From assembly GCA_001687465.1 (NCBI GenBank), contig LVLI01000251.1, forward strand, positions 62,001 to 126,000: a stretch of 64,000 bases of DNA. Direction: 5' to 3'. The notes below the pieces were generated by a model. That model was not told where the DNA came from. It ran no database searches and was given only the letters and a program-made list of their open reading frames with translations. Positions 1 to 64,000 of the stretch are shown here, in pieces. The stretch comes from Halocafeteria seosinensis (Eukaryota; Sar; Bigyra; Bicosoecida). Made by a program: the position numbers and the translations under genes. Numbering within the stretch: position 1 is the stretch's first letter; every line of letters begins with the position of its first letter.

Positions 1-84
1 CCCACACCTTTGTTTATCATATTGTTTCTGGTTAGGATCAGCAGCATGCTGAATAGCTTTGACGGGAATTTCAACTGTCTCAGT

Positions 85-2000
85 GGCGAGTAGGGATGCA
101 ATACAGTTTGCCGTGACTGCCCCGTACGTACGATGAAAAGCCCTTTTTACCCCGATAGGACACCATACCCCTAACCTGGCCCCAGGCTGGAAAGTTTAGC
201 TACAATTCAGGCGCTACGTCTTGCAGCACTTGCCCCGGTAAGTTGCGCTCCAATACCGGTACCACCCCCATACGATTTGCGCTCCGCATGTTTTGCCATC
301 TCTTCGGAATCTGTTTCACACCCTGTGTCTTTTTTTCCGTTTTCAGGCAGACAAACAAGCTCAACTGGCTCTAAGCAATGTAGTTCCTGCGATCCAGGAA
401 AAATATAGCGGGAGTGACAAAACCAGATGCACGGTCTGAGCTAGTAAGCCTATCATTCATTACATTGGGAATTTCTAAGGAAATTGAAAAGCCTACCTGC
501 TCATTTCAGGTGGAGAAGTGTCGTTGTTTGACGGATCATCATCTTGTCATGCATGTAGTGCTGTCCGATATGCCACATCCGGACACACTTCGTGTAAAGG
601 CTGCCGAAGTAAGGCAAACAAGTCAAGCGTTTCAAATTCTGCAGCTATGCATTAACGACGTCAGGTGGAGAAACGAGCTCTTACAAATCTCAAGGCTCTA
701 GCGCTTGCAGTAGTGTCCCGTGGGGAAAGTGCCCAACGATCAGCAAAACGGGTGCACCTCCATCTCCTGTATCTGCAATGGTTAGTGACATCAGCCATAA
801 ATCGACGGGACTTCTTAAGCTACCAGTAACGCTGTCTCTTCCCACAGCTGGAGAGTATACGAGCGGAAATCAATGTGCTTCGTGTCCAAGTAACGTCATT
901 AAGTGCTTGTGGTCTTCAATTGTACAGACGTATGCATCTTCGTTGATCTGAGGTACAGATGGCAAAACAAGCTCCAGTGGAACAAGCAGCAGTTTCGACT
1001 GTTACGATTGCCCAGCGGGTCGTTACGCTAGCATAGACCAGAGCAGTTGTAAGGATTGCCCACGTGCGTAATGCTTCCTCTAGGATTGCCATCCAGGAAT
1101 AAGGTGGTGGTCAACCCTGTTGATTTGCTGCAGACGAAGTCAGTATCTGAGACTCAGGGGCAGAAAGGTGCATCGAATACCCTTCGGACAAGTATACTAA
1201 TAACCAAAATTGTGGGTGTGAGAATTGCGCAGGTAAAGCATTGTCTCTGCAACTACCCCATATGCACTAGCTAGCATAACTTATCGTTTGTGTGCACAGC
1301 TGGAGAGGCGAGCTCTCAAGGTTCTGAGGAGTGCAGTGGTTGTGCACCGGGGAAGTATCCACGGCCCTCAAAGTGGATGCAACAGCTGTCCAATGTAAGC
1401 ACTCTCGTTACCCCAGTCGCTATTGGGTGCTTCTTTGACAGGCTGACCGCCTTGTTTGACAGCGGGAAAAATGGGTAGGTTCTCATGCTCTAATTGTGAT
1501 TCCTGTCCAACTGGGCAGTACAGCAGTAGACAACCCAGATTGATTCGCTTGCAACAGCACACCGGATGGTGGCGTACTTGGCACTCATTGCAAGATGCAC
1601 AGGTGGACAAACAAGCTCTCCTGTTCTACGGAATCTGGCTGCCAAGGCTGCCCCGCTGAAACGGGAGAGTGCTTTGTGTGTCCTGCCGGAGAGCACCAAA
1701 CAGGGGAGACTGAATGTAGCAAATGTTTGTCTGGTTACACCTCATCGTATGGCTCTGCATAACGTTATCTATGTCCTCCAGGCAGATACGAACGGGGTGA
1801 TAGGACTGTAAGCGTCAGCTGCAGCAGTATTGATCATCAGTGCGCTGCAGTGTCAACTGGTAACGGCAGACGCGTTATCATCCTCCGGAAAACGCAGCAA
1901 CGACGGGGAAGCAGCTAATCTCAGATCCCGCGACCTACTAGTGTGTCAGAACTACTCAGTTTGTCTTCCATGTGGCTGCCAGAGGAGCGGTTTCATAGCA
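85..2000 (+). pseudogene. Decayed gene for a GCC2/GCC3-like Cys-rich repeat protein
   Basis: A run of short exon-like blocks on the plus strand, each encoding about one Cys-rich repeat of the GCC2_GCC3 (ephrin-receptor-like) type. Examples are AGKFSYNSGATSCSTCP near 187-237, CSSCDPGKYSGSD near 380-415, CYDCPAGRYAS near 995-1035 and CFVCPAGEHQTGETECSKC near 1670-1730. Blocks are bounded by plausible CAG acceptors and GTAAG, GTACG or GTGCG donors about 70-120 bases apart, so the ancestor had roughly one repeat per exon. Damage is visible: an in-frame TAG at 91-93 inside the first block, and apparent frameshifts near 687, 1365 and 1620, where the CPxGK motif continues in another frame. No start codon or membrane segment is assigned and the 5' end may lie off the window. 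Sequencing error could mimic some of the frameshifts. Confidence 0.6.
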
Positions 2001-2090
2001 ACAAGAGCTGGCGGAGAGCAATCACGAGAAGCAGCGTTGGAAGGAAATAGCTTCCACTTCATATGATGGCAGTCACTTTCTCAATCGTCA

Positions 2091-3741
2091 TCATGATACC
2101 AGTCGATCTGGAAGATAGGAAGAACGTAACCATGAGCCATAATACGAATAATAAAGAAAACAGTCGATGAGACGTACATATTGCTACAATCCCTGCCGTT
2201 ACTTCTCGGAAGGAGCAGTCAAACCCGAGTATTACACCTTCCTTCGAAATGAAACGGATCCTGGTGGGTGAAGAACTGGCAGAGAGTTCCTTTCCAGCTT
2301 TTTCCCAGACACGATACTCCGGGAAAAGAGCGGAGCGCAACGGCCCTATCACTCCTGAATATCGGCGATGCCAACTGACTGCATGTTTCCATTCTTCGTC
2401 AGGTGACGAATGCCCCTCATGCCGGAAACGAGGGAATGGATGGCAAACTGCCTCCGCGTCCGACTCAAAGGTGCTCTCATATTGGGATGCAACCGTTGTA
2501 TACGATGTCTTGCTTCCTTCGCATGTGGATTCCATGCTGGGCTCTTTTTCTCGGTACGTGCATGCACGTATGTAGTCGACGAGGTATTGATCGCGCGGAT
2601 CCACGAAGTCCTTGACCGGTTTCCGTAACAAGTCCTCTTCGGACCATCCGGCAAGGTTTGCCATTGAACAACTGGATAGTACAGGAAGTACTTGAAATAG
2701 GAAGCATCAAAATATGACCGTTGAGAGAATTCTTACCTGATGTAGCTAAATCGAAGAACCCCATAAGGATCCCGCCTGTGAAGGGCTATCGCTTCACTCG
2801 AATAACAGGACACGAAGTCATGAACTTCCTTTAGCTTCTCCGCAGCACGGGTTTCCATCCACGAAGTGAGATAGCGCAGAAACTTCTCTCTTTCGCGCTT
2901 ATTTTCCATGTAGGACTGCAGCTGCATCGCAGTAGAGATTATGAGAGTCCACTGGAAAATGTGCATGGAAGAGAACTGCCGTATGAAATAATGGCATCCC
3001 AATTGCAACAACGAATCGAACGCATTGAAGCAAAAGTAGTAATGCGAAGGAAAGCTAGATACGAGGCTAACAATCATTTTGAAATAAATGCTTCCAAGAT
3101 CTGTAGTATGACAAGTCGTACAACAATTCAGCGGGCCGACGGACCGCGCTAATGAGTTAGACTTACTCATGTGCCGTACATAAACTTCATATCGTCTCTC
3201 TTTCAACCCACCGGCAAAATAAAGCGTAACAAGTAGGCACATTAGGAATAATTTAGTCCTATGCTGGGTTTTTGGAGCACGGTTTGCAAGCACGACAAGA
3301 GCGGGGAAAGCGATAACCGACAACATTCCAAACGACCTGCACCTAGACCTTGCCTCATTGTCCGTGTGCTCCAATTTGACGAAGAAAACGTGCTTACCCG
3401 TAATAGTAAAACACATGGTCATTCCGTGCGTCCTCTACGAACTCCCGCAAAACTAGGTAAAGGCCCGTAAGCTGGAATGCGATGATTCCAAACACATTCA
3501 GGGAGCCATCACGAAACAATTTCCACTCTTGAAACGCATCTTCGATTTCGTCCTTCTTAAATCGAGTACAGAGTAGCGTTGTTCCTTCCATCTCAATTGG
3601 AGATTCTGTGTCTTCCTCTCCTTCGTAAGCGCTTCCCCTCGGGGAGCGCGAATGAGCCGCGTGTAAGGCTGCTTTCTTTAGCTGCTGCTGCTCATACCGG
3701 CTCTTTTCGGCATCCGTTGCGCCTACATGGTAGGGCAACAT
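2091..3741 (-). CDS. Multi-pass membrane protein with a C-terminal PAS-like domain
   Basis: Five exons read in consistent phase: 3741-3398, 3336-3167, 3100-2737, 2671-2178 and 2107-2091, giving about 462 residues. The N-terminus is polar (Q/K/R/E-rich), followed by several hydrophobic segments (for example GSLNVFGIIAFQLTGLYLVL and LFLMCLLVTLYFAGG). After a charged linker there is a PAS-like fold, with the core pattern ISCSMANLAGWSEEDLL then DFVDPRDQYLVDYI and the late strands RIRFISKEGVILGFDCSF. The last exon is only 17 bases and ends the protein at YRLVS. No cyclase, kinase or other output domain is visible, so the PAS may be a sensor acting through a partner. The start is uncertain: ATGs at 3786 and 3741 are possible, or an upstream exon near 4040-4109 could be spliced on. 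Confidence 0.6.
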
Positions 3742-3786
3742 ATCGTTAGAAAGCGGGTTGACTTGGCAAAGCCACGAATTCCCCAT

Positions 3787-4548
3787 TTCTTAATGCGCAT
3801 AGAAGCCGTACAATTGTAGAACTTCGAACTTTTCACGAGGGGGGAGGGGTTGTCTGCCTGTACTGTGCAGTACTTAACAGTAACTTCCTTGAGTTCACCT
3901 ATATTTTTTCGTCCGTCTCGCGGTAGAAACCATTGGAATAGACTGGATTCTCGAGTGGCAAACCAATGTAACTCATTGGATTTATCGGACGGGCAGCCAA
4001 ACACGTGTGGAGCATCTTCCAGCTCACCTTTGGCGAAGTCGCAAGTCGCGGTGAGTGAGGTCGCATGTTGCTCTCCAAAGTGGTGGACCACCGCGCATAA
4101 CAAAACCAAGGCCTTCCGGTCCTTGACCCATTACTCTGCGCGATCAAACAAATGTTTCCAATGGTTATACGTATCCTTTTCGGTGAGCTTAATTCAATTC
4201 GATTCAGTGCTTGTACGTTCAGTTCCTCTTAGATTTCGGGTTTTCCGGATTCCATCCGGTCCGGATTTCGGGTCCCATCTTCATTTCATAACAACCCACC
4301 CCACGGTACTGTATGTGTAAGACGTCTTCTTGCTTCATACATTCGTCCGAGGATTGGTGGTGGAATTGTGGTTGTCAAGTTGAAGTTTGGGGTGTGGGTA
4401 TCTATCCCCTGAAGAAGAAAAAAAAAAGAGGAATTGTAGTAGAAAAAAACGAGAATCCTCCAGTATAAGGATGAGGAAGCCACATCTGGTTCATCTCCCT
4501 CATCAACGCCAAGCGCGTCGTGAACGGCGTCCTGATGTGGAGGCCGCC
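3787..4548. other. Intergenic region between the divergent PAS and sulfotransferase genes
   Basis: Upstream region shared by the minus-strand PAS gene and the plus-strand sulfotransferase. Open frames here (for example minus 4109-3723) lack recognisable protein features, apart from a possible extra 5' exon of the PAS gene. A short palindrome, ATCCGG-T-CCGGAT, sits near 4251-4263. No RNA gene was seen. Confidence 0.4.
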
Positions 4549-6785
4549 ATGGCGTCCCCCGAGGAACAGGAGCACTTGAAAAAGAAGCGTGGTTTTTTCG
4601 CGAGGCACCCCAAAAAGATAATGACACTCATTACGATATTAACTACGCTTATCGTCGGCGCCATTGTATCCTCTGCAATGAGTGGCAGTGGCGGCGGGGC
4701 GTCCTCGTCAGCTGACAGCGGTGGTAATAATAGCCCTTCAGAGGAGGACACGGGGGACCAAAATGCAGCGCGTTTGCTGCCGAGCGCTAGTAATAAAATT
4801 GTGGGATACTTTCAGGCACTCCAACAAGCGTACGCGACTGTTGGGAATCGTCAGCAGCAGGATGACCAGCAGCAGCAGCAGTCACAGTATGGGGAGAGTA
4901 TTGCCAGTACAAAGTGCCGTATGGACACTGACATGGCTTGGGAGCACTGGAATTCGATACTGACCACGGACGATACCGGAGAGAAGGCGTATGAACTTTT
5001 TGATCGCCCCGGCAAGTGTTTCAATTTCGAGAGAATCCTGCTTCCTCGGCGCCATCCAGTGGATCCCAACAAGGAATGGATCGCTGTCATAAGGACCCAA
5101 AAGACGGCCTCCAAGACTGTCACTGCTGTTTTGAAATGGTTGGCAGCTGATCTACACGGCAGCCAAGGTGTCAACAGTCCTCGAGACATCTGCAACGCCC
5201 AGTTCTTTGGAAGTTCTGTCGTACCTACGGCCTCGGAAGTCAAACGCATGAAGGATGTCATGACCGCGAACGAGTTATACAGTAATCCGTACCAGGCAAG
5301 GATGGATTTCGCTCGTCAACAAGGTATTCCAAAGGGACAGGAAAGCTACTGGAGTGTCGTATCGAAGAGTGACCGAAAGGGGTCGGTGGTACTGGATAAC
5401 ATGTTCCTGCGCCAGAGGAAAGATGGGGGTATTCCTGGACTAGAGGCATCCGCATTGTCGGCCGCACCACCCTCGCTATTGCCTAGCTTTAACAGCGAAG
5501 TAATTGCTGAGTGGTATAAAGGAGCTCAGCTGCAGAAGTATGATGTTTCTCTGAAAAAGGTGCATGGGAATCAACCACCTGGATGTAACGGTTTCGACCC
5601 ACCTCATAAGATCGTTCCCGACAGCGCCAAATGCAAATATCTTTATCAACAGCACATGCATGCTATCGACGTATTTGGTGCGATATGGGAAATGGAGGGA
5701 GTGAAACCGGAGGATGTTCGAATCGTCACTGCCATCCGACATCCAGTACGGCGCACGTTAAGTGAATACAAACATTTGGGAATCCGAGGTAAGGAGTTAT
5801 CTGTGTCATGATTACATTGCTCGTAACATTAAATGCGAAATGTTTTCATGTTGCAGGGAAAGCCCTATGGGATTATTGTCATCATCCTGACTTTAACGAT
5901 TTGGGAGCGTCATGGAAGACTGGGAATAATAAATTCGGAACTGGTGACAAAGGGAGAAACTATTTTCGAGAGTTCATGCTAAATGAGTACCATGCATATG
6001 GCATGAGAAATAGGCAGACGAAGATGCTTTCTGGTCTTGTCACTGAACCGACTGTGCCGTCGCTCGCAGATAGTAGACACATCTGGAAGCAAATCGCCAA
6101 CCCATTAATGGATCTCGAAGGGCAAAAACGATTTGCGCAGTTTGATGGCAATGTTTCTGGTGCACCATCTGATGCGGAGTATATGCGCTGGGGATTAGCG
6201 GCATTTCATCAAGCCCAGTATCAGCTTACTAATTCAACGGGATTTCTACTGCTGGAGCGTTTACCGGAGTCCATAGCCGTACTACTGTACACCCTCAATT
6301 GGCGTCCCGAAATTCGTTTAACAGATAAGCAGCTTTGCTTCCCTACCAGCCAGCTGACACATAAGGATTCGTTCCTATTTTCTGATTGGTCTAACGTTAC
6401 AAAGCACAGCGGAAGCGGTAATAGTATCCAAGTCTCTTCAAATGTTCGCGAAGAGGTTCATGACCTAAAGCCGGCAACTGAAGATAGTGCGAAAGTTATT
6501 CGAGGATCAGAAGTAGACACGGTGTCTCCGGGGTCACGGGCATGGAATCGACTTCTACACATAAGTGAACATATGGGGAAAGCATTGTCCAGTAGGGAGG
6601 GCGTAGACCACCAAAAGATTCCTTTTGACGTAGACCAACATATATTCAACGACATACTCGCCGTTAATCATTGGGATGCTGCTCTTTTCTACTGGACTGA
6701 CAAGTTATTGTCCGCAAGAGTATCTCTTGTTAAGCAAGAACTGGCTGAAATGGAAGAAAAACATTCAACGAAGGGTGGAAAGTAG
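4549..6785 (+). CDS. HS6ST-like carbohydrate sulfotransferase (type II membrane protein), copy A
   Basis: Two exons, 4549-5788 and 5857-6785, joined in phase 1; 722 residues. The chosen ATG at 4549 lies in the strong context GCCGCCATGG and is followed by a basic stretch and one membrane segment (IMTLITILTTLIVGAIVSSA), giving a Golgi type II topology. A Gly/Ser/Gln-rich stem follows. PAPS-binding signatures fit the Sulfotransfer_2 / heparan-sulfate O-sulfotransferase group: a 5'-phosphosulfate loop RTQKTASKTV near residue 184 and a 3'-phosphate motif RHPVRRTLSEYKHL near residue 400, which is closest to the RDPVxRYLSEW pattern of HS 6-O-sulfotransferases. The expected reaction is transfer of sulfate from PAPS to a polysaccharide in the Golgi; the acceptor sugar cannot be told. 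It is the convergent partner of copy B at 7057-9519. Confidence 0.8.
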
Positions 6786-7056
6786 TCACAGACTAGCGCG
6801 AATAAGGTCGTTCAGTGTCATTCATGCTTTTTCCTCTCCGTTCATAAGGAAGCCTGGAAAGGTTAAATCCAGCTACTGCCGAACCCAAAGGTGGGGAATC
6901 TACTGCCAAAGCTGGGGTCATGTCACGCGAAGCGTTTCAGATTATTATTATTAAGCAGCTCTGGTTGGATCCATCTTAATACTCCGTACCGACGGAATAT
7001 TCAGCTACAACGTCCCGTCTGTGTTACAACAGGTGGTTCCTGTTATGAAACAGAAT
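6786..7056. other. Shared 3' flank of the convergent sulfotransferases
   Basis: A 271-base tail-to-tail spacer between the stop codons of the two sulfotransferase paralogues. No feature seen beyond presumed 3' UTRs. Confidence 0.5.
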
Positions 7057-9519
7057 TTATTTATGTGCGCTTTCTAATGCTGCAAGCTCGCGTTTCACTA
7101 ATGCCACGCGTGCACTTAGTAGTTTGTCCGACCAATAAAACAAGGATGCATCTAGATGGTTCGTCGCTAGAATATCGTTGGAAATATCGTCATCCACTGC
7201 AAAGGGTATCTTTCGTTTATCCACGTTTTCCCGGTTGGTGAGTTGCTCACTAAGCCCTTTACTTATATGTAGCAAACGTTCCCACGCCTTGCTATCAGGC
7301 GCCCCCACATTCCGCGCTCCTTGAATAACATGTCGACTATCCTCCGTTGCCGACCTCATAGTATCGTCCACTACTCGCGGTATGTCGGAAGACAGATGAA
7401 TAGACTTATCTAGATTGGCTCCTTGAAAATGATAGTTCTGAGGCTTCTGACTCAGCTCTTTTTTGCGTGCTGCATCTTGCTCGGCGTCATAATCGTATTC
7501 CTGTCCCTCCCAATTGCCGAAAAGCAAGGGATCTTCGGAGACCCTAGCAGAGGGGAACCGCTTTAAGCGATCTGGTACAGTCACCCTTGGTCTCCAATCA
7601 AACGTGTAAAGCATCACTGCTATAGATTCGGGCAGCCGCTCCATTAATACAACTGCCGAAGAATTCAAAATCTGAAATTGCGCTTGGCGCAAGGCCGTCC
7701 TAGCCCACTCAAGGTACTGCTTCGGCAACTTGGTTTCAGGTGACACCGGCCCAGGAGCGTATTGTTTCATTCCTTCTGAATCCATAATACCGTCAAGGAG
7801 CTGTTGGAAAGCCAGCCTGCTCTGGTCCAATGTAAGCACCTGAGGCTCAGTCACAAGGCCGGATATCATCTTCACCTGCCGATTGCGCATCCCAAACGCA
7901 TGAAAATGGTTCAACATAAAGTTCCTAAAGTAATTCTTGCCATGATCGCCTTTTCCGAATTCATCATTACCGGTAGCCCAATGAGAGCCGAGGCCCTTGA
8001 ATTTCGGGTGATGACAGTAGTCCCAAACAGGTTGTCCTGCAATTGTTCATGCTTCATGTATTCTCAGACATTTACTGAAGGTTTGTACCGTTTTCGACTT
8101 ACCTCCAAACGCTAAATGTTTATACTCACTCAAAGTTCTCTTTACTGGATGCCTCAGGGCGGTAATGATACGGACACGGTTCGACTCTACTGCCATAGTT
8201 TCCCAAAGCGAGCCAAAAATGTCGCCCACGTGCATATGCTGCTGAAAAACATAGTTACATCTGTAACTATTAGGCGTAATTTTTTGGGGAGGATCGAATC
8301 CACTACATCCTCGTTCAAAGGACTCCTTGCGCGTTATTTTGTATTCTTCCAACTCCGCTCCTTTGTACCACGGATTCACGGCTTCCGAGTCAAATACAGG
8401 AATGATCCGCTCTGGAGCTTGCTCAAGGAACTCTGGACGAAGTCCTTTGAAATCGTATATTTTGGCTGCTCCACGTATCCAGTGATTATCGAGTACAATC
8501 GATTTTTCCTCCTTTGAATTTTCCACTGCTTTCCAGTAATCTGTGTCTTTGGTAACCTGAGCTTTTGCGAACTCGAGACGCTGTGAATAGGGGTCACGAA
8601 ACAGACGGGAAGCAGGCATAATGTCCCGCACTTCATTGACCTCCTCTGTCGTGGGAACAGCCGAGGTTCCAAAAAAGTTGGCGTTACATACAGTGCGGGC
8701 TGCACCGTCTCCTTTGAACGCATCTGCTAACAACCACAACAATATTGCGGTAACAGTCTTAGACGCCGTTTTCTGAACGCGAATAATTGCTGTCCAGTCT
8801 GATTTACTAATTCTGGAAACTTTGGGAAGCAAGATTGGCTGAAAGTTGAAACACTGGTTATCAGAATCCGGCAAAGTTGAAAACACGTGGTACGATTTTG
8901 ACACATCAGTTGAAACCTTCAGTAGCTTCTGCCAGTCGTTCCAGTCATGCATAGAGTGCTTGAACAGACTACAGTCATAAGCACTTGATTGCTTTTTTCC
9001 TGCACTGGTCGAGTCAGAAACGACATTGTGATTCACAGTTGACGTCTCTTCTTTACTCTCCGCAACATTCGTGTCCTTCTCCTCCTCTTTGGTGCTGGTC
9101 GTGGACGTACCAGAACTAGTCGTACTTATTGTTGTAACCGTGTTTCCTTCCGAACTTGTTTCCGGTTCAGCTTGTTGCTCCTTGAATGCACGTAAATGTG
9201 TTTGCGTCTGCCCTGTTTGGTCCTGTTTAGAGGCCTCTTGGGAGGACCCTTGGTCCCCCCTGGGTGAAAGATTTGGAAGTTTTTCCACAAGTGGTGGTAA
9301 ATCCTCTGTCACTCGGCGAAGAATGGGTCTTCCGTAGCCATTTGCGTCCGTTTCCAAGTGCACGCCGACCAGAGTCAGGAGGATTCCGACACAACAGATG
9401 ATGGCGAACAAGATGACGAGAGCATTTTTTACCCAGGAACCATTGGAACGACTATTTGAGCTTGATAAAGGGGAAGACCTCTTGACTTGAGACGACCGTG
9501 GGGGTTGGCGCAGCGCCAT
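7057..9519 (-). CDS. HS6ST-like carbohydrate sulfotransferase (type II membrane protein), copy B
   Basis: Two exons, 9519-8103 and 8036-7057, joined in phase 1; 798 residues. The start at 9519 (MALRQPP) precedes a membrane anchor (ALVILFAIICCVGILLTLVG) and a long Ser/Thr/Glu/Gln-rich stem of about 170 residues. The PAPS-binding elements are RVQKTASKTV near residue 250 and RHPVKRTLSEYKHL near residue 460. The single intron interrupts the same codon context just after SEYKHL as in copy A, so the two genes are duplicates. After the intron both read WDYCHHP and later share the NYFR and MRNRQ segments. The stem is longer and less conserved than the catalytic region. The function is inferred as Golgi polysaccharide sulfation. 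Confidence 0.8.
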
Positions 9520-9778
9520 TTCCTGCGTTGCTGAAGCTCCAAGACACTCCCACGCGCCATACACCCTCCTATAAGCCCACCTGACGCTATCTTCACAATA
9601 TCTTCATTTATAACGCGATATATGTAGCCAATGAATGGAAGTCAACTAGATCGGACAATCTTTTCTTTCATCACTGACACAGTGCTTTCATTGAGCTCGT
9701 TTCAGGCCGTATTGTGCAGTCTTGAGGAGCCTATTACATAGTACCAGTCGGCTTGGATAGCATACAATACGGAAGAGA
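9520..9778. promoter_or_regulatory. Short divergent promoter region (sulfotransferase B / UTP15)
   Basis: Only 259 bases separate the start codons of the minus-strand sulfotransferase and plus-strand UTP15, so this stretch must hold both promoters and 5' UTRs. No specific factor site was recognised. Confidence 0.4.
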
Positions 9779-12129
9779 ATGTCGTCTGATTTCCCGAAAT
9801 TGGAAATCAAACGATTTCCTCAACTGGAGGAAAGAGAGACCGAGGAAGGTAATGTCTATCTTCAGTGCTTTTTTTAGATGCTTTATGCACCGTGTATACG
9901 GGTCGTTTTGGCCCGATCCGATGTGAAAATGAGTATAGTTTGTCACCAAAGTGGAATAGCGTGATTGCATGGTGTATGTGCTCTGTTTGCAGCTCGGTTT
10001 TGGAAGCGCTTCCGTCGTCCCGTGACCATTTCCCAAGTACGTAATGCATTATATGGAGCGTTCCCATGCATTAGCCGTGTATGTATGCTGTATGCGATGC
10101 CATGTATACTAAATGCAGATTGGTGCTGTCAACCACTTATGCTTCAACCCAGTGGCCCCACACGACTTGGCGGTGACCACTTCAGCAAGGTTAGTTTGGC
10201 AATGATCACCATATGTGCTACTATCATTGCTCGATATCCTTTTCGGGATGTTTTGGCAGAATCGTGGTGTACAATGGACAGAATTTGGCACCGAAACACA
10301 CGTTCAGTCGGTTCAAAGATATTGCCCGATCGGGAGAATTCCGTCCCCGAGATGGCAAACTACTGGTCGGAGGAAGTGACAGTGGACCAATTCACTTGCA
10401 TAATGCCTCCACGAAAGCAATGTTGCGTGTATTCCGAGGTCATAAAGGCCCTGTATATGCAACAAAATTTAGTGGGAGAACAAATATAATTTCCGGTGGG
10501 GATGATGCTACGGTCAAAGTCTGGGATGTGTCTTCAGAAAGTCCTGTCACCAGTTTGGATAACAAACACACAGACTATGTGCGGGCCATCGCATGTTCGG
10601 ACGTATCGTCATCTATCTTTGCCTCTGGAAGCTACGACCACACTGTGAAGTTATGGGACAGTCGAGTACAACAGAGTGGCTCTGGCAGTCATCCCACAAT
10701 GGAACTAGACCATGGTGCTCCCGTCTCTGCGTTGATGATGCTGCGAGGAAACGGTACTCTTGTTAGTGCGGGAAGTAATTATCTCAAGGTTTGGGATATT
10801 GTGTCAGGGGGAAAGCTATTGACGACGTTGTCGAACCACCAGAAACAGATTACGACACTATGTCTTGACGGCACTCAAGAACGCTTGCTTTCAGGCGGCC
10901 TGGATGGGCACATCAAATTTTACGATCTCAACACGTACGAAGTTGCTTATGGATTTAAGCACTCCTCGCCCATTCTGAGTGCTGCTGTGAATGCTGATAA
11001 CACCCGTCTGGCCATCGGAACAACTGATAAGACGGTGACAGTAAAGCAGCGAATCGTGCCCAGCAAGCAAGTAGCTGCCGAAAAGAGACAAGCTGATGTT
11101 ATACGAGGAGGCTCCTACAAGTACTTCATGAGAGGGCAAAGTCGAACTCCTTCCACCAGTGACATTGTAGCCGAAACGGACAAAGCTCCCAAACTGAACA
11201 AGTACGAAAAGTATCTAAAGAAGTTCCAATACAACGAAGCATTGACTGCTACGCTGAGCACTTTCAACCCCATTATAATATTGTCGATGCTAGAGGAGCT
11301 GACACGCAGAGGGGGACTGCGTGCCGCCATTGCCAACAGGGATGAAACGAACCTGGAACCACTTGTCTCCTTTGTCGTTCGCTACATCACCCATCCCCGG
11401 TATAGCTCCGTGTTATTGGATGTAGCAAACATGATTTTGGATATTTATGCCCCTGTAATGGGTCAGAGCTACACAATTGACCACTGGTTTGTGAAGCTAC
11501 AACATAAACTGAGGGAAGAGTTGAAAGTGCAGCACCAACTGTTTCACTTACAAGGTGCTTTGGATGCGATTGTTGCAGCTTCCACCTCGAATCCGTATTA
11601 TGATTCTAATGAAAATAACCAAAGTCAGGAGGGAAATTTGTTGGAGGATGAGGATCAGGATCAATCTACACAGTCACAGAACGACCGAGAAGTACGTGTC
11701 GATGAAGCCACGGAGCATGAGGAAGATTTCTCTCCGGAGGCGATGGATTCAGTCGGGGCTGAGAAAAAGGAAGAGGAAAATGTATCGGAAGAAGAAGTTG
11801 CGAGCTCTCGAGACGAACAACTTGCAGGACAGCACAATCAGGTTGACGAAAACATCCAGGAAGAACAGAACGCCATGATCCCCGAAAACTCAGCCGACAA
11901 AATGGAAGGCAGCGTGGAGAAAACCCCCCAAACAGGGCGCAAAAGAAAGAAGAAACGTTCTGCTGGTGAGTCGTCCGAAGTCGACAATTCCACGGCCAAT
12001 GGGCATTTTGTCACTCCCTCAAAATTAGCTGAGACTAACCCCAGTACGGCAAAGGCTCCCAAGACGAAACCAAGCACGAAGAAGAAGCGGAAGAAACACA
12101 AGAAGTCATCTCCCGCTAGCACGACCTGA
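9779..12129 (+). CDS. UTP15: UTP15-like U3 snoRNP WD40 protein
   Basis: Four exons in phase: 9779-9848, 9993-10036, 10119-10189 and 10260-12129; 684 residues. The N-terminus MSSDFPKLEIKRFPQLEERE and the following RFWKRFRRPVTISQ match the conserved UTP15 opening. About six WD40 blades follow (for example GHKGPVYATKFSG, SGSYDHTVKLWD, SGGLDGHIKFYD). After them come YEKYLKKFQYNEAL and a helical region typical of the UTP15 C-terminal domain. The last roughly 200 residues are an acidic then Lys-rich tail (KKKRKKHKKSSPAS), probably nucleolar targeting. UTP15 belongs to the t-UTP/UtpA complex of the small-subunit processome, acting in rDNA transcription and 18S pre-rRNA processing. It converges on the WDR53-like gene with 77 bases between stops. 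Confidence 0.92.
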
Positions 12130-12206
12130 GATATTTACACATGGGCAATGGCTATCATACTGATGTGAAAATACTTTTTGCTATATATGTCTGTATCAGC
12201 GGAGCG

Positions 12207-13755
12207 TTAGGAGTGCAATTTCCGGGTGATTGCATCTGAAAGTTCTGTGTAGTACGTAATCTGATCCGATGTATCGCATACGAGAATGGAGTCTCCACAA
12301 GCGGGAGATGCTACTATCCAGTTTATCGATGTGCCTGAGCGGGCAGCAGTTTCGGCAGATTTTCTGTGGAGAATACGGTAGGCAACCTCTGGCGGGACGA
12401 GATCCTGTGGTTTAGCAGCCCCTTTTCTGGCTCCTTTCTTCGACGCCATCTTCTGGCTAAGTTTTAAGCGTCTGACGATACGCTGTCTATCCGATTGCTG
12501 CAAGGCATGATCCACCCTCCAAACTACGATACGACCGTCTGTCCCTGCCGTAACTACACAATTCTCTGGTGCAACAGCATCAGTTGTGTCACATTCGGCG
12601 AGGCCGTGAACATCAAACCAGGCCACGCATACAACACTGTTTGCATGCTCACCGAATAACCGCATCTGCTCAGTTCCTTCTTCCATGTCCAATATTGCAC
12701 AACTACCATCGCCGACACTGCATGCGATCCACGTGTGCGTCCGATCGATAGCTATACTGTGTACGAATGGAGGATTCAGAGCTTGACTTCCTGTGCTCGA
12801 CGGCGAAATGGCCGAACTTCCCCTTGCGCCAATTGCCACCAACGATTGCTCTTGGGAACCTATTGTTGTATCAAAGAGCACGGAAGGTCCAGCTGTCCCT
12901 TGCCGGACATCGAAGAAATGCCTCCTGCGCAATAAAGCAGCCACATTAGTCCTTATAATGATGATAAAGAAAGATACAGCGCTGTCGTACTCACGATTGA
13001 ATTACTCGACAGTCCATTCCACTTGAGATAACACACCGTGCATTATGATCATCGCTGACGTACTTCTGGCTCTGGACGGCTGCACAATATGTGCATACAT
13101 TGCTATGTATAGCATATGTGGGTGTATAATAGCCTGAGGATTCCTCATCCTTTATTTCCACAGGAAACACTGCGCCGCTGTCATCTGCCGCCATGATCCT
13201 AATAACGCCTTCTGATGATGACACATATGATAATGCATTCAGTTCTTCGGCATCGGGGATATGTAAAATGGAGCTTGGGGCTCTGTATATCATGGAGGAA
13301 TCGCCTCCCAATTCCAATTCCACTTGCACCTTTTCAAATACGCCAATTTCGTTTCCCCGGCACAATACCACCGTTTCTGTGTCATTGGAAGCTCCATTAG
13401 GGACTACTAATATGCAGGATATACTTGTATCGCCTTCCTCGGGGGGAATATCGCCGTGGGAAGCCTTCCTCCAGACCAGCACTTTGATGGTTTTCCGAGC
13501 CTCTATGTCCCAATATCTGACGGTCCCATCCACACTGCAAGGGCGTATACGTACTATAGATGTGTATATTTACATGTATAGTTCGTATTCATTATCATTT
13601 TACCTTGCTGAGAGGATAATGTGAGGGTGCTGAGGATGCTGGCACAGGTAGGTAACCTCATCCTTGTGCCCATTCAAGTGCCCTACAGACCATTCAAAGG
13701 AAGCAGACTTAGTCTGAGAAGCATTACCATTAATTTGACTACGATCAGCAGCCAT
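12207..13755 (-). CDS. WD40 repeat protein, WDR53-like
   Basis: Three exons: 13755-13604, 13534-12995 and 12924-12207; 469 residues. The first blade reads GHKDEVTYLCQHPQHPHIIL then SASVDGTVRYWD across the first junction, a classic WD repeat. Later blades include SSGMDCRVIQS and TAGTDGRIVVWRVDH. An insert of about 100 residues separates early and middle blades, and the C-terminus carries a short basic segment (KKGARKGAAKPQ). The opening LNGHKDEV and overall size resemble WD repeat protein 53, but assignment at family level (WD40 beta-propeller scaffold) is safer. No catalytic domain is present. Confidence 0.65.
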
Positions 13756-14380
13756 TACAGAGTAGAATATACCACCGAGGAGATTACGAGAATTCCTTCA
13801 ATTCTTCCAAAACTTGCCACTCCTCCTAGTCTAGAACGAGGGACTGTATGGCGACGACAGTAGATGTGAATGAACTGTGAATAATACGGAGACGGACAAA
13901 TTAATGCAGTAGTCTTATAGATGCTCCAGTTACGGAAAGGTCAAAGGAAGAGAACCCACTGACCACTGATAACTGACAAGCATTCCGATTTCTGGAATTC
14001 CTTTCGTATTCAAGATACATACTGGTGCAACTATCTCATCTACGCAGCGTATATGGGCCATAACTTACAGATAAATTCAGCAGGATAATTTCACTGTTTT
14101 TGGATATATTATAGATTGAGAAACGGAACCCAAAGTGTACCGCACTTGGTCGAGCTAGTTTGCTGCGTGAGAGCATGCAGGCCGAATTCAGCGTATTGGC
14201 AAGCTGCGAATATCAGACTTCGAGCCTATTTAATAAATCGTATTGCGAATGAATGCGGTCAGAGACATAGTGAAGGAAAACTCCGTAAAGTAAAAGTTCA
14301 GCTACAACAGTTTCAGGCTGAATTCTCGTCGATTCTCACCGAGAATTCCTTTCATTTATTATCACCTTAGCAAAGGCACT
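13756..14380. other. Intergenic region
   Basis: About 625 bases between divergently oriented genes. No convincing open frame, RNA gene or repeat was seen. Confidence 0.4.
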
Positions 14381-15777
14381 ATGACAGAACCCTACGACTC
14401 CGAATCTTCATTAACGCCTTACGAATCAGAACGGAGAGTCCAGCGAAGTCTACACTACTCATTTGGAAGCCATGGAGGCAGGCAAGAAAGAAGAACTCAC
14501 GGAGAGAAAGAAGAATTTGGTCATTTTCATTACCGTAGATTATCTGCTGCAAGCTCTATTCAGCGGCAATTTACTGATAGGGGACAGCAAACCACTAATT
14601 TACCCACTGATGTTAGTTCTAATAGAGGGGAGCATCGCAGTTGTATTGTTTCGGATGACGCACTACGCATTTGTGGGAATTCCAGCTCTCAAGCACAAAC
14701 GGAGGTAAGATATACTTCCCACGTGACGATGATTAGGCATGATTAGTGAAATTTTTACTTCTGGCGTTGTCTTCTTTGCGAATACGTGGCTCTCATGCGC
14801 AGGCGTCTTCATCAGCTCAAGAATTAGCTACCGTGAACGAAGTGCCGCGAGTTTCGCCGCCTGTAAGATATACGGGGATATCAGAAACGACTATCGCTTT
14901 ACTAGGAGAGGTGGGTCAACGTCTCTTTGCACATAACAAACAGTATGATAATAATTAAGTATGCGATGCTCCAAAACAGATTGATTACTTACATAGAAGA
15001 GGTGAACGCAAGTCGAAATCGCGGAAACGGTCGCGTCATGATTCCGTCAAGTCCTCAATGAAGTCAAGTCCAGATCCAAACTCTCGAAGAGATGACGTAA
15101 GCCATAGCATAGGTGACAACGCGCTCATACGACCCTAATCATTTCTCATGTACAGACAATGGACGATGAACCCAATCCTGCTAGCGATAAACAGGCTGAT
15201 GTCCAATTGCAACAAAGATTGGAGAGAATGGAAGAAAAGATAGACAAGTTGACTGAGTACGTAAGTGTCTTTTCTTACGGAAGTCAACAACGATATGATC
15301 CAGTGTCTCAGAAGACACCCCAACGCGAGACAGCAGAAGGTAAGCCCTTGCTTTCCGCCCTTGCTGAGTTGAAATAACCGATTTCATTCAAGTGTGTGAT
15401 AGTAGACCGGAATACCGGATCTGTAAATACAGATGAAGTGGAGACGTCCGTACCAAACTCGTCCTTTTCCTCGTCCTCCGCGTCAACTCATCAACGGAGC
15501 CAACGAGAAGAATATCTAGAAAGATACACTCAAGAACTGCGTAACATAATCAGGGACCTGATCTCAGAGAACGCTCAAGTAAGTGTCGAGTCAGCGAGAA
15601 GTCGCAAGAAGCTAAATGTTACCGGCAAATCGGCAATCTCGCAATCTGATTTCTCCTTGACAGATGCGTACGCAGCGAGAAAGGGCGGAAGAACTCAACA
15701 AGGAAAATGAAGAGCTTCGAAATGCTTGTAACCAGTTGTATTTGATATACCGCTGCGTTACTCAATCAGGTTCATGA
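14381..15777 (+). CDS. Ser/Arg-rich coiled-coil protein of unknown function
   Basis: Six exons fit in phase: 14381-14704, 14803-14942, 14997-15096, 15156-15339, 15403-15578 and 15664-15777; 345 residues. The N-terminal third is polar and Ser/Arg/Gln-rich. A basic Ser/Arg stretch (RGERKSKSRKRSRHD) follows, then heptad-like helices QLQQRLERMEEKIDKL and, near the C-terminus, LERYTQELRNIIRDLISENA continuing into RAEELNKENEELRN. The DNA supports a small nuclear-type or cytoskeletal coiled-coil protein but no named family. The donor of exon 2 (GTATGA) and the last exon are the weakest calls: an alternative splice from 15732 to about 16001 would replace the ending with one finishing in RAMCNSNCV near 16144. 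Confidence 0.5.
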
Positions 15778-16194
15778 AGTTTGAAGAGGTTGTTATTCCT
15801 GATTAACCGATTAAGCGGGGAGGGCGAGTTCTTCCGGGTGACACTATCACGGATTATTGTCTTCTACGAAAAGATTACCCGAAGGTTCCCGCACAGTAGC
15901 CGTGGACTCCGTGGAGTGATCACTGATCCGTGGAGGCACGTATCCATCAGGGCTTTTGCAAGTTAGAATTGCCCACTGTTTCAATAAGCACTTGAATTTC
16001 CAGCTATTAGTATGAGTTCTATAGACGTCAACGAAAGCATAGAACTGACCCCAGCTAATAACAGCTTTCAAGCACCTTTGAGATTGTCACATCAACAGAA
16101 AGCCGAGAAGCAGCAACGCGCTATGTGTAACAGTAATTGTGTATGATAAGTCATTATTCGTTTGAATGTGCTTTCTGTTTGCCACAAAACTAGC
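15778..16194. other. Intergenic region with possible alternative 3' exon
   Basis: About 417 bases between convergent genes. A 44-codon frame from 16013 (starting MSSIDVNESIEL) lies behind a good TTTCCAG acceptor and could be the true last exon of the preceding coiled-coil gene. Nothing else seen. Confidence 0.3.
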
Positions 16195-17658
16195 CTAGAA
16201 AAACTGCAGTAAAATCAAGAGCGCCAGTATTGCAAGTAGAAAGAGTGTTCTCTCCCGGCTCGAGAGGTGCTCATTTGTGGTACTTGTATTCTCTTGAGGG
16301 CTACGAAACTTCGACGAGCAGCGAGACTGTTTGATAGCGTGATTTCTAGGTAGTGGCTGAGATACACCGCTCGACCCGTGACTCCAATCGCCAAGTAGCA
16401 TCCCTCCTATGCCTTGGAGCAATCGTCCCAATGTAGAGGGGTTTCTGGTATCTCTTTGATTGGCACTCTCTGCGCGACTTGTCTCGCTTTCTCCAAAAAC
16501 ACGGGATGACCTGCTAGCCGCATTGCTAGAACCATGTTTCGAACTGTTCAACCTTAAGTACAGCCCTAAGCCGTCCTTATTATTATCATTTGTAAGACTC
16601 TCGGCTGATCTCCCAGCGGGTGCCTTTGATTCATGCCCTGTGTTCGCTTGTGTAGTGGCAGTTTCATGCACAGCTCTCCCCTGTCCCGAGCTCTGTTCAG
16701 GAGAGGTTTCTTTGCCGCCCTTCGTAGCTTTTGTATTAGCATTCCTTACAAGCCCTTTAGTCATTGTCCCGTCTTCGCTGGTTCGGATGTTACCAGCTGT
16801 TGCTGCGCCTCCAACAGCTATTGCATTAGAGTGTTGGTGAACCCCGGAGGTTGCGGGGATTGTTGCTTGTTTAGGATCATTTCCATTATATATAGCGGAA
16901 AGGATTGCGTTCAGATGGTTCAAATCCCTCTGATTTGCGGATCGATCGAGGCGACAGGAGTACATGCCCGGTGCTTGGACCCTGTGTTGTATACAACTGT
17001 CAAGCTTCCCTTGGAAAGCCTTCTTATAAGCTTCAATGCGGTTGTCCTCTTCAAGAATTTTCTGTAAACGCTCCCGAAAATATTCACGCGCACTCTCATG
17101 TTCAACTGGTATCGCATAGCACTTGGCAGCCATGTGGCGTAGGCTGAGATTCTCTAAGAATTGGCTATACCTCCGGACCTTTGGGTTTTCGCTTTCCTCG
17201 AAACCGGGCTCGCATTGTAAAGGATGATGCTCGTTCAAAAGTGTTTGTATGCTTTGGGCTCTGTGAAAAGGAACGAAGCACAGGATATCGCAAAAAGACA
17301 GATGCCAACCAATCACTAAGTGTACTTACACGTGGTGCAATGTCATTGACATTGTCCAGCCAGGGCCACCAAACGTACCAAGAATGGATAAGCATACTTT
17401 TCCGCCCACGTAGGCGTTCGGATGAATTCGGTTCTTGTCTACTGAAATGAACTTAAACCGCGGAGGTTCCTCCGGGTACTTATTTCCCAATTCGAAGGTG
17501 AAGAAAAAGGGTGTAGGTCCATATCGGCTCTCTGGGTTGCTGAGTACCATAATGTATCCCGTCCTATCGTCATTGTAGTACATATATGTGGTGTCATCTT
17601 GCTCGAACTGGTGAATGGATCGCTTCAAATTGGCGAGGAAAATCCTTGCTTGACTCAT
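16195..17658 (-). CDS. Tail-anchored ubiquitin-conjugating enzyme, UBE2Z-like core
   Basis: Two exons, 17658-17330 and 17260-16195; 464 residues. The UBC fold occupies residues 1 to about 190: KYPEEPPRFKFIS, then the HPN motif at 79-81 and the catalytic Cys in GKVCLSILGT at about residue 89, with LLNEHHPLQCEPGFE matching the post-catalytic part of UBE2Z. The middle 250 residues are Ser/Asn/Gly-rich and unstructured. The last residues, LFLLAILALLILLQFF, form a C-terminal membrane anchor as in UBC6/UBE2J enzymes. It should take ubiquitin (or another modifier) as a thioester from an E1 and act at a membrane, presumably the ER. The mix of a UBE2Z-type active site and a tail anchor is unusual. Confidence 0.8.
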
Positions 17659-17977
17659 TTTCTTGTTATATAGAATGACGCACAAAAAATATTCGCTTTT
17701 GCCTCCCAAATTTGACCCTAGAAAACGTCGAAGTTGGTGCCATATCAATCCAATTGACGCCTGCTAAAGACATGCGAGTCCACTTCTTACGGACGAGTGA
17801 GAAAATTCTCACGCTTTTCACTTCACAAATCCACTTGAGGACGAAGCAGTGATTGGTGTTGAAGAAGGAAATGGAAGAGAGCATATACCAAAGTGGAACG
17901 TTGCGTTCCTGAATGGAATCAGCAGCTGGTCAGAGAATGTACAGTATGGAGGATCGTTGTCAATTATGTGCAGAGAC

Positions 17978-19738
17978 TCATGCCTCATCACCTATACAAT
18001 GTCTGCACCAAAACACACCTTCAGGGTCCCAGCGATTTTTGATTTTTAGTAGGTCCCCGTAGTTGCTTCCCCAGTACCGTTCTGTCCAATTAACCATGTT
18101 GTACGCGCTTTCGGAAAAGTAAGAGTTCGAGCCAAGGGAATAGTACTGTTGAGTGATTGTGGAGTTCCAATATCCAAATATAAAATGGAAGAGACTTGTC
18201 CTGAATCCACTGCTGATAGATACATTCGGGTTTTGAGGGGAATCTGTGTTTCCCGTAATATCAGTATACAATTGCTGAATCTCGCAGATACCTTCATTCG
18301 GGCAATCGTTTAGCCGGTTCTTAAGCAAAGAACTCAAGTCTCCGTTGGCGACTACATCTCTTCCCACAAAGACCGAAGGTAATCCTCCTGGGCTATTGCC
18401 TTCTGGTGCCAGCCAAGGGTTGGGGTGGATTGGTTCAAGCTCATAGTTCTTTACCAGATCCCACCACTCAGTATACTGAGCCATATACTGGCGTCCACCA
18501 GAAACAGATTCAGTGATATTCTTCCAAGTGTCATTGGCTTCAGCATTTGAGCCCAAAAACACATATTGCAGCACAAAAGTCCAATTACCTCCACACTGTG
18601 CTGATGACGAGGTACGTGGTGTTATAAATGCTAGTCCGCTCCAGGGCTTGTCCAAACGAAGCGCCCAGTTCAGGTAGTCATCAATAAGGTTGTGAAGATC
18701 TTGCTTGCCAGATGAGCACATCGAGCCACTCCATGTAGCTCGTGCAAGTGTAAAGCCTGATTCCGGATTCTTGTGGGCCCTTACCGTCAATGCTGTGATG
18801 ATTCCCCAAGTGGAGCCTCCCCCACCCCGGAGTGCCCAAAAGAGATCAGAATTCTCTTTGGAATTAGCGATGACTGAGGTTCCATTGGCGGTAACAATTT
18901 CGACTTCCAGAATATTGTCGACACCCAATCCGGCAGAGGGGGCAAAAGGTCCATGCCCCCCTCCAACGCTCCATCCGAGAATACCAACTGTAACGGCCCA
19001 TCCGGAAGAAATAAATCGATCATGTTGGCTAGCAGACTGCTGGAGCTCACTAAACGTGACACCTGGTCCCACTCGCACACTGCCGCCTTCAGTTCCAAAT
19101 CCTCTGGTATCATTAGGATCCCATTTAAACGACTTCATCAGCGTAGTACGTATCATAACTCCTTGGTCACAGCTGTGCCGATTCAAAAACTCATGACCTT
19201 CCCCGGCGACCATAATACACATGTTGTGGCGCAGAGCAAAATTGACAGCAGTTTGCACTTGCTCTGCATTGATTGGCCAGACCACCAATCCGGGGCTCCA
19301 ATTCTCCATAGGATTGTTCCGGACAGCGGCGAGACAAATAGGTCGACTTTCGGTTCCGTTCAGAAAGCAGGGCAGTCCGGCAGTGGAGCCGTCCCCGCTG
19401 TACACGGCATCCATTCCATCCTTTCCAAAGCCATATAGCGGCTGTTGATTTCGAGAGCCCACGGGAACCGCACAGGGCCTCGGATAGGAACTTCCTTTCC
19501 AATAAAGTGCCCTGTTGATGTTCCCGGATCCCAGGGTCTGGTTCAATTGGGCAATTTCCTCCTGTGTCGGCCAACATGGTTCACCACGGCGGCAGTGCGC
19601 GATTGTAGCGTCATTGCACTGGGGAAGAGAGACCGTAATAATCAGTAGCAGTAGTACCTTGGCGAGGAAACAGCGACGTGGTTGCTGAGAGTGGGAGTCC
19701 TGGGAATTCGTCCAGGTAGGTCGCAGGATCTCCAGCAT
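17978..19738 (-). CDS. Secreted FAD-linked oxidase (VAO / berberine-bridge-like)
   Basis: Single-exon gene of 586 residues from ATG 19738 (a longer upstream frame is ignored). A hydrophobic stretch, VLLLLIITVSLPQC, near residue 35 looks like a signal sequence. The FAD_binding_4 domain spans about residues 140-330: VVWPINAEQVQTAVNFALRH, AGEGHEFLNRHSCDQGVMI with a candidate flavin-linking His, and the dinucleotide loop GWSVGGGHGPFAPSAGLGVD. The C-terminus has the BBE-type ending YWGSNYGDLLKIKNRWDPEG. No Cys sits at the second flavin-linkage position of bicovalent BBE enzymes, so a single His link is likely. Many NxS/T sites fit secretion. The substrate is unknown; relatives oxidise alcohols, sugars or alkaloids with O2. 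Confidence 0.85.
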   Translation of the reverse strand: MLEILRPTWTNSQDSHSQQPRRCFLAKVLLLLIITVSLPQCNDATIAHCRRGEPCWPTQEEIAQLNQTLGSGNINRALYWKGSSYPRPCAVPVGSRNQQPLYGFGKDGMDAVYSGDGSTAGLPCFLNGTESRPICLAAVRNNPMENWSPGLVVWPINAEQVQTAVNFALRHNMCIMVAGEGHEFLNRHSCDQGVMIRTTLMKSFKWDPNDTRGFGTEGGSVRVGPGVTFSELQQSASQHDRFISSGWAVTVGILGWSVGGGHGPFAPSAGLGVDNILEVEIVTANGTSVIANSKENSDLFWALRGGGGSTWGIITALTVRAHKNPESGFTLARATWSGSMCSSGKQDLHNLIDDYLNWALRLDKPWSGLAFITPRTSSSAQCGGNWTFVLQYVFLGSNAEANDTWKNITESVSGGRQYMAQYTEWWDLVKNYELEPIHPNPWLAPEGNSPGGLPSVFVGRDVVANGDLSSLLKNRLNDCPNEGICEIQQLYTDITGNTDSPQNPNVSISSGFRTSLFHFIFGYWNSTITQQYYSLGSNSYFSESAYNMVNWTERYWGSNYGDLLKIKNRWDPEGVFWCRHCIGDEA

Positions 19739-20488
19739 CGTCCTCACTTTCCCAGGGTCCAGCGGCAGATATGCGCTTTTCCAAGACGGGTTTGAGCTTG
19801 CCAGAAAACGACAGAGCAATTGCGCACCAAACCGTGTGTGTTGATAGAGTGAATACAACACGCCAGTGGAGGCAGATGAAACTCTGCACAAAGCAATCTT
19901 TACTTGCACTTAACGAAGACATGCAGAAGAAGTTCCGCTACCGTAGTTGTTTGTCGCCCAGCCGAGGAAAAAACTGAGAACGAATGTAAAGCCAAAGAAG
20001 AGACTGTAGGAAGCATAAATGTGAAGTGCACTTCTTTCGGGCTGCGGGAGCAACGTGATACACAGTTTGCTGGAAATAAGCTTCGTTGTGTGTGTTCTTT
20101 GTACAGAGAATACCCCGGTACATGTGGTACAGTGGTCAGAGCATGGTATAAAAAGCTACAGTCTAAACTCAGGATCGAGCTACAACAGTAGCAAAGTCAA
20201 GAGCAGCAGGAAATACAACGTCATCCTTTCACTTAAGTTGGGTAATTGCAGGCCAGACTGGAACATATACCAGGTAGCTGAGATGAAGCTGAAACGGACG
20301 CAGTACATTAAAAATCATCAACACTTGCATATCAGACTAACGTGTGGAGGATGAACGCGCTCTGGATAGGCATGTGTTTATTAGTGACACCAAACATGTA
20401 ATACCATTCGAGCTAATTCAGCACATCGTCATGAATCTATTAGCCAAGGGATCATGGTTGTGCCACAGACACGTATTCTAGCTGTAAG
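19739..20488. other. Intergenic region
   Basis: About 750 bases between two minus-strand genes. Short open frames lack coding character. A weak tRNA-like string near 20121 was considered and rejected. Confidence 0.4.
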
Positions 20489-21560
20489 TTAGACGGCAAA
20501 GCCAGGTCGCGGAGCATACTCACAGTCAGATTGCTGCACCGATGTCAAAAACGTAACCACTAACTTTTAGCAAACTTTAAAGAATTGATCGATGTTAAGT
20601 AGCGTACCTGATAAACTGGATAAGGCTTATTCAAAGGATTCGTGAACCCGTGTTGATTAAGCCAGTTGAGAACATCGCTTTCGTATTTTTGACGGAACTC
20701 CTGAGGATCCCGTGCAAGGACAAACAACGACAGTTGGAAACCATCTGAGACAACAGCATAGGAGTAAAGATTCTCATGTCCATAATTCTGGGGACCAAGA
20801 TTCACGATCCTGCAAAATTGTGCCCATAATTCCAACTGTTAATTACCGCGAGCTCTTAACCAAACTTTTTGACTTACCAATAAGGAGCCGGGAAGGGTGC
20901 TCCTCCAAATAGAACAACTTTGAGCTTGGCCGGCTCACTAGAATCGGGCTGAGAGCAGCAAGAAGCAAAGGCGTTCCACAATAAGCTCGAACGTCAGCGG
21001 TAGTTGCTACTACTTACCTGATAAGCGTACCCTCGAATGCTGTTGAGCGGTCCATGTGGACCATTGTCGCGCTGAGCATTGTACACAGATACACTCCCGT
21101 TACTGAAGAGTCCGTAGTCTGTACCGCATTGGAGGTTGTTTCGACAATCCACGATTTCAGATGATGAGGCTAGTGGGGGTAGCAGCGAAGATGAATCGAT
21201 GACTCACCCGCAGTCAAACAAGTTCCGTTTTTCTCGAAGGTCGCGTTCTGAAGGATGTTGTCATACATTTGGTACCACCGTCCCAAGTACTTTGTCACAT
21301 TCAGAGCTGCAAACCAGGCGGTGCAAACATACAGTGAAATAACTCGTCGAACACTTCTCCCAAGATGCAATTCCATTCCGCACGGGAAGGGTGTGACGTG
21401 GTATTCATTGCATTCACTTACATGGCACAGGGTCAATTTTGAGGCCATTCTGGTACTCTTGAATCAGTTTTGAAGGGTCTCTTAAACTGAGAGCAGTTGC
21501 ACATGAAAACGTGGTGGCCAGAATGGCCGCCACGAAGCCAATTCCAACGGAACCTCGCAT
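20489..21560 (-). CDS. Secreted lipocalin (ApoD/Blc-like)
   Basis: Six exons in phase: 21560-21422, 21306-21208, 21169-21018, 20948-20878, 20809-20608 and 20533-20489; 235 residues. The N-terminal signal peptide is RGSVGIGFVAAILATTFSCA. The lipocalin signature is present: YLGRWYQMYDN (GxWY motif, strand A), NGPHGPLNSIRGYAYQ (mid-barrel), and PFPAPYWIVNLGPQNY, then YSYAVVSD and LFVLARDP (strands F-G), with a C-terminal helix FRQKYESDVLNWL. Paired Cys near the ends (CRNNLQC and the final SDCEYAPRPGFAV) fit extracellular disulfides. Such proteins bind small hydrophobic ligands; the ligand is not predictable. Every barrel section is on its own exon. Confidence 0.85.
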
Positions 21561-22173
21561 GGTTAGTTTGTTCTCTAGAGAGATATTGAGTGTATGATCG
21601 ACGAAAACACCAAAACACGTATCACGACGCAAGTTTGTTGCTTTCGCTTTATCAATATGTTCTGATCGCTTTTGTTTGGGGACAACTAAACGTTGCTCGA
21701 AGGCTTAACTATTCAGTTTCCGCGCAAGAATCCGAAAGTCAGGTTGACAACTTAGTTACTGGCAACTTGCCAGTGGCAAGAAGTGAGGTGAGTCACTGTG
21801 ACTCAGTCTGTGAATGGTGATACACTGAAGTGTATACTTCCACCTAGCATCAAAGCAATGTACAGCTTCGATATCGCAAGCAAGTTAGTCGCTAGACTAG
21901 ATACTTGGAGTAGGACAATAGTAAAAAGCAGAGTCTTCTTCATTTAGTTGAGGACATGATGTAAAACCAATCTACGACACGTAACTATAACCCATTTCAG
22001 CATTGTTCCTCTCCTTAAAGCTGCTGAAGAGTCCCCCTTGTCTTAAATATATGTTTCAGGGTGCCACGTTGACTATACGTTTCCTATCAACAGAGACAAC
22101 TCTCTGCTTCTTTTATAGGAAGCATAGTCATTTGCAGCAAATCCATATTGCGCTTATGTCAAGACAGACCCTC
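21561..22173. other. Intergenic region
   Basis: About 613 bases between minus-strand genes, presumably the lipocalin promoter and the 3' end of the LRR gene. No gene, RNA or repeat seen. Confidence 0.4.
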
Positions 22174-25100
22174 TCAATGTTCCTGCTGGCTCACTAGATC
22201 CGGACTTAGAGCAGAAACACACTGAACAACACAAAGTGAAAGACAACTCAAGTCAAAGTGCTAAGGACGTACAGCTATCAGCAAGCGAACACATACCTGA
22301 GAAAAGGTGGCCCTTCCAGAGTTAAACGGATCTACCTGCTTTATGAGCTCATTGTATGCCTGCCGGTTGACTGATTTCGACTTTTGCGGAGCTATCGCTT
22401 GCAGAAGCTTCTCAAATTGCGCATGCGTAATGATTCCATCATTGTCATCGTCTTGTTCACGAAAGTTGGAGCGGAAGTTTCTCAGAAAATGAAGGTGACC
22501 ACGAAGCTGGAAATCCAATAGAGTCTTCAAAAATCTGTTGTACGACAATCGTTTCGGAGGTTCTCGTCGATGTTCTTCTTCATCAGACTCGTTCTGCTCA
22601 TTGCCTCTCTCACTGCTGGCAGCTATGGTCTCCAGTTGATGCATAAGCTCATTGGCATCTTCCGCTGAATACATGTATCGGACAATATCGGAGCATTCAC
22701 TTAAAGCAACATAGCCATGTATTTTCTCATCAATCATTTGAGAAATTGCATCATCAGTTTTTAGAGGATGTCTGCCTTTCAGGTGGACTTTCAAGAGTTC
22801 AGTAACCTGCGAAACGACACGCGGATCCAAATCCGAAACAGGCAAAAACAAGACAATATGTTCTTACCGTGTCTTTAAGTTGACGCTGAACAAACCGGAA
22901 ATCTTCATCAATTTCGTTGCGTAAGATACACCCAAACACACGAACGTCGTTGTCGGCTTGAGAAAAAGTGTTGACTCCGCGGATAATAGCGGCTGCATAA
23001 CTCAAAATAAGGGATCTCAAGCCGTAGCGCTGGTTCAAGTATGTGTACATATGCTGTTCTAGTGTTTCGTAGGGCAAGCGCGCTTCTTCGCATTTTGCAT
23101 CAAATCTGATTTTACTCGCATAAATGCTCTCAATGAAGTCTTTAAGCTGATTCAAAGACAAAGTCTTCGGAGGAGCTTCGTTTTGAGCTTTTCCTTGGGC
23201 TGGTTTCTCAGATTCTTCTTGTGGTTTTTGATCCTTTCGTCTGGCGCGAGCTTCAGTAGCCAAGTGGAACTCGGAATTCGAAGGGACGGAGCGCAGATTA
23301 TTCTTATCACCTGCAGCTTGATGATTATTGGTGGCATAAGTAGTAGCCGATTCTTTTCCTGCAGTTGAAGTCGGTCTCGAATGAAAACCTTGAGAAGTCT
23401 GAGGTACTTCTTGTGTCTCGTCACTAGCACGATACTCTGAGGGTATAGCATATTGCGCTGTCGTCGTTTCGTATTGAGTGGATGCTGCAGACGGCATCGC
23501 AGCGGTACCATTGATGTATTGCTGCATCCATAAAAGCCGGCTGTTTAAAGAAAACTGCACTGAGCAAGGTATGGCATAGGATTAACCTACTTCTAGTTGC
23601 TGATTGCGACGCTTGGCAGTGGCAGCTTCTTGTTCCAAGGCTTCTGCGGCTTCTAGCAGCTGCGCAGATTCTGATTCAGCACGCGTGACATCACTCTGTG
23701 TCAGGATTAAAAGGAAGATTACTTAGACGTCGACACACAAATACAATCACAAAGATTCCAGAGAGCACATTGAAACTTACCTGTAGAGAAGAAACTTTTG
23801 ACTGATAGCATCGAACCATTTCCTTAGAGACTCTATCGTATTCATCGAATACGCCATCGTATAGCTGAGGGTCGCACATTTCAACGGTGTACAGAATATC
23901 AAACAGAGCTCCAAAATCGGGATACTTACCGCTGTAAGTCGCCGGATGGCAGCTGCCAAAGTCGGGTGTCCCATATCTTTCTCCACAAGGTCTACAAGAA
24001 GCTGCATTGCGTCATGATATCAAAACTGATTATTCCAGTCAACATCACACGACGGCATTGTTTTAAGTAGTTACTTACGCCTACACACTCGGACGGTAGC
24101 TTTCGCTTCGCTTGCAATATCTCGTTCTGTCGCAAGAATGTGTTGTTTTCCTTCTTCAAATTCGTGGATAGACCGCGCATAAGGTCGGTCATATGAGAAT
24201 CAAATCTCTCGGTCAATTCTTGCTCTTGTCGTGGTCTCCTATGTGTTCGGATGCTTTTCAAAGCACCGTAGACCAGAGCTGTGTTTTCCAAGTCTCCTTC
24301 CGATAAAGTCACATCGACAGTGTTGGAGATGTTATCATCTACGTAGGTCTGGCCCTCTGAGTGATGATGTGGCATGTTCTGTGGTACTCTTTGTTGTGTC
24401 CCCCCTGATCCGAGTTGTGACTGTTGCTGCTGCCTTCGCTGGAGACCTGGCGGGGCTGCGCCGGCTTGAACATTACTATCTTGATTCTTCGCTGCTGAGG
24501 GCAGTGATGGGACAAAGGTTGTATTAGCTGCCGCTCCGCCTGAGCCTGTAGGAGCAGGCGGTGGTGGCATATGAGAGTATCCCTTTCGCAACCCTGTTTC
24601 GGTTATACTATCTCCCTGTCCTCTTGGTTGCGCTGTTTGTGTCAATGCTTCTGGTTCATCCTCCAGTTCCACCCCATTCAGAAAGGAGAGATTCGGGAGA
24701 GCTACTACAAGCTCATCCTCTTCTTCTTCGGTCGGCATCGTCACGTACAAGTATCTCAGCTGTGGGAGTGACCGCAACCCATCCCGTACAGCACTTGCAG
24801 ACCTGGAAGCATTCACCATCCCCATAATTAATTAAATGCTGACTACAAAACAAAACAACGCCCCCTTCTTCTTGCCCGCACAGTGATACTAAGAGAAAAG
24901 AAAACTCATATTCACACTCACAGACACAAAAGCTTCTTTTTTATAGTAAATCAACCACATACCGTATAGGATTATCTCGAATATCCAATGTAATGAGCGC
25001 TCGGAAGCTCGATAGATCTTGCGGTAAAAACGTCAAACCCGTCCTGCGCATCGTCAGCGTTCTGCACATACCACCATTTCCGGTTTAAGTCACAACCGAC

Positions 25101-25388
25101 GTACAAAAAGCTAAAATGAAAAACCCCCTTATAGATTGATTGAGAGCGTAAATAAGGCCATACCTGAGGTTCTGCGCCAGATGCTCCATGGTTTTGAAGG
25201 TCTGTCTGACATCTTTAATGGGTTCATTCGACAAATCAAGCTGCAGTTGAAGCGAAATAACCACGTATGCAATGTTATCCACATGCTTGCGAGGAGGGGA
25301 AAGCATTGTATCACACATAAATCAATCAAAGACGTACCTGGGAAGGTTGATGGCCGCTACGGACCAAGACGTTTAATCGATTCGCCAT
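22174..25388 (-). CDS. LRR - coiled-coil - EF-hand protein
   Basis: Ten exons in consistent phase: 25388-25338, 25240-25164, 25061-24963, 24802-24079, 24001-23930, 23864-23781, 23695-23591, 23521-22868, 22806-22297 and 22221-22174; 807 residues. The N-terminal 150 residues carry leucine-rich repeats (FRALITLDIRDNPIR; LPQLRYLYVTMP; LPNLSFLNGVEL). A Pro/Gln-rich linker, then helical and coiled-coil segments (LEAAEALEQEAATAKRRNQQL) follow. Near residue 740 there is a calcium-type EF-hand loop, DDDNDGIITHAQF, and a degenerate second one, DPFNSGRATFSQ. This is a cytoplasmic scaffold, possibly calcium-responsive. I do not recognise a specific orthologue; LRR plus coiled coil is common in ciliary and centrosomal proteins, which is only a hint. 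Confidence 0.7.
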
Positions 25389-26207
25389 AGTTTCCCTGAC
25401 AATTCCACGTGTTAGTATCGCTTCGGAAAGGATTCAGAAGTCCCAGTTCGGATGGCGTCTCATCGGAACGTGTGTATAAACCACGTAAAAACCTCTGTAT
25501 GGTACCTAGGATTCAGTTACAGACCGGGTTTCCGGGTGGATTTCGGTACGAAATCCCGGCTGCCGGCCGGGATGCGACCAATTTCTTCATTCACTCTGAG
25601 TGCCACTCAAGTGAATCGCGCCAGAGTTGATAGAGTGTACGCCCGTATTGTGCACGCTGGTATCGAACACTTGGAGTGTCGTAAGGGCAGTAGAAACACG
25701 TTTTTGCGGCGAGGTAAGTTGCCGGACTGTTTGCCCCTTTCTTTACAGGCCATTTTATAGCGTTTATCGCGGTTTCCGAAGCCCACAACTTACATTACCA
25801 GCATAATTACCGTCCTGGCTAACGGATGGCTAATCTGGAGTACCATGGCCTCGCTGTGGGCAAGCGCATACCTCGCCCGAGGGCAGTACAGAGTGACACG
25901 TTAAGAGGGATGTCGCCTAGGGGAAGCTAAAGGGTCACAAAAAAGGTCTGGGATCTCGAACTGGGGAACTTACATGCTTTATCACGGGTGATAGAAGCTT
26001 TTCAGTGGGGGCAGGGATTTCGTTGCGGTCAATGTCCAGACTCTCGAAGAAAAGTCGATGTTTCCCAATGTGTGGAGGGGAAAGCAATTTGCCGTACATT
26101 TTCCCAATTCGCTACTTCGGGCCTGGTGATTGATTTAAAAAGAAAAACAGTTTTCATACTTTGCCGTTTACATATTTTGGACTTCTAACAGGAACTAGGG
26201 AAAAGCA
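25389..26207. other. Divergent intergenic region (LRR gene / TM9SF)
   Basis: About 819 bases of shared upstream DNA. It contains a GC-rich perfect hairpin, ATCCCGGC-TGCCG-GCCGGGAT, at 25553-25573. Open frames here are not convincing. Confidence 0.4.
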
Positions 26208-28231
26208 ATGCCGGGAGGAAATTTCCCGGGAGCCACGCTTTGCTTGGGACTCCTTGTCCTTTGCAACGTGGCCAGCAGTGCTCTGGGAGTGTTGTATCTG
26301 CCGGGGGTAGCTCCCCATGAATACAAAGTGGGAGACCCCGTGGAATTAAAGGTCAACAAATTAACTTCTACACGCACACATTTGGGTTTCAACTATTATG
26401 ATTTGCCCTATTGCCAACCAAGGGAAGGCGTCCAAAAGAAAGCTGAGAATCTCGGAGAGCATCTCATGGGTGATACCATAGAAAATTCTCCATACGAGGT
26501 ACGTAAGGCTCGCATGGCACGAGTATCTGAGTTATTGGTCAAGAACTCGCTTTTAATCGTCAAATGCAGCTTTTCATGAAGATGAACGAAACTTGCAAGG
26601 TGCTTTGCGAGCCCAAGCAGCTGACGAAAGAGGAAGTCTCAAAGTTCAGGAAGATGATTTCCAAAAACTACGAAGTGAATTGGATTGTGGATAACATGCC
26701 AGCTGCGACCAACGGGATCACTCCAGATGGGAGCACCATCTATTATCGAGGTTTCCCGGTAGGAGGGCAAGAAGTAGATACCACTGACTACTTCGTGAAC
26801 AACCACGTGCGCATCACAATCTTTTACCATGAAGAACCACAACAATATGAAGGAGCTCGCATTGTTGGATTCGAAGTGTATCCCATGTCGGTGCAGCAAA
26901 AAGTGCAAGGCGGAAATGGGAAGTACAGTTTGTCCGACTGCAATAAAGATGGTTACTCTCCTGCATCGGGGAACTTGCCGAGAATGAAAATAGCAGGCCC
27001 CGGTGCTCCGAAGAACCCTAAGTTAACATTTTCATATGATGTGTTCTGGGTTCCTTCACAGACCAAATGGGCTTCTCGATGGGACATTTACTTGAACATG
27101 GGAAACCGATTCGATCGGGATGTGCATTGGTTCAGTATCATCAATAGTTTGGTGATTGTCGTGTTTTTGTCGGGGATCGTTGCCACCATTTTGGTGCGTG
27201 CATTGAATCGCGACTTGAGTCGTTACAATCGAGTAGCGACTGACGAAGAAAAGGCTGAAGATCGAGAAGAAACTGGCTGGAAATTGGTACACGGAGATGT
27301 TTTCCGCCCCCCTGCGTGGCGCCCGCAACTGTTTGCCATCATCGTTGGAGTCGGTGCGCAAGTGTTGGCTATGTCTGCCCTCACTATTTTGTTCGCTGCA
27401 ATTGGCTTTTTGTCTCCGGCAAATCGTGGTGCCTTGATGATTGCTTTATTGCTACTCTTTCTCCTATGCGGTGTCATGGCGGGATACGTCACGGCGCGGA
27501 CGCACAAGATGTTTAACGGTACTCAATGGCAGCGTACGACAGTGTGGACCGCTGTCGGATACCCGGCCTTCGTATTTGGCACTCTCTTTGTATTGAACTT
27601 GTTCGTGTGGAGTACGGGATCCGTCAACGCCATATCATTCGTTTATATGTTAGCCGTCCTTGCTCTGTGGCTATGCATTTCTGTGCCTCTCGTGTTTGTC
27701 GGTGCATATTACGGGTTCCGTGCTGAGAAGATCACATTCCCTGTATCTGTCAAACCAATTCCCCGCCAAATCCCACCACAGCCGTGGTATCTCCACCCTG
27801 GTATCACTGTGGCCTTGGGTGGATTGCTTCCGTTTGGTGCTGTTTTCGTAGAATTGTTCTTTATTCTGAGCTCAATCTGGTTGGAGTTGTACTACTACTT
27901 GTTTGGATTCCTCTTACTTGTGTTCGTCCTTCTGGTCGTTACGTGCGCAGAAATCGCTATCGTCTTAACCTATTTCCAACTGTGCTCCGAGGACTACAGG
28001 TGGTGGTGGCGGTCAATGGCCACTTCTGGATCTAGTGGGCTCTACTTATTCCTTTACTCGATATATTACCTTCAAACTCGGTTATCTATAGAAGGAGGTA
28101 TCCCAACACTTCTTTATTTGGGTTATATGTTCCTCGTGGCGGTAACATTTGGAATGTGCACTGGGGCGATAGGCTACCAAGCGACATTCCTGTTCAATTA
28201 CAAGATTTATTCAGCTGTGAAGGTAGATTAG
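26208..28231 (+). CDS. Transmembrane 9 superfamily (nonaspanin/EMP70) protein
   Basis: Two exons, 26208-26498 and 26570-28231; 650 residues. A signal peptide (CLGLLVLCNVASSALG) is followed by the TM9SF opening YLPGVAPHEYKVGDPVELKVNKL and the luminal patterns FNYYDLPYCQP, NETCKVLCEP and NHVRITIFYHE. The C-terminal half has nine hydrophobic segments starting at HWFSIINSLVIVVFLSGIVA, with the family motif LNRDLSRYN after the first. The protein ends SAVKVD; many family members end with a KxD-type retention signal, and this matches (K-V-D). TM9SF proteins act in Golgi/endosomal sorting of membrane proteins. Length is normal for the family. Confidence 0.93.
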
Positions 28232-28354
28232 ATCGTCGCAAGAGAATCCGTCACCGGTGCTGTCGGATAGAAACAATACACACCAACTAGGTATAATACC
28301 GCACTGTAAGAATACGCTATGCTTGTACGCATGTGTATTTGTTAGATAGCGCGA

Positions 28355-30061
28355 TTAGCCTCTTGATCGCTTTTTCCTCTGTGCGGGGAACTTTAGCGGC
28401 ACGGCTAATTTAACGTGGTAACTCTTGGTTTGTGATAAGAACTTATAATTGCATCCAAGTTCGCGGAAGTACTGGTACAAGTTTTTCGGGTCAATCTTGA
28501 GCTCCTCGGCCACCGGCTTAATGTCCATTGCTTGTGAATTGATATGGAGCGCGCAACATGCAATGTACATCATCAGGCGATCTCGCAGGAGTTTCGTCCT
28601 TGAGTATGTAGGTCTGCGTCGTCATACCTCAGCGTAATAAAAATGAATGAAATTAACTTGGAATAGCACAGTACGTACATCCCAGCTTCCTCCACCTGCT
28701 TTTCGGTGAACTTCTCCAGAAGCTGTTGTCCCAAATATTCGGAGAACTTCGACAGAACTGGGATCGCCCGAGCACTTTCCATACTAACTCCTTCCCCACC
28801 ACCACCCGCAGCTTCCTCTGACCCCTGTTGCTTCTTGTTGAGTCCATCGGCGACCTTACGCGAGGGTTTTAGTTGCCGAGGCGCTGAATATAGCTTTAAC
28901 AATGCATCCAAGTACGTATGGACACGGACTTTGTTCTTGAGCTCTTTCTTGTCCACGTTGGACTTGGCCAGCTTGCTGAGACTCTCTACAACCATTGGAG
29001 AGTAGCCCTGTTTCTTCAAAACATCAGACGGGTCCTCTTTCTTTAGAGTTTTTAGTACAGCATCAACGACATTCTTGAGACCACGGCCTTCGTCAGCCGT
29101 AATAAGCAAGTCCAGAGGGTATGCATGCTCCGGAGACGAAGCGTTGGTGTTAAACGGGGGTAGATAGTTCTTGCGAGCTGTCATGGCTGCCTCTTCAATT
29201 GCTTGTTGGGAAGCTTCCTGTGGGTTTACTGACGCTTGTTCTCCTGCATCTAGATCATCCAACGATAAGTTTTTCTCCGTTGTATCCGTCAGGATGTTAC
29301 TAAGACTTTCAGACCCAGCCACATTGTCGATGTCAATCCGGTTTGCCTCGCGGTTTCTTTGTTGTTGTTTTTTCACCTTACTCCCAAAAGTTTCAATGAG
29401 CATTTTTCTTCGTTCTTTATCTGTCAATTCCTCCGATTCCTTGGTTGTCTCTGGAGCATTCTTCATCTTTTGTTGAATGCGGAAAACATTGTCTGCCTGG
29501 ATGAGTTTCACTGTTTGTGTCTGGGAATCGTAAATCCCCACGGCATATCTGCGGAGCAAAAAGGACCACGATTTCATTGGATTTTTGCCGTTGAGCCTGT
29601 TATATCCTATCACATGCCGGGATGCCACACGTACTTGACGGAATCACGGAAAGCTTTTCCCGTGGAAGCACCCGTGTACGAGAAAACTTTATTTTCTCCC
29701 TGTAGGAACTGCTGGCGTTTTCGTTTCGGGTGCTGCAAGTACTGCATCTGAATCGGACCGAGACCCAAACTGGAACCTTTCTTGGCTTTCTTGGACTGAT
29801 GAAAGGACCCTAGACTTTCCGGAGCCGGAAGTCCTTGAGGAAACGAAGCTGTACCAAAAAAAATGAAAGCCCCAAGTACGCGTGCATGCATACGTGCACT
29901 CTTATTGCGTTCCTTTGAGAGTACGTACCTAATACTGCTCCTCGGGAAGCAGCGCCTTTCTCAAAAGACACCGTCACGTTATCTGCATGATGTCCATCGG
30001 AAGGCGCTTCGGCGACGCTTTCCTCGTCTCCTGAGGAAGATGAGGCCGATGAGGAGGACAT
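28355..30061 (-). CDS. RPA49: RNA polymerase I subunit A49 / PAF53-like
   Basis: Four exons: 30061-29929, 29848-29635, 29548-28679 and 28613-28355; 491 residues. The Ser/Glu-rich N-terminus leads into the A49 dimerisation domain (VSFEKGAASRGAV, FPQGLPAPESLGSF, YAVGIYDSQTQTVKLIQADN). After ETFGSKVKKQQQR comes a linker and the C-terminal tandem winged helix: RGLKNVVDAVLKTL, then SRTKLLRDRLMMYIACCALH and LYQYFRELGCNY. It ends in basic RKKRSRG. A49 with A34.5 promotes Pol I initiation and elongation on rDNA. Its gene lies divergently to the RDD gene, 278 bases start-to-start. Together with UTP15 the window holds two ribosome-biogenesis genes, but they are not adjacent. Confidence 0.88.
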
Positions 30062-30339
30062 CTATCTTCCTCCTTAATCAATATATTATAATGTTGTATA
30101 CTGTATGCATGTAGTATATGGAATAGAGACGAACAAACCCCTCATCCTCTCTGAATGTGTCACTACAGTCTACAGCATAAAGTATTGTGTATATTATATA
30201 TGGCACACAGATACACTATCGAGTGTATCATTTGTGTTGCATTGTCATTGCATACAGCACTCTCTGTGTATATTACGTTGCATGAAAGAAAACACGTTGT
30301 ACTTGTACAGTGAAGTGTGAACTGCACCCCATCATCATC

Positions 30340-30942
30340 ATGGCTACGGGAAACAAGGACGATGAGCGCAATACGGAAGCCACTCATCACGCAAGCACCA
30401 GTAGTAGCAGCACGACTATGAGACGACGCTCCGTCGTAGCGCAAGCGTCGTCCAATAGACGGAGGAACTCCTCCTCCTCCTCCTCAGGAAGACGCAAAAA
30501 GCCGCAAGAGCGCCATGATGAGGAGACAATGGAAGTGGATACAGTCACGGAGGCTCCCTCTAATGAGAGTAATGGGATCTTATGGGTACCCGCAGGGGTT
30601 GGAATACGTACGCTGGCGGTGCTCGTGGAGCTCTTGATCCTCGTGGGCGTCTACATTGGAGCACTGATTATCATGGATGGAAGAGTATCGTTAGCATTAC
30701 TCATCGGAGTGATCACGATGGAGCTATATCTATTTGCTAAGGGTACTAGAATAGGAAAGTACTGTTTAGGGATTCACGTCATTAATACGGAGACGCATGA
30801 GCCAGCTGGATTCATCCAAACGTTCTCTAGGGAAAGCATGGTGCTTGTTTCACTAGTTCTTGACATTTTCCTGTATTTCTGTCTTAGACAACGGTTGTGT
30901 GATCGTCTGCTGCAAACGAGGGTAATGAAGCATGCTCATTAA
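30340..30942 (+). CDS. RDD-family small membrane protein
   Basis: A single exon of 200 residues from ATG 30340. The first 80 residues are polar and Ser/Arg/Glu-rich. The RDD domain begins at WVPAGVGIRTLAVLVELLIL (the Arg of the name), followed by a second helix LALLIGVITMELYLFAKGT, the loop GTRIGKYCLGIHVINTETHEPAGF and a third helix ending in RQRLCDRLLQTRV (the Asp of the name). The role is unknown; bacterial RDD proteins have been linked to ion transport and stress. Eukaryotic copies are scattered in protists. A trinucleotide TCC run at about 30467-30486 encodes Ser. Confidence 0.75.
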   Translation: MATGNKDDERNTEATHHASTSSSSTTMRRRSVVAQASSNRRRNSSSSSSGRRKKPQERHDEETMEVDTVTEAPSNESNGILWVPAGVGIRTLAVLVELLILVGVYIGALIIMDGRVSLALLIGVITMELYLFAKGTRIGKYCLGIHVINTETHEPAGFIQTFSRESMVLVSLVLDIFLYFCLRQRLCDRLLQTRVMKHAH

Positions 30943-30983
30943 GGGTCACGGGGATGGATAATTGACCAATGCAGCCAGAGGAC

Positions 30984-31096
30984 CGCTGCATGAAAGCCTT
31001 GTTAGCAGCACAAGAGGGACTGGACGGTCCGGACCGCGTCGCTCGATCAGACTAGGTGAACTGCTGCCTGAAAGCGTTAGCAGCAAGAGGGACTGA
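30984..31096. repeat. Imperfect direct repeat, two copies
   Basis: Copy 1 at 30984-31022 and copy 2 at 31062-31096 share CTGC-TGAAAGC, TTAGCAGC and AAGAGGGACTG with small indels. They lie just downstream of the RDD stop. This may be a local duplication in the 3' flank; no gene is implied. Confidence 0.6.
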
Positions 31097-31771
31097 AGCA
31101 CATAGGTAGATCATGCCAAACGATCGAAAATTCGAAAATTCCCCGTGGTTAGGGGATGCAAAATCCAGTGGGGTATCCTGACCAGTAGCCAAACACATGA
31201 GAAGGGAAGCAAAATGCAAAATTCAGGGGGAGATGAAACAAGTGAAGAACTATCAGCGAAAGCTCAACGTTGTACAAGTTTGATTTATTAGACGCTTGAT
31301 CCACGCTCGTCACAAGACTTTTAATTGATGAGCAATCTATCCAGTAGTCTCTGAGCAAACTGATACCTTGCCCTACCTACAATTGCAACAACGAAATGCT
31401 CGCATACAAAGAAGAATGCAGTCTATCAAACATTACAGGTACCGCTATCTCGGTTTAAATACGTATATTGTACGACCTCCCAAAACGATGGTCGGTTATT
31501 TGGGGGATGTCTCCAAGCGCATCTTACCAACTGTTTGCGCCATTCTATTCTCGCGTAGTGCCCATTGGAATAAACGCAACAGCAGAAGCACTGCCAGAGG
31601 CTAAACCCAGCCTAAATCGATCAGGATACAAGTCCTTCCGAGTTTGCATTTCCGAAAATATAATTGCAACTGAGAAAACACCAGCTTTTTCATCATAATC
31701 CTCTTGCCTGGCGATTTCTCGGGGCAACAGTAGTTCACGAACTTCACGTATCACAGTAGGTTTCGGAACCT

Positions 31772-31842
31772 GGTTTCCCCAGGGGGCGGACCGGGTGGAC
31801 CCCGACAGGGCGTCCCTGCCGTACCTTGTGTCGGGGGAAACC
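31772..31842. repeat. GC-rich inverted-repeat element
   Basis: Terminal inverted arms GGTTTCCCC (31772-31780) and GGGGAAACC (31834-31842) enclose very GC-rich DNA with an inner hairpin, CAGGG-CGT-CCCTG, at 31806-31818. The composition differs sharply from the AT-balanced surroundings. It could be a tiny mobile element, a structured RNA or a terminator-like signal. Confidence 0.45.
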
Positions 31843-32237
31843 TCACATATATTGCACATACAACTAAGGTTTGTGAGAAGCACATGGAATGAATGAATCG
31901 GAATAAATTAAAGTAATATTTGTAACCGGTACCGACGGCAATGAGAAGAGGATAGAAGAGAAATGGAGGTGAGCGGTGTCACCCTCGGATGCCATGGATG
32001 TTGCTACAATCTAGCGGCATACATATAATCAACCGCGTGCAACATAAATACGTGGTGTGTGGGTATAGAACGACATACCCAGGCACCAGTGTGTGGTGGC
32101 TTTGTGTTGCATATGACGCCACGGTAGCATTGCTTCCAGCAGATGTTTGTCGGCTCGCTGCAGAAACACGACAAGCATGCTGACAGGTACACGTACGTCG
32201 TATGTGATGGTCAAGCAAGACCGCCTCGTTCAAAATT

Positions 32238-32438
32238 TTGAATCAGATCGATGAAGCCATTGAATCATTCGGCATAACGCTTTACTACATCGCCCCGAGC
32301 ATGGCACGTGACTGGAAGAAGGTGGTAGGGGCACAGAAAGCAGTAATAGGTCCCACAAAACTATTGAGTGCGGCCATAATGTCATTGGAACCCCCTGGAA
32401 AAGGCGAGAGTCTTCTACATGTTGCTGTAATCGAGTAG
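32238..32438 (+). other. Unidentified coding-like fragment
   Basis: An open frame of about 66 codons reading DEAIESFGITLYYIAPSMAR and KLLSAAIMSLEPPGKGE before a TAG. Codon pattern and residue mix look protein-like, but no start context, splice partners or family were found. It may be a terminal exon fragment of a lost gene. Confidence 0.25.
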
Positions 32439-32813
32439 AGGAGATATCGTTACTGCTATGCAGGATGCACATTGCTTGTGTGGATGAAATGAAACAGAGT
32501 ATGCATCGCTAGGGAATCTGTTTTATGAAATGGTGCACTGGCTTTCCGAGGCAATCAATGTCAATACCAGCTCCTCGTCATTATATAGATGTCCGTATCT
32601 TTCTTCTAGATCTATGGTATCTTGCGAAGGAGGTTCTTCAGGCCGTTTCTTGAAGAATATATCCGCATCTCCTGTTACGCACAGCCTGTGCATATCTTTG
32701 ACGGATCTCTTCTTCATCCGCGTATATGACTTTATTTGGTTCTGCGACCTTGCAACAAAGAGGAAACGAAACTCAAATGGAGAAGCTGCAGAGTTTGCCC
32801 ACGTACCTGTGTG

Positions 32814-33038
32814 ATTCTGAGGATGACGTCTGTGAATTCAGCGTAAGGCAAACTCATTATCAAGTTCTATGCTCTGCAGTTGATCAACATCCCCAACTCG
32901 ATGAGCGTACTTTCCGATCTGTTGCCGATTAGCATACAACTGTTGGAAGATAAGGAGACCGGCACATTCAATTTCACGAACCCTGGAGTAACCCTTCTTC
33001 ACTCCTTCGGTTGTCCATCCATTCTACAGCTAGGTTAA
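32814..33038 (+). pseudogene. Fragment of a nucleotide-rhamnose synthase (RHM/UER1-like)
   Basis: From about 32853 the plus strand reads LIIKFYALQLINIPNSMSVL, then SDLLPISIQLLEDKETGTFN and FTNPGV. This matches the C-terminal reductase region of UDP-rhamnose synthase enzymes (pattern NIPNSMTVLDELLPI...G.(F/W)NFTNPG). Upstream, an acidic DD...R segment continues only in another frame, so there is a one-base frameshift near 32852. Downstream of FTNPGV the similarity stops and a TAA follows at 33036-33038. No start, NAD-binding Gly motif or catalytic YxxxK segment is present. It is a relic of a cell-wall sugar gene. Confidence 0.6.
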
Positions 33039-33670
33039 ATAGAGATACAAGTAACTGGCGTATACACGGTGTCGTACTACAATAGCGGAAGCTATGGACG
33101 TGGCCTGTGAATCAACCCTGGATATGGATAGTCTATGAATTGTACTGTTATCGTAGCTAAGGGTGTCCGTGGGGTACAGTTTTCGAGAAACTTACTAAAC
33201 CACGTGTGACTGATACAACTACAAAATAGTTTATATTTTGCTGAAGTGACTGTGTTCATGCAGTGTTATGAGTGCCATGGATATCAACCAGGAGTGAATC
33301 CAAGACTTCATCCTTCACTTCCGCTTGACTTCTGTTCTGTCAGCTCAGGAACTGAAAAAATATAATGAATCGGGAGCTAACTTGTGTGTGGAGCGGACAA
33401 AACTGAATCTTGTTGTTCCAAGTTGACATAATGCAACAAAACTCATCAAGGTCCTGATTCATTGATTCAAGGACCTGAATCAAGCTGTATTCACATTGAC
33501 TGTACATTACAGACTAATTTACAGTGTAGCTTCAATGACTTGGGAGGTCTCTCTGGGTTGTTGATGTTCTTCCAGCAATACGATTTCGTAAAACTTCTGT
33601 CATCTGTTAGTTCATACTGTACATACGTCCGTGGGTTCTTTGTTTCGGGGTTGTGTTTATAGTTGGTACA

Positions 33671-34711
33671 ATGGGGTGCTGTTTTTCCCGGGAGCACGAG
33701 ACACGGCGGAAGAAAGGTGCGCTTGTATACCCTCTATATTGCCTCTTTTGGCCCTGTTTATGAGCCCATTCACTGCAGGAGGGGATGAAGGAGACGAAGA
33801 ATTCTTATATGGAGGTGAATATCACTCTTTGGAGTCGGAAAATGCTCGACCGAATGTGGCTGAAAAGGGTCCCCACGAAGGAGGAGGGGGAGGACAACAC
33901 GCTCAGAGACGTCCCATTAATGGTGCTGCTCAATCGGACACAACGCCGCTATTAAACTCACATAATGGTGTGGAAGGAGATGACCATGATCTACAGAGCC
34001 CACGTCAGGCGCAGCCATTAGATATACCACGTCGAGGAAGCTCCGCCACCAAACACCATCATCGGCATCAAGACCATACAGGGTACGCACGACCAAGACT
34101 GCCCCTTTTGTGTATACATTAAGAGTAGCTTGTGTATATCATGTCTTGCAGGTCGATCGATGAACGGCCGCCCATGCATGGGACACAACAGCGGCGGAAC
34201 TCGTTATTGCAGTTCCAAACGAAGTTGTTGGATTATGCAGAAGAGTAAGTTATATATGCTACCGATTCATACAGGTTGCGTGCTCTTAACATTGGTACTG
34301 ATATTTTAATCTTGCAGGAACTTCATCGAAGCAACAGAGCATGCATTAGTTGTAGAGAAGGAAGACCCGAATGATCCGTCGTCCAAGTATTACATGTAAG
34401 CAATTGCATGTTGGCGAGAATGCATCGTCATTGTAGCTACTCCTGTCTCTGCCGTTTTCGCCTACAGTGATACCTTGAAACAAACCCAGGTAGACGAAAA
34501 CATACTCGACCTAGAGGTACTACCGGAAGGGATTCACTCTTCCCAGTCCAAGACATCCCTTGCGCAATTGTTTGAAGCCCCACCTCACGCGTCAAACCAG
34601 CAGGAAGCTCTCGAGTATGTCGCTAGCTCTGTTAAACGGACAGTGGCGGAAACGTCGAAAGTGAGCAACCCGTATGGACCACTAGTCGTGTACTTCAGCG
34701 ATCATAGATGA
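33671..34711 (+). CDS. N-acylated MGCC protein, possible LAMTOR1 (Ragulator p18)-like
   Basis: Five exons in phase: 33671-33716, 33779-34082, 34152-34244, 34318-34395 and 34468-34711; 254 residues. It starts MGCCFSRE, a dual myristoylation/palmitoylation signal, with nothing else membrane-spanning. A Gly/His/Gln-rich middle is followed by helices FQTKLLDYAEENFIEATEHA and a final domain FEAPPHASNQQEALEYVASS leading to PYGPLVVYF. LAMTOR1 has the same order: MGCC start, disordered linker, a YxDRAR-type helix (compare YYIDTLKQTQ) and an ending ELVVQF. If so, it would anchor the Ragulator complex to lysosome or vacuole membranes. Similarity is faint and the family call is tentative. Confidence 0.5.
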
Positions 34712-35547
34712 GCAAGTACACGCAATGAGTACCCATTAGAGCGCATGCATGCGGTGTCTTCCCCGTGAAACTGTGGGGGGACTATGATGTAAAATATCGA
34801 TCGCACTTATCACAATACTCCTAGTGCGGCTGGTAGCCGTGGCTAATTGGGCTATGTTGATGACAGAATTCGACTGCTCCTGTCACAGGCTGTCAGGTTC
34901 TTTTTTGCCCATTTAGCGAGGGTTTACTCTTCTCACCGTTGGTTTTGGAGCATGTGCATTTATGGATTATGTTTTCGCACTAAGTAAGTTCTCGGTGCTA
35001 AAATTCTCTTTCGGATGTAGACAGTTGCACACAATAATGCATTAGGTATCGTCGAATCGCTGCGTCCGAAAGGGCTGCCTCTCATAGAACCCCGGCTGCA
35101 ATGAAAGAAGGCCCTACTTAACTTCTACCGGTAGTATTGGACCTTATGACTCGCGTCCACGCCAACTCCAACGAAACAGCAATCTGAGCCTACTATTGTG
35201 GGCTTGCGCATTGCCACCATTGAATAGTCACCGCAGTCTAGCACGTCAACCTATCTTTAGCTCACAGTATCAGCTCCGGTTGTGATGCGGCATGTGGTTT
35301 GCTCATCGTCATCATTGAAATGGCGACAATGCTCTTTTGCCTTAGTTCACAGTATAAGCTTCGGTGCGAATATCATTCGAGCACTACCGCAAAATCAAAG
35401 GCTTAGAAAGGTGAGTCAGTCACATTAGAGAATCGGACGACAGAGTAGACTTCGTACCAAACTGGTTACAACACCCCCCCCTCCTTGTTCTATAGCCTAG
35501 TTCATGCGGCAACTTTTGCAGAAATATTGCATGGAGTCAATATTCCT
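34712..35547. other. Intergenic region between convergent genes
   Basis: About 836 bases between convergent stops; unusually long for this window. No protein, RNA or repeat was recognised apart from a short C run near 35475-35482. Confidence 0.4.
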
Positions 35548-37015
35548 CTACATATTTTCTATCCTGTTTTTCGTAAATAACGTCCCTTCCAATGTGGCGG
35601 CACCAGTGTCAGGTGTATGGATAGGGAGAAACCATTTCCTCCAGTCCTTCCCCATAACCAGTATCCAGTTGTTATATACACCAAAGTCGAACGGAAACGG
35701 GTTGCTGCAAGAAAAAGAAAAAACGCTTGGTCAACCAAACGAAAGTGCGAGGTGCCAAGTTGCATTTAGTACCATTCTTCCCCCATCTCTAGAGTGCTTC
35801 TTCCAATTAGAACGAAGTACGTATGTCCAACACCTAGGCCAATTAAGCTTACAGCGAAGCTAGCAACAAGTATGAACGCTGTCATTCTCCCGTATCTCAG
35901 ATCCTGCAAGGTGCGAGTACCTCGGCACACTGCAATTCCTGGAAAGGCTCCAATCTAGACTTACGCTTCCGTGTTCATTCCCTTCCAAGATAGCAGGTAG
36001 CCAAGTAAGCAGAACAAATGAGCATAGCAAGAGCCCGTAAATCAAGAATAAAAAGAATTGCTTATAATTGTAAAATCCGACGCAGTTTGATACCCACTGC
36101 AAACGAAGAATACTTTAAGTGAGCACCTAAGTAGAAGACAACTACCTAGAAGACTGAACTTACAGGACAGTAATGATCCATTTTCAGGATGCACTCATTC
36201 ATCAAATGGCAATGGTGAGATCTTGGCGGCTTAGCTGCTTGGCATTTTTCACACCACCGTACTCCGTATGGATGCAGTGTAGCTATATGACGGGAGACTG
36301 TATGGGCATACGCCCAATCCGATGCGCAATCTGCATCACTGGGCTGGGGTGAATTCCTTTCACTATCTCCATTTACGTTACCGTCTAATGATCCGGTTTC
36401 GACATCGCCGTTCGTTTCCACAGTATCAGAGCTACTGGGGCCGTTCTTGCTCCTTTCTCCCAGGGAAGCCAGCTGTCGAGGCGTACCACTGGAATCGTCG
36501 TGGTTGGTTATGAGAGGGTGTTCTTCCTCCAGACTTTCTTCCTCTTCGGGTTCATGCTCCCGTTCTTGAGTTCTCTTGGGAGAGGTCCCACGAAAGGGGT
36601 GAGAACCGTGTCGACGAGGTATACGTACTAACACTGCATCTTCGTTGATTCTTGAGCTATCCGCTTCCACATATGGCACGAGCACCAGTCCTTTCCCCTG
36701 GCGTGAGAGACTCTCTAAATTGAATTCACGGTAGTAATGGGTGTACCATTGGGGTACACGGCCTCCATGAGTAAATGTAGTTGCCATATAGGACCATAAT
36801 AGCATCGCCAAGAGCAGATGGAAAGGGAGATAAACCAGCAGTATTTGCTCCCAGGAGGGCGTAAACTCGCTCCTCTCTTGCCGCCTATGATAATAGGAGG
36901 CCGGAAGCGTCAATATGTACTCTGTATAAACGAAAAGGACCACTCCCAGCACCAAAGTCATGGGGAAAAAGCTGGCCGTCTTGGCCAGAACGCCGCGGCG
37001 TTTTGACAGAAACAT
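35548..37015 (-). CDS. DHHC-family protein S-acyltransferase with DHYC motif
   Basis: Four exons: 37015-36164, 36096-35965, 35903-35773 and 35704-35548; 423 residues. Two N-terminal membrane helices (TLVLGVVLFVYTEYIL; ILLVYLPFHLLLAMLLW) are followed by an exceptionally long acidic cytosolic loop of about 190 residues. The Cys-rich domain reads RWCEKCQAAKPPRSHHC, then NECILKMDHYCP and, across the intron, WVSNCVGFYNYKQF. The active motif is DHYC, as in yeast Akr1. The second Cys of the HCxxC pair is Met (HCHLM). Two more helices and the C-terminal NPFPFDFGVYNNW follow, then GKDWRKWFLPIH. It should palmitoylate membrane-associated proteins at the Golgi or plasma membrane. Confidence 0.88.
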
Positions 37016-37965
37016 GGTCTGCTGTTGACTAGTCGATTGCTCTCAGTGTATAAGTAGATAGATAGACAGATGCATAAATATCAGATATAACTACTTGCTA
37101 GGTTAACAGATATTGACATTACAGCGCCATTACGCCGTTGTTGCGGCTTGCTCAGAGAAGTTGCTCCCTTGCCAAACGGAAGTCTTGCAGTGAACTGCAG
37201 CAGTTCACTCACATGAAGCTGATTGCCATCGAACACAGTCATGCCTACAGCTAGTTTGATTGATGCAAGGTAATGGGGCCTTTAGTCCATGAAACTCGAT
37301 GGAGTCAACCACCACATTCAGTCCCGTTGGTTTACAACTCGGTATTTGATGCTACACGGTACCACTCCTCAACGCAACGTCGTCCCTCCAATAGCTGTTG
37401 CACAATACACAAACCTCATTCAGCTGCTCGTCCCTTCAGGAGGCTCCCGATCAACACGAATCCGGTGTTTACGTGCGTGTATCCGTTCAAATTATTCTCC
37501 CAGACAGTCCAGACTCTGAGGAGTCCACTCTTCCCTACCAATGTTGCTTACAACTCTGTATAAATTGACCATGTAGATGAACACACCTCTTCCCGCTGGC
37601 ACAGTATGCCATGACTATGGCCAAGGCTATGACGCTGACAGTCCGTGGACAGTTTCTGCGGGAAAAGTCAGCGTGGAAACTGTTCATGGGACAGGTCCAT
37701 GAGGGTCCCTTTGTTGCACATACTCCACCTTACGTTAAAGGCATTGAGTTTGTTTGGCAATTGCGTCCAAGATAAGAGCAAAGAGTGTTAAAGATCCAAA
37801 CGGGGACCGTCGGAACGCTTTGCAACGGACGACGTGCGTGGTCACTCAGAGTTCAATCACCCCCCCACCATTCTGGAATTTTGAGCTCAAATACAGCATA
37901 TTTACAGCTGATACAGAGAGTTGAATCCTCTTGGTGGTTTAAGTTGCCTCTAAGAACGCCATAAA
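37016..37965 (+). other. Intergenic region with unplaced coding-like pieces
   Basis: Between the divergent DHHC and P2X genes. Plus-strand pieces look coding-like: MPTASLIDA at 37241, then frames around 37430-37560 (for example NPVFTCVYPFKLFSQTVQTL) and 37580-37690 (VCHDYGQGYDADSPWTVSAG). They cannot be joined without a stop or an impossibly short intron. This may be a broken gene or unread 5' exons. No family recognised. Confidence 0.3.
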
Positions 37966-40900
37966 ATGAGTATCGGATCGGCTGCATGGGCTTTTATGAG
38001 CACATTTCGTGCTAAAAAGAGAGTGCATGTAAACAGTAAGCTGATAGCGCCATTTCATATTATCGTAAAGAGGGTCTATACGTGCACTTCGTTTTAACGC
38101 AGACGAGAAGTGGGCTTTACTGCAATGGCTAATCGCATCAGGTGAGTCTGTTCCTCGGAAACAAAAAGACATTCACTATGTAATCGCTTGTATCCTTTTC
38201 ACAGCTGTAATCCTGTACCTCTTCTTTCATATGTGGGGAGGTAAGCATCCAAACTGAGAAACGAATCGATAGCCTTTGATTTCGATATTACTGTGGCCGT
38301 ATGCAGGCATGAGCTTTATCAGATACAGACCAGTGAATGGGCTCGCGAGTGTCCAGGCAAGGGCTATGGGAAACTTTGCTGCCTCGCAAGGATCTGACTA
38401 TTGCAGCAGCGCAGCTTATTCTACCTCTTTCGGAGAACCGTAAGTGTGATACTTACAGCTAAAGCTGGGCCATCCTCTATCTGACATCGTTCGTAGTCGA
38501 CAAACAGATGGAGCGGAAGCAACATTCCATGTAGAAGTGTTGGATTGGACGATGTCATTGTTTCACGTAACCCGGATTCAATCTCAATCACCACTTTTGT
38601 GGCTGAGAGGTACGCAAGTCCAATCTCTGTGACTGCAAAATCAAGGTATCCTCGGATATTGTGTTCGAAATCTGTCTTGGCAGTAATCAAGGCGATACGG
38701 ACTCTCCAACCAGTCGCTATGTAAGTGAAGGTGGACTTTGCTGAGACAGCAAAGCTAATACGTCTTCTGGTTTTCTTTCGTTTTTTCCAGTTCACCGAAA
38801 ACTCAGAATTGGTTGAATTATCCATAGCGCACAAGTTTTCTCATGTTGGATCAACCGAGGTGGGAACGAATACTGCTTGCACACTCCGTGATACTTCAAA
38901 TAACCGTTTGAAATCGTTTCGTGGAGGATCTCCTATCACCGTTACCGTCACAGAGCTGTTAAATGCGGCGGGTATGTCTATGGTATCGCATTGTTCAATG
39001 CCTTGGAAAAGCCATACCTAAGAATTGGTGGGAAGTCACAGGTATATCTCTGGATGAAGAGCGCACTTACACTCTTCCCGGTGGTAACGAAGTTTCGGCT
39101 TTTCCACGAAACGCGGGAATTAGTCTAGTCATAGACATTGAGTATCAGAACTATGCATCCAATTTTCAGCTAGAGCAAGATGAATGTTATATTCACGTCA
39201 GGGAAACTGAGCGGCAGACTGGGCTCATAACCTATGTACCGACTCGAGGAACTCCTTCAAACACAGATGCGAAGTATGGACTAAGAATTGCGGTCAATGT
39301 AAGCGGGCGCATTGGCAAGGCAGATCCGTATGCAGTTATTTTAGCGGGAATAATAGTAGGTGGCCAAATTTATCTTGCTATGCCAGTAAGGTCTACCCTT
39401 GCCTGTCGCCATAATACAGGGAATAGTGTTGTTCTGGGCTCTAACGGACGTACTTTCCTGGATTGCACTGTATCGGTCATCGGAAATGAGGCAAGCGATA
39501 ATGGGAGATGACGAAAAGAAGCTAGCTACCACTGATAGTGTACGGTTCTATTAACTCACGGTAATTGTACGTGCTAGGGCATGCGCTAGGTTGTTTATGC
39601 AGAAGACGGGACACTGCGTCAAGAGAGATGAACTACGGTCTCTTTTGCGTACACTTTGGACGGATTTCTCCGAGCTTGGGATCACCATTAAAACGGTTCC
39701 TCTTCGCTGCACCACTAAGAACATTTTCTTGTCTTGGGAAGAGTTTGTTGGCTTTGTTGAAACCGAAAACCGGTGCTATACAGACGAGCGAATGAAAAAG
39801 AATGAGAACTCAAGAGTCCTCAGCAATGTAGCCAGAAAATCCGATGTCGAATCTCAAAGACATGAGCAGTTGACTGTAATAGTAGGGGATGAGTCCCAAG
39901 AAAGCGTTGGCGACGTATTGAAGGAAGAGAGTGACGATGATGCTGGGGACGAAGAGGAGGAAATGGACCAAATGGATGTCACTGAACCCGCTACCGCGTC
40001 CGCAGCTCTCCAGCCAGTGCAACATTCGCAAAATGTTGTGCTCATTGGGAATCTGGAAAATGCAAACAGCAAGGACAGCAGCATACTTGAGGCAGCTTCA
40101 AATGGATTTACGGACGTAATTTCCTCCGAAGGACCGGACACGGTGAGATCGGAGTTAAGTACTACAAACGTAGGTCCAGAAACCACCTCTACCACAGCGT
40201 ACACCGAAGTTGACGAAACGACCGTCACCCATGGTCAAATTAATCTCAACAATGCTAATGGAGACGATACGGTAGAATTAAATGATAAGACACCGCTAAA
40301 CGTTGATGAGAACTTGACTTGTCATGAATCGGCTGGTACTGGTACTACATCAGGCTCTGAGCAGCTTCATGAAACTGAGCCTGAAAACCAGAATGAAACG
40401 GTGTTTCCACAATACTCGCAAAATAATGGCGTGACTGAAAATGCTCTAGAGGAATGTCAAAGGCAGGGGACTTACGAGGAATTGGCTGGTACTGTCACAG
40501 CATCAGCCACTGAGCACCTTCACGATACTGAGCTTGAAAACCAGAATGAATCGATTCTTCTACAATCTTCGCAAAATGAGGGCAACGTCCACTTGTCTAT
40601 GACTGAAAGTTCTCCAGAAGAGCGTCAAGAGCAGGGGACCGAGCCTTTGGAACAGCACCAAGGTGCTGAGCCTGGAGATATTGATGTTTCACCCTCTGGA
40701 GCTTCTGAAAACATTGACGATGAGAACGTTCTAAGAGACGGCCAAGAGCAACACAATGAGGATACACAAAATATAATTGATGAGAAACCCGATGGTTCGC
40801 CGGCCGATGGCGAGCCTCATCTCCTTTCCAGGGATGAGCAAATCCTTAGTGTGGATGACCAGCTCACGGGGAACGAACTGCCGTCCGAAGAGTGTGGGCA

Positions 40901-43900
40901 GTCCTCAGTTGAAATCCATGAGCAACAAGAGAGTAAAACAAGACTGCAAGATGTCCACGGTGACGAACAAACCCTAGCACAAGAGTCTGGGGCCCGTGTC
41001 ATAGTAGCTAGTGAAAGTAGCAGCGAGTTCCCCGGAGACAAAAGAGCAGGGGGTGGAGAGGTGGAACTGGCAACTTTACCGAATGATACCGCATGGATGA
41101 CTCAGTCGGAAACGGAAAGCAAAGATCAATTAAGTACACAGACCACCGCTGAAGTAGAGGAACGAGAACTCGCACACAAGAATAGTGCGGAAGTTTCTTT
41201 AATGCGAGCTCAAACTGAGAATATCACCATAACGTCTAAAGTTTATCCTGTAGATCGAAAGAAGAAAAAGCGCCGAAAAAAAGGTAACCAATCTGCTTCG
41301 AACGTACTGGAAATAAGAGACGATGAAACTCCAGATAGCTCCAGACGATCCCAGAGTGTCAATCCGAGAGCTCACCCTGTTGTCACGGAGGAAGACGTTG
41401 ATGGAGACCAACACTCGAAGACAGTCTTCGTAGAGGCGTCAAGAGCATTGAATGTGGAAGACCAGCAGCCAACTCTAAATGACGAGAAACCTGTCGAGCT
41501 TGCTAGTCCGAAGGGTGACAACGAGAATACTTCCGTCCGCAGCACATCCTCTGAAAGTTATAAGGGTAATTTAGAACCTGTTGACGGTTTAGGTGAGTTT
41601 ATCTGCTGGTAATGTATCTTCGGTTCTAACCAATGTGTTTCGTATTTTCCCCAGAGCTACTCCCACGCCCTCAAAGCAATTCCTTCTCGGTCGACTCGGG
41701 GATTTTAACTAGCCGGAGAAGCAGGATGAACGAGGAATCAAATGTTGATGAAGAGACACATCCAGAGGAAGTCGACATACTACGTCAGTCTTACTCAGGA
41801 CCTGCTACATACGCGAACACCTCTGGTTCTGTCGAGAAAAGCGAACGCAGGGGATCGTTTTCCGAAGCGCATAGCGGAGAAGTGCTTTCTATTGTGTTCG
41901 ATAGCTGGAAACGGTGGACCCAAAAATCGTTAGAGGAAAGGCAACAATACGCCGGACAATACGGATTGTCCACTACTACACCTGAATACAGTAACTCGGA
42001 TAACTTCGTTACCATCGAAGCTACCTCGTTTTCTAAAGAACTACCTAAACGAAGCTCCCAGAAATCAAGGAGGGGAGACCACACTCCTCATGAGAGTAAT
42101 CAGGATGCTCCGAGGAGTCCTGCCCAAAAGCAGGGCGACCAGGAATCGAACGACGATGTTTTGCGTGACTCTATCGGTATCGAAGAAGTCCAGGTGGGTG
42201 ACGTTGAAGAGTCTAAATACTATGCAACTCCTACTAGCAGAAATACCGAGAGGTTGTCTACTGTGGCCAAGTATAATACCGCCGCTGACTGTATGGACAT
42301 TGAATCCTCCTCCCGGGAGCCACCTCAAGGAAACTCTCAGGAAGTAGGAAGCGAAGAACAGCTGAGCTCGTCCATGAGTCATCCACGGACGAACATGAAG
42401 GACGGCCAGGAATTAAACAATGATGTCTTGGGTGACTCCATCGGCATCAACGTCACCAATGGTAGCCTCCAGGATGTCAACTCCAAAGGCTATGCGACTA
42501 TGACTAGCGGAAAGAGCGAAAGAGTGAGCAATAGTGAAGGCACGCAGATTCCCGAAAGTTCATCAAGAGAGCGTCCACACATGTCATCAGATCAAAGTCA
42601 TATGAGCTTAGCCGACCTCGAAAGAATAGCTGTGGATGCGGATATGCCAAGCTACAACGTTGAAGCATTACTGAGGGTGGCCAAGTCCCCGTCAACTTAT
42701 TACATCGATGATGACATTCCCCCCAATCATCACGAAGAAGATTCGAATGCAGTAGGAGTTGCACGATCCCGTTCCACGAAAAGCTCTCGGAGCGCATCAG
42801 GAAGAGAAGGTAACTCCAGCAACCTCGAGGCCAAATTGTCTTTCCGTAAGCGCCCCGTGCATGACGAGGACCAAGAGGAGCAACTTCGTACCCCTCGTCG
42901 TGCACTGACCAGGAGACTCTCTCGACATACTATGTCAAGCAGATCTAAAGGCTTTGGGACCTCTGATGGTAGCAAAGCAAACAGTACTCCGGGAACTGAA
43001 GAAACTGAGAATAGATCGCTGACGCGCACGAAGAGTGCGTATATTGCCCCAGACCTGGCTTTCGCTGCGACAGGAAATGCTTTCAGTCCAGCCATATGCG
43101 GAGGAACTCTGAATTCGAAGCCCTTATCTAAGAAGCACTCCATGCGATCGAAGAAAGTGAGCAGTGAATGGGATGAGGGTAATGGAATTGATAGAAGACA
43201 TGATAGGGCTAGCACGGATTTTGATGACGACAGACACGGTGACACAGCAGAGCATTCACGAAAACGGCGTGGACGTAGTACGTCAGACGTCCGTAGCCGT
43301 GACTCGCAGAGAAGTATGAAATCTTCAGCCAGCATGCATCAAATGCGAGGATATGCGACGGCAACCGAGGGAGCTCATCAGAATCCGTCACACAATCGTT
43401 CCCGCAGCTCCCATACTCATCATACTCGCGAGTCACAAGAAGACGTGCACCACTCATATAGCAAACTGTTTCCTGCCGCAAGCAGCTACCAACTAATGTC
43501 ACACTCCAGAAATGCTGAAAACGCCCTCAGTGCACCCAGAGGTGCTAGCGAGGAAAATGGTAGACATGAGACGCGCAGTGAAAGTCGACGACGTAAAAAG
43601 CACTCCCATCGCAAGCATTCGAGCAGACATTCAGATGGAATTTCAAGAGAGAACTCTCCACAGCGTGTTTACCAAAACGTTGGGCCTGCGCAACAACCTG
43701 TGATGGCTCTTGTAGCTGGGGAAGCCTACAGGCAGCACGCCGCAGAACAGGAGCAAATAGCTCGTCGACAAGAATATGAAAGGCAAAGATACGAGTGGGA
43801 GCAACAGCTGCGGAGACAACAGCATGAATTGGCGCTACGGAGACAGCACGAAGAGGCGCGGCGCAAGCTGATCGAAGATTCCCGTCAGCAGCAAATTGAA

Positions 43901-44116
43901 TATCAACGCCAAAGATTAATGGCGCCAGCCTTTCAAGGGCCATACCAGATGCCACCTTATCAGCAACAAATGCAATCCTTCGGGTCGCAGGGACCATTAC
44001 AACCATATAACGCCCCTCATCCTACTTCTCAAGCGTTTGTCGGCCAGCCAGTTGTAAGACCTCAATACCCCCAGCCAGGTATACAGCCCTACCCCCCTCA
44101 AGGTAGAAGGTATTGA
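37966..44116 (+). CDS. P2X-type ligand-gated cation channel with giant cytoplasmic tail
   Basis: Eleven exons in phase: 37966-38035, 38103-38141, 38205-38240, 38307-38439, 38514-38609, 38684-38720, 38791-38971, 39042-39355, 39420-39539, 39603-41592 and 41655-44116; about 1,825 residues. A short cytosolic N-terminus with a TFRAKK sequence precedes TM1 (LLQWLIASAVILYLFFHMWG). The ectodomain begins YRPVNGLASVQARAMG, aligning with the P2X start (SSVTTKVKG), and ends YGLRIAVNVSGRIGKAD, matching P2X GIRFDILVFGxxGKFD. TM2 is PYAVILAGIIGIVLFWALTD then VLSWIALY, with the conserved Asp. The ectodomain has only about four Cys. The tail is acidic, Ser/Gln/Arg-rich, with internal repeats, and ends in a Gln/Arg coiled coil and Pro/Gln segment. 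The exon 5 acceptor (GAG) is the weakest junction. Confidence 0.72.
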
Positions 44117-44222
44117 GCTCAAACTATCGAACAATTATACATGTAAGACAGATGTCGTGGTATGATCTCTTTCAACATTCAGTGTGAACATTCGTATTGC
44201 TGCCCAACCAAATAGCTGCATC

Positions 44223-44594
44223 TCACACATAGATTCCTGCCCAGAGAGCCAGGAAAAGCATTCCTGACCCAAGACAAATGGAGGCCACCACCGCTGAGGC
44301 CATCTCCTTCCAAAAGTGTCGTACAACTTTCGCTTCTACATCTGGCTGCAAAAATAGGTTGATCCAATCTGATAATATCCCCCCTTTGGACTCTACGGGC
44401 TTATTCGCATCGCCGCCGCTGTTATTCTTGCGTTTTGCTGGGCTCCCATGAGCTGAATTCGATTCCAGCGGAATGCGTTCCACCGTCCCTATGAAGAAGT
44501 AAATGGTTGCCATGAATCCACAAAGTAATAAGACGCCCGCCAGAGGAGCAAATAATTCCCTAGGAACCGGTGGTGCGTACACTGTAGCTACCAT
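44223..44594 (-). CDS. Oligosaccharyltransferase subunit OST5 / TMEM258
   Basis: Single exon, 123 residues. Two membrane helices: LFAPLAGVLLLCGFMATIYF near the N-terminus and VVASICLGSGMLFLALWAGI at the end. The start YAPPVPRELFAPL and the ending FLALWAGIYV match TMEM258/OST5 (YTSPVNPAVFPHL ... LLLWVGIYV). Known homologues have about 79-86 residues; here the loop between the helices is enlarged by a polar insert (SPAKRKNNSGGDANKPVESK). The subunit sits in the ER oligosaccharyltransferase complex that N-glycosylates proteins. It converges on the P2X gene with 106 bases between stops. Confidence 0.88.
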   Translation of the reverse strand: MVATVYAPPVPRELFAPLAGVLLLCGFMATIYFFIGTVERIPLESNSAHGSPAKRKNNSGGDANKPVESKGGILSDWINLFLQPDVEAKVVRHFWKEMASAVVASICLGSGMLFLALWAGIYV

Positions 44595-45058
44595 ATTGCT
44601 TATAGCTTCGCCTGTGGACGCAAACCAAAGTATCTACTGTCGGCCACTGTTGATCGTTCCTTCACCTCGGGTATTCGCTTACCTTGTTTCTTTTCTCGTG
44701 TAACTAGATCTGCATCAAAGATCGAAATTGTACGTACCAATCCATACACAGAGTGTAACCGGCTGCTGTTTAACTGTAGCTGTAGAGTCTCATGACTGGC
44801 GGCTGCCAGCCGGGCCGGGCGGGCCCGGGCTTGTAGCCCGGTGTCAGGCACAACGTGACAAAGTGTCACAGGCTGTGTCACAGAGTTGTGCTCCCACTTG
44901 AAGGAATTCAAAGAGCTACTTCCAGTATATTTGGTGGTCGAACTAGCAAAGCAATTACCGCAGGGCGTGTGACTGTCCGCGCTGTTACTTTGTTGTTCTG
45001 AGGCCACACCAGTGCTGCACGTACATGTATTCCCCAAAGCTTGCGGAGGGAATCAAGT
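44595..45058. other. Intergenic region with GC-rich palindromic block
   Basis: Upstream DNA shared by OST5 (-) and the first TTL-like gene (+). It contains a GC-rich block at 44795-44842 with two small hairpins, TGGC-GGC-T-GCCA and CCGGGC-TTGTA-GCCCGG. A 145-codon minus-strand frame across it (starting MGNTCTC) looks like chance. Confidence 0.4.
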
Positions 45059-46576
45059 ATGCTTACAAAGTGGATGGCTCCGTTCATTATAGCAATGATG
45101 ATTCTTTCTCCTGAGGACTCTGCGCGAGCTACTATTTTAGGGGCAAGTACGACGTCCTTGGTTGCAGGGAAAGAAACGACGGATGCTGTACTAAACCAAA
45201 TCGATCGGCTCTGGAGAGATTCGAAGAAAGATGAGAGAGTGAGGTTGCGCTGGGCTTTGGCAGGTGCCTCGAACAAGTACAACCGAGTCTACAATGACGT
45301 GAAAGATACCCTGGCTCTTCACTTTAACATGGTTGAAGACACAAAACGTTTCAATATTCTTTTCGATATATCTATAGACACGAAGCAGATCCTGAAACTT
45401 CCTGGTTGGAATGGAGAGGAGCACATCTTTTCCAAGGTGGCTCCTAACACTCGAGTGTTACGTATTCCCAACCTTCAGTTCGAAACTGCAAACAGGAGCA
45501 GACTATGTGAAATATCAAACAGAGGCTTTAGAGAAACAGGGTTAAGAATAGCTCCACCGTGCTTTGATGGGCCTGTTAAAGATCTCCAGAGTGCGATGCA
45601 ACTTTTCTCATCGACCAAAGCATGGATCTTTAAAAAGTACGGTACTTCGGGTGGAAAGGGTCAACAAATCGTTCCCAGAAACACCTTGCAAAGTTACATT
45701 GCAGAAGAAGGTGTCCTACAAGCCCTAATTGAACCAGTTCCGTTGTACGGTAGAAAGGCTGACTTACGCATTTACGCCGTTATTTGTTCCTTTGATCCTC
45801 CGCGGATATACATCTCTAGAAACGGATATGTTCGTATAGGCTCAAAGGACATGTCCAAGCCAACGAACTTCGGTTATGTTTCGCGAACGGGACAAGAAAT
45901 ATACCATCAGACTCGTGCTTCCGAACAAACGCTTTCGTCAATTTCAACTCTAGGGCACTACTGGAGTTTGCTCAGGTCCATAGGAATAAATGTGAATAGA
46001 CTATGGAAGAGGCTGAAGAAAAAGATTGCACTAGCATTCTTGCTCTCAGGTCAAAACAAGTTTGGTTGCAAGACAAACAAAGTTCCGTACCCGTGCGGGT
46101 CGGCCACAGCGGCGGTAACAATTGATGTCATCATTGCTAGCACTGGAGAGCCGTTTATAATGGAAATTATGACTTCCGCTGGCAATTTCAAACCGCCAGG
46201 GACATTTGGCCAGTTGCATGGCGGCATCGAAGCTCGAAAGGCCCTGTGGGGGGGATATGCTTTACAGATGTCAGCACTGACAGAAAAGCACATGCGCATA
46301 AAGCATTTGAGTTATTTAAGAAATACAAACGTTACGAGTCTACTACGACAACTTCGCAAGTATTCGGTTGAGGAAGGTGTAAGACTGTTGACTGATATGA
46401 CAGTAGAGAGACAGTTCTCTTGTCATGTAAACTACGAGAGCATTTTACCATCCTTAACTTGGAATGGCTTCTCGAAGTTCATTGGCCCAGATGAGGAGAT
46501 TCTCTATGAAATCCACCGGCACCTGTCGATATTGAGCGGATTTTCTAAGAGTTCATGCGTTCAGTTCAAGTTTTGA
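45059..46576 (+). CDS. Secreted TTL-like (tubulin-tyrosine-ligase-like) ATP-grasp protein, copy 1
   Basis: Intronless, 505 residues from ATG 45059 (an upstream TTG frame was ignored). A signal peptide, LTKWMAPFIIAMMILSPEDS, opens the protein. The body follows the TTL order: RLRWALAG, then WIFKKYGTSGGKGQQI (the ATP-binding Lys and Gly-rich loop of TTL, WIxKPxxxSxGxGI), LYGRKADLRIYAVICSFDPP then RIYISRNGYVRIG (TTL: KFDLRxYVLVTSFDPLxxYxYxxGxxR), GHYWSLLRSIGINVNRLW, and a late VTIDVII...EPFIMEIMTSAGN in place of the TTL EVNxSP. It is predicted to ligate an amino acid to a protein, but in the secretory route rather than on cytosolic tubulin. It ends in the cluster-wide FKF motif. Confidence 0.7.
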   Translation: MLTKWMAPFIIAMMILSPEDSARATILGASTTSLVAGKETTDAVLNQIDRLWRDSKKDERVRLRWALAGASNKYNRVYNDVKDTLALHFNMVEDTKRFNILFDISIDTKQILKLPGWNGEEHIFSKVAPNTRVLRIPNLQFETANRSRLCEISNRGFRETGLRIAPPCFDGPVKDLQSAMQLFSSTKAWIFKKYGTSGGKGQQIVPRNTLQSYIAEEGVLQALIEPVPLYGRKADLRIYAVICSFDPPRIYISRNGYVRIGSKDMSKPTNFGYVSRTGQEIYHQTRASEQTLSSISTLGHYWSLLRSIGINVNRLWKRLKKKIALAFLLSGQNKFGCKTNKVPYPCGSATAAVTIDVIIASTGEPFIMEIMTSAGNFKPPGTFGQLHGGIEARKALWGGYALQMSALTEKHMRIKHLSYLRNTNVTSLLRQLRKYSVEEGVRLLTDMTVERQFSCHVNYESILPSLTWNGFSKFIGPDEEILYEIHRHLSILSGFSKSSCVQFKF

Positions 46577-46617
46577 TATGATCCGATAACGTTGGAAGAG
46601 TTCAACCAGGATATGGC

Positions 46618-47330
46618 AAGATGAGCTCCCTGCTCACACCGTTGCACGAGCCAAGCTGTCCACGAAGGCAGGAGGACTAGGGATAGTCATCTCGGACCAC
46701 GCAGCAGAAGCATCGCATATCGCCGGGGCGATCGACGCGTCAAAAACGATCCAACAAGTGACAGAAGATGAGCAGGATCTACTCGCGCAATACCGCTGCC
46801 ATGCCTCGCGGAGAGTCAGAACGCGCCGCAGGAAACAATCAGACTCCCGGATGCGAGCTACAAAGGCTACTGGAGCAAAACGAAGCTGCAGTAACACCTG
46901 GGCAAGAAGTTGCAGAGAGTAGCTACACGAACCCTGAAAGTGACGCTGACCCCACAGCAGAAAGCGTTGCTGATACCTTGCCAAGCGGACGGAGCAGCTG
47001 CAGGGCTATATACGCAGCGCCAAAGAAGGGATTTGCATTAACCGACACCGAGTAAGTGGTAGCAGTGCGCGTGCGCCTAGGGCTACCGGCCATCCCGTGA
47101 ATGAACACCAGACACAAATCTGGTCGAACACAAGGTCTGTCGTTTCATCCTCTAATGGCCTAGTTACATGGACGATGATATTGGCTTATCTTGCCCTGCA
47201 GCGCAAAGTGTGAGAGGACATGTACAACCAGTGTGTGTGTGTGTGTGTGGTAGGTCAAAATCGTCGTTGTGGCATAGCGAAAGACAATTCACATGTATGG
47301 GCATTCCTCGTTTACCACAAATCATAGGCT
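46618..47330 (+). mobile_element. Degraded non-LTR retrotransposon fragment (RT C-terminal region)
   Basis: The plus strand reads, across frames and stops, AKLSTKAGGLGIVISDHAAE from about 46650, then QKALLIPCQADGAAAG near 46955-47010, AAPKKGFALTDTE near 47012-47050, and VVAVRVRLGLPAIP just after an in-frame TAA. This order (GGLGI; L...QKALL; F.LTD.E(F)..A(V/L)R.RLGLP) is typical of the region after the reverse-transcriptase domain of LINE-type elements. Cys/His remnants may continue to about 47330, interrupted by a (GT)n tract at 47231. Multiple stops and frameshifts mean it is inactive. No poly-A tail or target duplications were identified. Confidence 0.6.
47231..47249. repeat. (GT)n microsatellite
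   Basis: About nine GT units in a row, within the decayed retrotransposon region. Confidence 0.9.
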
Positions 47331-47718
47331 CGATAGCAACAACTGCCCTCTTTCATTAATACCTTCTCTACAAACAGCAAGGAGTCTGCGGCGCTCTGTG
47401 CTTGGCAGGTTTTCCGGTCCGGGACGGAGACGGGCCATACCTGCTACTTTGTGGAGAATCCTGTAGGAAACGCTATGATGGCGAGTTGTGGACGTTTTCC
47501 AGCTTTTGGCCTGATTCATGTCCTCAATTCCACTTACACTGTTGTCCTACTGAACTCCTATATGTGTAAGCAATACTTGTAGCAACCTGTTATTGCCTTG
47601 AAGGAAAACGCTGTAGACTGTACCAAGTACTGATATGGTGGTGCTTCCTTTCAAGCGGGATTGCTAACGATTCATAAGCTTATACCAGTCGCCAAGGATT
47701 CTTTGTGAGGGACTTTAC

Positions 47719-49356
47719 ATGATGCGAACTCCCATATTTATTATTCTACTCGCTATTGTGACCACACCTGTGGCTTTTTTGGGCTACAAGATCGCCGAAT
47801 TAAAGCAGCAAAGTGAGTATGCGCGTGTGGCTTATATTGGAAGCAACGAACAGACATTAGCAGAACATGAAATTGGAAGCCGAGGAGTTGCTAGTAATGG
47901 GAATGGGGAAGCAACTCTGCCAACACAGTCCTCATCGATTTCGCATACTCATGACGAAAATTTCTGGCAGGAGTTATCCAGAAGCATTGGCCACACATTG
48001 ACTGCCGTCGTAGGGTATCAGAAGGCTCCTCTCCGCTGGGCGCTGGACGGGAGCTCAGGCCAGTACCGACGAGTACATGACGACCTCGCGAGCACCCTGA
48101 AACTACACTTTGGGATGATTGAAGACGCACTGCGCTATAATATTCTCTTTGATGCAACAGAAGAACCACTTAACATGCAGAGTCTAGCTAGTTGGGAGCA
48201 TGAAAGACAGATCCTCTCTTCGGCGGGCCCGCAAACACGAGTACTCAGAATTCCAGGGCTCCAACGCGAATTGGTTAGCGTAGCCAGACAATGTGAAGTG
48301 TCGGAGAAAAGCTTCACGGACACTGGAATCAGGCTGTCACCTCCTTGCTTTATGGGTCCAGTGCGAAACCTCCACGAAGCTATGGGAGCATTCCCTCATA
48401 TTACCAGTTGGGCATTTGTCGAGAATACGACTGGTGGCCACGAATACTTCGGACAGGACACCATGCAGATTTCAATCCAAAAAAGCGGAATTCTTCAATC
48501 TCTGCCAGACCCCGCTCCTCTATTCGGGAAAAGAGCGCAATTGCGTGTCTACGTAGTTGTGGCTTCCCTGGATCCACCCCGGATTTATATCTCCCGTGAT
48601 GGATACGTTCAAGTGGACTCAGACATGGCGCAGTCTGGTGATTTCCAAAACATCGCCAAAGTCCATACGAACCAATTTATCCCACAGACGCTAGCTTCAG
48701 AGCAGAAGATGGCCTCCGCGGCAACTACAGGGCATTATTGGAGCATGCTTCACTCTCGTGGCCTTGACGTGGACAAGATATGGACAATACTCCAGAAGAA
48801 GATAGCTTTGAAGATTCTCCTATCTAATAATAACGTTTTCGGTTGTAAGACAAACCCGATTTCGTATCGCTGTGGTAGAACAACGCTGTTACTCTTAATG
48901 GATATAATCGTTGATAAAACAGGAGATCCGTTCATCATGCGAACGACCTCTAACCCCGGAAAGCTAGAGCCCACCAAAGCGGAGCAGCTGCTGAGTATTG
49001 GTATTGAATCACGAAGAGGATTATGGGGTGGCTATGCTTTGCAAATGTCACCATTAATTGAGCCGAGGCTGCGTATCAGCTTCCTAAAATGGCTCCAAGA
49101 TAACGATTCCGCCAAGAAATTGCAACAACTCCGCAAGTACTCTGTTGAAGAAGCCGTTGAGCTTCTTGCCGATGCTGCAGTCGAGAGCAGATTTGCCTGT
49201 AGTGTCAATTACGAAGAGATCCTTCCAACATTTGGGAACGAAGATATCTTCGCGCGGTATCTTCATGCAGATGATAAGTTACTATACGGTATCCACCGGA
49301 GTTATTTGGATTCCCTGGCATTTGACAGCGATTCTTGCGCTCTGTTCAAGTTCTGA
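47719..49356 (+). CDS. TTL-like ATP-grasp protein, signal-anchored, copy 2 (possibly inactive)
   Basis: Intronless, 545 residues. The hydrophobic N-terminus RTPIFIILLAIVTTPVAFLG acts as signal or anchor, followed by an Asn/Ser/Glu-rich spacer longer than in the other copies. TTL landmarks: LRWALDGSSGQYRRVHDD, a weakened nucleotide loop (WAFVENTTGGHEYFGQD, lacking the Lys), LFGKRAQLRVYVVVASLDPP, RIYISRDGYVQVD and GHYWSMLHSRGLDVDKIW. The late metal/nucleotide strand reads FIMRTTSNPGK instead of FIMEIMTSAGN: the acidic residue is Arg. Loss of both Lys and Glu suggests a pseudo-enzyme. It shares the ending SVNYEEILPTF ... CALFKF. Divergent from copies 1 and 3. Confidence 0.65.
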   Translation: MMRTPIFIILLAIVTTPVAFLGYKIAELKQQSEYARVAYIGSNEQTLAEHEIGSRGVASNGNGEATLPTQSSSISHTHDENFWQELSRSIGHTLTAVVGYQKAPLRWALDGSSGQYRRVHDDLASTLKLHFGMIEDALRYNILFDATEEPLNMQSLASWEHERQILSSAGPQTRVLRIPGLQRELVSVARQCEVSEKSFTDTGIRLSPPCFMGPVRNLHEAMGAFPHITSWAFVENTTGGHEYFGQDTMQISIQKSGILQSLPDPAPLFGKRAQLRVYVVVASLDPPRIYISRDGYVQVDSDMAQSGDFQNIAKVHTNQFIPQTLASEQKMASAATTGHYWSMLHSRGLDVDKIWTILQKKIALKILLSNNNVFGCKTNPISYRCGRTTLLLLMDIIVDKTGDPFIMRTTSNPGKLEPTKAEQLLSIGIESRRGLWGGYALQMSPLIEPRLRISFLKWLQDNDSAKKLQQLRKYSVEEAVELLADAAVESRFACSVNYEEILPTFGNEDIFARYLHADDKLLYGIHRSYLDSLAFDSDSCALFKF

Positions 49357-49932
49357 TTTATGTTTATTGTATTTATTCTACCGGGAGAGCTATAATAAAA
49401 ATCCGGCTATAACAGCGACTGCCCATGCTTCCTGGTTCAGTGCATGAGTGGTTGGCATTTGACGAAGTCGCGAAGTGTGTCAACTGTCTCTTTCGTTGTC
49501 GTTAATTGGAAAGTTTAGAATGTTGGTGCATACCTACCCAAACTTTATTCGTGCCAACATGTTAACACGTCATTGAATCCTTCCATCCACTCGTATAGTT
49601 TTTCATCGTTTGCGCTGCCTCTCTCCGAACAGCGGGCCCGTCGCTGCCAGACAGGGGCGCCAGCTGTTACCCAAGTAGCGGCTCACATCCAACTGCTGGT
49701 GGCCCATCAGTCACATATTCGTCGTCGTTGTGATACTGTCTGAGCATTCACACCAGAAGACTCAGCATCCCTTTGAACTATCGCCCGCTTCTTCAAGCTA
49801 TACATTGGCACGATAACATCAGACGACCTCATGCGCCAATACAATGCTAGTGCTCGCTTGACCTTTGCACGTACCGAAACATATTGAGTGAACTAAATCC
49901 TGAACAGTATGGGCCAGTATCAAAGTAGGTAT
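49357..49932. other. Intergenic region between convergent TTL-like copies 2 and 3
   Basis: About 576 bases between convergent stops. No gene, RNA or repeat recognised. Confidence 0.4.
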
Positions 49933-51489
49933 TCAGAACTTCAACTGAACGCAAGATCGTTGAGGATACCGCACGGAACTCAAGTATTCTCGATAAATAT
50001 CATACAACAGCCTTTCATCTGGCCCGATATACGATGAAAACTCCCGTCTGTCGCCGAACGCCGGCAAAATGTTATCGTAGTTCACATGACACGAAAATTG
50101 AGCCTCTACTGCCATGTCAGCCAACAGCCTTATACTATCCTCAATTGAATAATTGCGGAGCTGTTGGAGTGCATCCATAATGTTGGCTCTCTGTAGCCAC
50201 TCCAAAGCCTCGACACGGATACGAGTTTCAGTTAGCGGTGACATTTGCAGAGCATATCCTCCCCATAGCGCTTTACGTGCTTCAATACCATTATACAACC
50301 ACTTATAAGCTCCTGGTGGCTTGAAGTTTGCTGGGCCAGTCATAGTCTCCATGACGAAAGGCTCCCCCTTCTTGTCAATTATGACGTCGATAGTGACCGA
50401 CGCTGTTGCCGTCCCACAGCGGTATGGAATTTGGTTTGTTTTGCAGCCAAAGCGATTTTGTCCGGAAATTAGGAACTGCAGTGCAACTTTTCTTTTGATT
50501 CTTCTCCACACACGATGCACATTGAGCCCACGTGAGCGCAAAACGGCCCAGTAGTGCCCAAGCGTTGTTATCGAGGATAGCCGTTGTTCCGAGGCAAGAA
50601 CCTGTTGGTAGGCGTTTCTGCCTTCACCGAAGATGTAGTGGAAATTGGTGGGTTCAGAAACGTCTGCCGACCCTATACGAACATATCCATGTCGAGAGAT
50701 GTATATGCGAGGAGGGTCAAATGAGCCAATAACAGCGTAGAGGCGTATATCAGCCTTTCTACCGTACAAAGGCACCGGTTCAACTAGAGCTTGTAGCACA
50801 CCCTTACGCATTACTTTGTATTTTAAGGTATCCGACCGGAAGAGCGTTTGCCCCTCTCCTCCTGAAAACCCGTCCTCCTTGAAGAGCCAGCTGCTAACTT
50901 CCGGAAATTGCCGCATTGTGTTCTGGAGATCCCGAATGGGTCCGACGAAGCATGGTGGGGATATCCTTAACCCGGTTGCTTGGAAACCTTGGTTTGACAC
51001 TTGGCACAATCTGCCTCTACTGGCGGTTTCGAATCGCAAGTTAGGGATGCTTAGTACGCGCGTGTTAGGGGATAGCTTGGAAAATATGTGTTTCACTCCT
51101 TTCCACCCGGCAAGTTTCATAAGCTGACTGGTATCCTTGGAAATATCGAAGAGAATGTTAAAGTTTTTGCGGTCCTCCACCATGCCGTAGTGTAACTCAA
51201 GCGTATCTTTTATGTCTTGATGAATATCCTTGTAATTGCCGGACACGCCTGCGAGGGCCCAGCGTAATGGCGCTCCCGTGTTTTGCTGGAGTTGATGCGG
51301 TGCCAACAGCCCATGCTTTCCTGTTTCGTTGGAGATTCTCGCCTCATAACGTAAAAGAGCGCTAGTCGGGACGCAATAAGCTCCATTCAATACTGCCATT
51401 ATGAACGAGAAAGTAGCGAGTATGTGCCATGTAGGACTAGGTTGTGTCCGCGAGGCATCTGGTATTGGTATTTTAGGTTGATACATCAC
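49933..51489 (-). CDS. Secreted TTL-like ATP-grasp protein, copy 3
   Basis: Intronless, 518 residues. Signal-type N-terminus WHILATFSFIMAVLNGAYCV after a polar leader. It is the closest paralogue of copy 1: LRWALAGVSGNYKDIHQDIK, WLFKEDGFSGGEGQTL (nucleotide loop with Lys), LYGRKADIRLYAVIGSFDPP, RIYISRHGYVRIGSADVSEP, GHYWAVLRSRGLNVHRVW, FGCKTNQIPYRCGTATASVT and FVMETMTGPANFKPPG (Glu and Asn retained). The shared C-terminal domain follows: EARKALWGGYALQMSPLTE, YSIEDSIRLLADMAVEAQF, CHVNYDNILPAF and the final FKF. The Cys-containing segments and leader fit a secreted or luminal enzyme. Substrate unknown. Confidence 0.7.
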   Translation of the reverse strand: MMYQPKIPIPDASRTQPSPTWHILATFSFIMAVLNGAYCVPTSALLRYEARISNETGKHGLLAPHQLQQNTGAPLRWALAGVSGNYKDIHQDIKDTLELHYGMVEDRKNFNILFDISKDTSQLMKLAGWKGVKHIFSKLSPNTRVLSIPNLRFETASRGRLCQVSNQGFQATGLRISPPCFVGPIRDLQNTMRQFPEVSSWLFKEDGFSGGEGQTLFRSDTLKYKVMRKGVLQALVEPVPLYGRKADIRLYAVIGSFDPPRIYISRHGYVRIGSADVSEPTNFHYIFGEGRNAYQQVLASEQRLSSITTLGHYWAVLRSRGLNVHRVWRRIKRKVALQFLISGQNRFGCKTNQIPYRCGTATASVTIDVIIDKKGEPFVMETMTGPANFKPPGAYKWLYNGIEARKALWGGYALQMSPLTETRIRVEALEWLQRANIMDALQQLRNYSIEDSIRLLADMAVEAQFSCHVNYDNILPAFGDRREFSSYIGPDERLLYDIYREYLSSVRYPQRSCVQLKF

Positions 51490-52308
51490 AATTCCTGAAT
51501 AATACCCTCAATGAAGGCCACTGGTAAAGCATTAAGTGCATGCTATGCCCCTAGCTGCGCAATATTCCTGTAAAATAGCTAGAAACTGCTAAATAAAGTT
51601 GTCCAACCTGGTACGAAATTTTTGGGTAACGGAGTCCGGGTTAAACAGGCTGGTGTGTGATTCAACTTCAACTATAGCAAGTGCCGCTCTAGTAGCGCTC
51701 TACTCGTACAATGTATTGGGCATTACTAAGCGCAACCACTTGCAACACATGCTACAATCACTCCTCTGCACCAGACAGCTTAGGCGCAATCGAAGACACA
51801 CACACACACACACACACACACATGTGACAGATAGCCCAGCGGCCAGGAAGTTGACCGCATCCTCTTAACTCTTTGGCTTTTGAGCCGGAGTCCGGGTAGC
51901 AGGAATATTCATCCTTTGGGATTCCTTCGAGTCACCTGCAGGAGTATCTCCGTTTTAGTCGGTATACGGGTTAGCATGTTTAGCAGACAATAGCACATCC
52001 CAAGACAGCCGGTACTTTGTCAGCACTGCCCAAGCAGTTCGTGTTTCTTGGGTTCACAGTGAACCGTTCAATCAGTGAGTCAGTGCCACTGGCCACACCC
52101 TCCACTTCACAAAGCATCTACAGGATGGCCTCAACGATTGAATAGCTAAATTCTCCTCTGTTTTGATTATAGCTATCATGCATTCAATTTATTCATGCCG
52201 TCGCATTGATACGTCTTATGGGATGGCTTCTCCCTCTAATGGGCGGTCTTTTAAGTTTGAGCGGGAACCTTGATGTATTGTTGGCCTAGATTTTGGGGTC
52301 TCCTCAAC
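51490..52308. other. Divergent intergenic region with duplicated 5' flank
   Basis: Upstream of TTL-like copy 3 (-) and the kinase-like gene (+). It holds a (CA)n microsatellite at about 51796-51823. The last about 130 bases (52180-52308) resemble the 5' flank of the gene at 60336-61916 (for example TTCATGCC.TCGCATTG and CTCC.TCTAATGG.CGGT in both), showing that the promoter was copied along with the coding start. Confidence 0.6.
51796..51823. repeat. (CA)n microsatellite
   Basis: About 14 CA units between TTL-like copy 3 and the kinase-like gene. Confidence 0.9.
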
Positions 52309-54540
52309 ATGTGTACACCCACCTTCAAAGCACTGATTATATTGGCCTTAGTCGTATTTGACATCGTGATTTTTTTTCATTGGGTTAAAACCAACGGAGT
52401 GTATCCTACCACAAAGCTGCCAAATGGAGCATATCTCCGTCAAGGTTGGAGCGCATCTCAAAGCCAGAGCAGCAACTTACAATCGAATTTGCTTGCGCAT
52501 GGGAAGCATGTACAAACAGAGAATACAAACCATGGGGCCTCATCGCAAGAAGGAGCTGTCAGTTACATTCAACGGAAGAATGCCGAAGGAGAAGTGGTCG
52601 ACTTACGACACTCGAATGGAAACCGCGAAACCCGCCAGGAAATTCAAGACGGATATTTACCCGACACCACTGGGACTACCACACACAAACAGGGTACACA
52701 TCAGTATAGCAATGTCCGGCGTGAAACCGATAACTCGGTCGACCCGAATGCTAGAGACATCCATTTCGGTACTGTAGACAAATCGAAAGACGACGACGAC
52801 GCTCGTCCCGTCTCACAATTGGTAAGCGGTCAGCACAGCAATGTCCTATCAAAGCCCGATAAACCGGAGGATCAGAATAGTCCAGACATTGGCTACAGCT
52901 CTGTAAACCGGTCCCCAAATGCCAATAGCCCTGATGCTCTTCCTGTCTCAAACGTAATGACAAACCGAGGAGTCAATAAGCCAGAGAATCGAGATATTAG
53001 TAACACCAATGTTAAACAATCACCGGAAGAAGATTCCGTCCTTCCAGTGTCAAACTTAATTGCCCAACGATACTCTCCAAACGGCTGGAAAGACTCTGTT
53101 CCTAAAGCTTCTGGGAAAAAGCAACTTGGTAGTAGTGCTCGTCAAGATAACCAGAAGCCCACGGTCGGAGGAAATTTAGCAAAAAAGCCTTGGTTACCCG
53201 ACAAGAGAACTTCTTCGGGGCAACAATGGCGGCCGCTGACGAGCGGCATTGGTACACGGCAAAGGCAGAAGTTTTTAGGAAGCGGGCGCGGTCCACCGAA
53301 ACAGCGGGCTGCTTCTGGAGGCGTATGGAGGCATGGGCCTACCCTTTTTCGGAGTACTAACCGACCAGGATCGTTCAACAGTCGTAGGAAGTCAAGTTCA
53401 TTTATGCTTCGCCCTTCTACGAGTCAATCCTCTTTCAGTATTCCTCGGGATTCGGTTTCCAACACCGACGTGCCAAAAACAGCTACTCCAGTGTCGGAAC
53501 TTCATTCGTTGCTCAAGAAGAAACTAGCCGACGGTTACGAATGGAGGGTGCATAACTTGCATCTCTCCGGTCAGTCTCCGAAACTAGTTGTAGGGAATGA
53601 CCAGAATCCTGCGTACGTCTTTAAACTTTCTTGCCCTCTTGACCACGGGAGATGGTTGGCCAAATCTTATAGATCTATACTTGCAACCGCCCTGGATGAG
53701 ATACTCCTGGGAAGGGAGGACCCCTTTGGACACGGGCAGATCATTCCACTCGAAATGCTTGAAGAAAGAAAGGATGAAAATTTGGTACAAACTTTAGACA
53801 AGCTCTTTTCACAGTGTGTATGGACTGTTGGTGGAATAGACTTTCTTGCTGGTGTTTTCTTGGACTATGATGCTGACCTAGAGGAGCATCAGGATAATGA
53901 CTGTTCTATTTTCGCCGAGCATAAAGAGGATACTGCTAAACAGTGGATTTTGGATATGATAACCGGTCAGGCGAGCAGGTACTGCAACAGACATGTTTTC
54001 TTCAACTCCGCGAGCAAACGACAGGTCTTCTACGATTTCGATGATGCCGTTTCTGGATTTGATCTAGAGACATGTTCAGCCCGCAACTACCCCACCCTTT
54101 CCGACCCCTATTACCTGCAAGGCACAGGTATCAACAAATCCCATCTATACTGCAGTGTATCAGATAGTGCTTTGGAAATCACCAGGAACTTCCCGTCCAG
54201 GACAGCAATTCGTCAAGCTCTTCAAGAGAAGTTAGGGAACGATGAGTGGTTCCAACTATTCCTCCCATATCACTCCACTAAAGCCAAATGGATGGACAAA
54301 TCGACCAGAACCGCTTGCGTTGATCAAAGCATGCGCTGCAAGATGCAGCGTAGCATCGGATCGTTCGAGGCGATTCATGATTCGTGTTTTTCCAACTTCG
54401 TGCAGAAATATTCCTCGGCTGCAGTTAGTGAATTCGCGGTGGCCTTCTTCGCAGATATCTTCGCTAACCGCTCTGCCAATTTGCAGACCGCGCTTTCTAC
54501 TTCTAGAAGAGAACGATGCATAGAAAGAAATTTACCGTAG
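52309..54540 (+). CDS. Type II membrane protein with FAM20/FJX-like kinase-fold luminal domain
   Basis: Intronless. The start at 52309 (MCTPTFKAL) is chosen because the paralogue at 61916 begins at the same codon; 743 residues. The membrane anchor is KALIILALVVFDIVIFFHWV. A disordered stem of about 350 residues with NPxD/Ser/Lys repeats follows. The C-terminal third contains YVFKLSCPLDHGRWLAKSYR, LATALDEILLGREDPFGHG, WILDMITGQASRYCNRHVFF and a metal-type loop QVFYDFDDAVSGFD, an order like the secretory-pathway kinases FAM20/four-jointed (nxDRH..N then DNGxxF). Here DRH reads NRH. Several Cys fit luminal disulfides. It may be a Golgi kinase or pseudokinase; family assignment is by motif only. 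Confidence 0.5.
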   Translation: MCTPTFKALIILALVVFDIVIFFHWVKTNGVYPTTKLPNGAYLRQGWSASQSQSSNLQSNLLAHGKHVQTENTNHGASSQEGAVSYIQRKNAEGEVVDLRHSNGNRETRQEIQDGYLPDTTGTTTHKQGTHQYSNVRRETDNSVDPNARDIHFGTVDKSKDDDDARPVSQLVSGQHSNVLSKPDKPEDQNSPDIGYSSVNRSPNANSPDALPVSNVMTNRGVNKPENRDISNTNVKQSPEEDSVLPVSNLIAQRYSPNGWKDSVPKASGKKQLGSSARQDNQKPTVGGNLAKKPWLPDKRTSSGQQWRPLTSGIGTRQRQKFLGSGRGPPKQRAASGGVWRHGPTLFRSTNRPGSFNSRRKSSSFMLRPSTSQSSFSIPRDSVSNTDVPKTATPVSELHSLLKKKLADGYEWRVHNLHLSGQSPKLVVGNDQNPAYVFKLSCPLDHGRWLAKSYRSILATALDEILLGREDPFGHGQIIPLEMLEERKDENLVQTLDKLFSQCVWTVGGIDFLAGVFLDYDADLEEHQDNDCSIFAEHKEDTAKQWILDMITGQASRYCNRHVFFNSASKRQVFYDFDDAVSGFDLETCSARNYPTLSDPYYLQGTGINKSHLYCSVSDSALEITRNFPSRTAIRQALQEKLGNDEWFQLFLPYHSTKAKWMDKSTRTACVDQSMRCKMQRSIGSFEAIHDSCFSNFVQKYSSAAVSEFAVAFFADIFANRSANLQTALSTSRRERCIERNLP

Positions 54541-54799
54541 TTTCTCCAGTGCAACAGTCCGTCTTATGCCGTCACTTTGCTGGCCCTGCAGCAATAATAG
54601 ATCCCACGCGCAAGATCCAAAAGCACGACTTAAATCATCACATCTATAGCTACAGCAGTTGACACACATCTTTATCACTAGTCGGTCGCGCAATTTTCTG
54701 TTAACGCCTGTAGCCTTGGGTGTCGGAACGCTCAAATGACGTACGGGAGTACCTCCAAGCAGGGGCCTATGGGTGCACACGACCACTGCCGTGGCTTCA

Positions 54800-57262
54800 T
54801 CATCGCAGATATATATGCTTTTCCAGTGCGTCAAAAAATTCGCGTTCTACATCAGCACAACTATAGTCTCCCAGTTCCTCGTACGTTTGCTTCAATGTTT
54901 TTCTGAATGAAGCCAGAGTGCTAGGTGCATCCAAAAGCACCTTTTCGCTGAGCATCTGAAGGAATAATCCACGGTATCCATCCTTTTCGCTACAGAGGCT
55001 CCGAAGGAAGCAAATATATGCTGCTTTCAGTACCGGCGCTTCGGTCCCATTGAAAGCGAGATTTCTAAGCAACCTATGAGATTCCGACCAGTCGCCAGTG
55101 GCATGTCCCAGTTGTGTAGCGAATTGAATCAGACACTGTGAAACACCAAGACCGCCTAGTGGCTCGTTTGCTAATGCGGACTTGTCCAGGTTAGACAACA
55201 TGAGACGGGTGGCCTCTAGGTGCCCTACGCGGGAAACCTTTAAGCTGTCGCTTGGGACTTCCCGAGCGGTTACGCTGATGTCGTTAGCTTGCTCATTCAC
55301 TGGTCTCCTCCCTGGGTCATGTAATGAGTTAATAGTCTGAGACATCCATTTTTTCGTGCTTCTTAAGTTGTTTTCGCACAACCAAGGGTATCGCTCTCCC
55401 TCACTGTAGCTCAGAAGCTGCATTGCTGACTGTTCTTCAGGGGCTATACCGAAGCGGCCATCACCAGTGCTAATAGTCTCGTTCGATGCAATAATGATTC
55501 TGCGAACGAGCCGAGATGGCAAGGGTGTACTAGAGCGGATATAGTCACCAAGCACACGAAATACATCATCCAATGTGCCGCTTATGGAAAGTTCCTTCAC
55601 CAAAGTTTGCTCCACACCAGGAAGAAGGTTTCCCCTTTGCTGACGGTATATCCACATTGCTTCCTGTAGCTTTTTTTCCTTCAGAAGATATTGTACGGTT
55701 GTACTTGCCACAAAAATGTGATGCTGGAAACCACCATCTGGAACAGTGCTCCTCGTTGTTAGAGGAGAATCTTCCTCAACAGCCATCATCCCATTCTGGT
55801 CTTTGGATTTGGTCGCGTACCACTTCAGACCTTGGAGTACCGCTGCAGGACTTGAGTTACAATATAATTGCCATGCGAAGGGCACTTTCTGTGGCTTGGC
55901 AAATTGTTCCAGTAAGAGGGTACTTATTGCCTGAGGAAGTTTAACAGATTGATTGCAAAACTCCGCAACTTGGCCCTGTTCCCATAGTTGCAACAGTGAA
56001 CGAGTTGCACCGGCAAATAAGGGAGCCTCGCTATCCTTTGTCCTGAGTGTGGTGCGTATCTGGTCGTGTAAGAGGTTCTTTTGAGAACTTAAGAGACTTG
56101 CTCTTTCCTTCGTCTCTTCGTCTGTAGAGCGCATCAACTTCCCTGCATCTAAAGTACACGATGAAGCAAAAACTTTCATCAAGAAGCCTGAGCCATTCGT
56201 TTTGGGTCCAAAAGAGCAGACTAAACAAGCTGGTAGGTCGTGGATACAATGCTGGAGCAACAGAAAAGCAGTGGCGAACATTCCGTAAGAACTCAAAGCA
56301 CGCAAACACCATGACAAGAGCTTATCATCCCACAAATCAAACACAGATATGCAATGTTCATGTCTGCTCATCGCGGGGTACTGGTTGGTCATGTAGCTAG
56401 CGTAGTTGGTGAGGAGTGCTTCTTGGAACGCAGCAATAATAGTTAGCACTGTTTGCATATAGTCTCGACCAAATTTTTTATCCGCAAGGCCACTAGAAGA
56501 AAAAATGTCAGGTAGCATTGCAGCAATATCAGAAGGGAGGATAACATCTCCCGTCGTTGCCTCCTCGACGCATGTAGGTGAGGGACACACAAGACATCGA
56601 ATCAGAGAGGTAACTGCTTTCTTCCCCTGCGTAGCTTTACGATCCGTTTTTTGGAACCATAGCCTACCCTCTTTGCCGCAAGTAAACGCTTCCACTACCC
56701 TTCCGAGAAGTTGTCGCCGCAACTTGTTCCATTGGTACCGAACGTGTGCAGTAAGACCCCCACCCGGTTGAGTGTCCCGGATAGCTTCTTCTATGGTTCC
56801 CAAAGCTAGAATTAGCCCAGAATGCCGATCATTCGGTTGCCGGACAAATAAGCCCTCTATAATTGCGTCACATAATCGATGCATCTTCTCTAAGTCTTGT
56901 ACTGTCACTTGCTGGGTGCCCCGAAGCTGTCGCAGCGATTCCTGCAATTTCTGGATGCTTTTATCCCTGTCAAACTTCGTCCCCTTCGGTCCCCCGATTG
57001 CTGTCGACATAAATGCAGTGTTCTTTTTCTGCATGTCAATGCGTCCTAATAAGGCTCTACATGTCATAAATTTGGGGTAAAAAGGCTGGGAGAGTCCCAA
57101 CGCCCGCTGAGCGATTCCAGACTGCTGATACGCATATCGCTTCATATTTTTTTTACCAGACAAGAGGAAGAGTGACTGCATCCAGCGGAAATGATGGCCG
57201 ATTCTTACTGATTTCTGGAAACAGGATATCACGGATACGAATCGTAGCATACGATTTATCAA
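54800..57262 (-). CDS. Large helical protein, probably organelle-targeted; function unknown
   Basis: Intronless, 820 residues. The first roughly 90 residues are rich in Arg, Lys, Ser and Gln with almost no acidic residues (RMLRFVSVISCFQKSVRIGH; later PFYPKFMTCRALLGRIDMQK), fitting a mitochondrial or plastid transit peptide. The remainder is alpha-helical with scattered helix pairs (for example TTVQYLLKEKKLQEAMWIYR; SALANEPLGGLGVSQCLIQF) that could be a degenerate PPR/TPR-type solenoid, but no repeat meets the 35-residue PPR consensus clearly. No catalytic motif. Inference: organellar RNA metabolism or assembly factor; low certainty. Its stop lies 260 bases from the convergent kinase-like gene. 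Confidence 0.55.
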   Translation of the reverse strand: MINRMLRFVSVISCFQKSVRIGHHFRWMQSLFLLSGKKNMKRYAYQQSGIAQRALGLSQPFYPKFMTCRALLGRIDMQKKNTAFMSTAIGGPKGTKFDRDKSIQKLQESLRQLRGTQQVTVQDLEKMHRLCDAIIEGLFVRQPNDRHSGLILALGTIEEAIRDTQPGGGLTAHVRYQWNKLRRQLLGRVVEAFTCGKEGRLWFQKTDRKATQGKKAVTSLIRCLVCPSPTCVEEATTGDVILPSDIAAMLPDIFSSSGLADKKFGRDYMQTVLTIIAAFQEALLTNYASYMTNQYPAMSRHEHCISVFDLWDDKLLSWCLRALSSYGMFATAFLLLQHCIHDLPACLVCSFGPKTNGSGFLMKVFASSCTLDAGKLMRSTDEETKERASLLSSQKNLLHDQIRTTLRTKDSEAPLFAGATRSLLQLWEQGQVAEFCNQSVKLPQAISTLLLEQFAKPQKVPFAWQLYCNSSPAAVLQGLKWYATKSKDQNGMMAVEEDSPLTTRSTVPDGGFQHHIFVASTTVQYLLKEKKLQEAMWIYRQQRGNLLPGVEQTLVKELSISGTLDDVFRVLGDYIRSSTPLPSRLVRRIIIASNETISTGDGRFGIAPEEQSAMQLLSYSEGERYPWLCENNLRSTKKWMSQTINSLHDPGRRPVNEQANDISVTAREVPSDSLKVSRVGHLEATRLMLSNLDKSALANEPLGGLGVSQCLIQFATQLGHATGDWSESHRLLRNLAFNGTEAPVLKAAYICFLRSLCSEKDGYRGLFLQMLSEKVLLDAPSTLASFRKTLKQTYEELGDYSCADVEREFFDALEKHIYLR

Positions 57263-57835
57263 AGCAAAGTAGCAACAGTACCGAACTTCGAGAGTTTGTG
57301 AAGTTCTTCCGCTCCGTACAGCAATCCGACGGACCGACGGCGCTTTAAAAGTTTATGCACCGGAATCTTCCCCCAAACTAATATCAACGTTATTTATACC
57401 GATCTGATAACCCACACAGTGCAGACTTCCAGGCTTCCACTGAGTGGTGACAGAAGTGAAGCAAAGTCAGTCAGTGGTCAGCGAAATAACTCGAAGTCGG
57501 TTTTGCCTCACCGCCTACTGTAATCCTTCGCTGAATAGCACAGACATTTTTTCCACCTCTTAAGTAAGGCTCTTTCTCGATGACCCTTCCATTGTGCTAT
57601 GGTTGTTGCTACAGTCCATGGTAAGCGGCAACTTCAACTTGGGACGTAAGAAAGCAAAGTTCTACCATACTGTGGTCCATACACTGTACATACAGGGACT
57701 GTTTTTGTTGCTAGATTTGAGGTTGTCTAACGAATGTGTTTGTTAAAGTACTAGTACGGGAGCTTTGGGATCGAACTTCAGCAAACAGCAGTAATGACAT
57801 GGAATCCCCGAAGATGATACCTCCGCGATGGAAGA
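57263..57835. other. Intergenic region
   Basis: About 573 bases upstream of both the organelle-type gene and the acyltransferase pseudogene. Nothing recognised. Confidence 0.4.
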
Positions 57836-59420
57836 AACGAAGTCATCGCTCAAGCACTGTTCATTGGATGGTTCTGCTCTGAACGATGATGGCAAGCGTA
57901 GCAGGCCCCGAAATGGGAATTCCGGAAGGACATTGAACGTCTGAGAGCAATTGTGGTCGTAATGGTGGTTCTGGTTTTCTGGAGGCTTTATAGGGGTTGA
58001 TATATGCTTTGTCCTCAGTGGATATTTTAGTGACTGCCCTTCTTATGAAGGAGGTGGATACATATGGGACAATCAGTATTCTCGAATTCTTTGCTGGGCG
58101 AATTAAGCGATTACTCCCGGGTTCAGCGCTCGTTTTGCTGACGGAAATTTTCTGGCAAGTTGGTACCATATTCCGTCAATATCCAATCCTGCGCTTTTAG
58201 AGGATGGAATGAGTGTCGCGACATACCAAACGAACTTTCGCTTTGCAGAAATACTAGGAGACTACTTCCACATTGATGATGCTTTGCCTCCCCTGCTTCA
58301 CCACTGGTCACTGGCGATGGAAGCGCAGTAATATGCTCTGTGCCCTCTACTACTAAAGCTGGTCCTTTTCATTCCAAACTTCAGACTTGCTACACAATTC
58401 TCTTGGTTCTTATTTCTGCTGCTTTAGTAACAATATGCCAGTACTGGATTCGTAATGAGAACATATTCTCATTCTATTAATGGCCGGCTCTGGCTTGGGA
58501 ATTAGCTGCCGGAGCGCTACTGGGTGTTGGCCCTTGCAAAAACGTCAGCAACTACCAAACTGTGTTAAGGAGACCTATCCATGGATAGGGCTGATTAGTA
58601 TAGCCTTATGCTGCTTTACGTACTCTACAGAAACATCGTTCCCTGGATTGGGGGCATTGTCGCCGGTACCAGGAAGTGTGGCGATAGTTTCCGCCACAGT
58701 TTCTTCTGGTTTAGCCAAAACTAGTTTCGGACCTTCCAGTGGATCGTTCATCATTCTTATTCGATATATCTTTGGTACTGGTTTTTATTGAGCTTTGCTC
58801 CAATGCCACTTCCGAACCTTTCTGAATTAGAAGGCAGAATTGTAGCAATCCTGTTGACGTTTGGAATGTCTTCATTAACGTTGTGGAAATACCAGTGCGT
58901 CGCAGTCGAATTTTTGGGAAGAGCACACGGATAACCATATTCGCTGGTCTCGTGGTAACGCTGATCAGCGTACGAGCAGTATCCATAATGTTTCAGATGC
59001 AGGAAACTATCGCAACCGGCAAGAAGTTAATCGTTCTTTCAGCATCCGGGGCTACTCAAGTTTAGCGGAATGGAACAAAATTACCCAGAAAGCTGAGATG
59101 CAGAAACACTTGCGCCTAACAATACGATGCCATCACTGAAGGGAGCCCTGTGATACTCCCGGACACTACACAGGTAGAATAGCCTAGTTGTTGGCGGAAC
59201 GCAGTCAAAGGAAGACGTACTTGGCTTGGCGCGGAGAAATCTAGTTCGAGTCTCGTTGTTCTTTTTGATGACTCGCATACAATACAATGGTATGCTGCTT
59301 TAGACGGCATCGCAAAACGGCATAACCACAGCCGAACGGTACTTTATAAAGCATCCTTCGCGAAGTATATTTCTTCGGCATTGGATGGTTTTCTTAGCAA
59401 GATAGGAGTATAGAATTCCT
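57836..59420 (+). pseudogene. Pseudogene of OafA/YrhL-type acyltransferase with SGNH domain
   Basis: The plus strand shows, in broken frames, the landmarks of acyltransferase family 3: FRKDIERLRAIVVVMVV near 57930, GGFIGVDICFVLSGYI near 57990, then TISILEFFAGRIKRLLPGSA near 58070-58125, LLHHWSLAMEAQ near 58290, WPALAWELAAGALLG near 58485 and VEIPVRRSRIFGKSTR near 58880-58930. An SGNH-like block, VVLFDDSHTIQWYAALDGIA, lies near 59255-59320. Stops (for example at 58199 and 58478) and several frameshifts separate them. Intact homologues are about 600-700 residue membrane enzymes that O-acetylate surface polysaccharides. The gene lacks introns, fitting a bacterial-type or retro-copied origin. Confidence 0.7.
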
Positions 59421-60335
59421 CCTCCACTCCTCGACTGGAAAGGGTGCCCCGTGGTTTGTCTTCAGCCTTGTCACGGTGATTCCACCCGGTGTGTTCAGCG
59501 TTGCCGTCCATCCTCGGAGTCGGTTTACGTCTGTACGCCGTGAGATTGCGTTGCCCTTCATCCAGGAAGCTGCTATTGATTTCTTCGCCGGTCTCTTTTT
59601 CTCCTAATGGATTATACTCCCTGGAGGTGTGCCAACCCCATTTTGACACGTCCCTGCTCAAAGCTGTTGACTAGACAGAGAGAAACACAAGTCATCTCTC
59701 TACAGATTCCACTAGCTTCAGACCTTGTATCTCGTTTTGGTGAGGCAAACGAAGCGTACGAACATGTTCAATGGAAGAAGGAATTCCATCCTATTTTGTC
59801 AACATACCACTACTTACGGTCCGTCAGTAGTTACGGAGGGGTGTCCATCATGTCCGCGCACGGGTCTACTGGATTTAGTAGTAATGAATCACTGTTCGTA
59901 AATGTGTATTATTTTGGCTCCTGCCGGACTTGTAAGCATTCACGAAATCTGTGGGACAATGACTGTTGCAATTTTGAAGTAGCACGTGTAGTGTGTACTA
60001 TTGTGGCCTACCGGCGAAGAAGAGCTAGTTGTGGTATCTTCACGCCGCGAAAGATCTCCCTAGGGCACCCCTACATGGCTCACGAAGCACAATCAGACTC
60101 TTAACCATGATCTACGCTAGTTCATGGGGAACACATTGCAGGGGAACCGGACAGTTTCGAAGCAGGAATTCCCCACGCGTAAGCATTGGAATATTTTTGG
60201 GGGTCATCTACTCCAGTTTTGCTATAAGATAGGCATGGAGTCTATCACGGGCGACGGATGAGAGCCATTGAGGTTTTTATTCGACAGTGCCTGAATATAA
60301 TCCAGTCACTGGTTACTACTTACTTATGTGCGTCT
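59421..60335. other. Pseudogene remnant or intergenic region
   Basis: Downstream of the SGNH block. Long open frames remain on both strands (for example plus 59607-60104 with VQWKKEFHPILSTYHYLRSV), perhaps the decayed end of the acyltransferase gene or another relic. No family recognised. Confidence 0.3.
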
Positions 60336-61916
60336 TTAGTTAGTTATCGTGGGACATGCTAAATTCTGCTCTCGGATATAGTTCTCCATTCTTACCGGAA
60401 CGCATTTCGTTAAGGTTCTAAAGCACAATGATCCCGATTTTTTCCTACTAGCATGACCAAACATCAAGCGAGTCTTTTCGATGGGTATGTGCGCTTCATG
60501 GAGCCGCTGATTCCAGGCGCTTTCGGAATTTTTAATTGTACCATCATTGACATATTTTGGATCTAGCAGGATGTGGTAAAAGATCAAAGCTGCTGCATCC
60601 GTTCGAAATATTACGTATTTATCATTTATACCACCTTGTATGTTACAATCCAGCGTTACAACTGATCCCGTGAAGTGTAAGTAGGCTGGGTGTTCTTCGA
60701 AAAATACGTTATCCGTCCTTGTTCTGACATACATGGAATAGTTTCCGCGTTTTTTCACTGTATCGAAACCACGCATTAAGTTGTGATACATCATAAGGTT
60801 TCTGGTGCGTTTCTGTCGCGGATTTTGGTTACCGTGGTGGGTGGGCAACCTTTCTAGGTGGAACTGGTACTTCTCTTGAAGTTCATGTACAGTGGGAGCA
60901 TCTTCCACTCCATAATAAGCTAGTCTAGCGCCTGCCAACTCTACCCTTCTCTTCAAGTAGGATCTCCTGCTTATATTGTCGACATCGAATTGAGAACCTG
61001 GCTTCAGTCCCATCTGCTTATCCCACCCCTTCAGTACGTGCTTCTGGTTTTGTTTCTGTAGCACTGCAAATACGTCCACAAGGATCCCAGCTCTCGTCTG
61101 AGGACGGAGAACGTTGATAGCCAAGGAGTCAATCGTCTCTTTGATTAACCGATGTACTAGCCCACTTATGATAACTGCCATAGTGACAGGTTGTACGGTT
61201 GTCTGATTTCCATTTGCTATACCAGCACGTCTCAGCGTGATGTTGTTTTGTTTTCCCACCACCCCTCGGACGAGCTCAACCCCACTACCAGAATTAGCTT
61301 CGTCCATATTTTTCACATTATTTAACTTTTGTTCGGTTGGTATGCGGCTCGTGCTTCTGTTGTTTGGGTCACTGGGGCCGCCTCGAAGGAGTTGTGACAC
61401 ACTTTCCGCGTTGTGTTGACTTCTTCTCAACAATCGTGATACGAGACGATCGTCGTCGTCGTCTTTTGATTGATCAGCAGTGTCAAAACGGATGTCTTCA
61501 GCATTCTTTTCGACTGGGTTAGCGGCTTCATGTCGGGCATTGCTATGCTGATGTGTAGTTGCGGTGGCTTGAATTGCCTGACGGTTGTTGTCGTGTCCAT
61601 TCGAGAGTCGTAAGTCGAGCCTTTCTGCTTCAACACTCTTCTGTTGAGCGTGGCCGACAGCTCCTTCTTGCGATGGGGCCCCAAGGTTTGTATTCTCTGT
61701 TTGTACCTGCTTCCCATGCGCAAGCAAATTCGACCGTAAGTTGTTGCTCAGACTTTGAGATGCGTTCCCGCCTAGGTGGAGGTATGCTCCATTTGGCAAA
61801 ATTAACGGCTTTACAGTAGGATATACTGGTTTGGTTTCGACCCAATGAAAAAATACCACGATATCAATTACTACCAAGGCCGATATAATCAGTGCTTTGA
61901 AGGTGGGTGTACACAT
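60336..61916 (-). CDS. Type II membrane protein with glycosyltransferase-like luminal domain
   Basis: Intronless, 526 residues. The N-terminal ~150 residues duplicate those of the kinase-like gene at 52309: MCTPTFKALII, DIV(V/I)FFHWV, LPNGAYL, SNLLAHGK and QTENTN are shared, then a polar stem. After about residue 215 the domain is unrelated: PVTMAVIISGLVHRLIKETI, NVLRPQTRAGILVDVFAVLQ, YYGVEDAPTVHELQEKYQFH, NLMMYHNLMRGFDTVKKRGN and YVRTRTDNVFFEEHP, then VIFRTDAAALIFYHILLD. The opening VDVFAVL strand and the (R)xRxDN motif resemble uncharacterised GT-A-type glycosyltransferases of algae and plants (RxDN in place of DxD). The predicted site is the Golgi; donor and acceptor are unknown. Confidence 0.6.
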   Translation of the reverse strand: MCTPTFKALIISALVVIDIVVFFHWVETKPVYPTVKPLILPNGAYLHLGGNASQSLSNNLRSNLLAHGKQVQTENTNLGAPSQEGAVGHAQQKSVEAERLDLRLSNGHDNNRQAIQATATTHQHSNARHEAANPVEKNAEDIRFDTADQSKDDDDDRLVSRLLRRSQHNAESVSQLLRGGPSDPNNRSTSRIPTEQKLNNVKNMDEANSGSGVELVRGVVGKQNNITLRRAGIANGNQTTVQPVTMAVIISGLVHRLIKETIDSLAINVLRPQTRAGILVDVFAVLQKQNQKHVLKGWDKQMGLKPGSQFDVDNISRRSYLKRRVELAGARLAYYGVEDAPTVHELQEKYQFHLERLPTHHGNQNPRQKRTRNLMMYHNLMRGFDTVKKRGNYSMYVRTRTDNVFFEEHPAYLHFTGSVVTLDCNIQGGINDKYVIFRTDAAALIFYHILLDPKYVNDGTIKNSESAWNQRLHEAHIPIEKTRLMFGHASRKKSGSLCFRTLTKCVPVRMENYIREQNLACPTITN

Positions 61917-63108
61917 ACTGAAGAGGTTCCTCCAACAGTCTAGCCCAGATACCGTCCATTAGAAGGAGAAACCATTACATTATGCGTACAATGCGAAGGC
62001 ATGAATAAAATGTAATGAATGATAGGTATAATCAAAACGGAAGGAAACTTCGTTATTCAGTCGTTGAGGCCATAAGTGCTTTGTGAAGTTTAAGGTGTGG
62101 CCGGTGGGGCACAGAAATAGCCCATTTAAGGTAGCTGTATGTTTGGAGCTGGAAGAATTCACTCAATGGATAGGATCGTCTTCATTCAGTCGGTATACGG
62201 TGCCTATTAGTTGGAGGTGACTCCTCTAAACGTCGGCAGTTACCGAGTTTCCGAATACAGCAGGATATTCCGTTTCCTTACTGCCCAACCTCCGAACCTG
62301 GCTGGACAAGTTTATTTAGCAGGTTTTGGCTGTGATACCCCTTGTAGCATCATAAATAACAGGAAAATTGCACAGTTAGGGGCATAACACCCACTCTTTA
62401 CAGCAGACTGCAGTGCAGCAGCGGGTTGCAACGACAAATATGGGACAGCTCACGTAGTACTACATACCGGTAGTGCTTGCATTGTCATACCTATGTTCCC
62501 TTCAGATTGCAGGTTTAAAAGGCAGTGAACCAAATGCAAAAGAATAGTGTTAGCAGTGCATGTTGGACAGAGTAAATAAACTGTATCAGCTACGTATGTT
62601 TGTGACGTTAGTCAATGGAAGGGGAACCTACAGACTAAGGCTACAGTACAAGTTGTACCGGTACACTATCAGGTGGTTACTCCATGAAGTAGCAATGGAA
62701 GTCGCCTCTCCCCCATTAATGCTTCCCAAGAGGCAAACACATGTTTATGTCAGCAGTTGAGCTCATACACAAGTAAGTTTTCTGTGGGTCAAACATGAAA
62801 CGTGGAATTTCCACATGTAATGGTCCATTCCCGATACTACCCGCATTGAGCAGGAGAGCACGATTTGCACACCACAATGTATTATACTCATCGCGGAAGC
62901 AGCTAAAACGAAAATTGATTTCACAATTGGACAATGCTGTATGGTATTCCATTTACTGTTCCACGCCCCCCCTGTTGACGTTCCATTCAGTCCAGGTATG
63001 CGCTCACAATCTTACGCGGTGGACGCTAACTGTGCTGCTGAGCTACTGGAAAAGCTTCACAGCTTGCTGATCCAGTGAGAATCTGTGAGATGGGCATTGG
63101 TCTGCCGT
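61917..63108. other. Intergenic region with duplicated promoter flank
   Basis: About 1.2 kb. The first ~140 bases (61917-62060) are the duplicated 5' flank shared with 52180-52308. The remainder has only short frames; nothing recognised. Confidence 0.45.
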
Positions 63109-63999
63109 TTATGTAATTTTATAACCGTCACAGCCAGGAAACCTTCCTTGTGGTTTCCTGTTCTGTCCAATGAATGGAGTGAGATCACTCCATAACCTAG
63201 TGGAATTACATCGGTAAGCCCATAGGTTAAGAAACAGCAGTGGTCTGTCGCGAGCCAGACATGCTGAAAGCATGTTTTGAATCCCCAGCAAAAATGACGA
63301 TGCTATCGGTCCTACCTTGTGTAATTTAAATGCATTGGAGCCTTTGACCCTATTGTTCTTCTTTCCATATATCCCATTATTCATATGATCACTAATGTCG
63401 GCATAAGGGACAAGTGCCGTCAACAATGGGACCGCCCCCAATGGATGGGATGCAATTCTCCTTCGGGACCATTCACGAAGTTCTCGTGTATTCAATAGTA
63501 TTTTGGCTTTGGGGAAGGCCTTGAGTAGTGCAGGCAAGAACGCACCAACGGGCTGATCACTAATTGCATCAAACTCTTCAAATAGTCTAAAGTCAACGTT
63601 TTTCGCCGTAGCCAAAGTGTTTGTTGACATCTGCCCAACCACTTTTAACCATTTTGCCTCCACATGTTGACTACACCTATGAGGACAAAACGTCCTCAGA
63701 TTGTGTCCCACGACTAAATCGAAGTGAGTTAGAGCCTTCGCCAGAGCTTTAGTTCCAGTTGTGCCTTCGCCAGCAATTATTATGAGAGGGTGATTGGAAG
63801 AATAGCCGACATCAATCTCCGTAGCAATGTGTCTTAAGTCTCGGCATGCTACCTCCAGAAGAGTTTGATTCGCTTCCGCCATTCTGGACATCAGAGGTTT
63901 CTCAGAGGATCTAGTATCGAGGTTATGAAAACTAGATAACGGTTGGGTAGCTCTCTGCATCTCCAGACTCCGGCTCGATCCTACAAGTCCTGTAATCAC
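63109..63999 (-). CDS. Sulfotransfer_4-like P-loop sulfotransferase (5' end off window or at GTG)
   Basis: An open frame of 296 residues that reaches the right edge; the only in-frame start at the edge is GTG, so the gene probably begins outside the window or in an upstream exon. The P-loop-like PAPS motif is IIIAGEGTTGTKALAKALTH, followed by a Cys/His pair (TFCPHRCSQHVEAKW). The segment FDAISDQPVGAFLPALLKAF with PKAKILLNTRELREWSRRRI matches the Sulfotransfer_4 pattern (YDAxxDxP...yPdAKvILTxRdxexW). An internal candidate start, MQRATQPL, precedes it. It is not closely related to the HS6ST-like pair at 4.5-9.5 kb. Acceptor unknown. Confidence 0.6.
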   Translation of the reverse strand: MITGLVGSSRSLEMQRATQPLSSFHNLDTRSSEKPLMSRMAEANQTLLEVACRDLRHIATEIDVGYSSNHPLIIIAGEGTTGTKALAKALTHFDLVVGHNLRTFCPHRCSQHVEAKWLKVVGQMSTNTLATAKNVDFRLFEEFDAISDQPVGAFLPALLKAFPKAKILLNTRELREWSRRRIASHPLGAVPLLTALVPYADISDHMNNGIYGKKNNRVKGSNAFKLHKVGPIASSFLLGIQNMLSACLARDRPLLFLNLWAYRCNSTRLWSDLTPFIGQNRKPQGRFPGCDGYKIT

Positions 64000-64000
64000 T

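Follow-up and report, generated by a model that had tools for sequence, protein, structure and literature searches.

The split gene at positions 37966-44116

In the window (the whole stretch of 64,000 nucleotides of Halocafeteria seosinensis DNA analysed here), we found at positions 37966-44116 of the + strand a split gene of 11 exons, which reads in a single frame of 1827 codons followed by one terminal stop. Each of the 10 introns is GT-AG, with a length of 62-74 nt, in agreement with an earlier note on this DNA, which had described 11 exons in phase and introns of 61-75 bases. The same note had put the acceptor of exon 5 near 38513; its best place is a few bases upstream, at 38507/38508. 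The split gene is real and codes for a P2X-fold channel, with the following parts:

37966..38035, + strand: exon 1, start codon and short N-terminus, putatively cytoplasmic; FRAKKRV replaces the P2X motif Y-x-T-x-K/R in the alignments
38103..38141, + strand: exon 2, first half of the first membrane segment (TM1)
38205..38240, + strand: exon 3, second half of TM1
38307..38439, + strand: exon 4, start of the ectodomain; conserved Cys81
38508..38609, + strand: exon 5, ectodomain; conserved Cys101; acceptor at 38507/38508
38684..38720, + strand: exon 6, ectodomain
38791..38971, + strand: exon 7, ectodomain; bears most of the family motif ELLxxAGIxLD
39042..39355, + strand: exon 8, end of the ectodomain (YGLRIAVNVSGRIGKAD) and start of the second membrane segment (TM2)
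39420..39539, + strand: exon 9, remainder of TM2 (Asp displaced by three residues) and juxtamembrane segment
39540..39602, + strand: intron 9, joint of channel and tail; if unspliced, a stop at 39552-39554
39603..41592, + strand: exon 10, predicted cytoplasmic tail; on the disordered side beyond about residue 450
41655..44116, + strand: exon 11, predicted cytoplasmic tail, Ser/Arg-rich then Gln/Pro-rich; stop codon

A custom gene predictor using splice profiles from the introns of this gene returned the identical 11 exons, a result that is partly circular since the profiles were taken from those very introns. Independent splice profiles were therefore built from 16 introns (63-82 nt) elsewhere in the genome, pinned by transcript-derived proteins: P0002 and P0004 match their genes over the full length, P0003 has one mismatch in 518, and P0001 matches over the first 371 of its 398 residues with a few mismatches. 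With these profiles, three of five predictor settings linked the exons into one chain between 37966 and 44116, each of these three treating intron 2 as coding; a permissive setting found 10 of the 11 exons together with additional ones, whereas under the strictest setting 3 of the 11 were left and the 5' channel exons were lost. When run on the channel region alone, the predictor scored 8.2 against its reporting floor of 8 and read the last exon differently, while none of 20 Markov-shuffled copies of this region gave anything above the floor. The codon signal was weak in the channel exons and strong in the two long open exons (75.3 and 54.1 nats), and the acceptors of introns 4, 7 and 8 were no better than 25%, 35% and 48% of all AGs in the window. 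The joins between channel exons thus rest mainly on frame and homology.

Intron 2 (38142-38204, 63 nt) is in frame and stop-free, so that a de novo predictor can read through it. As its translation would insert 21 residues within TM1, the first membrane helix, homology favours splicing; retention is nonetheless a possible point of regulated splicing.

The predicted tail, which the earlier note does not mention, comprises about 1,480 residues, acidic at first, then Ser/Arg-rich and finally Gln/Pro-rich, and its windows past residue 450 (10/10) all fall on the disordered side of the charge-hydropathy line. No Pfam match over the cut-off was obtained in the scanned tail parts, and two pieces of the tail (686 and 205 residues, together about 890, the remainder of exon 11 lying outside them), when searched against the genome, matched the gene itself only. 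Internal tail repeats, suspected by eye, were not detected at E 1e-3. An EF-hand-like pattern, also suspected by eye in the juxtamembrane segment, was rejected for want of Pfam support.

The long tail belongs to the channel only if the gene model holds. We also considered that the locus could contain two genes, the first for a 349-residue P2X-like channel ending at the stop at 39552-39554, the second for a disordered protein with its ATG at 39597. Unspliced intron 9 indeed reaches that stop after four extra codons, no other donor among the ten is as weak as its GTACGG (score 2.04), the searched tail parts have no relative elsewhere in the genome, and the tails of the P2X-like paralogs of this genome (described below) are far shorter than the one predicted here. 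On the other hand, only 42 bases on one strand would separate the two genes, and intron 9 has the highest-scoring acceptor of all ten (8.39, a score reached by 0.05% of the AGs in the window). Moreover, the length of this intron fits, both of its sides are joined in phase, and it is used in all five predictor settings. We thus consider two genes unlikely, although they keep some weight, and we retain a single gene that carries its tail.

Other genes were noticed during this work. Three tubulin-tyrosine-ligase-like open frames follow one another at window positions 45002-51507, two on the + strand and one on the - strand, the second just under the Pfam cut-off, and a berberine-bridge-type FAD enzyme (PF01565, PF08031) lies at 17978-19909. 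Outside the window, ectoine synthase loci were found at C33:55312-55779 and C93:18298-18788, each in three pieces separated by short gaps as introns would give, which fits a halophilic eukaryote; ectoine hydroxylase is mentioned for H. seosinensis in passages of PMC5447177.

Kinship with P2X channels and paralogs in the same genome

The earlier note had proposed to check its P2X assignment by searching the spliced protein with PF00864. This check fails with the single protein, which scored 12.4 bits against a gathering score of 27, and kinship is seen only with family profiles; the shortfall is a detection limit of one model and not a trait of the protein. In single-sequence searches, no PDB chain was found at E<=1, and no match at E<=0.01 was found among database proteins of about 228-725 and 1005-3197 aa, the latter search taking words from the first 500 residues and scoring the 7981 candidates that shared most words. 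DUF6580 reached 16.4 bits over residues 277-323 (the TM2 region), under its cut-off of 27.

Searches of the genome with PF00864 and with proteins revealed 13 further P2X-like genes, a 95%-identical pair of loci being counted once. They lie on contigs C103 (three), C183 (two), C15 (one), C371 (one), C217 (two), C161 (two) and C264 (two, with the 95%-identical copy on C598), and partial or weaker P2X copies are also present. Gene models were made for 12 of the 13, the C15 gene being known from a match to P0005 only. The first A-type paralog scored 54.6 bits against PF00864, and GECG01 transcript-derived proteins match P2X genes of this genome at or near identity. Structure prediction gave a P2X fold for two paralog proteins, with modest values for the B-type model (pLDDT 62.2; TM-score to P2X at most 0.44 by query length), and we infer from these models that the window protein would adopt the P2X ectodomain fold as well.

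About 8 kb of C264 (about 3482-11492) and C598, intergenic DNA included, are about 95% identical, as haplotypes or a recent duplication would be; two P2X genes lie in this stretch, and on C598 a weaker copy, which may be degraded, sits between the two. A partial P2X match at C371:50693-51381 (57-59% identity to P0001) lies on the opposite strand about 900 bases from an intact gene, and its internal stops may reflect introns or decay.

We then used an alignment of ten in-genome paralogs and the window protein as a search profile. Among 7997 candidates scored, it found 16 database proteins, 13 of them with PF00864, and in the PDB it found P2X1, 2, 3, 4 and 7, with P2X4 as the best match (3.9e-14, for an alignment that contains the window protein). 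A more independent profile consisted of 12 database proteins, all carrying PF00864 in their own right, with the window and B-type sequences left out, although the 12 had been selected among the matches of the alignment that contained the window protein. Results showed 101.6 bits for human P2X4 and 54.0 for the window protein, against 2.7 for the best of 1000 shuffles. With a combined A and B profile, the window protein aligned continuously from residue 4 to residue 310. The P2X homology claimed in the earlier note was right, and where that note had relied on motifs, kinship is now supported by profiles and by the paralogs of the same genome. By descent, the window gene truly belongs to the P2X superfamily, as a divergent member.

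When 22 rows were placed in an unrooted maximum-likelihood tree, the window protein grouped with the seven B-type proteins (support 100/99), on a branch of 2.5 changes per column, for which the tree program warns that placement is unsure. Considering this long terminal branch and unsure placement, the protein may have lost channel function or the branch may be misplaced. A decaying or silent gene would be consistent with the long branch, with the weak codon signal of the channel exons and with the lack of a transcript-derived protein in the database searches (over the two length ranges given above, the second with 7981 candidates scored). This is very improbable, considering the 1827 stop-free codons, the ten in-phase GT-AG introns and the strong codon signal of the two long open exons.

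Channel architecture and the ATP site

As the earlier note had described, TM1, ectodomain and TM2 follow one another in this order: an ectodomain of about 245 residues lies between two hydrophobic segments, at residues 25-53 and 290-324, and by homology both termini would lie inside the cell. Like vertebrate P2X4, the window protein has two membrane segments, the ectodomain core and a GK-x-D ahead of TM2, and its TM2 aligns to that of P2X4 gap-free with 9 of 32 residues identical. Differences are nevertheless extensive. The conserved Asp that the earlier note had read in TM2 is not at its place: the position holds Ser, and an Asp is found three residues upstream. Between the membrane segments there are 4 Cys, compared to ten in human P2X4 (counted from sequence), and the predicted tail is about 1,450 residues longer than that of P2X4. 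The N-terminal Y-x-T-x-K/R is absent, as the protein has F-R-A-K-K with the Thr replaced by Ala, and Ala also replaces Gly29, a residue that all 21 other aligned rows retain.

We asked what became of the residues that contact ATP, which we take to be Lys67, Lys69, Thr186, Asn293, Arg295 and Lys313 in human P2X4 numbering. In two alignments they correspond to Gln, Arg, Glu, Glu, Gln and Ala; thus none of the six positions keeps the P2X4 residue, the nearest change being Lys69 to Arg, with the alignment around 186-295 less certain. As the contact residues are gone and the TM2 Asp is off its conserved place, the label "ATP-gated" of the earlier note, as judged from the sequence, is unsupported.

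An ordinary ATP-gated P2X receptor would fit the kinship and architecture, and according to PMC3853471 the algal OtP2X is responsive to ATP despite an identity of only about 28% to human P2X; however, with no ATP contact kept (and the less certain 186-295 alignment) and with the proteins of this species called probably ATP-insensitive for the same loss of residues in PMC5447177, such a receptor is very improbable. This P2X of Ostreococcus tauri is, like the window protein, a protist P2X with low similarity to animal P2X, but unlike the window protein it is reported in PMC3853471 to keep lysines equivalent to rat P2X2 Lys69 and Lys308 and to be opened by ATP. The likeness to P2X7 lies elsewhere: in both genes, late exons lengthen the cytoplasmic end of a P2X. 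The passages of PMC7016195 propose the ballast extension of P2X7 as a fusion and describe this ballast as a folded zinc-binding domain, in contrast to the window tail, which is mostly disordered by composition and without Pfam match in its scanned parts.

Place in the P2X set of the species and meaning

In the literature searched, only PMC5447177 brings P2X and Halocafeteria together. There, Harding and colleagues (2017) describe 13 expressed P2X genes in H. seosinensis, in three clades, with four up- and two down-regulated under salt, ATP residues not or partly conserved, and an N-terminal Tx[K/R] kept save for one Ser and one Ala. That source thus already documents the P2X expansion of the species, together with a likely loss of ATP binding. 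The earlier remark that P2X channels are patchy outside animals is fair: passages of two surveys report P2X as absent from the diatoms and other stramenopiles surveyed (PMC11085791) and from oomycetes (PMC4820453), whereas PMC5447177, unlike the first survey, counts a diatom among the P2X-rich protists. A sequenced genome of H. seosinensis also exists, as stated in PMC6972860.

The 13 other P2X genes found here have exactly one Ser and one Ala at the N-terminal Thr (four of them read from database proteins), and the window gene would make a second Ala at this position. As the other 13 already account for the published pattern, the window gene is probably an unlisted 14th P2X gene of the species, its absence from the published list being deduced from these residues. 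The lack of a transcript-derived match in the database searches fits this reading and would also fit a gene that is not expressed. In architecture and in poorly conserved ATP residues, the window gene resembles the published set, but it has a far longer tail and its own PF00864 score lies under the cut-off. What is new is its extreme divergence and the predicted tail of about 1,480 residues, for which transcript support was not found; together they make a variant and not a new kind of system.

In our opinion, with a probability of roughly 0.7, the gene codes for a subunit of a P2X-fold cation channel in which the P2X pore is kept and the ATP site is unrecognisable, gated or modulated otherwise. 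The protein would form trimers, either by itself or together with other P2X proteins of the organism, and would conduct cations through a TM2-lined pore, opened by something other than extracellular ATP, such as a different ligand, the state of the membrane, osmotic conditions or a signal from inside the cell. The predicted, mostly disordered tail would most likely tether partners or tune gating from inside. Considering that six of the 13 published P2X genes of the species change expression with salt, the likely setting would be salt and ion homeostasis in this halophilic flagellate. A bolder version, which we hold to be a long shot, is a P2X freed from extracellular ATP gating and ruled from the cytoplasm by a giant, disordered tail rich in charges. 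By sensing ionic strength or the volume of the cell, this tail would make the channel an osmosensor in a habitat saturated with salt.

Textbooks present P2X channels as receptors for ATP. In the window gene and its relatives the channel is retained but the ATP site is lost; therefore, such genes could reveal the role of the P2X fold in the absence of ATP. The tail of P2X7 has about 240 residues, and the tail predicted here, if truly joined, would be far longer and would offer a clean case for the effect of a cytoplasmic disordered region on a trimeric channel.
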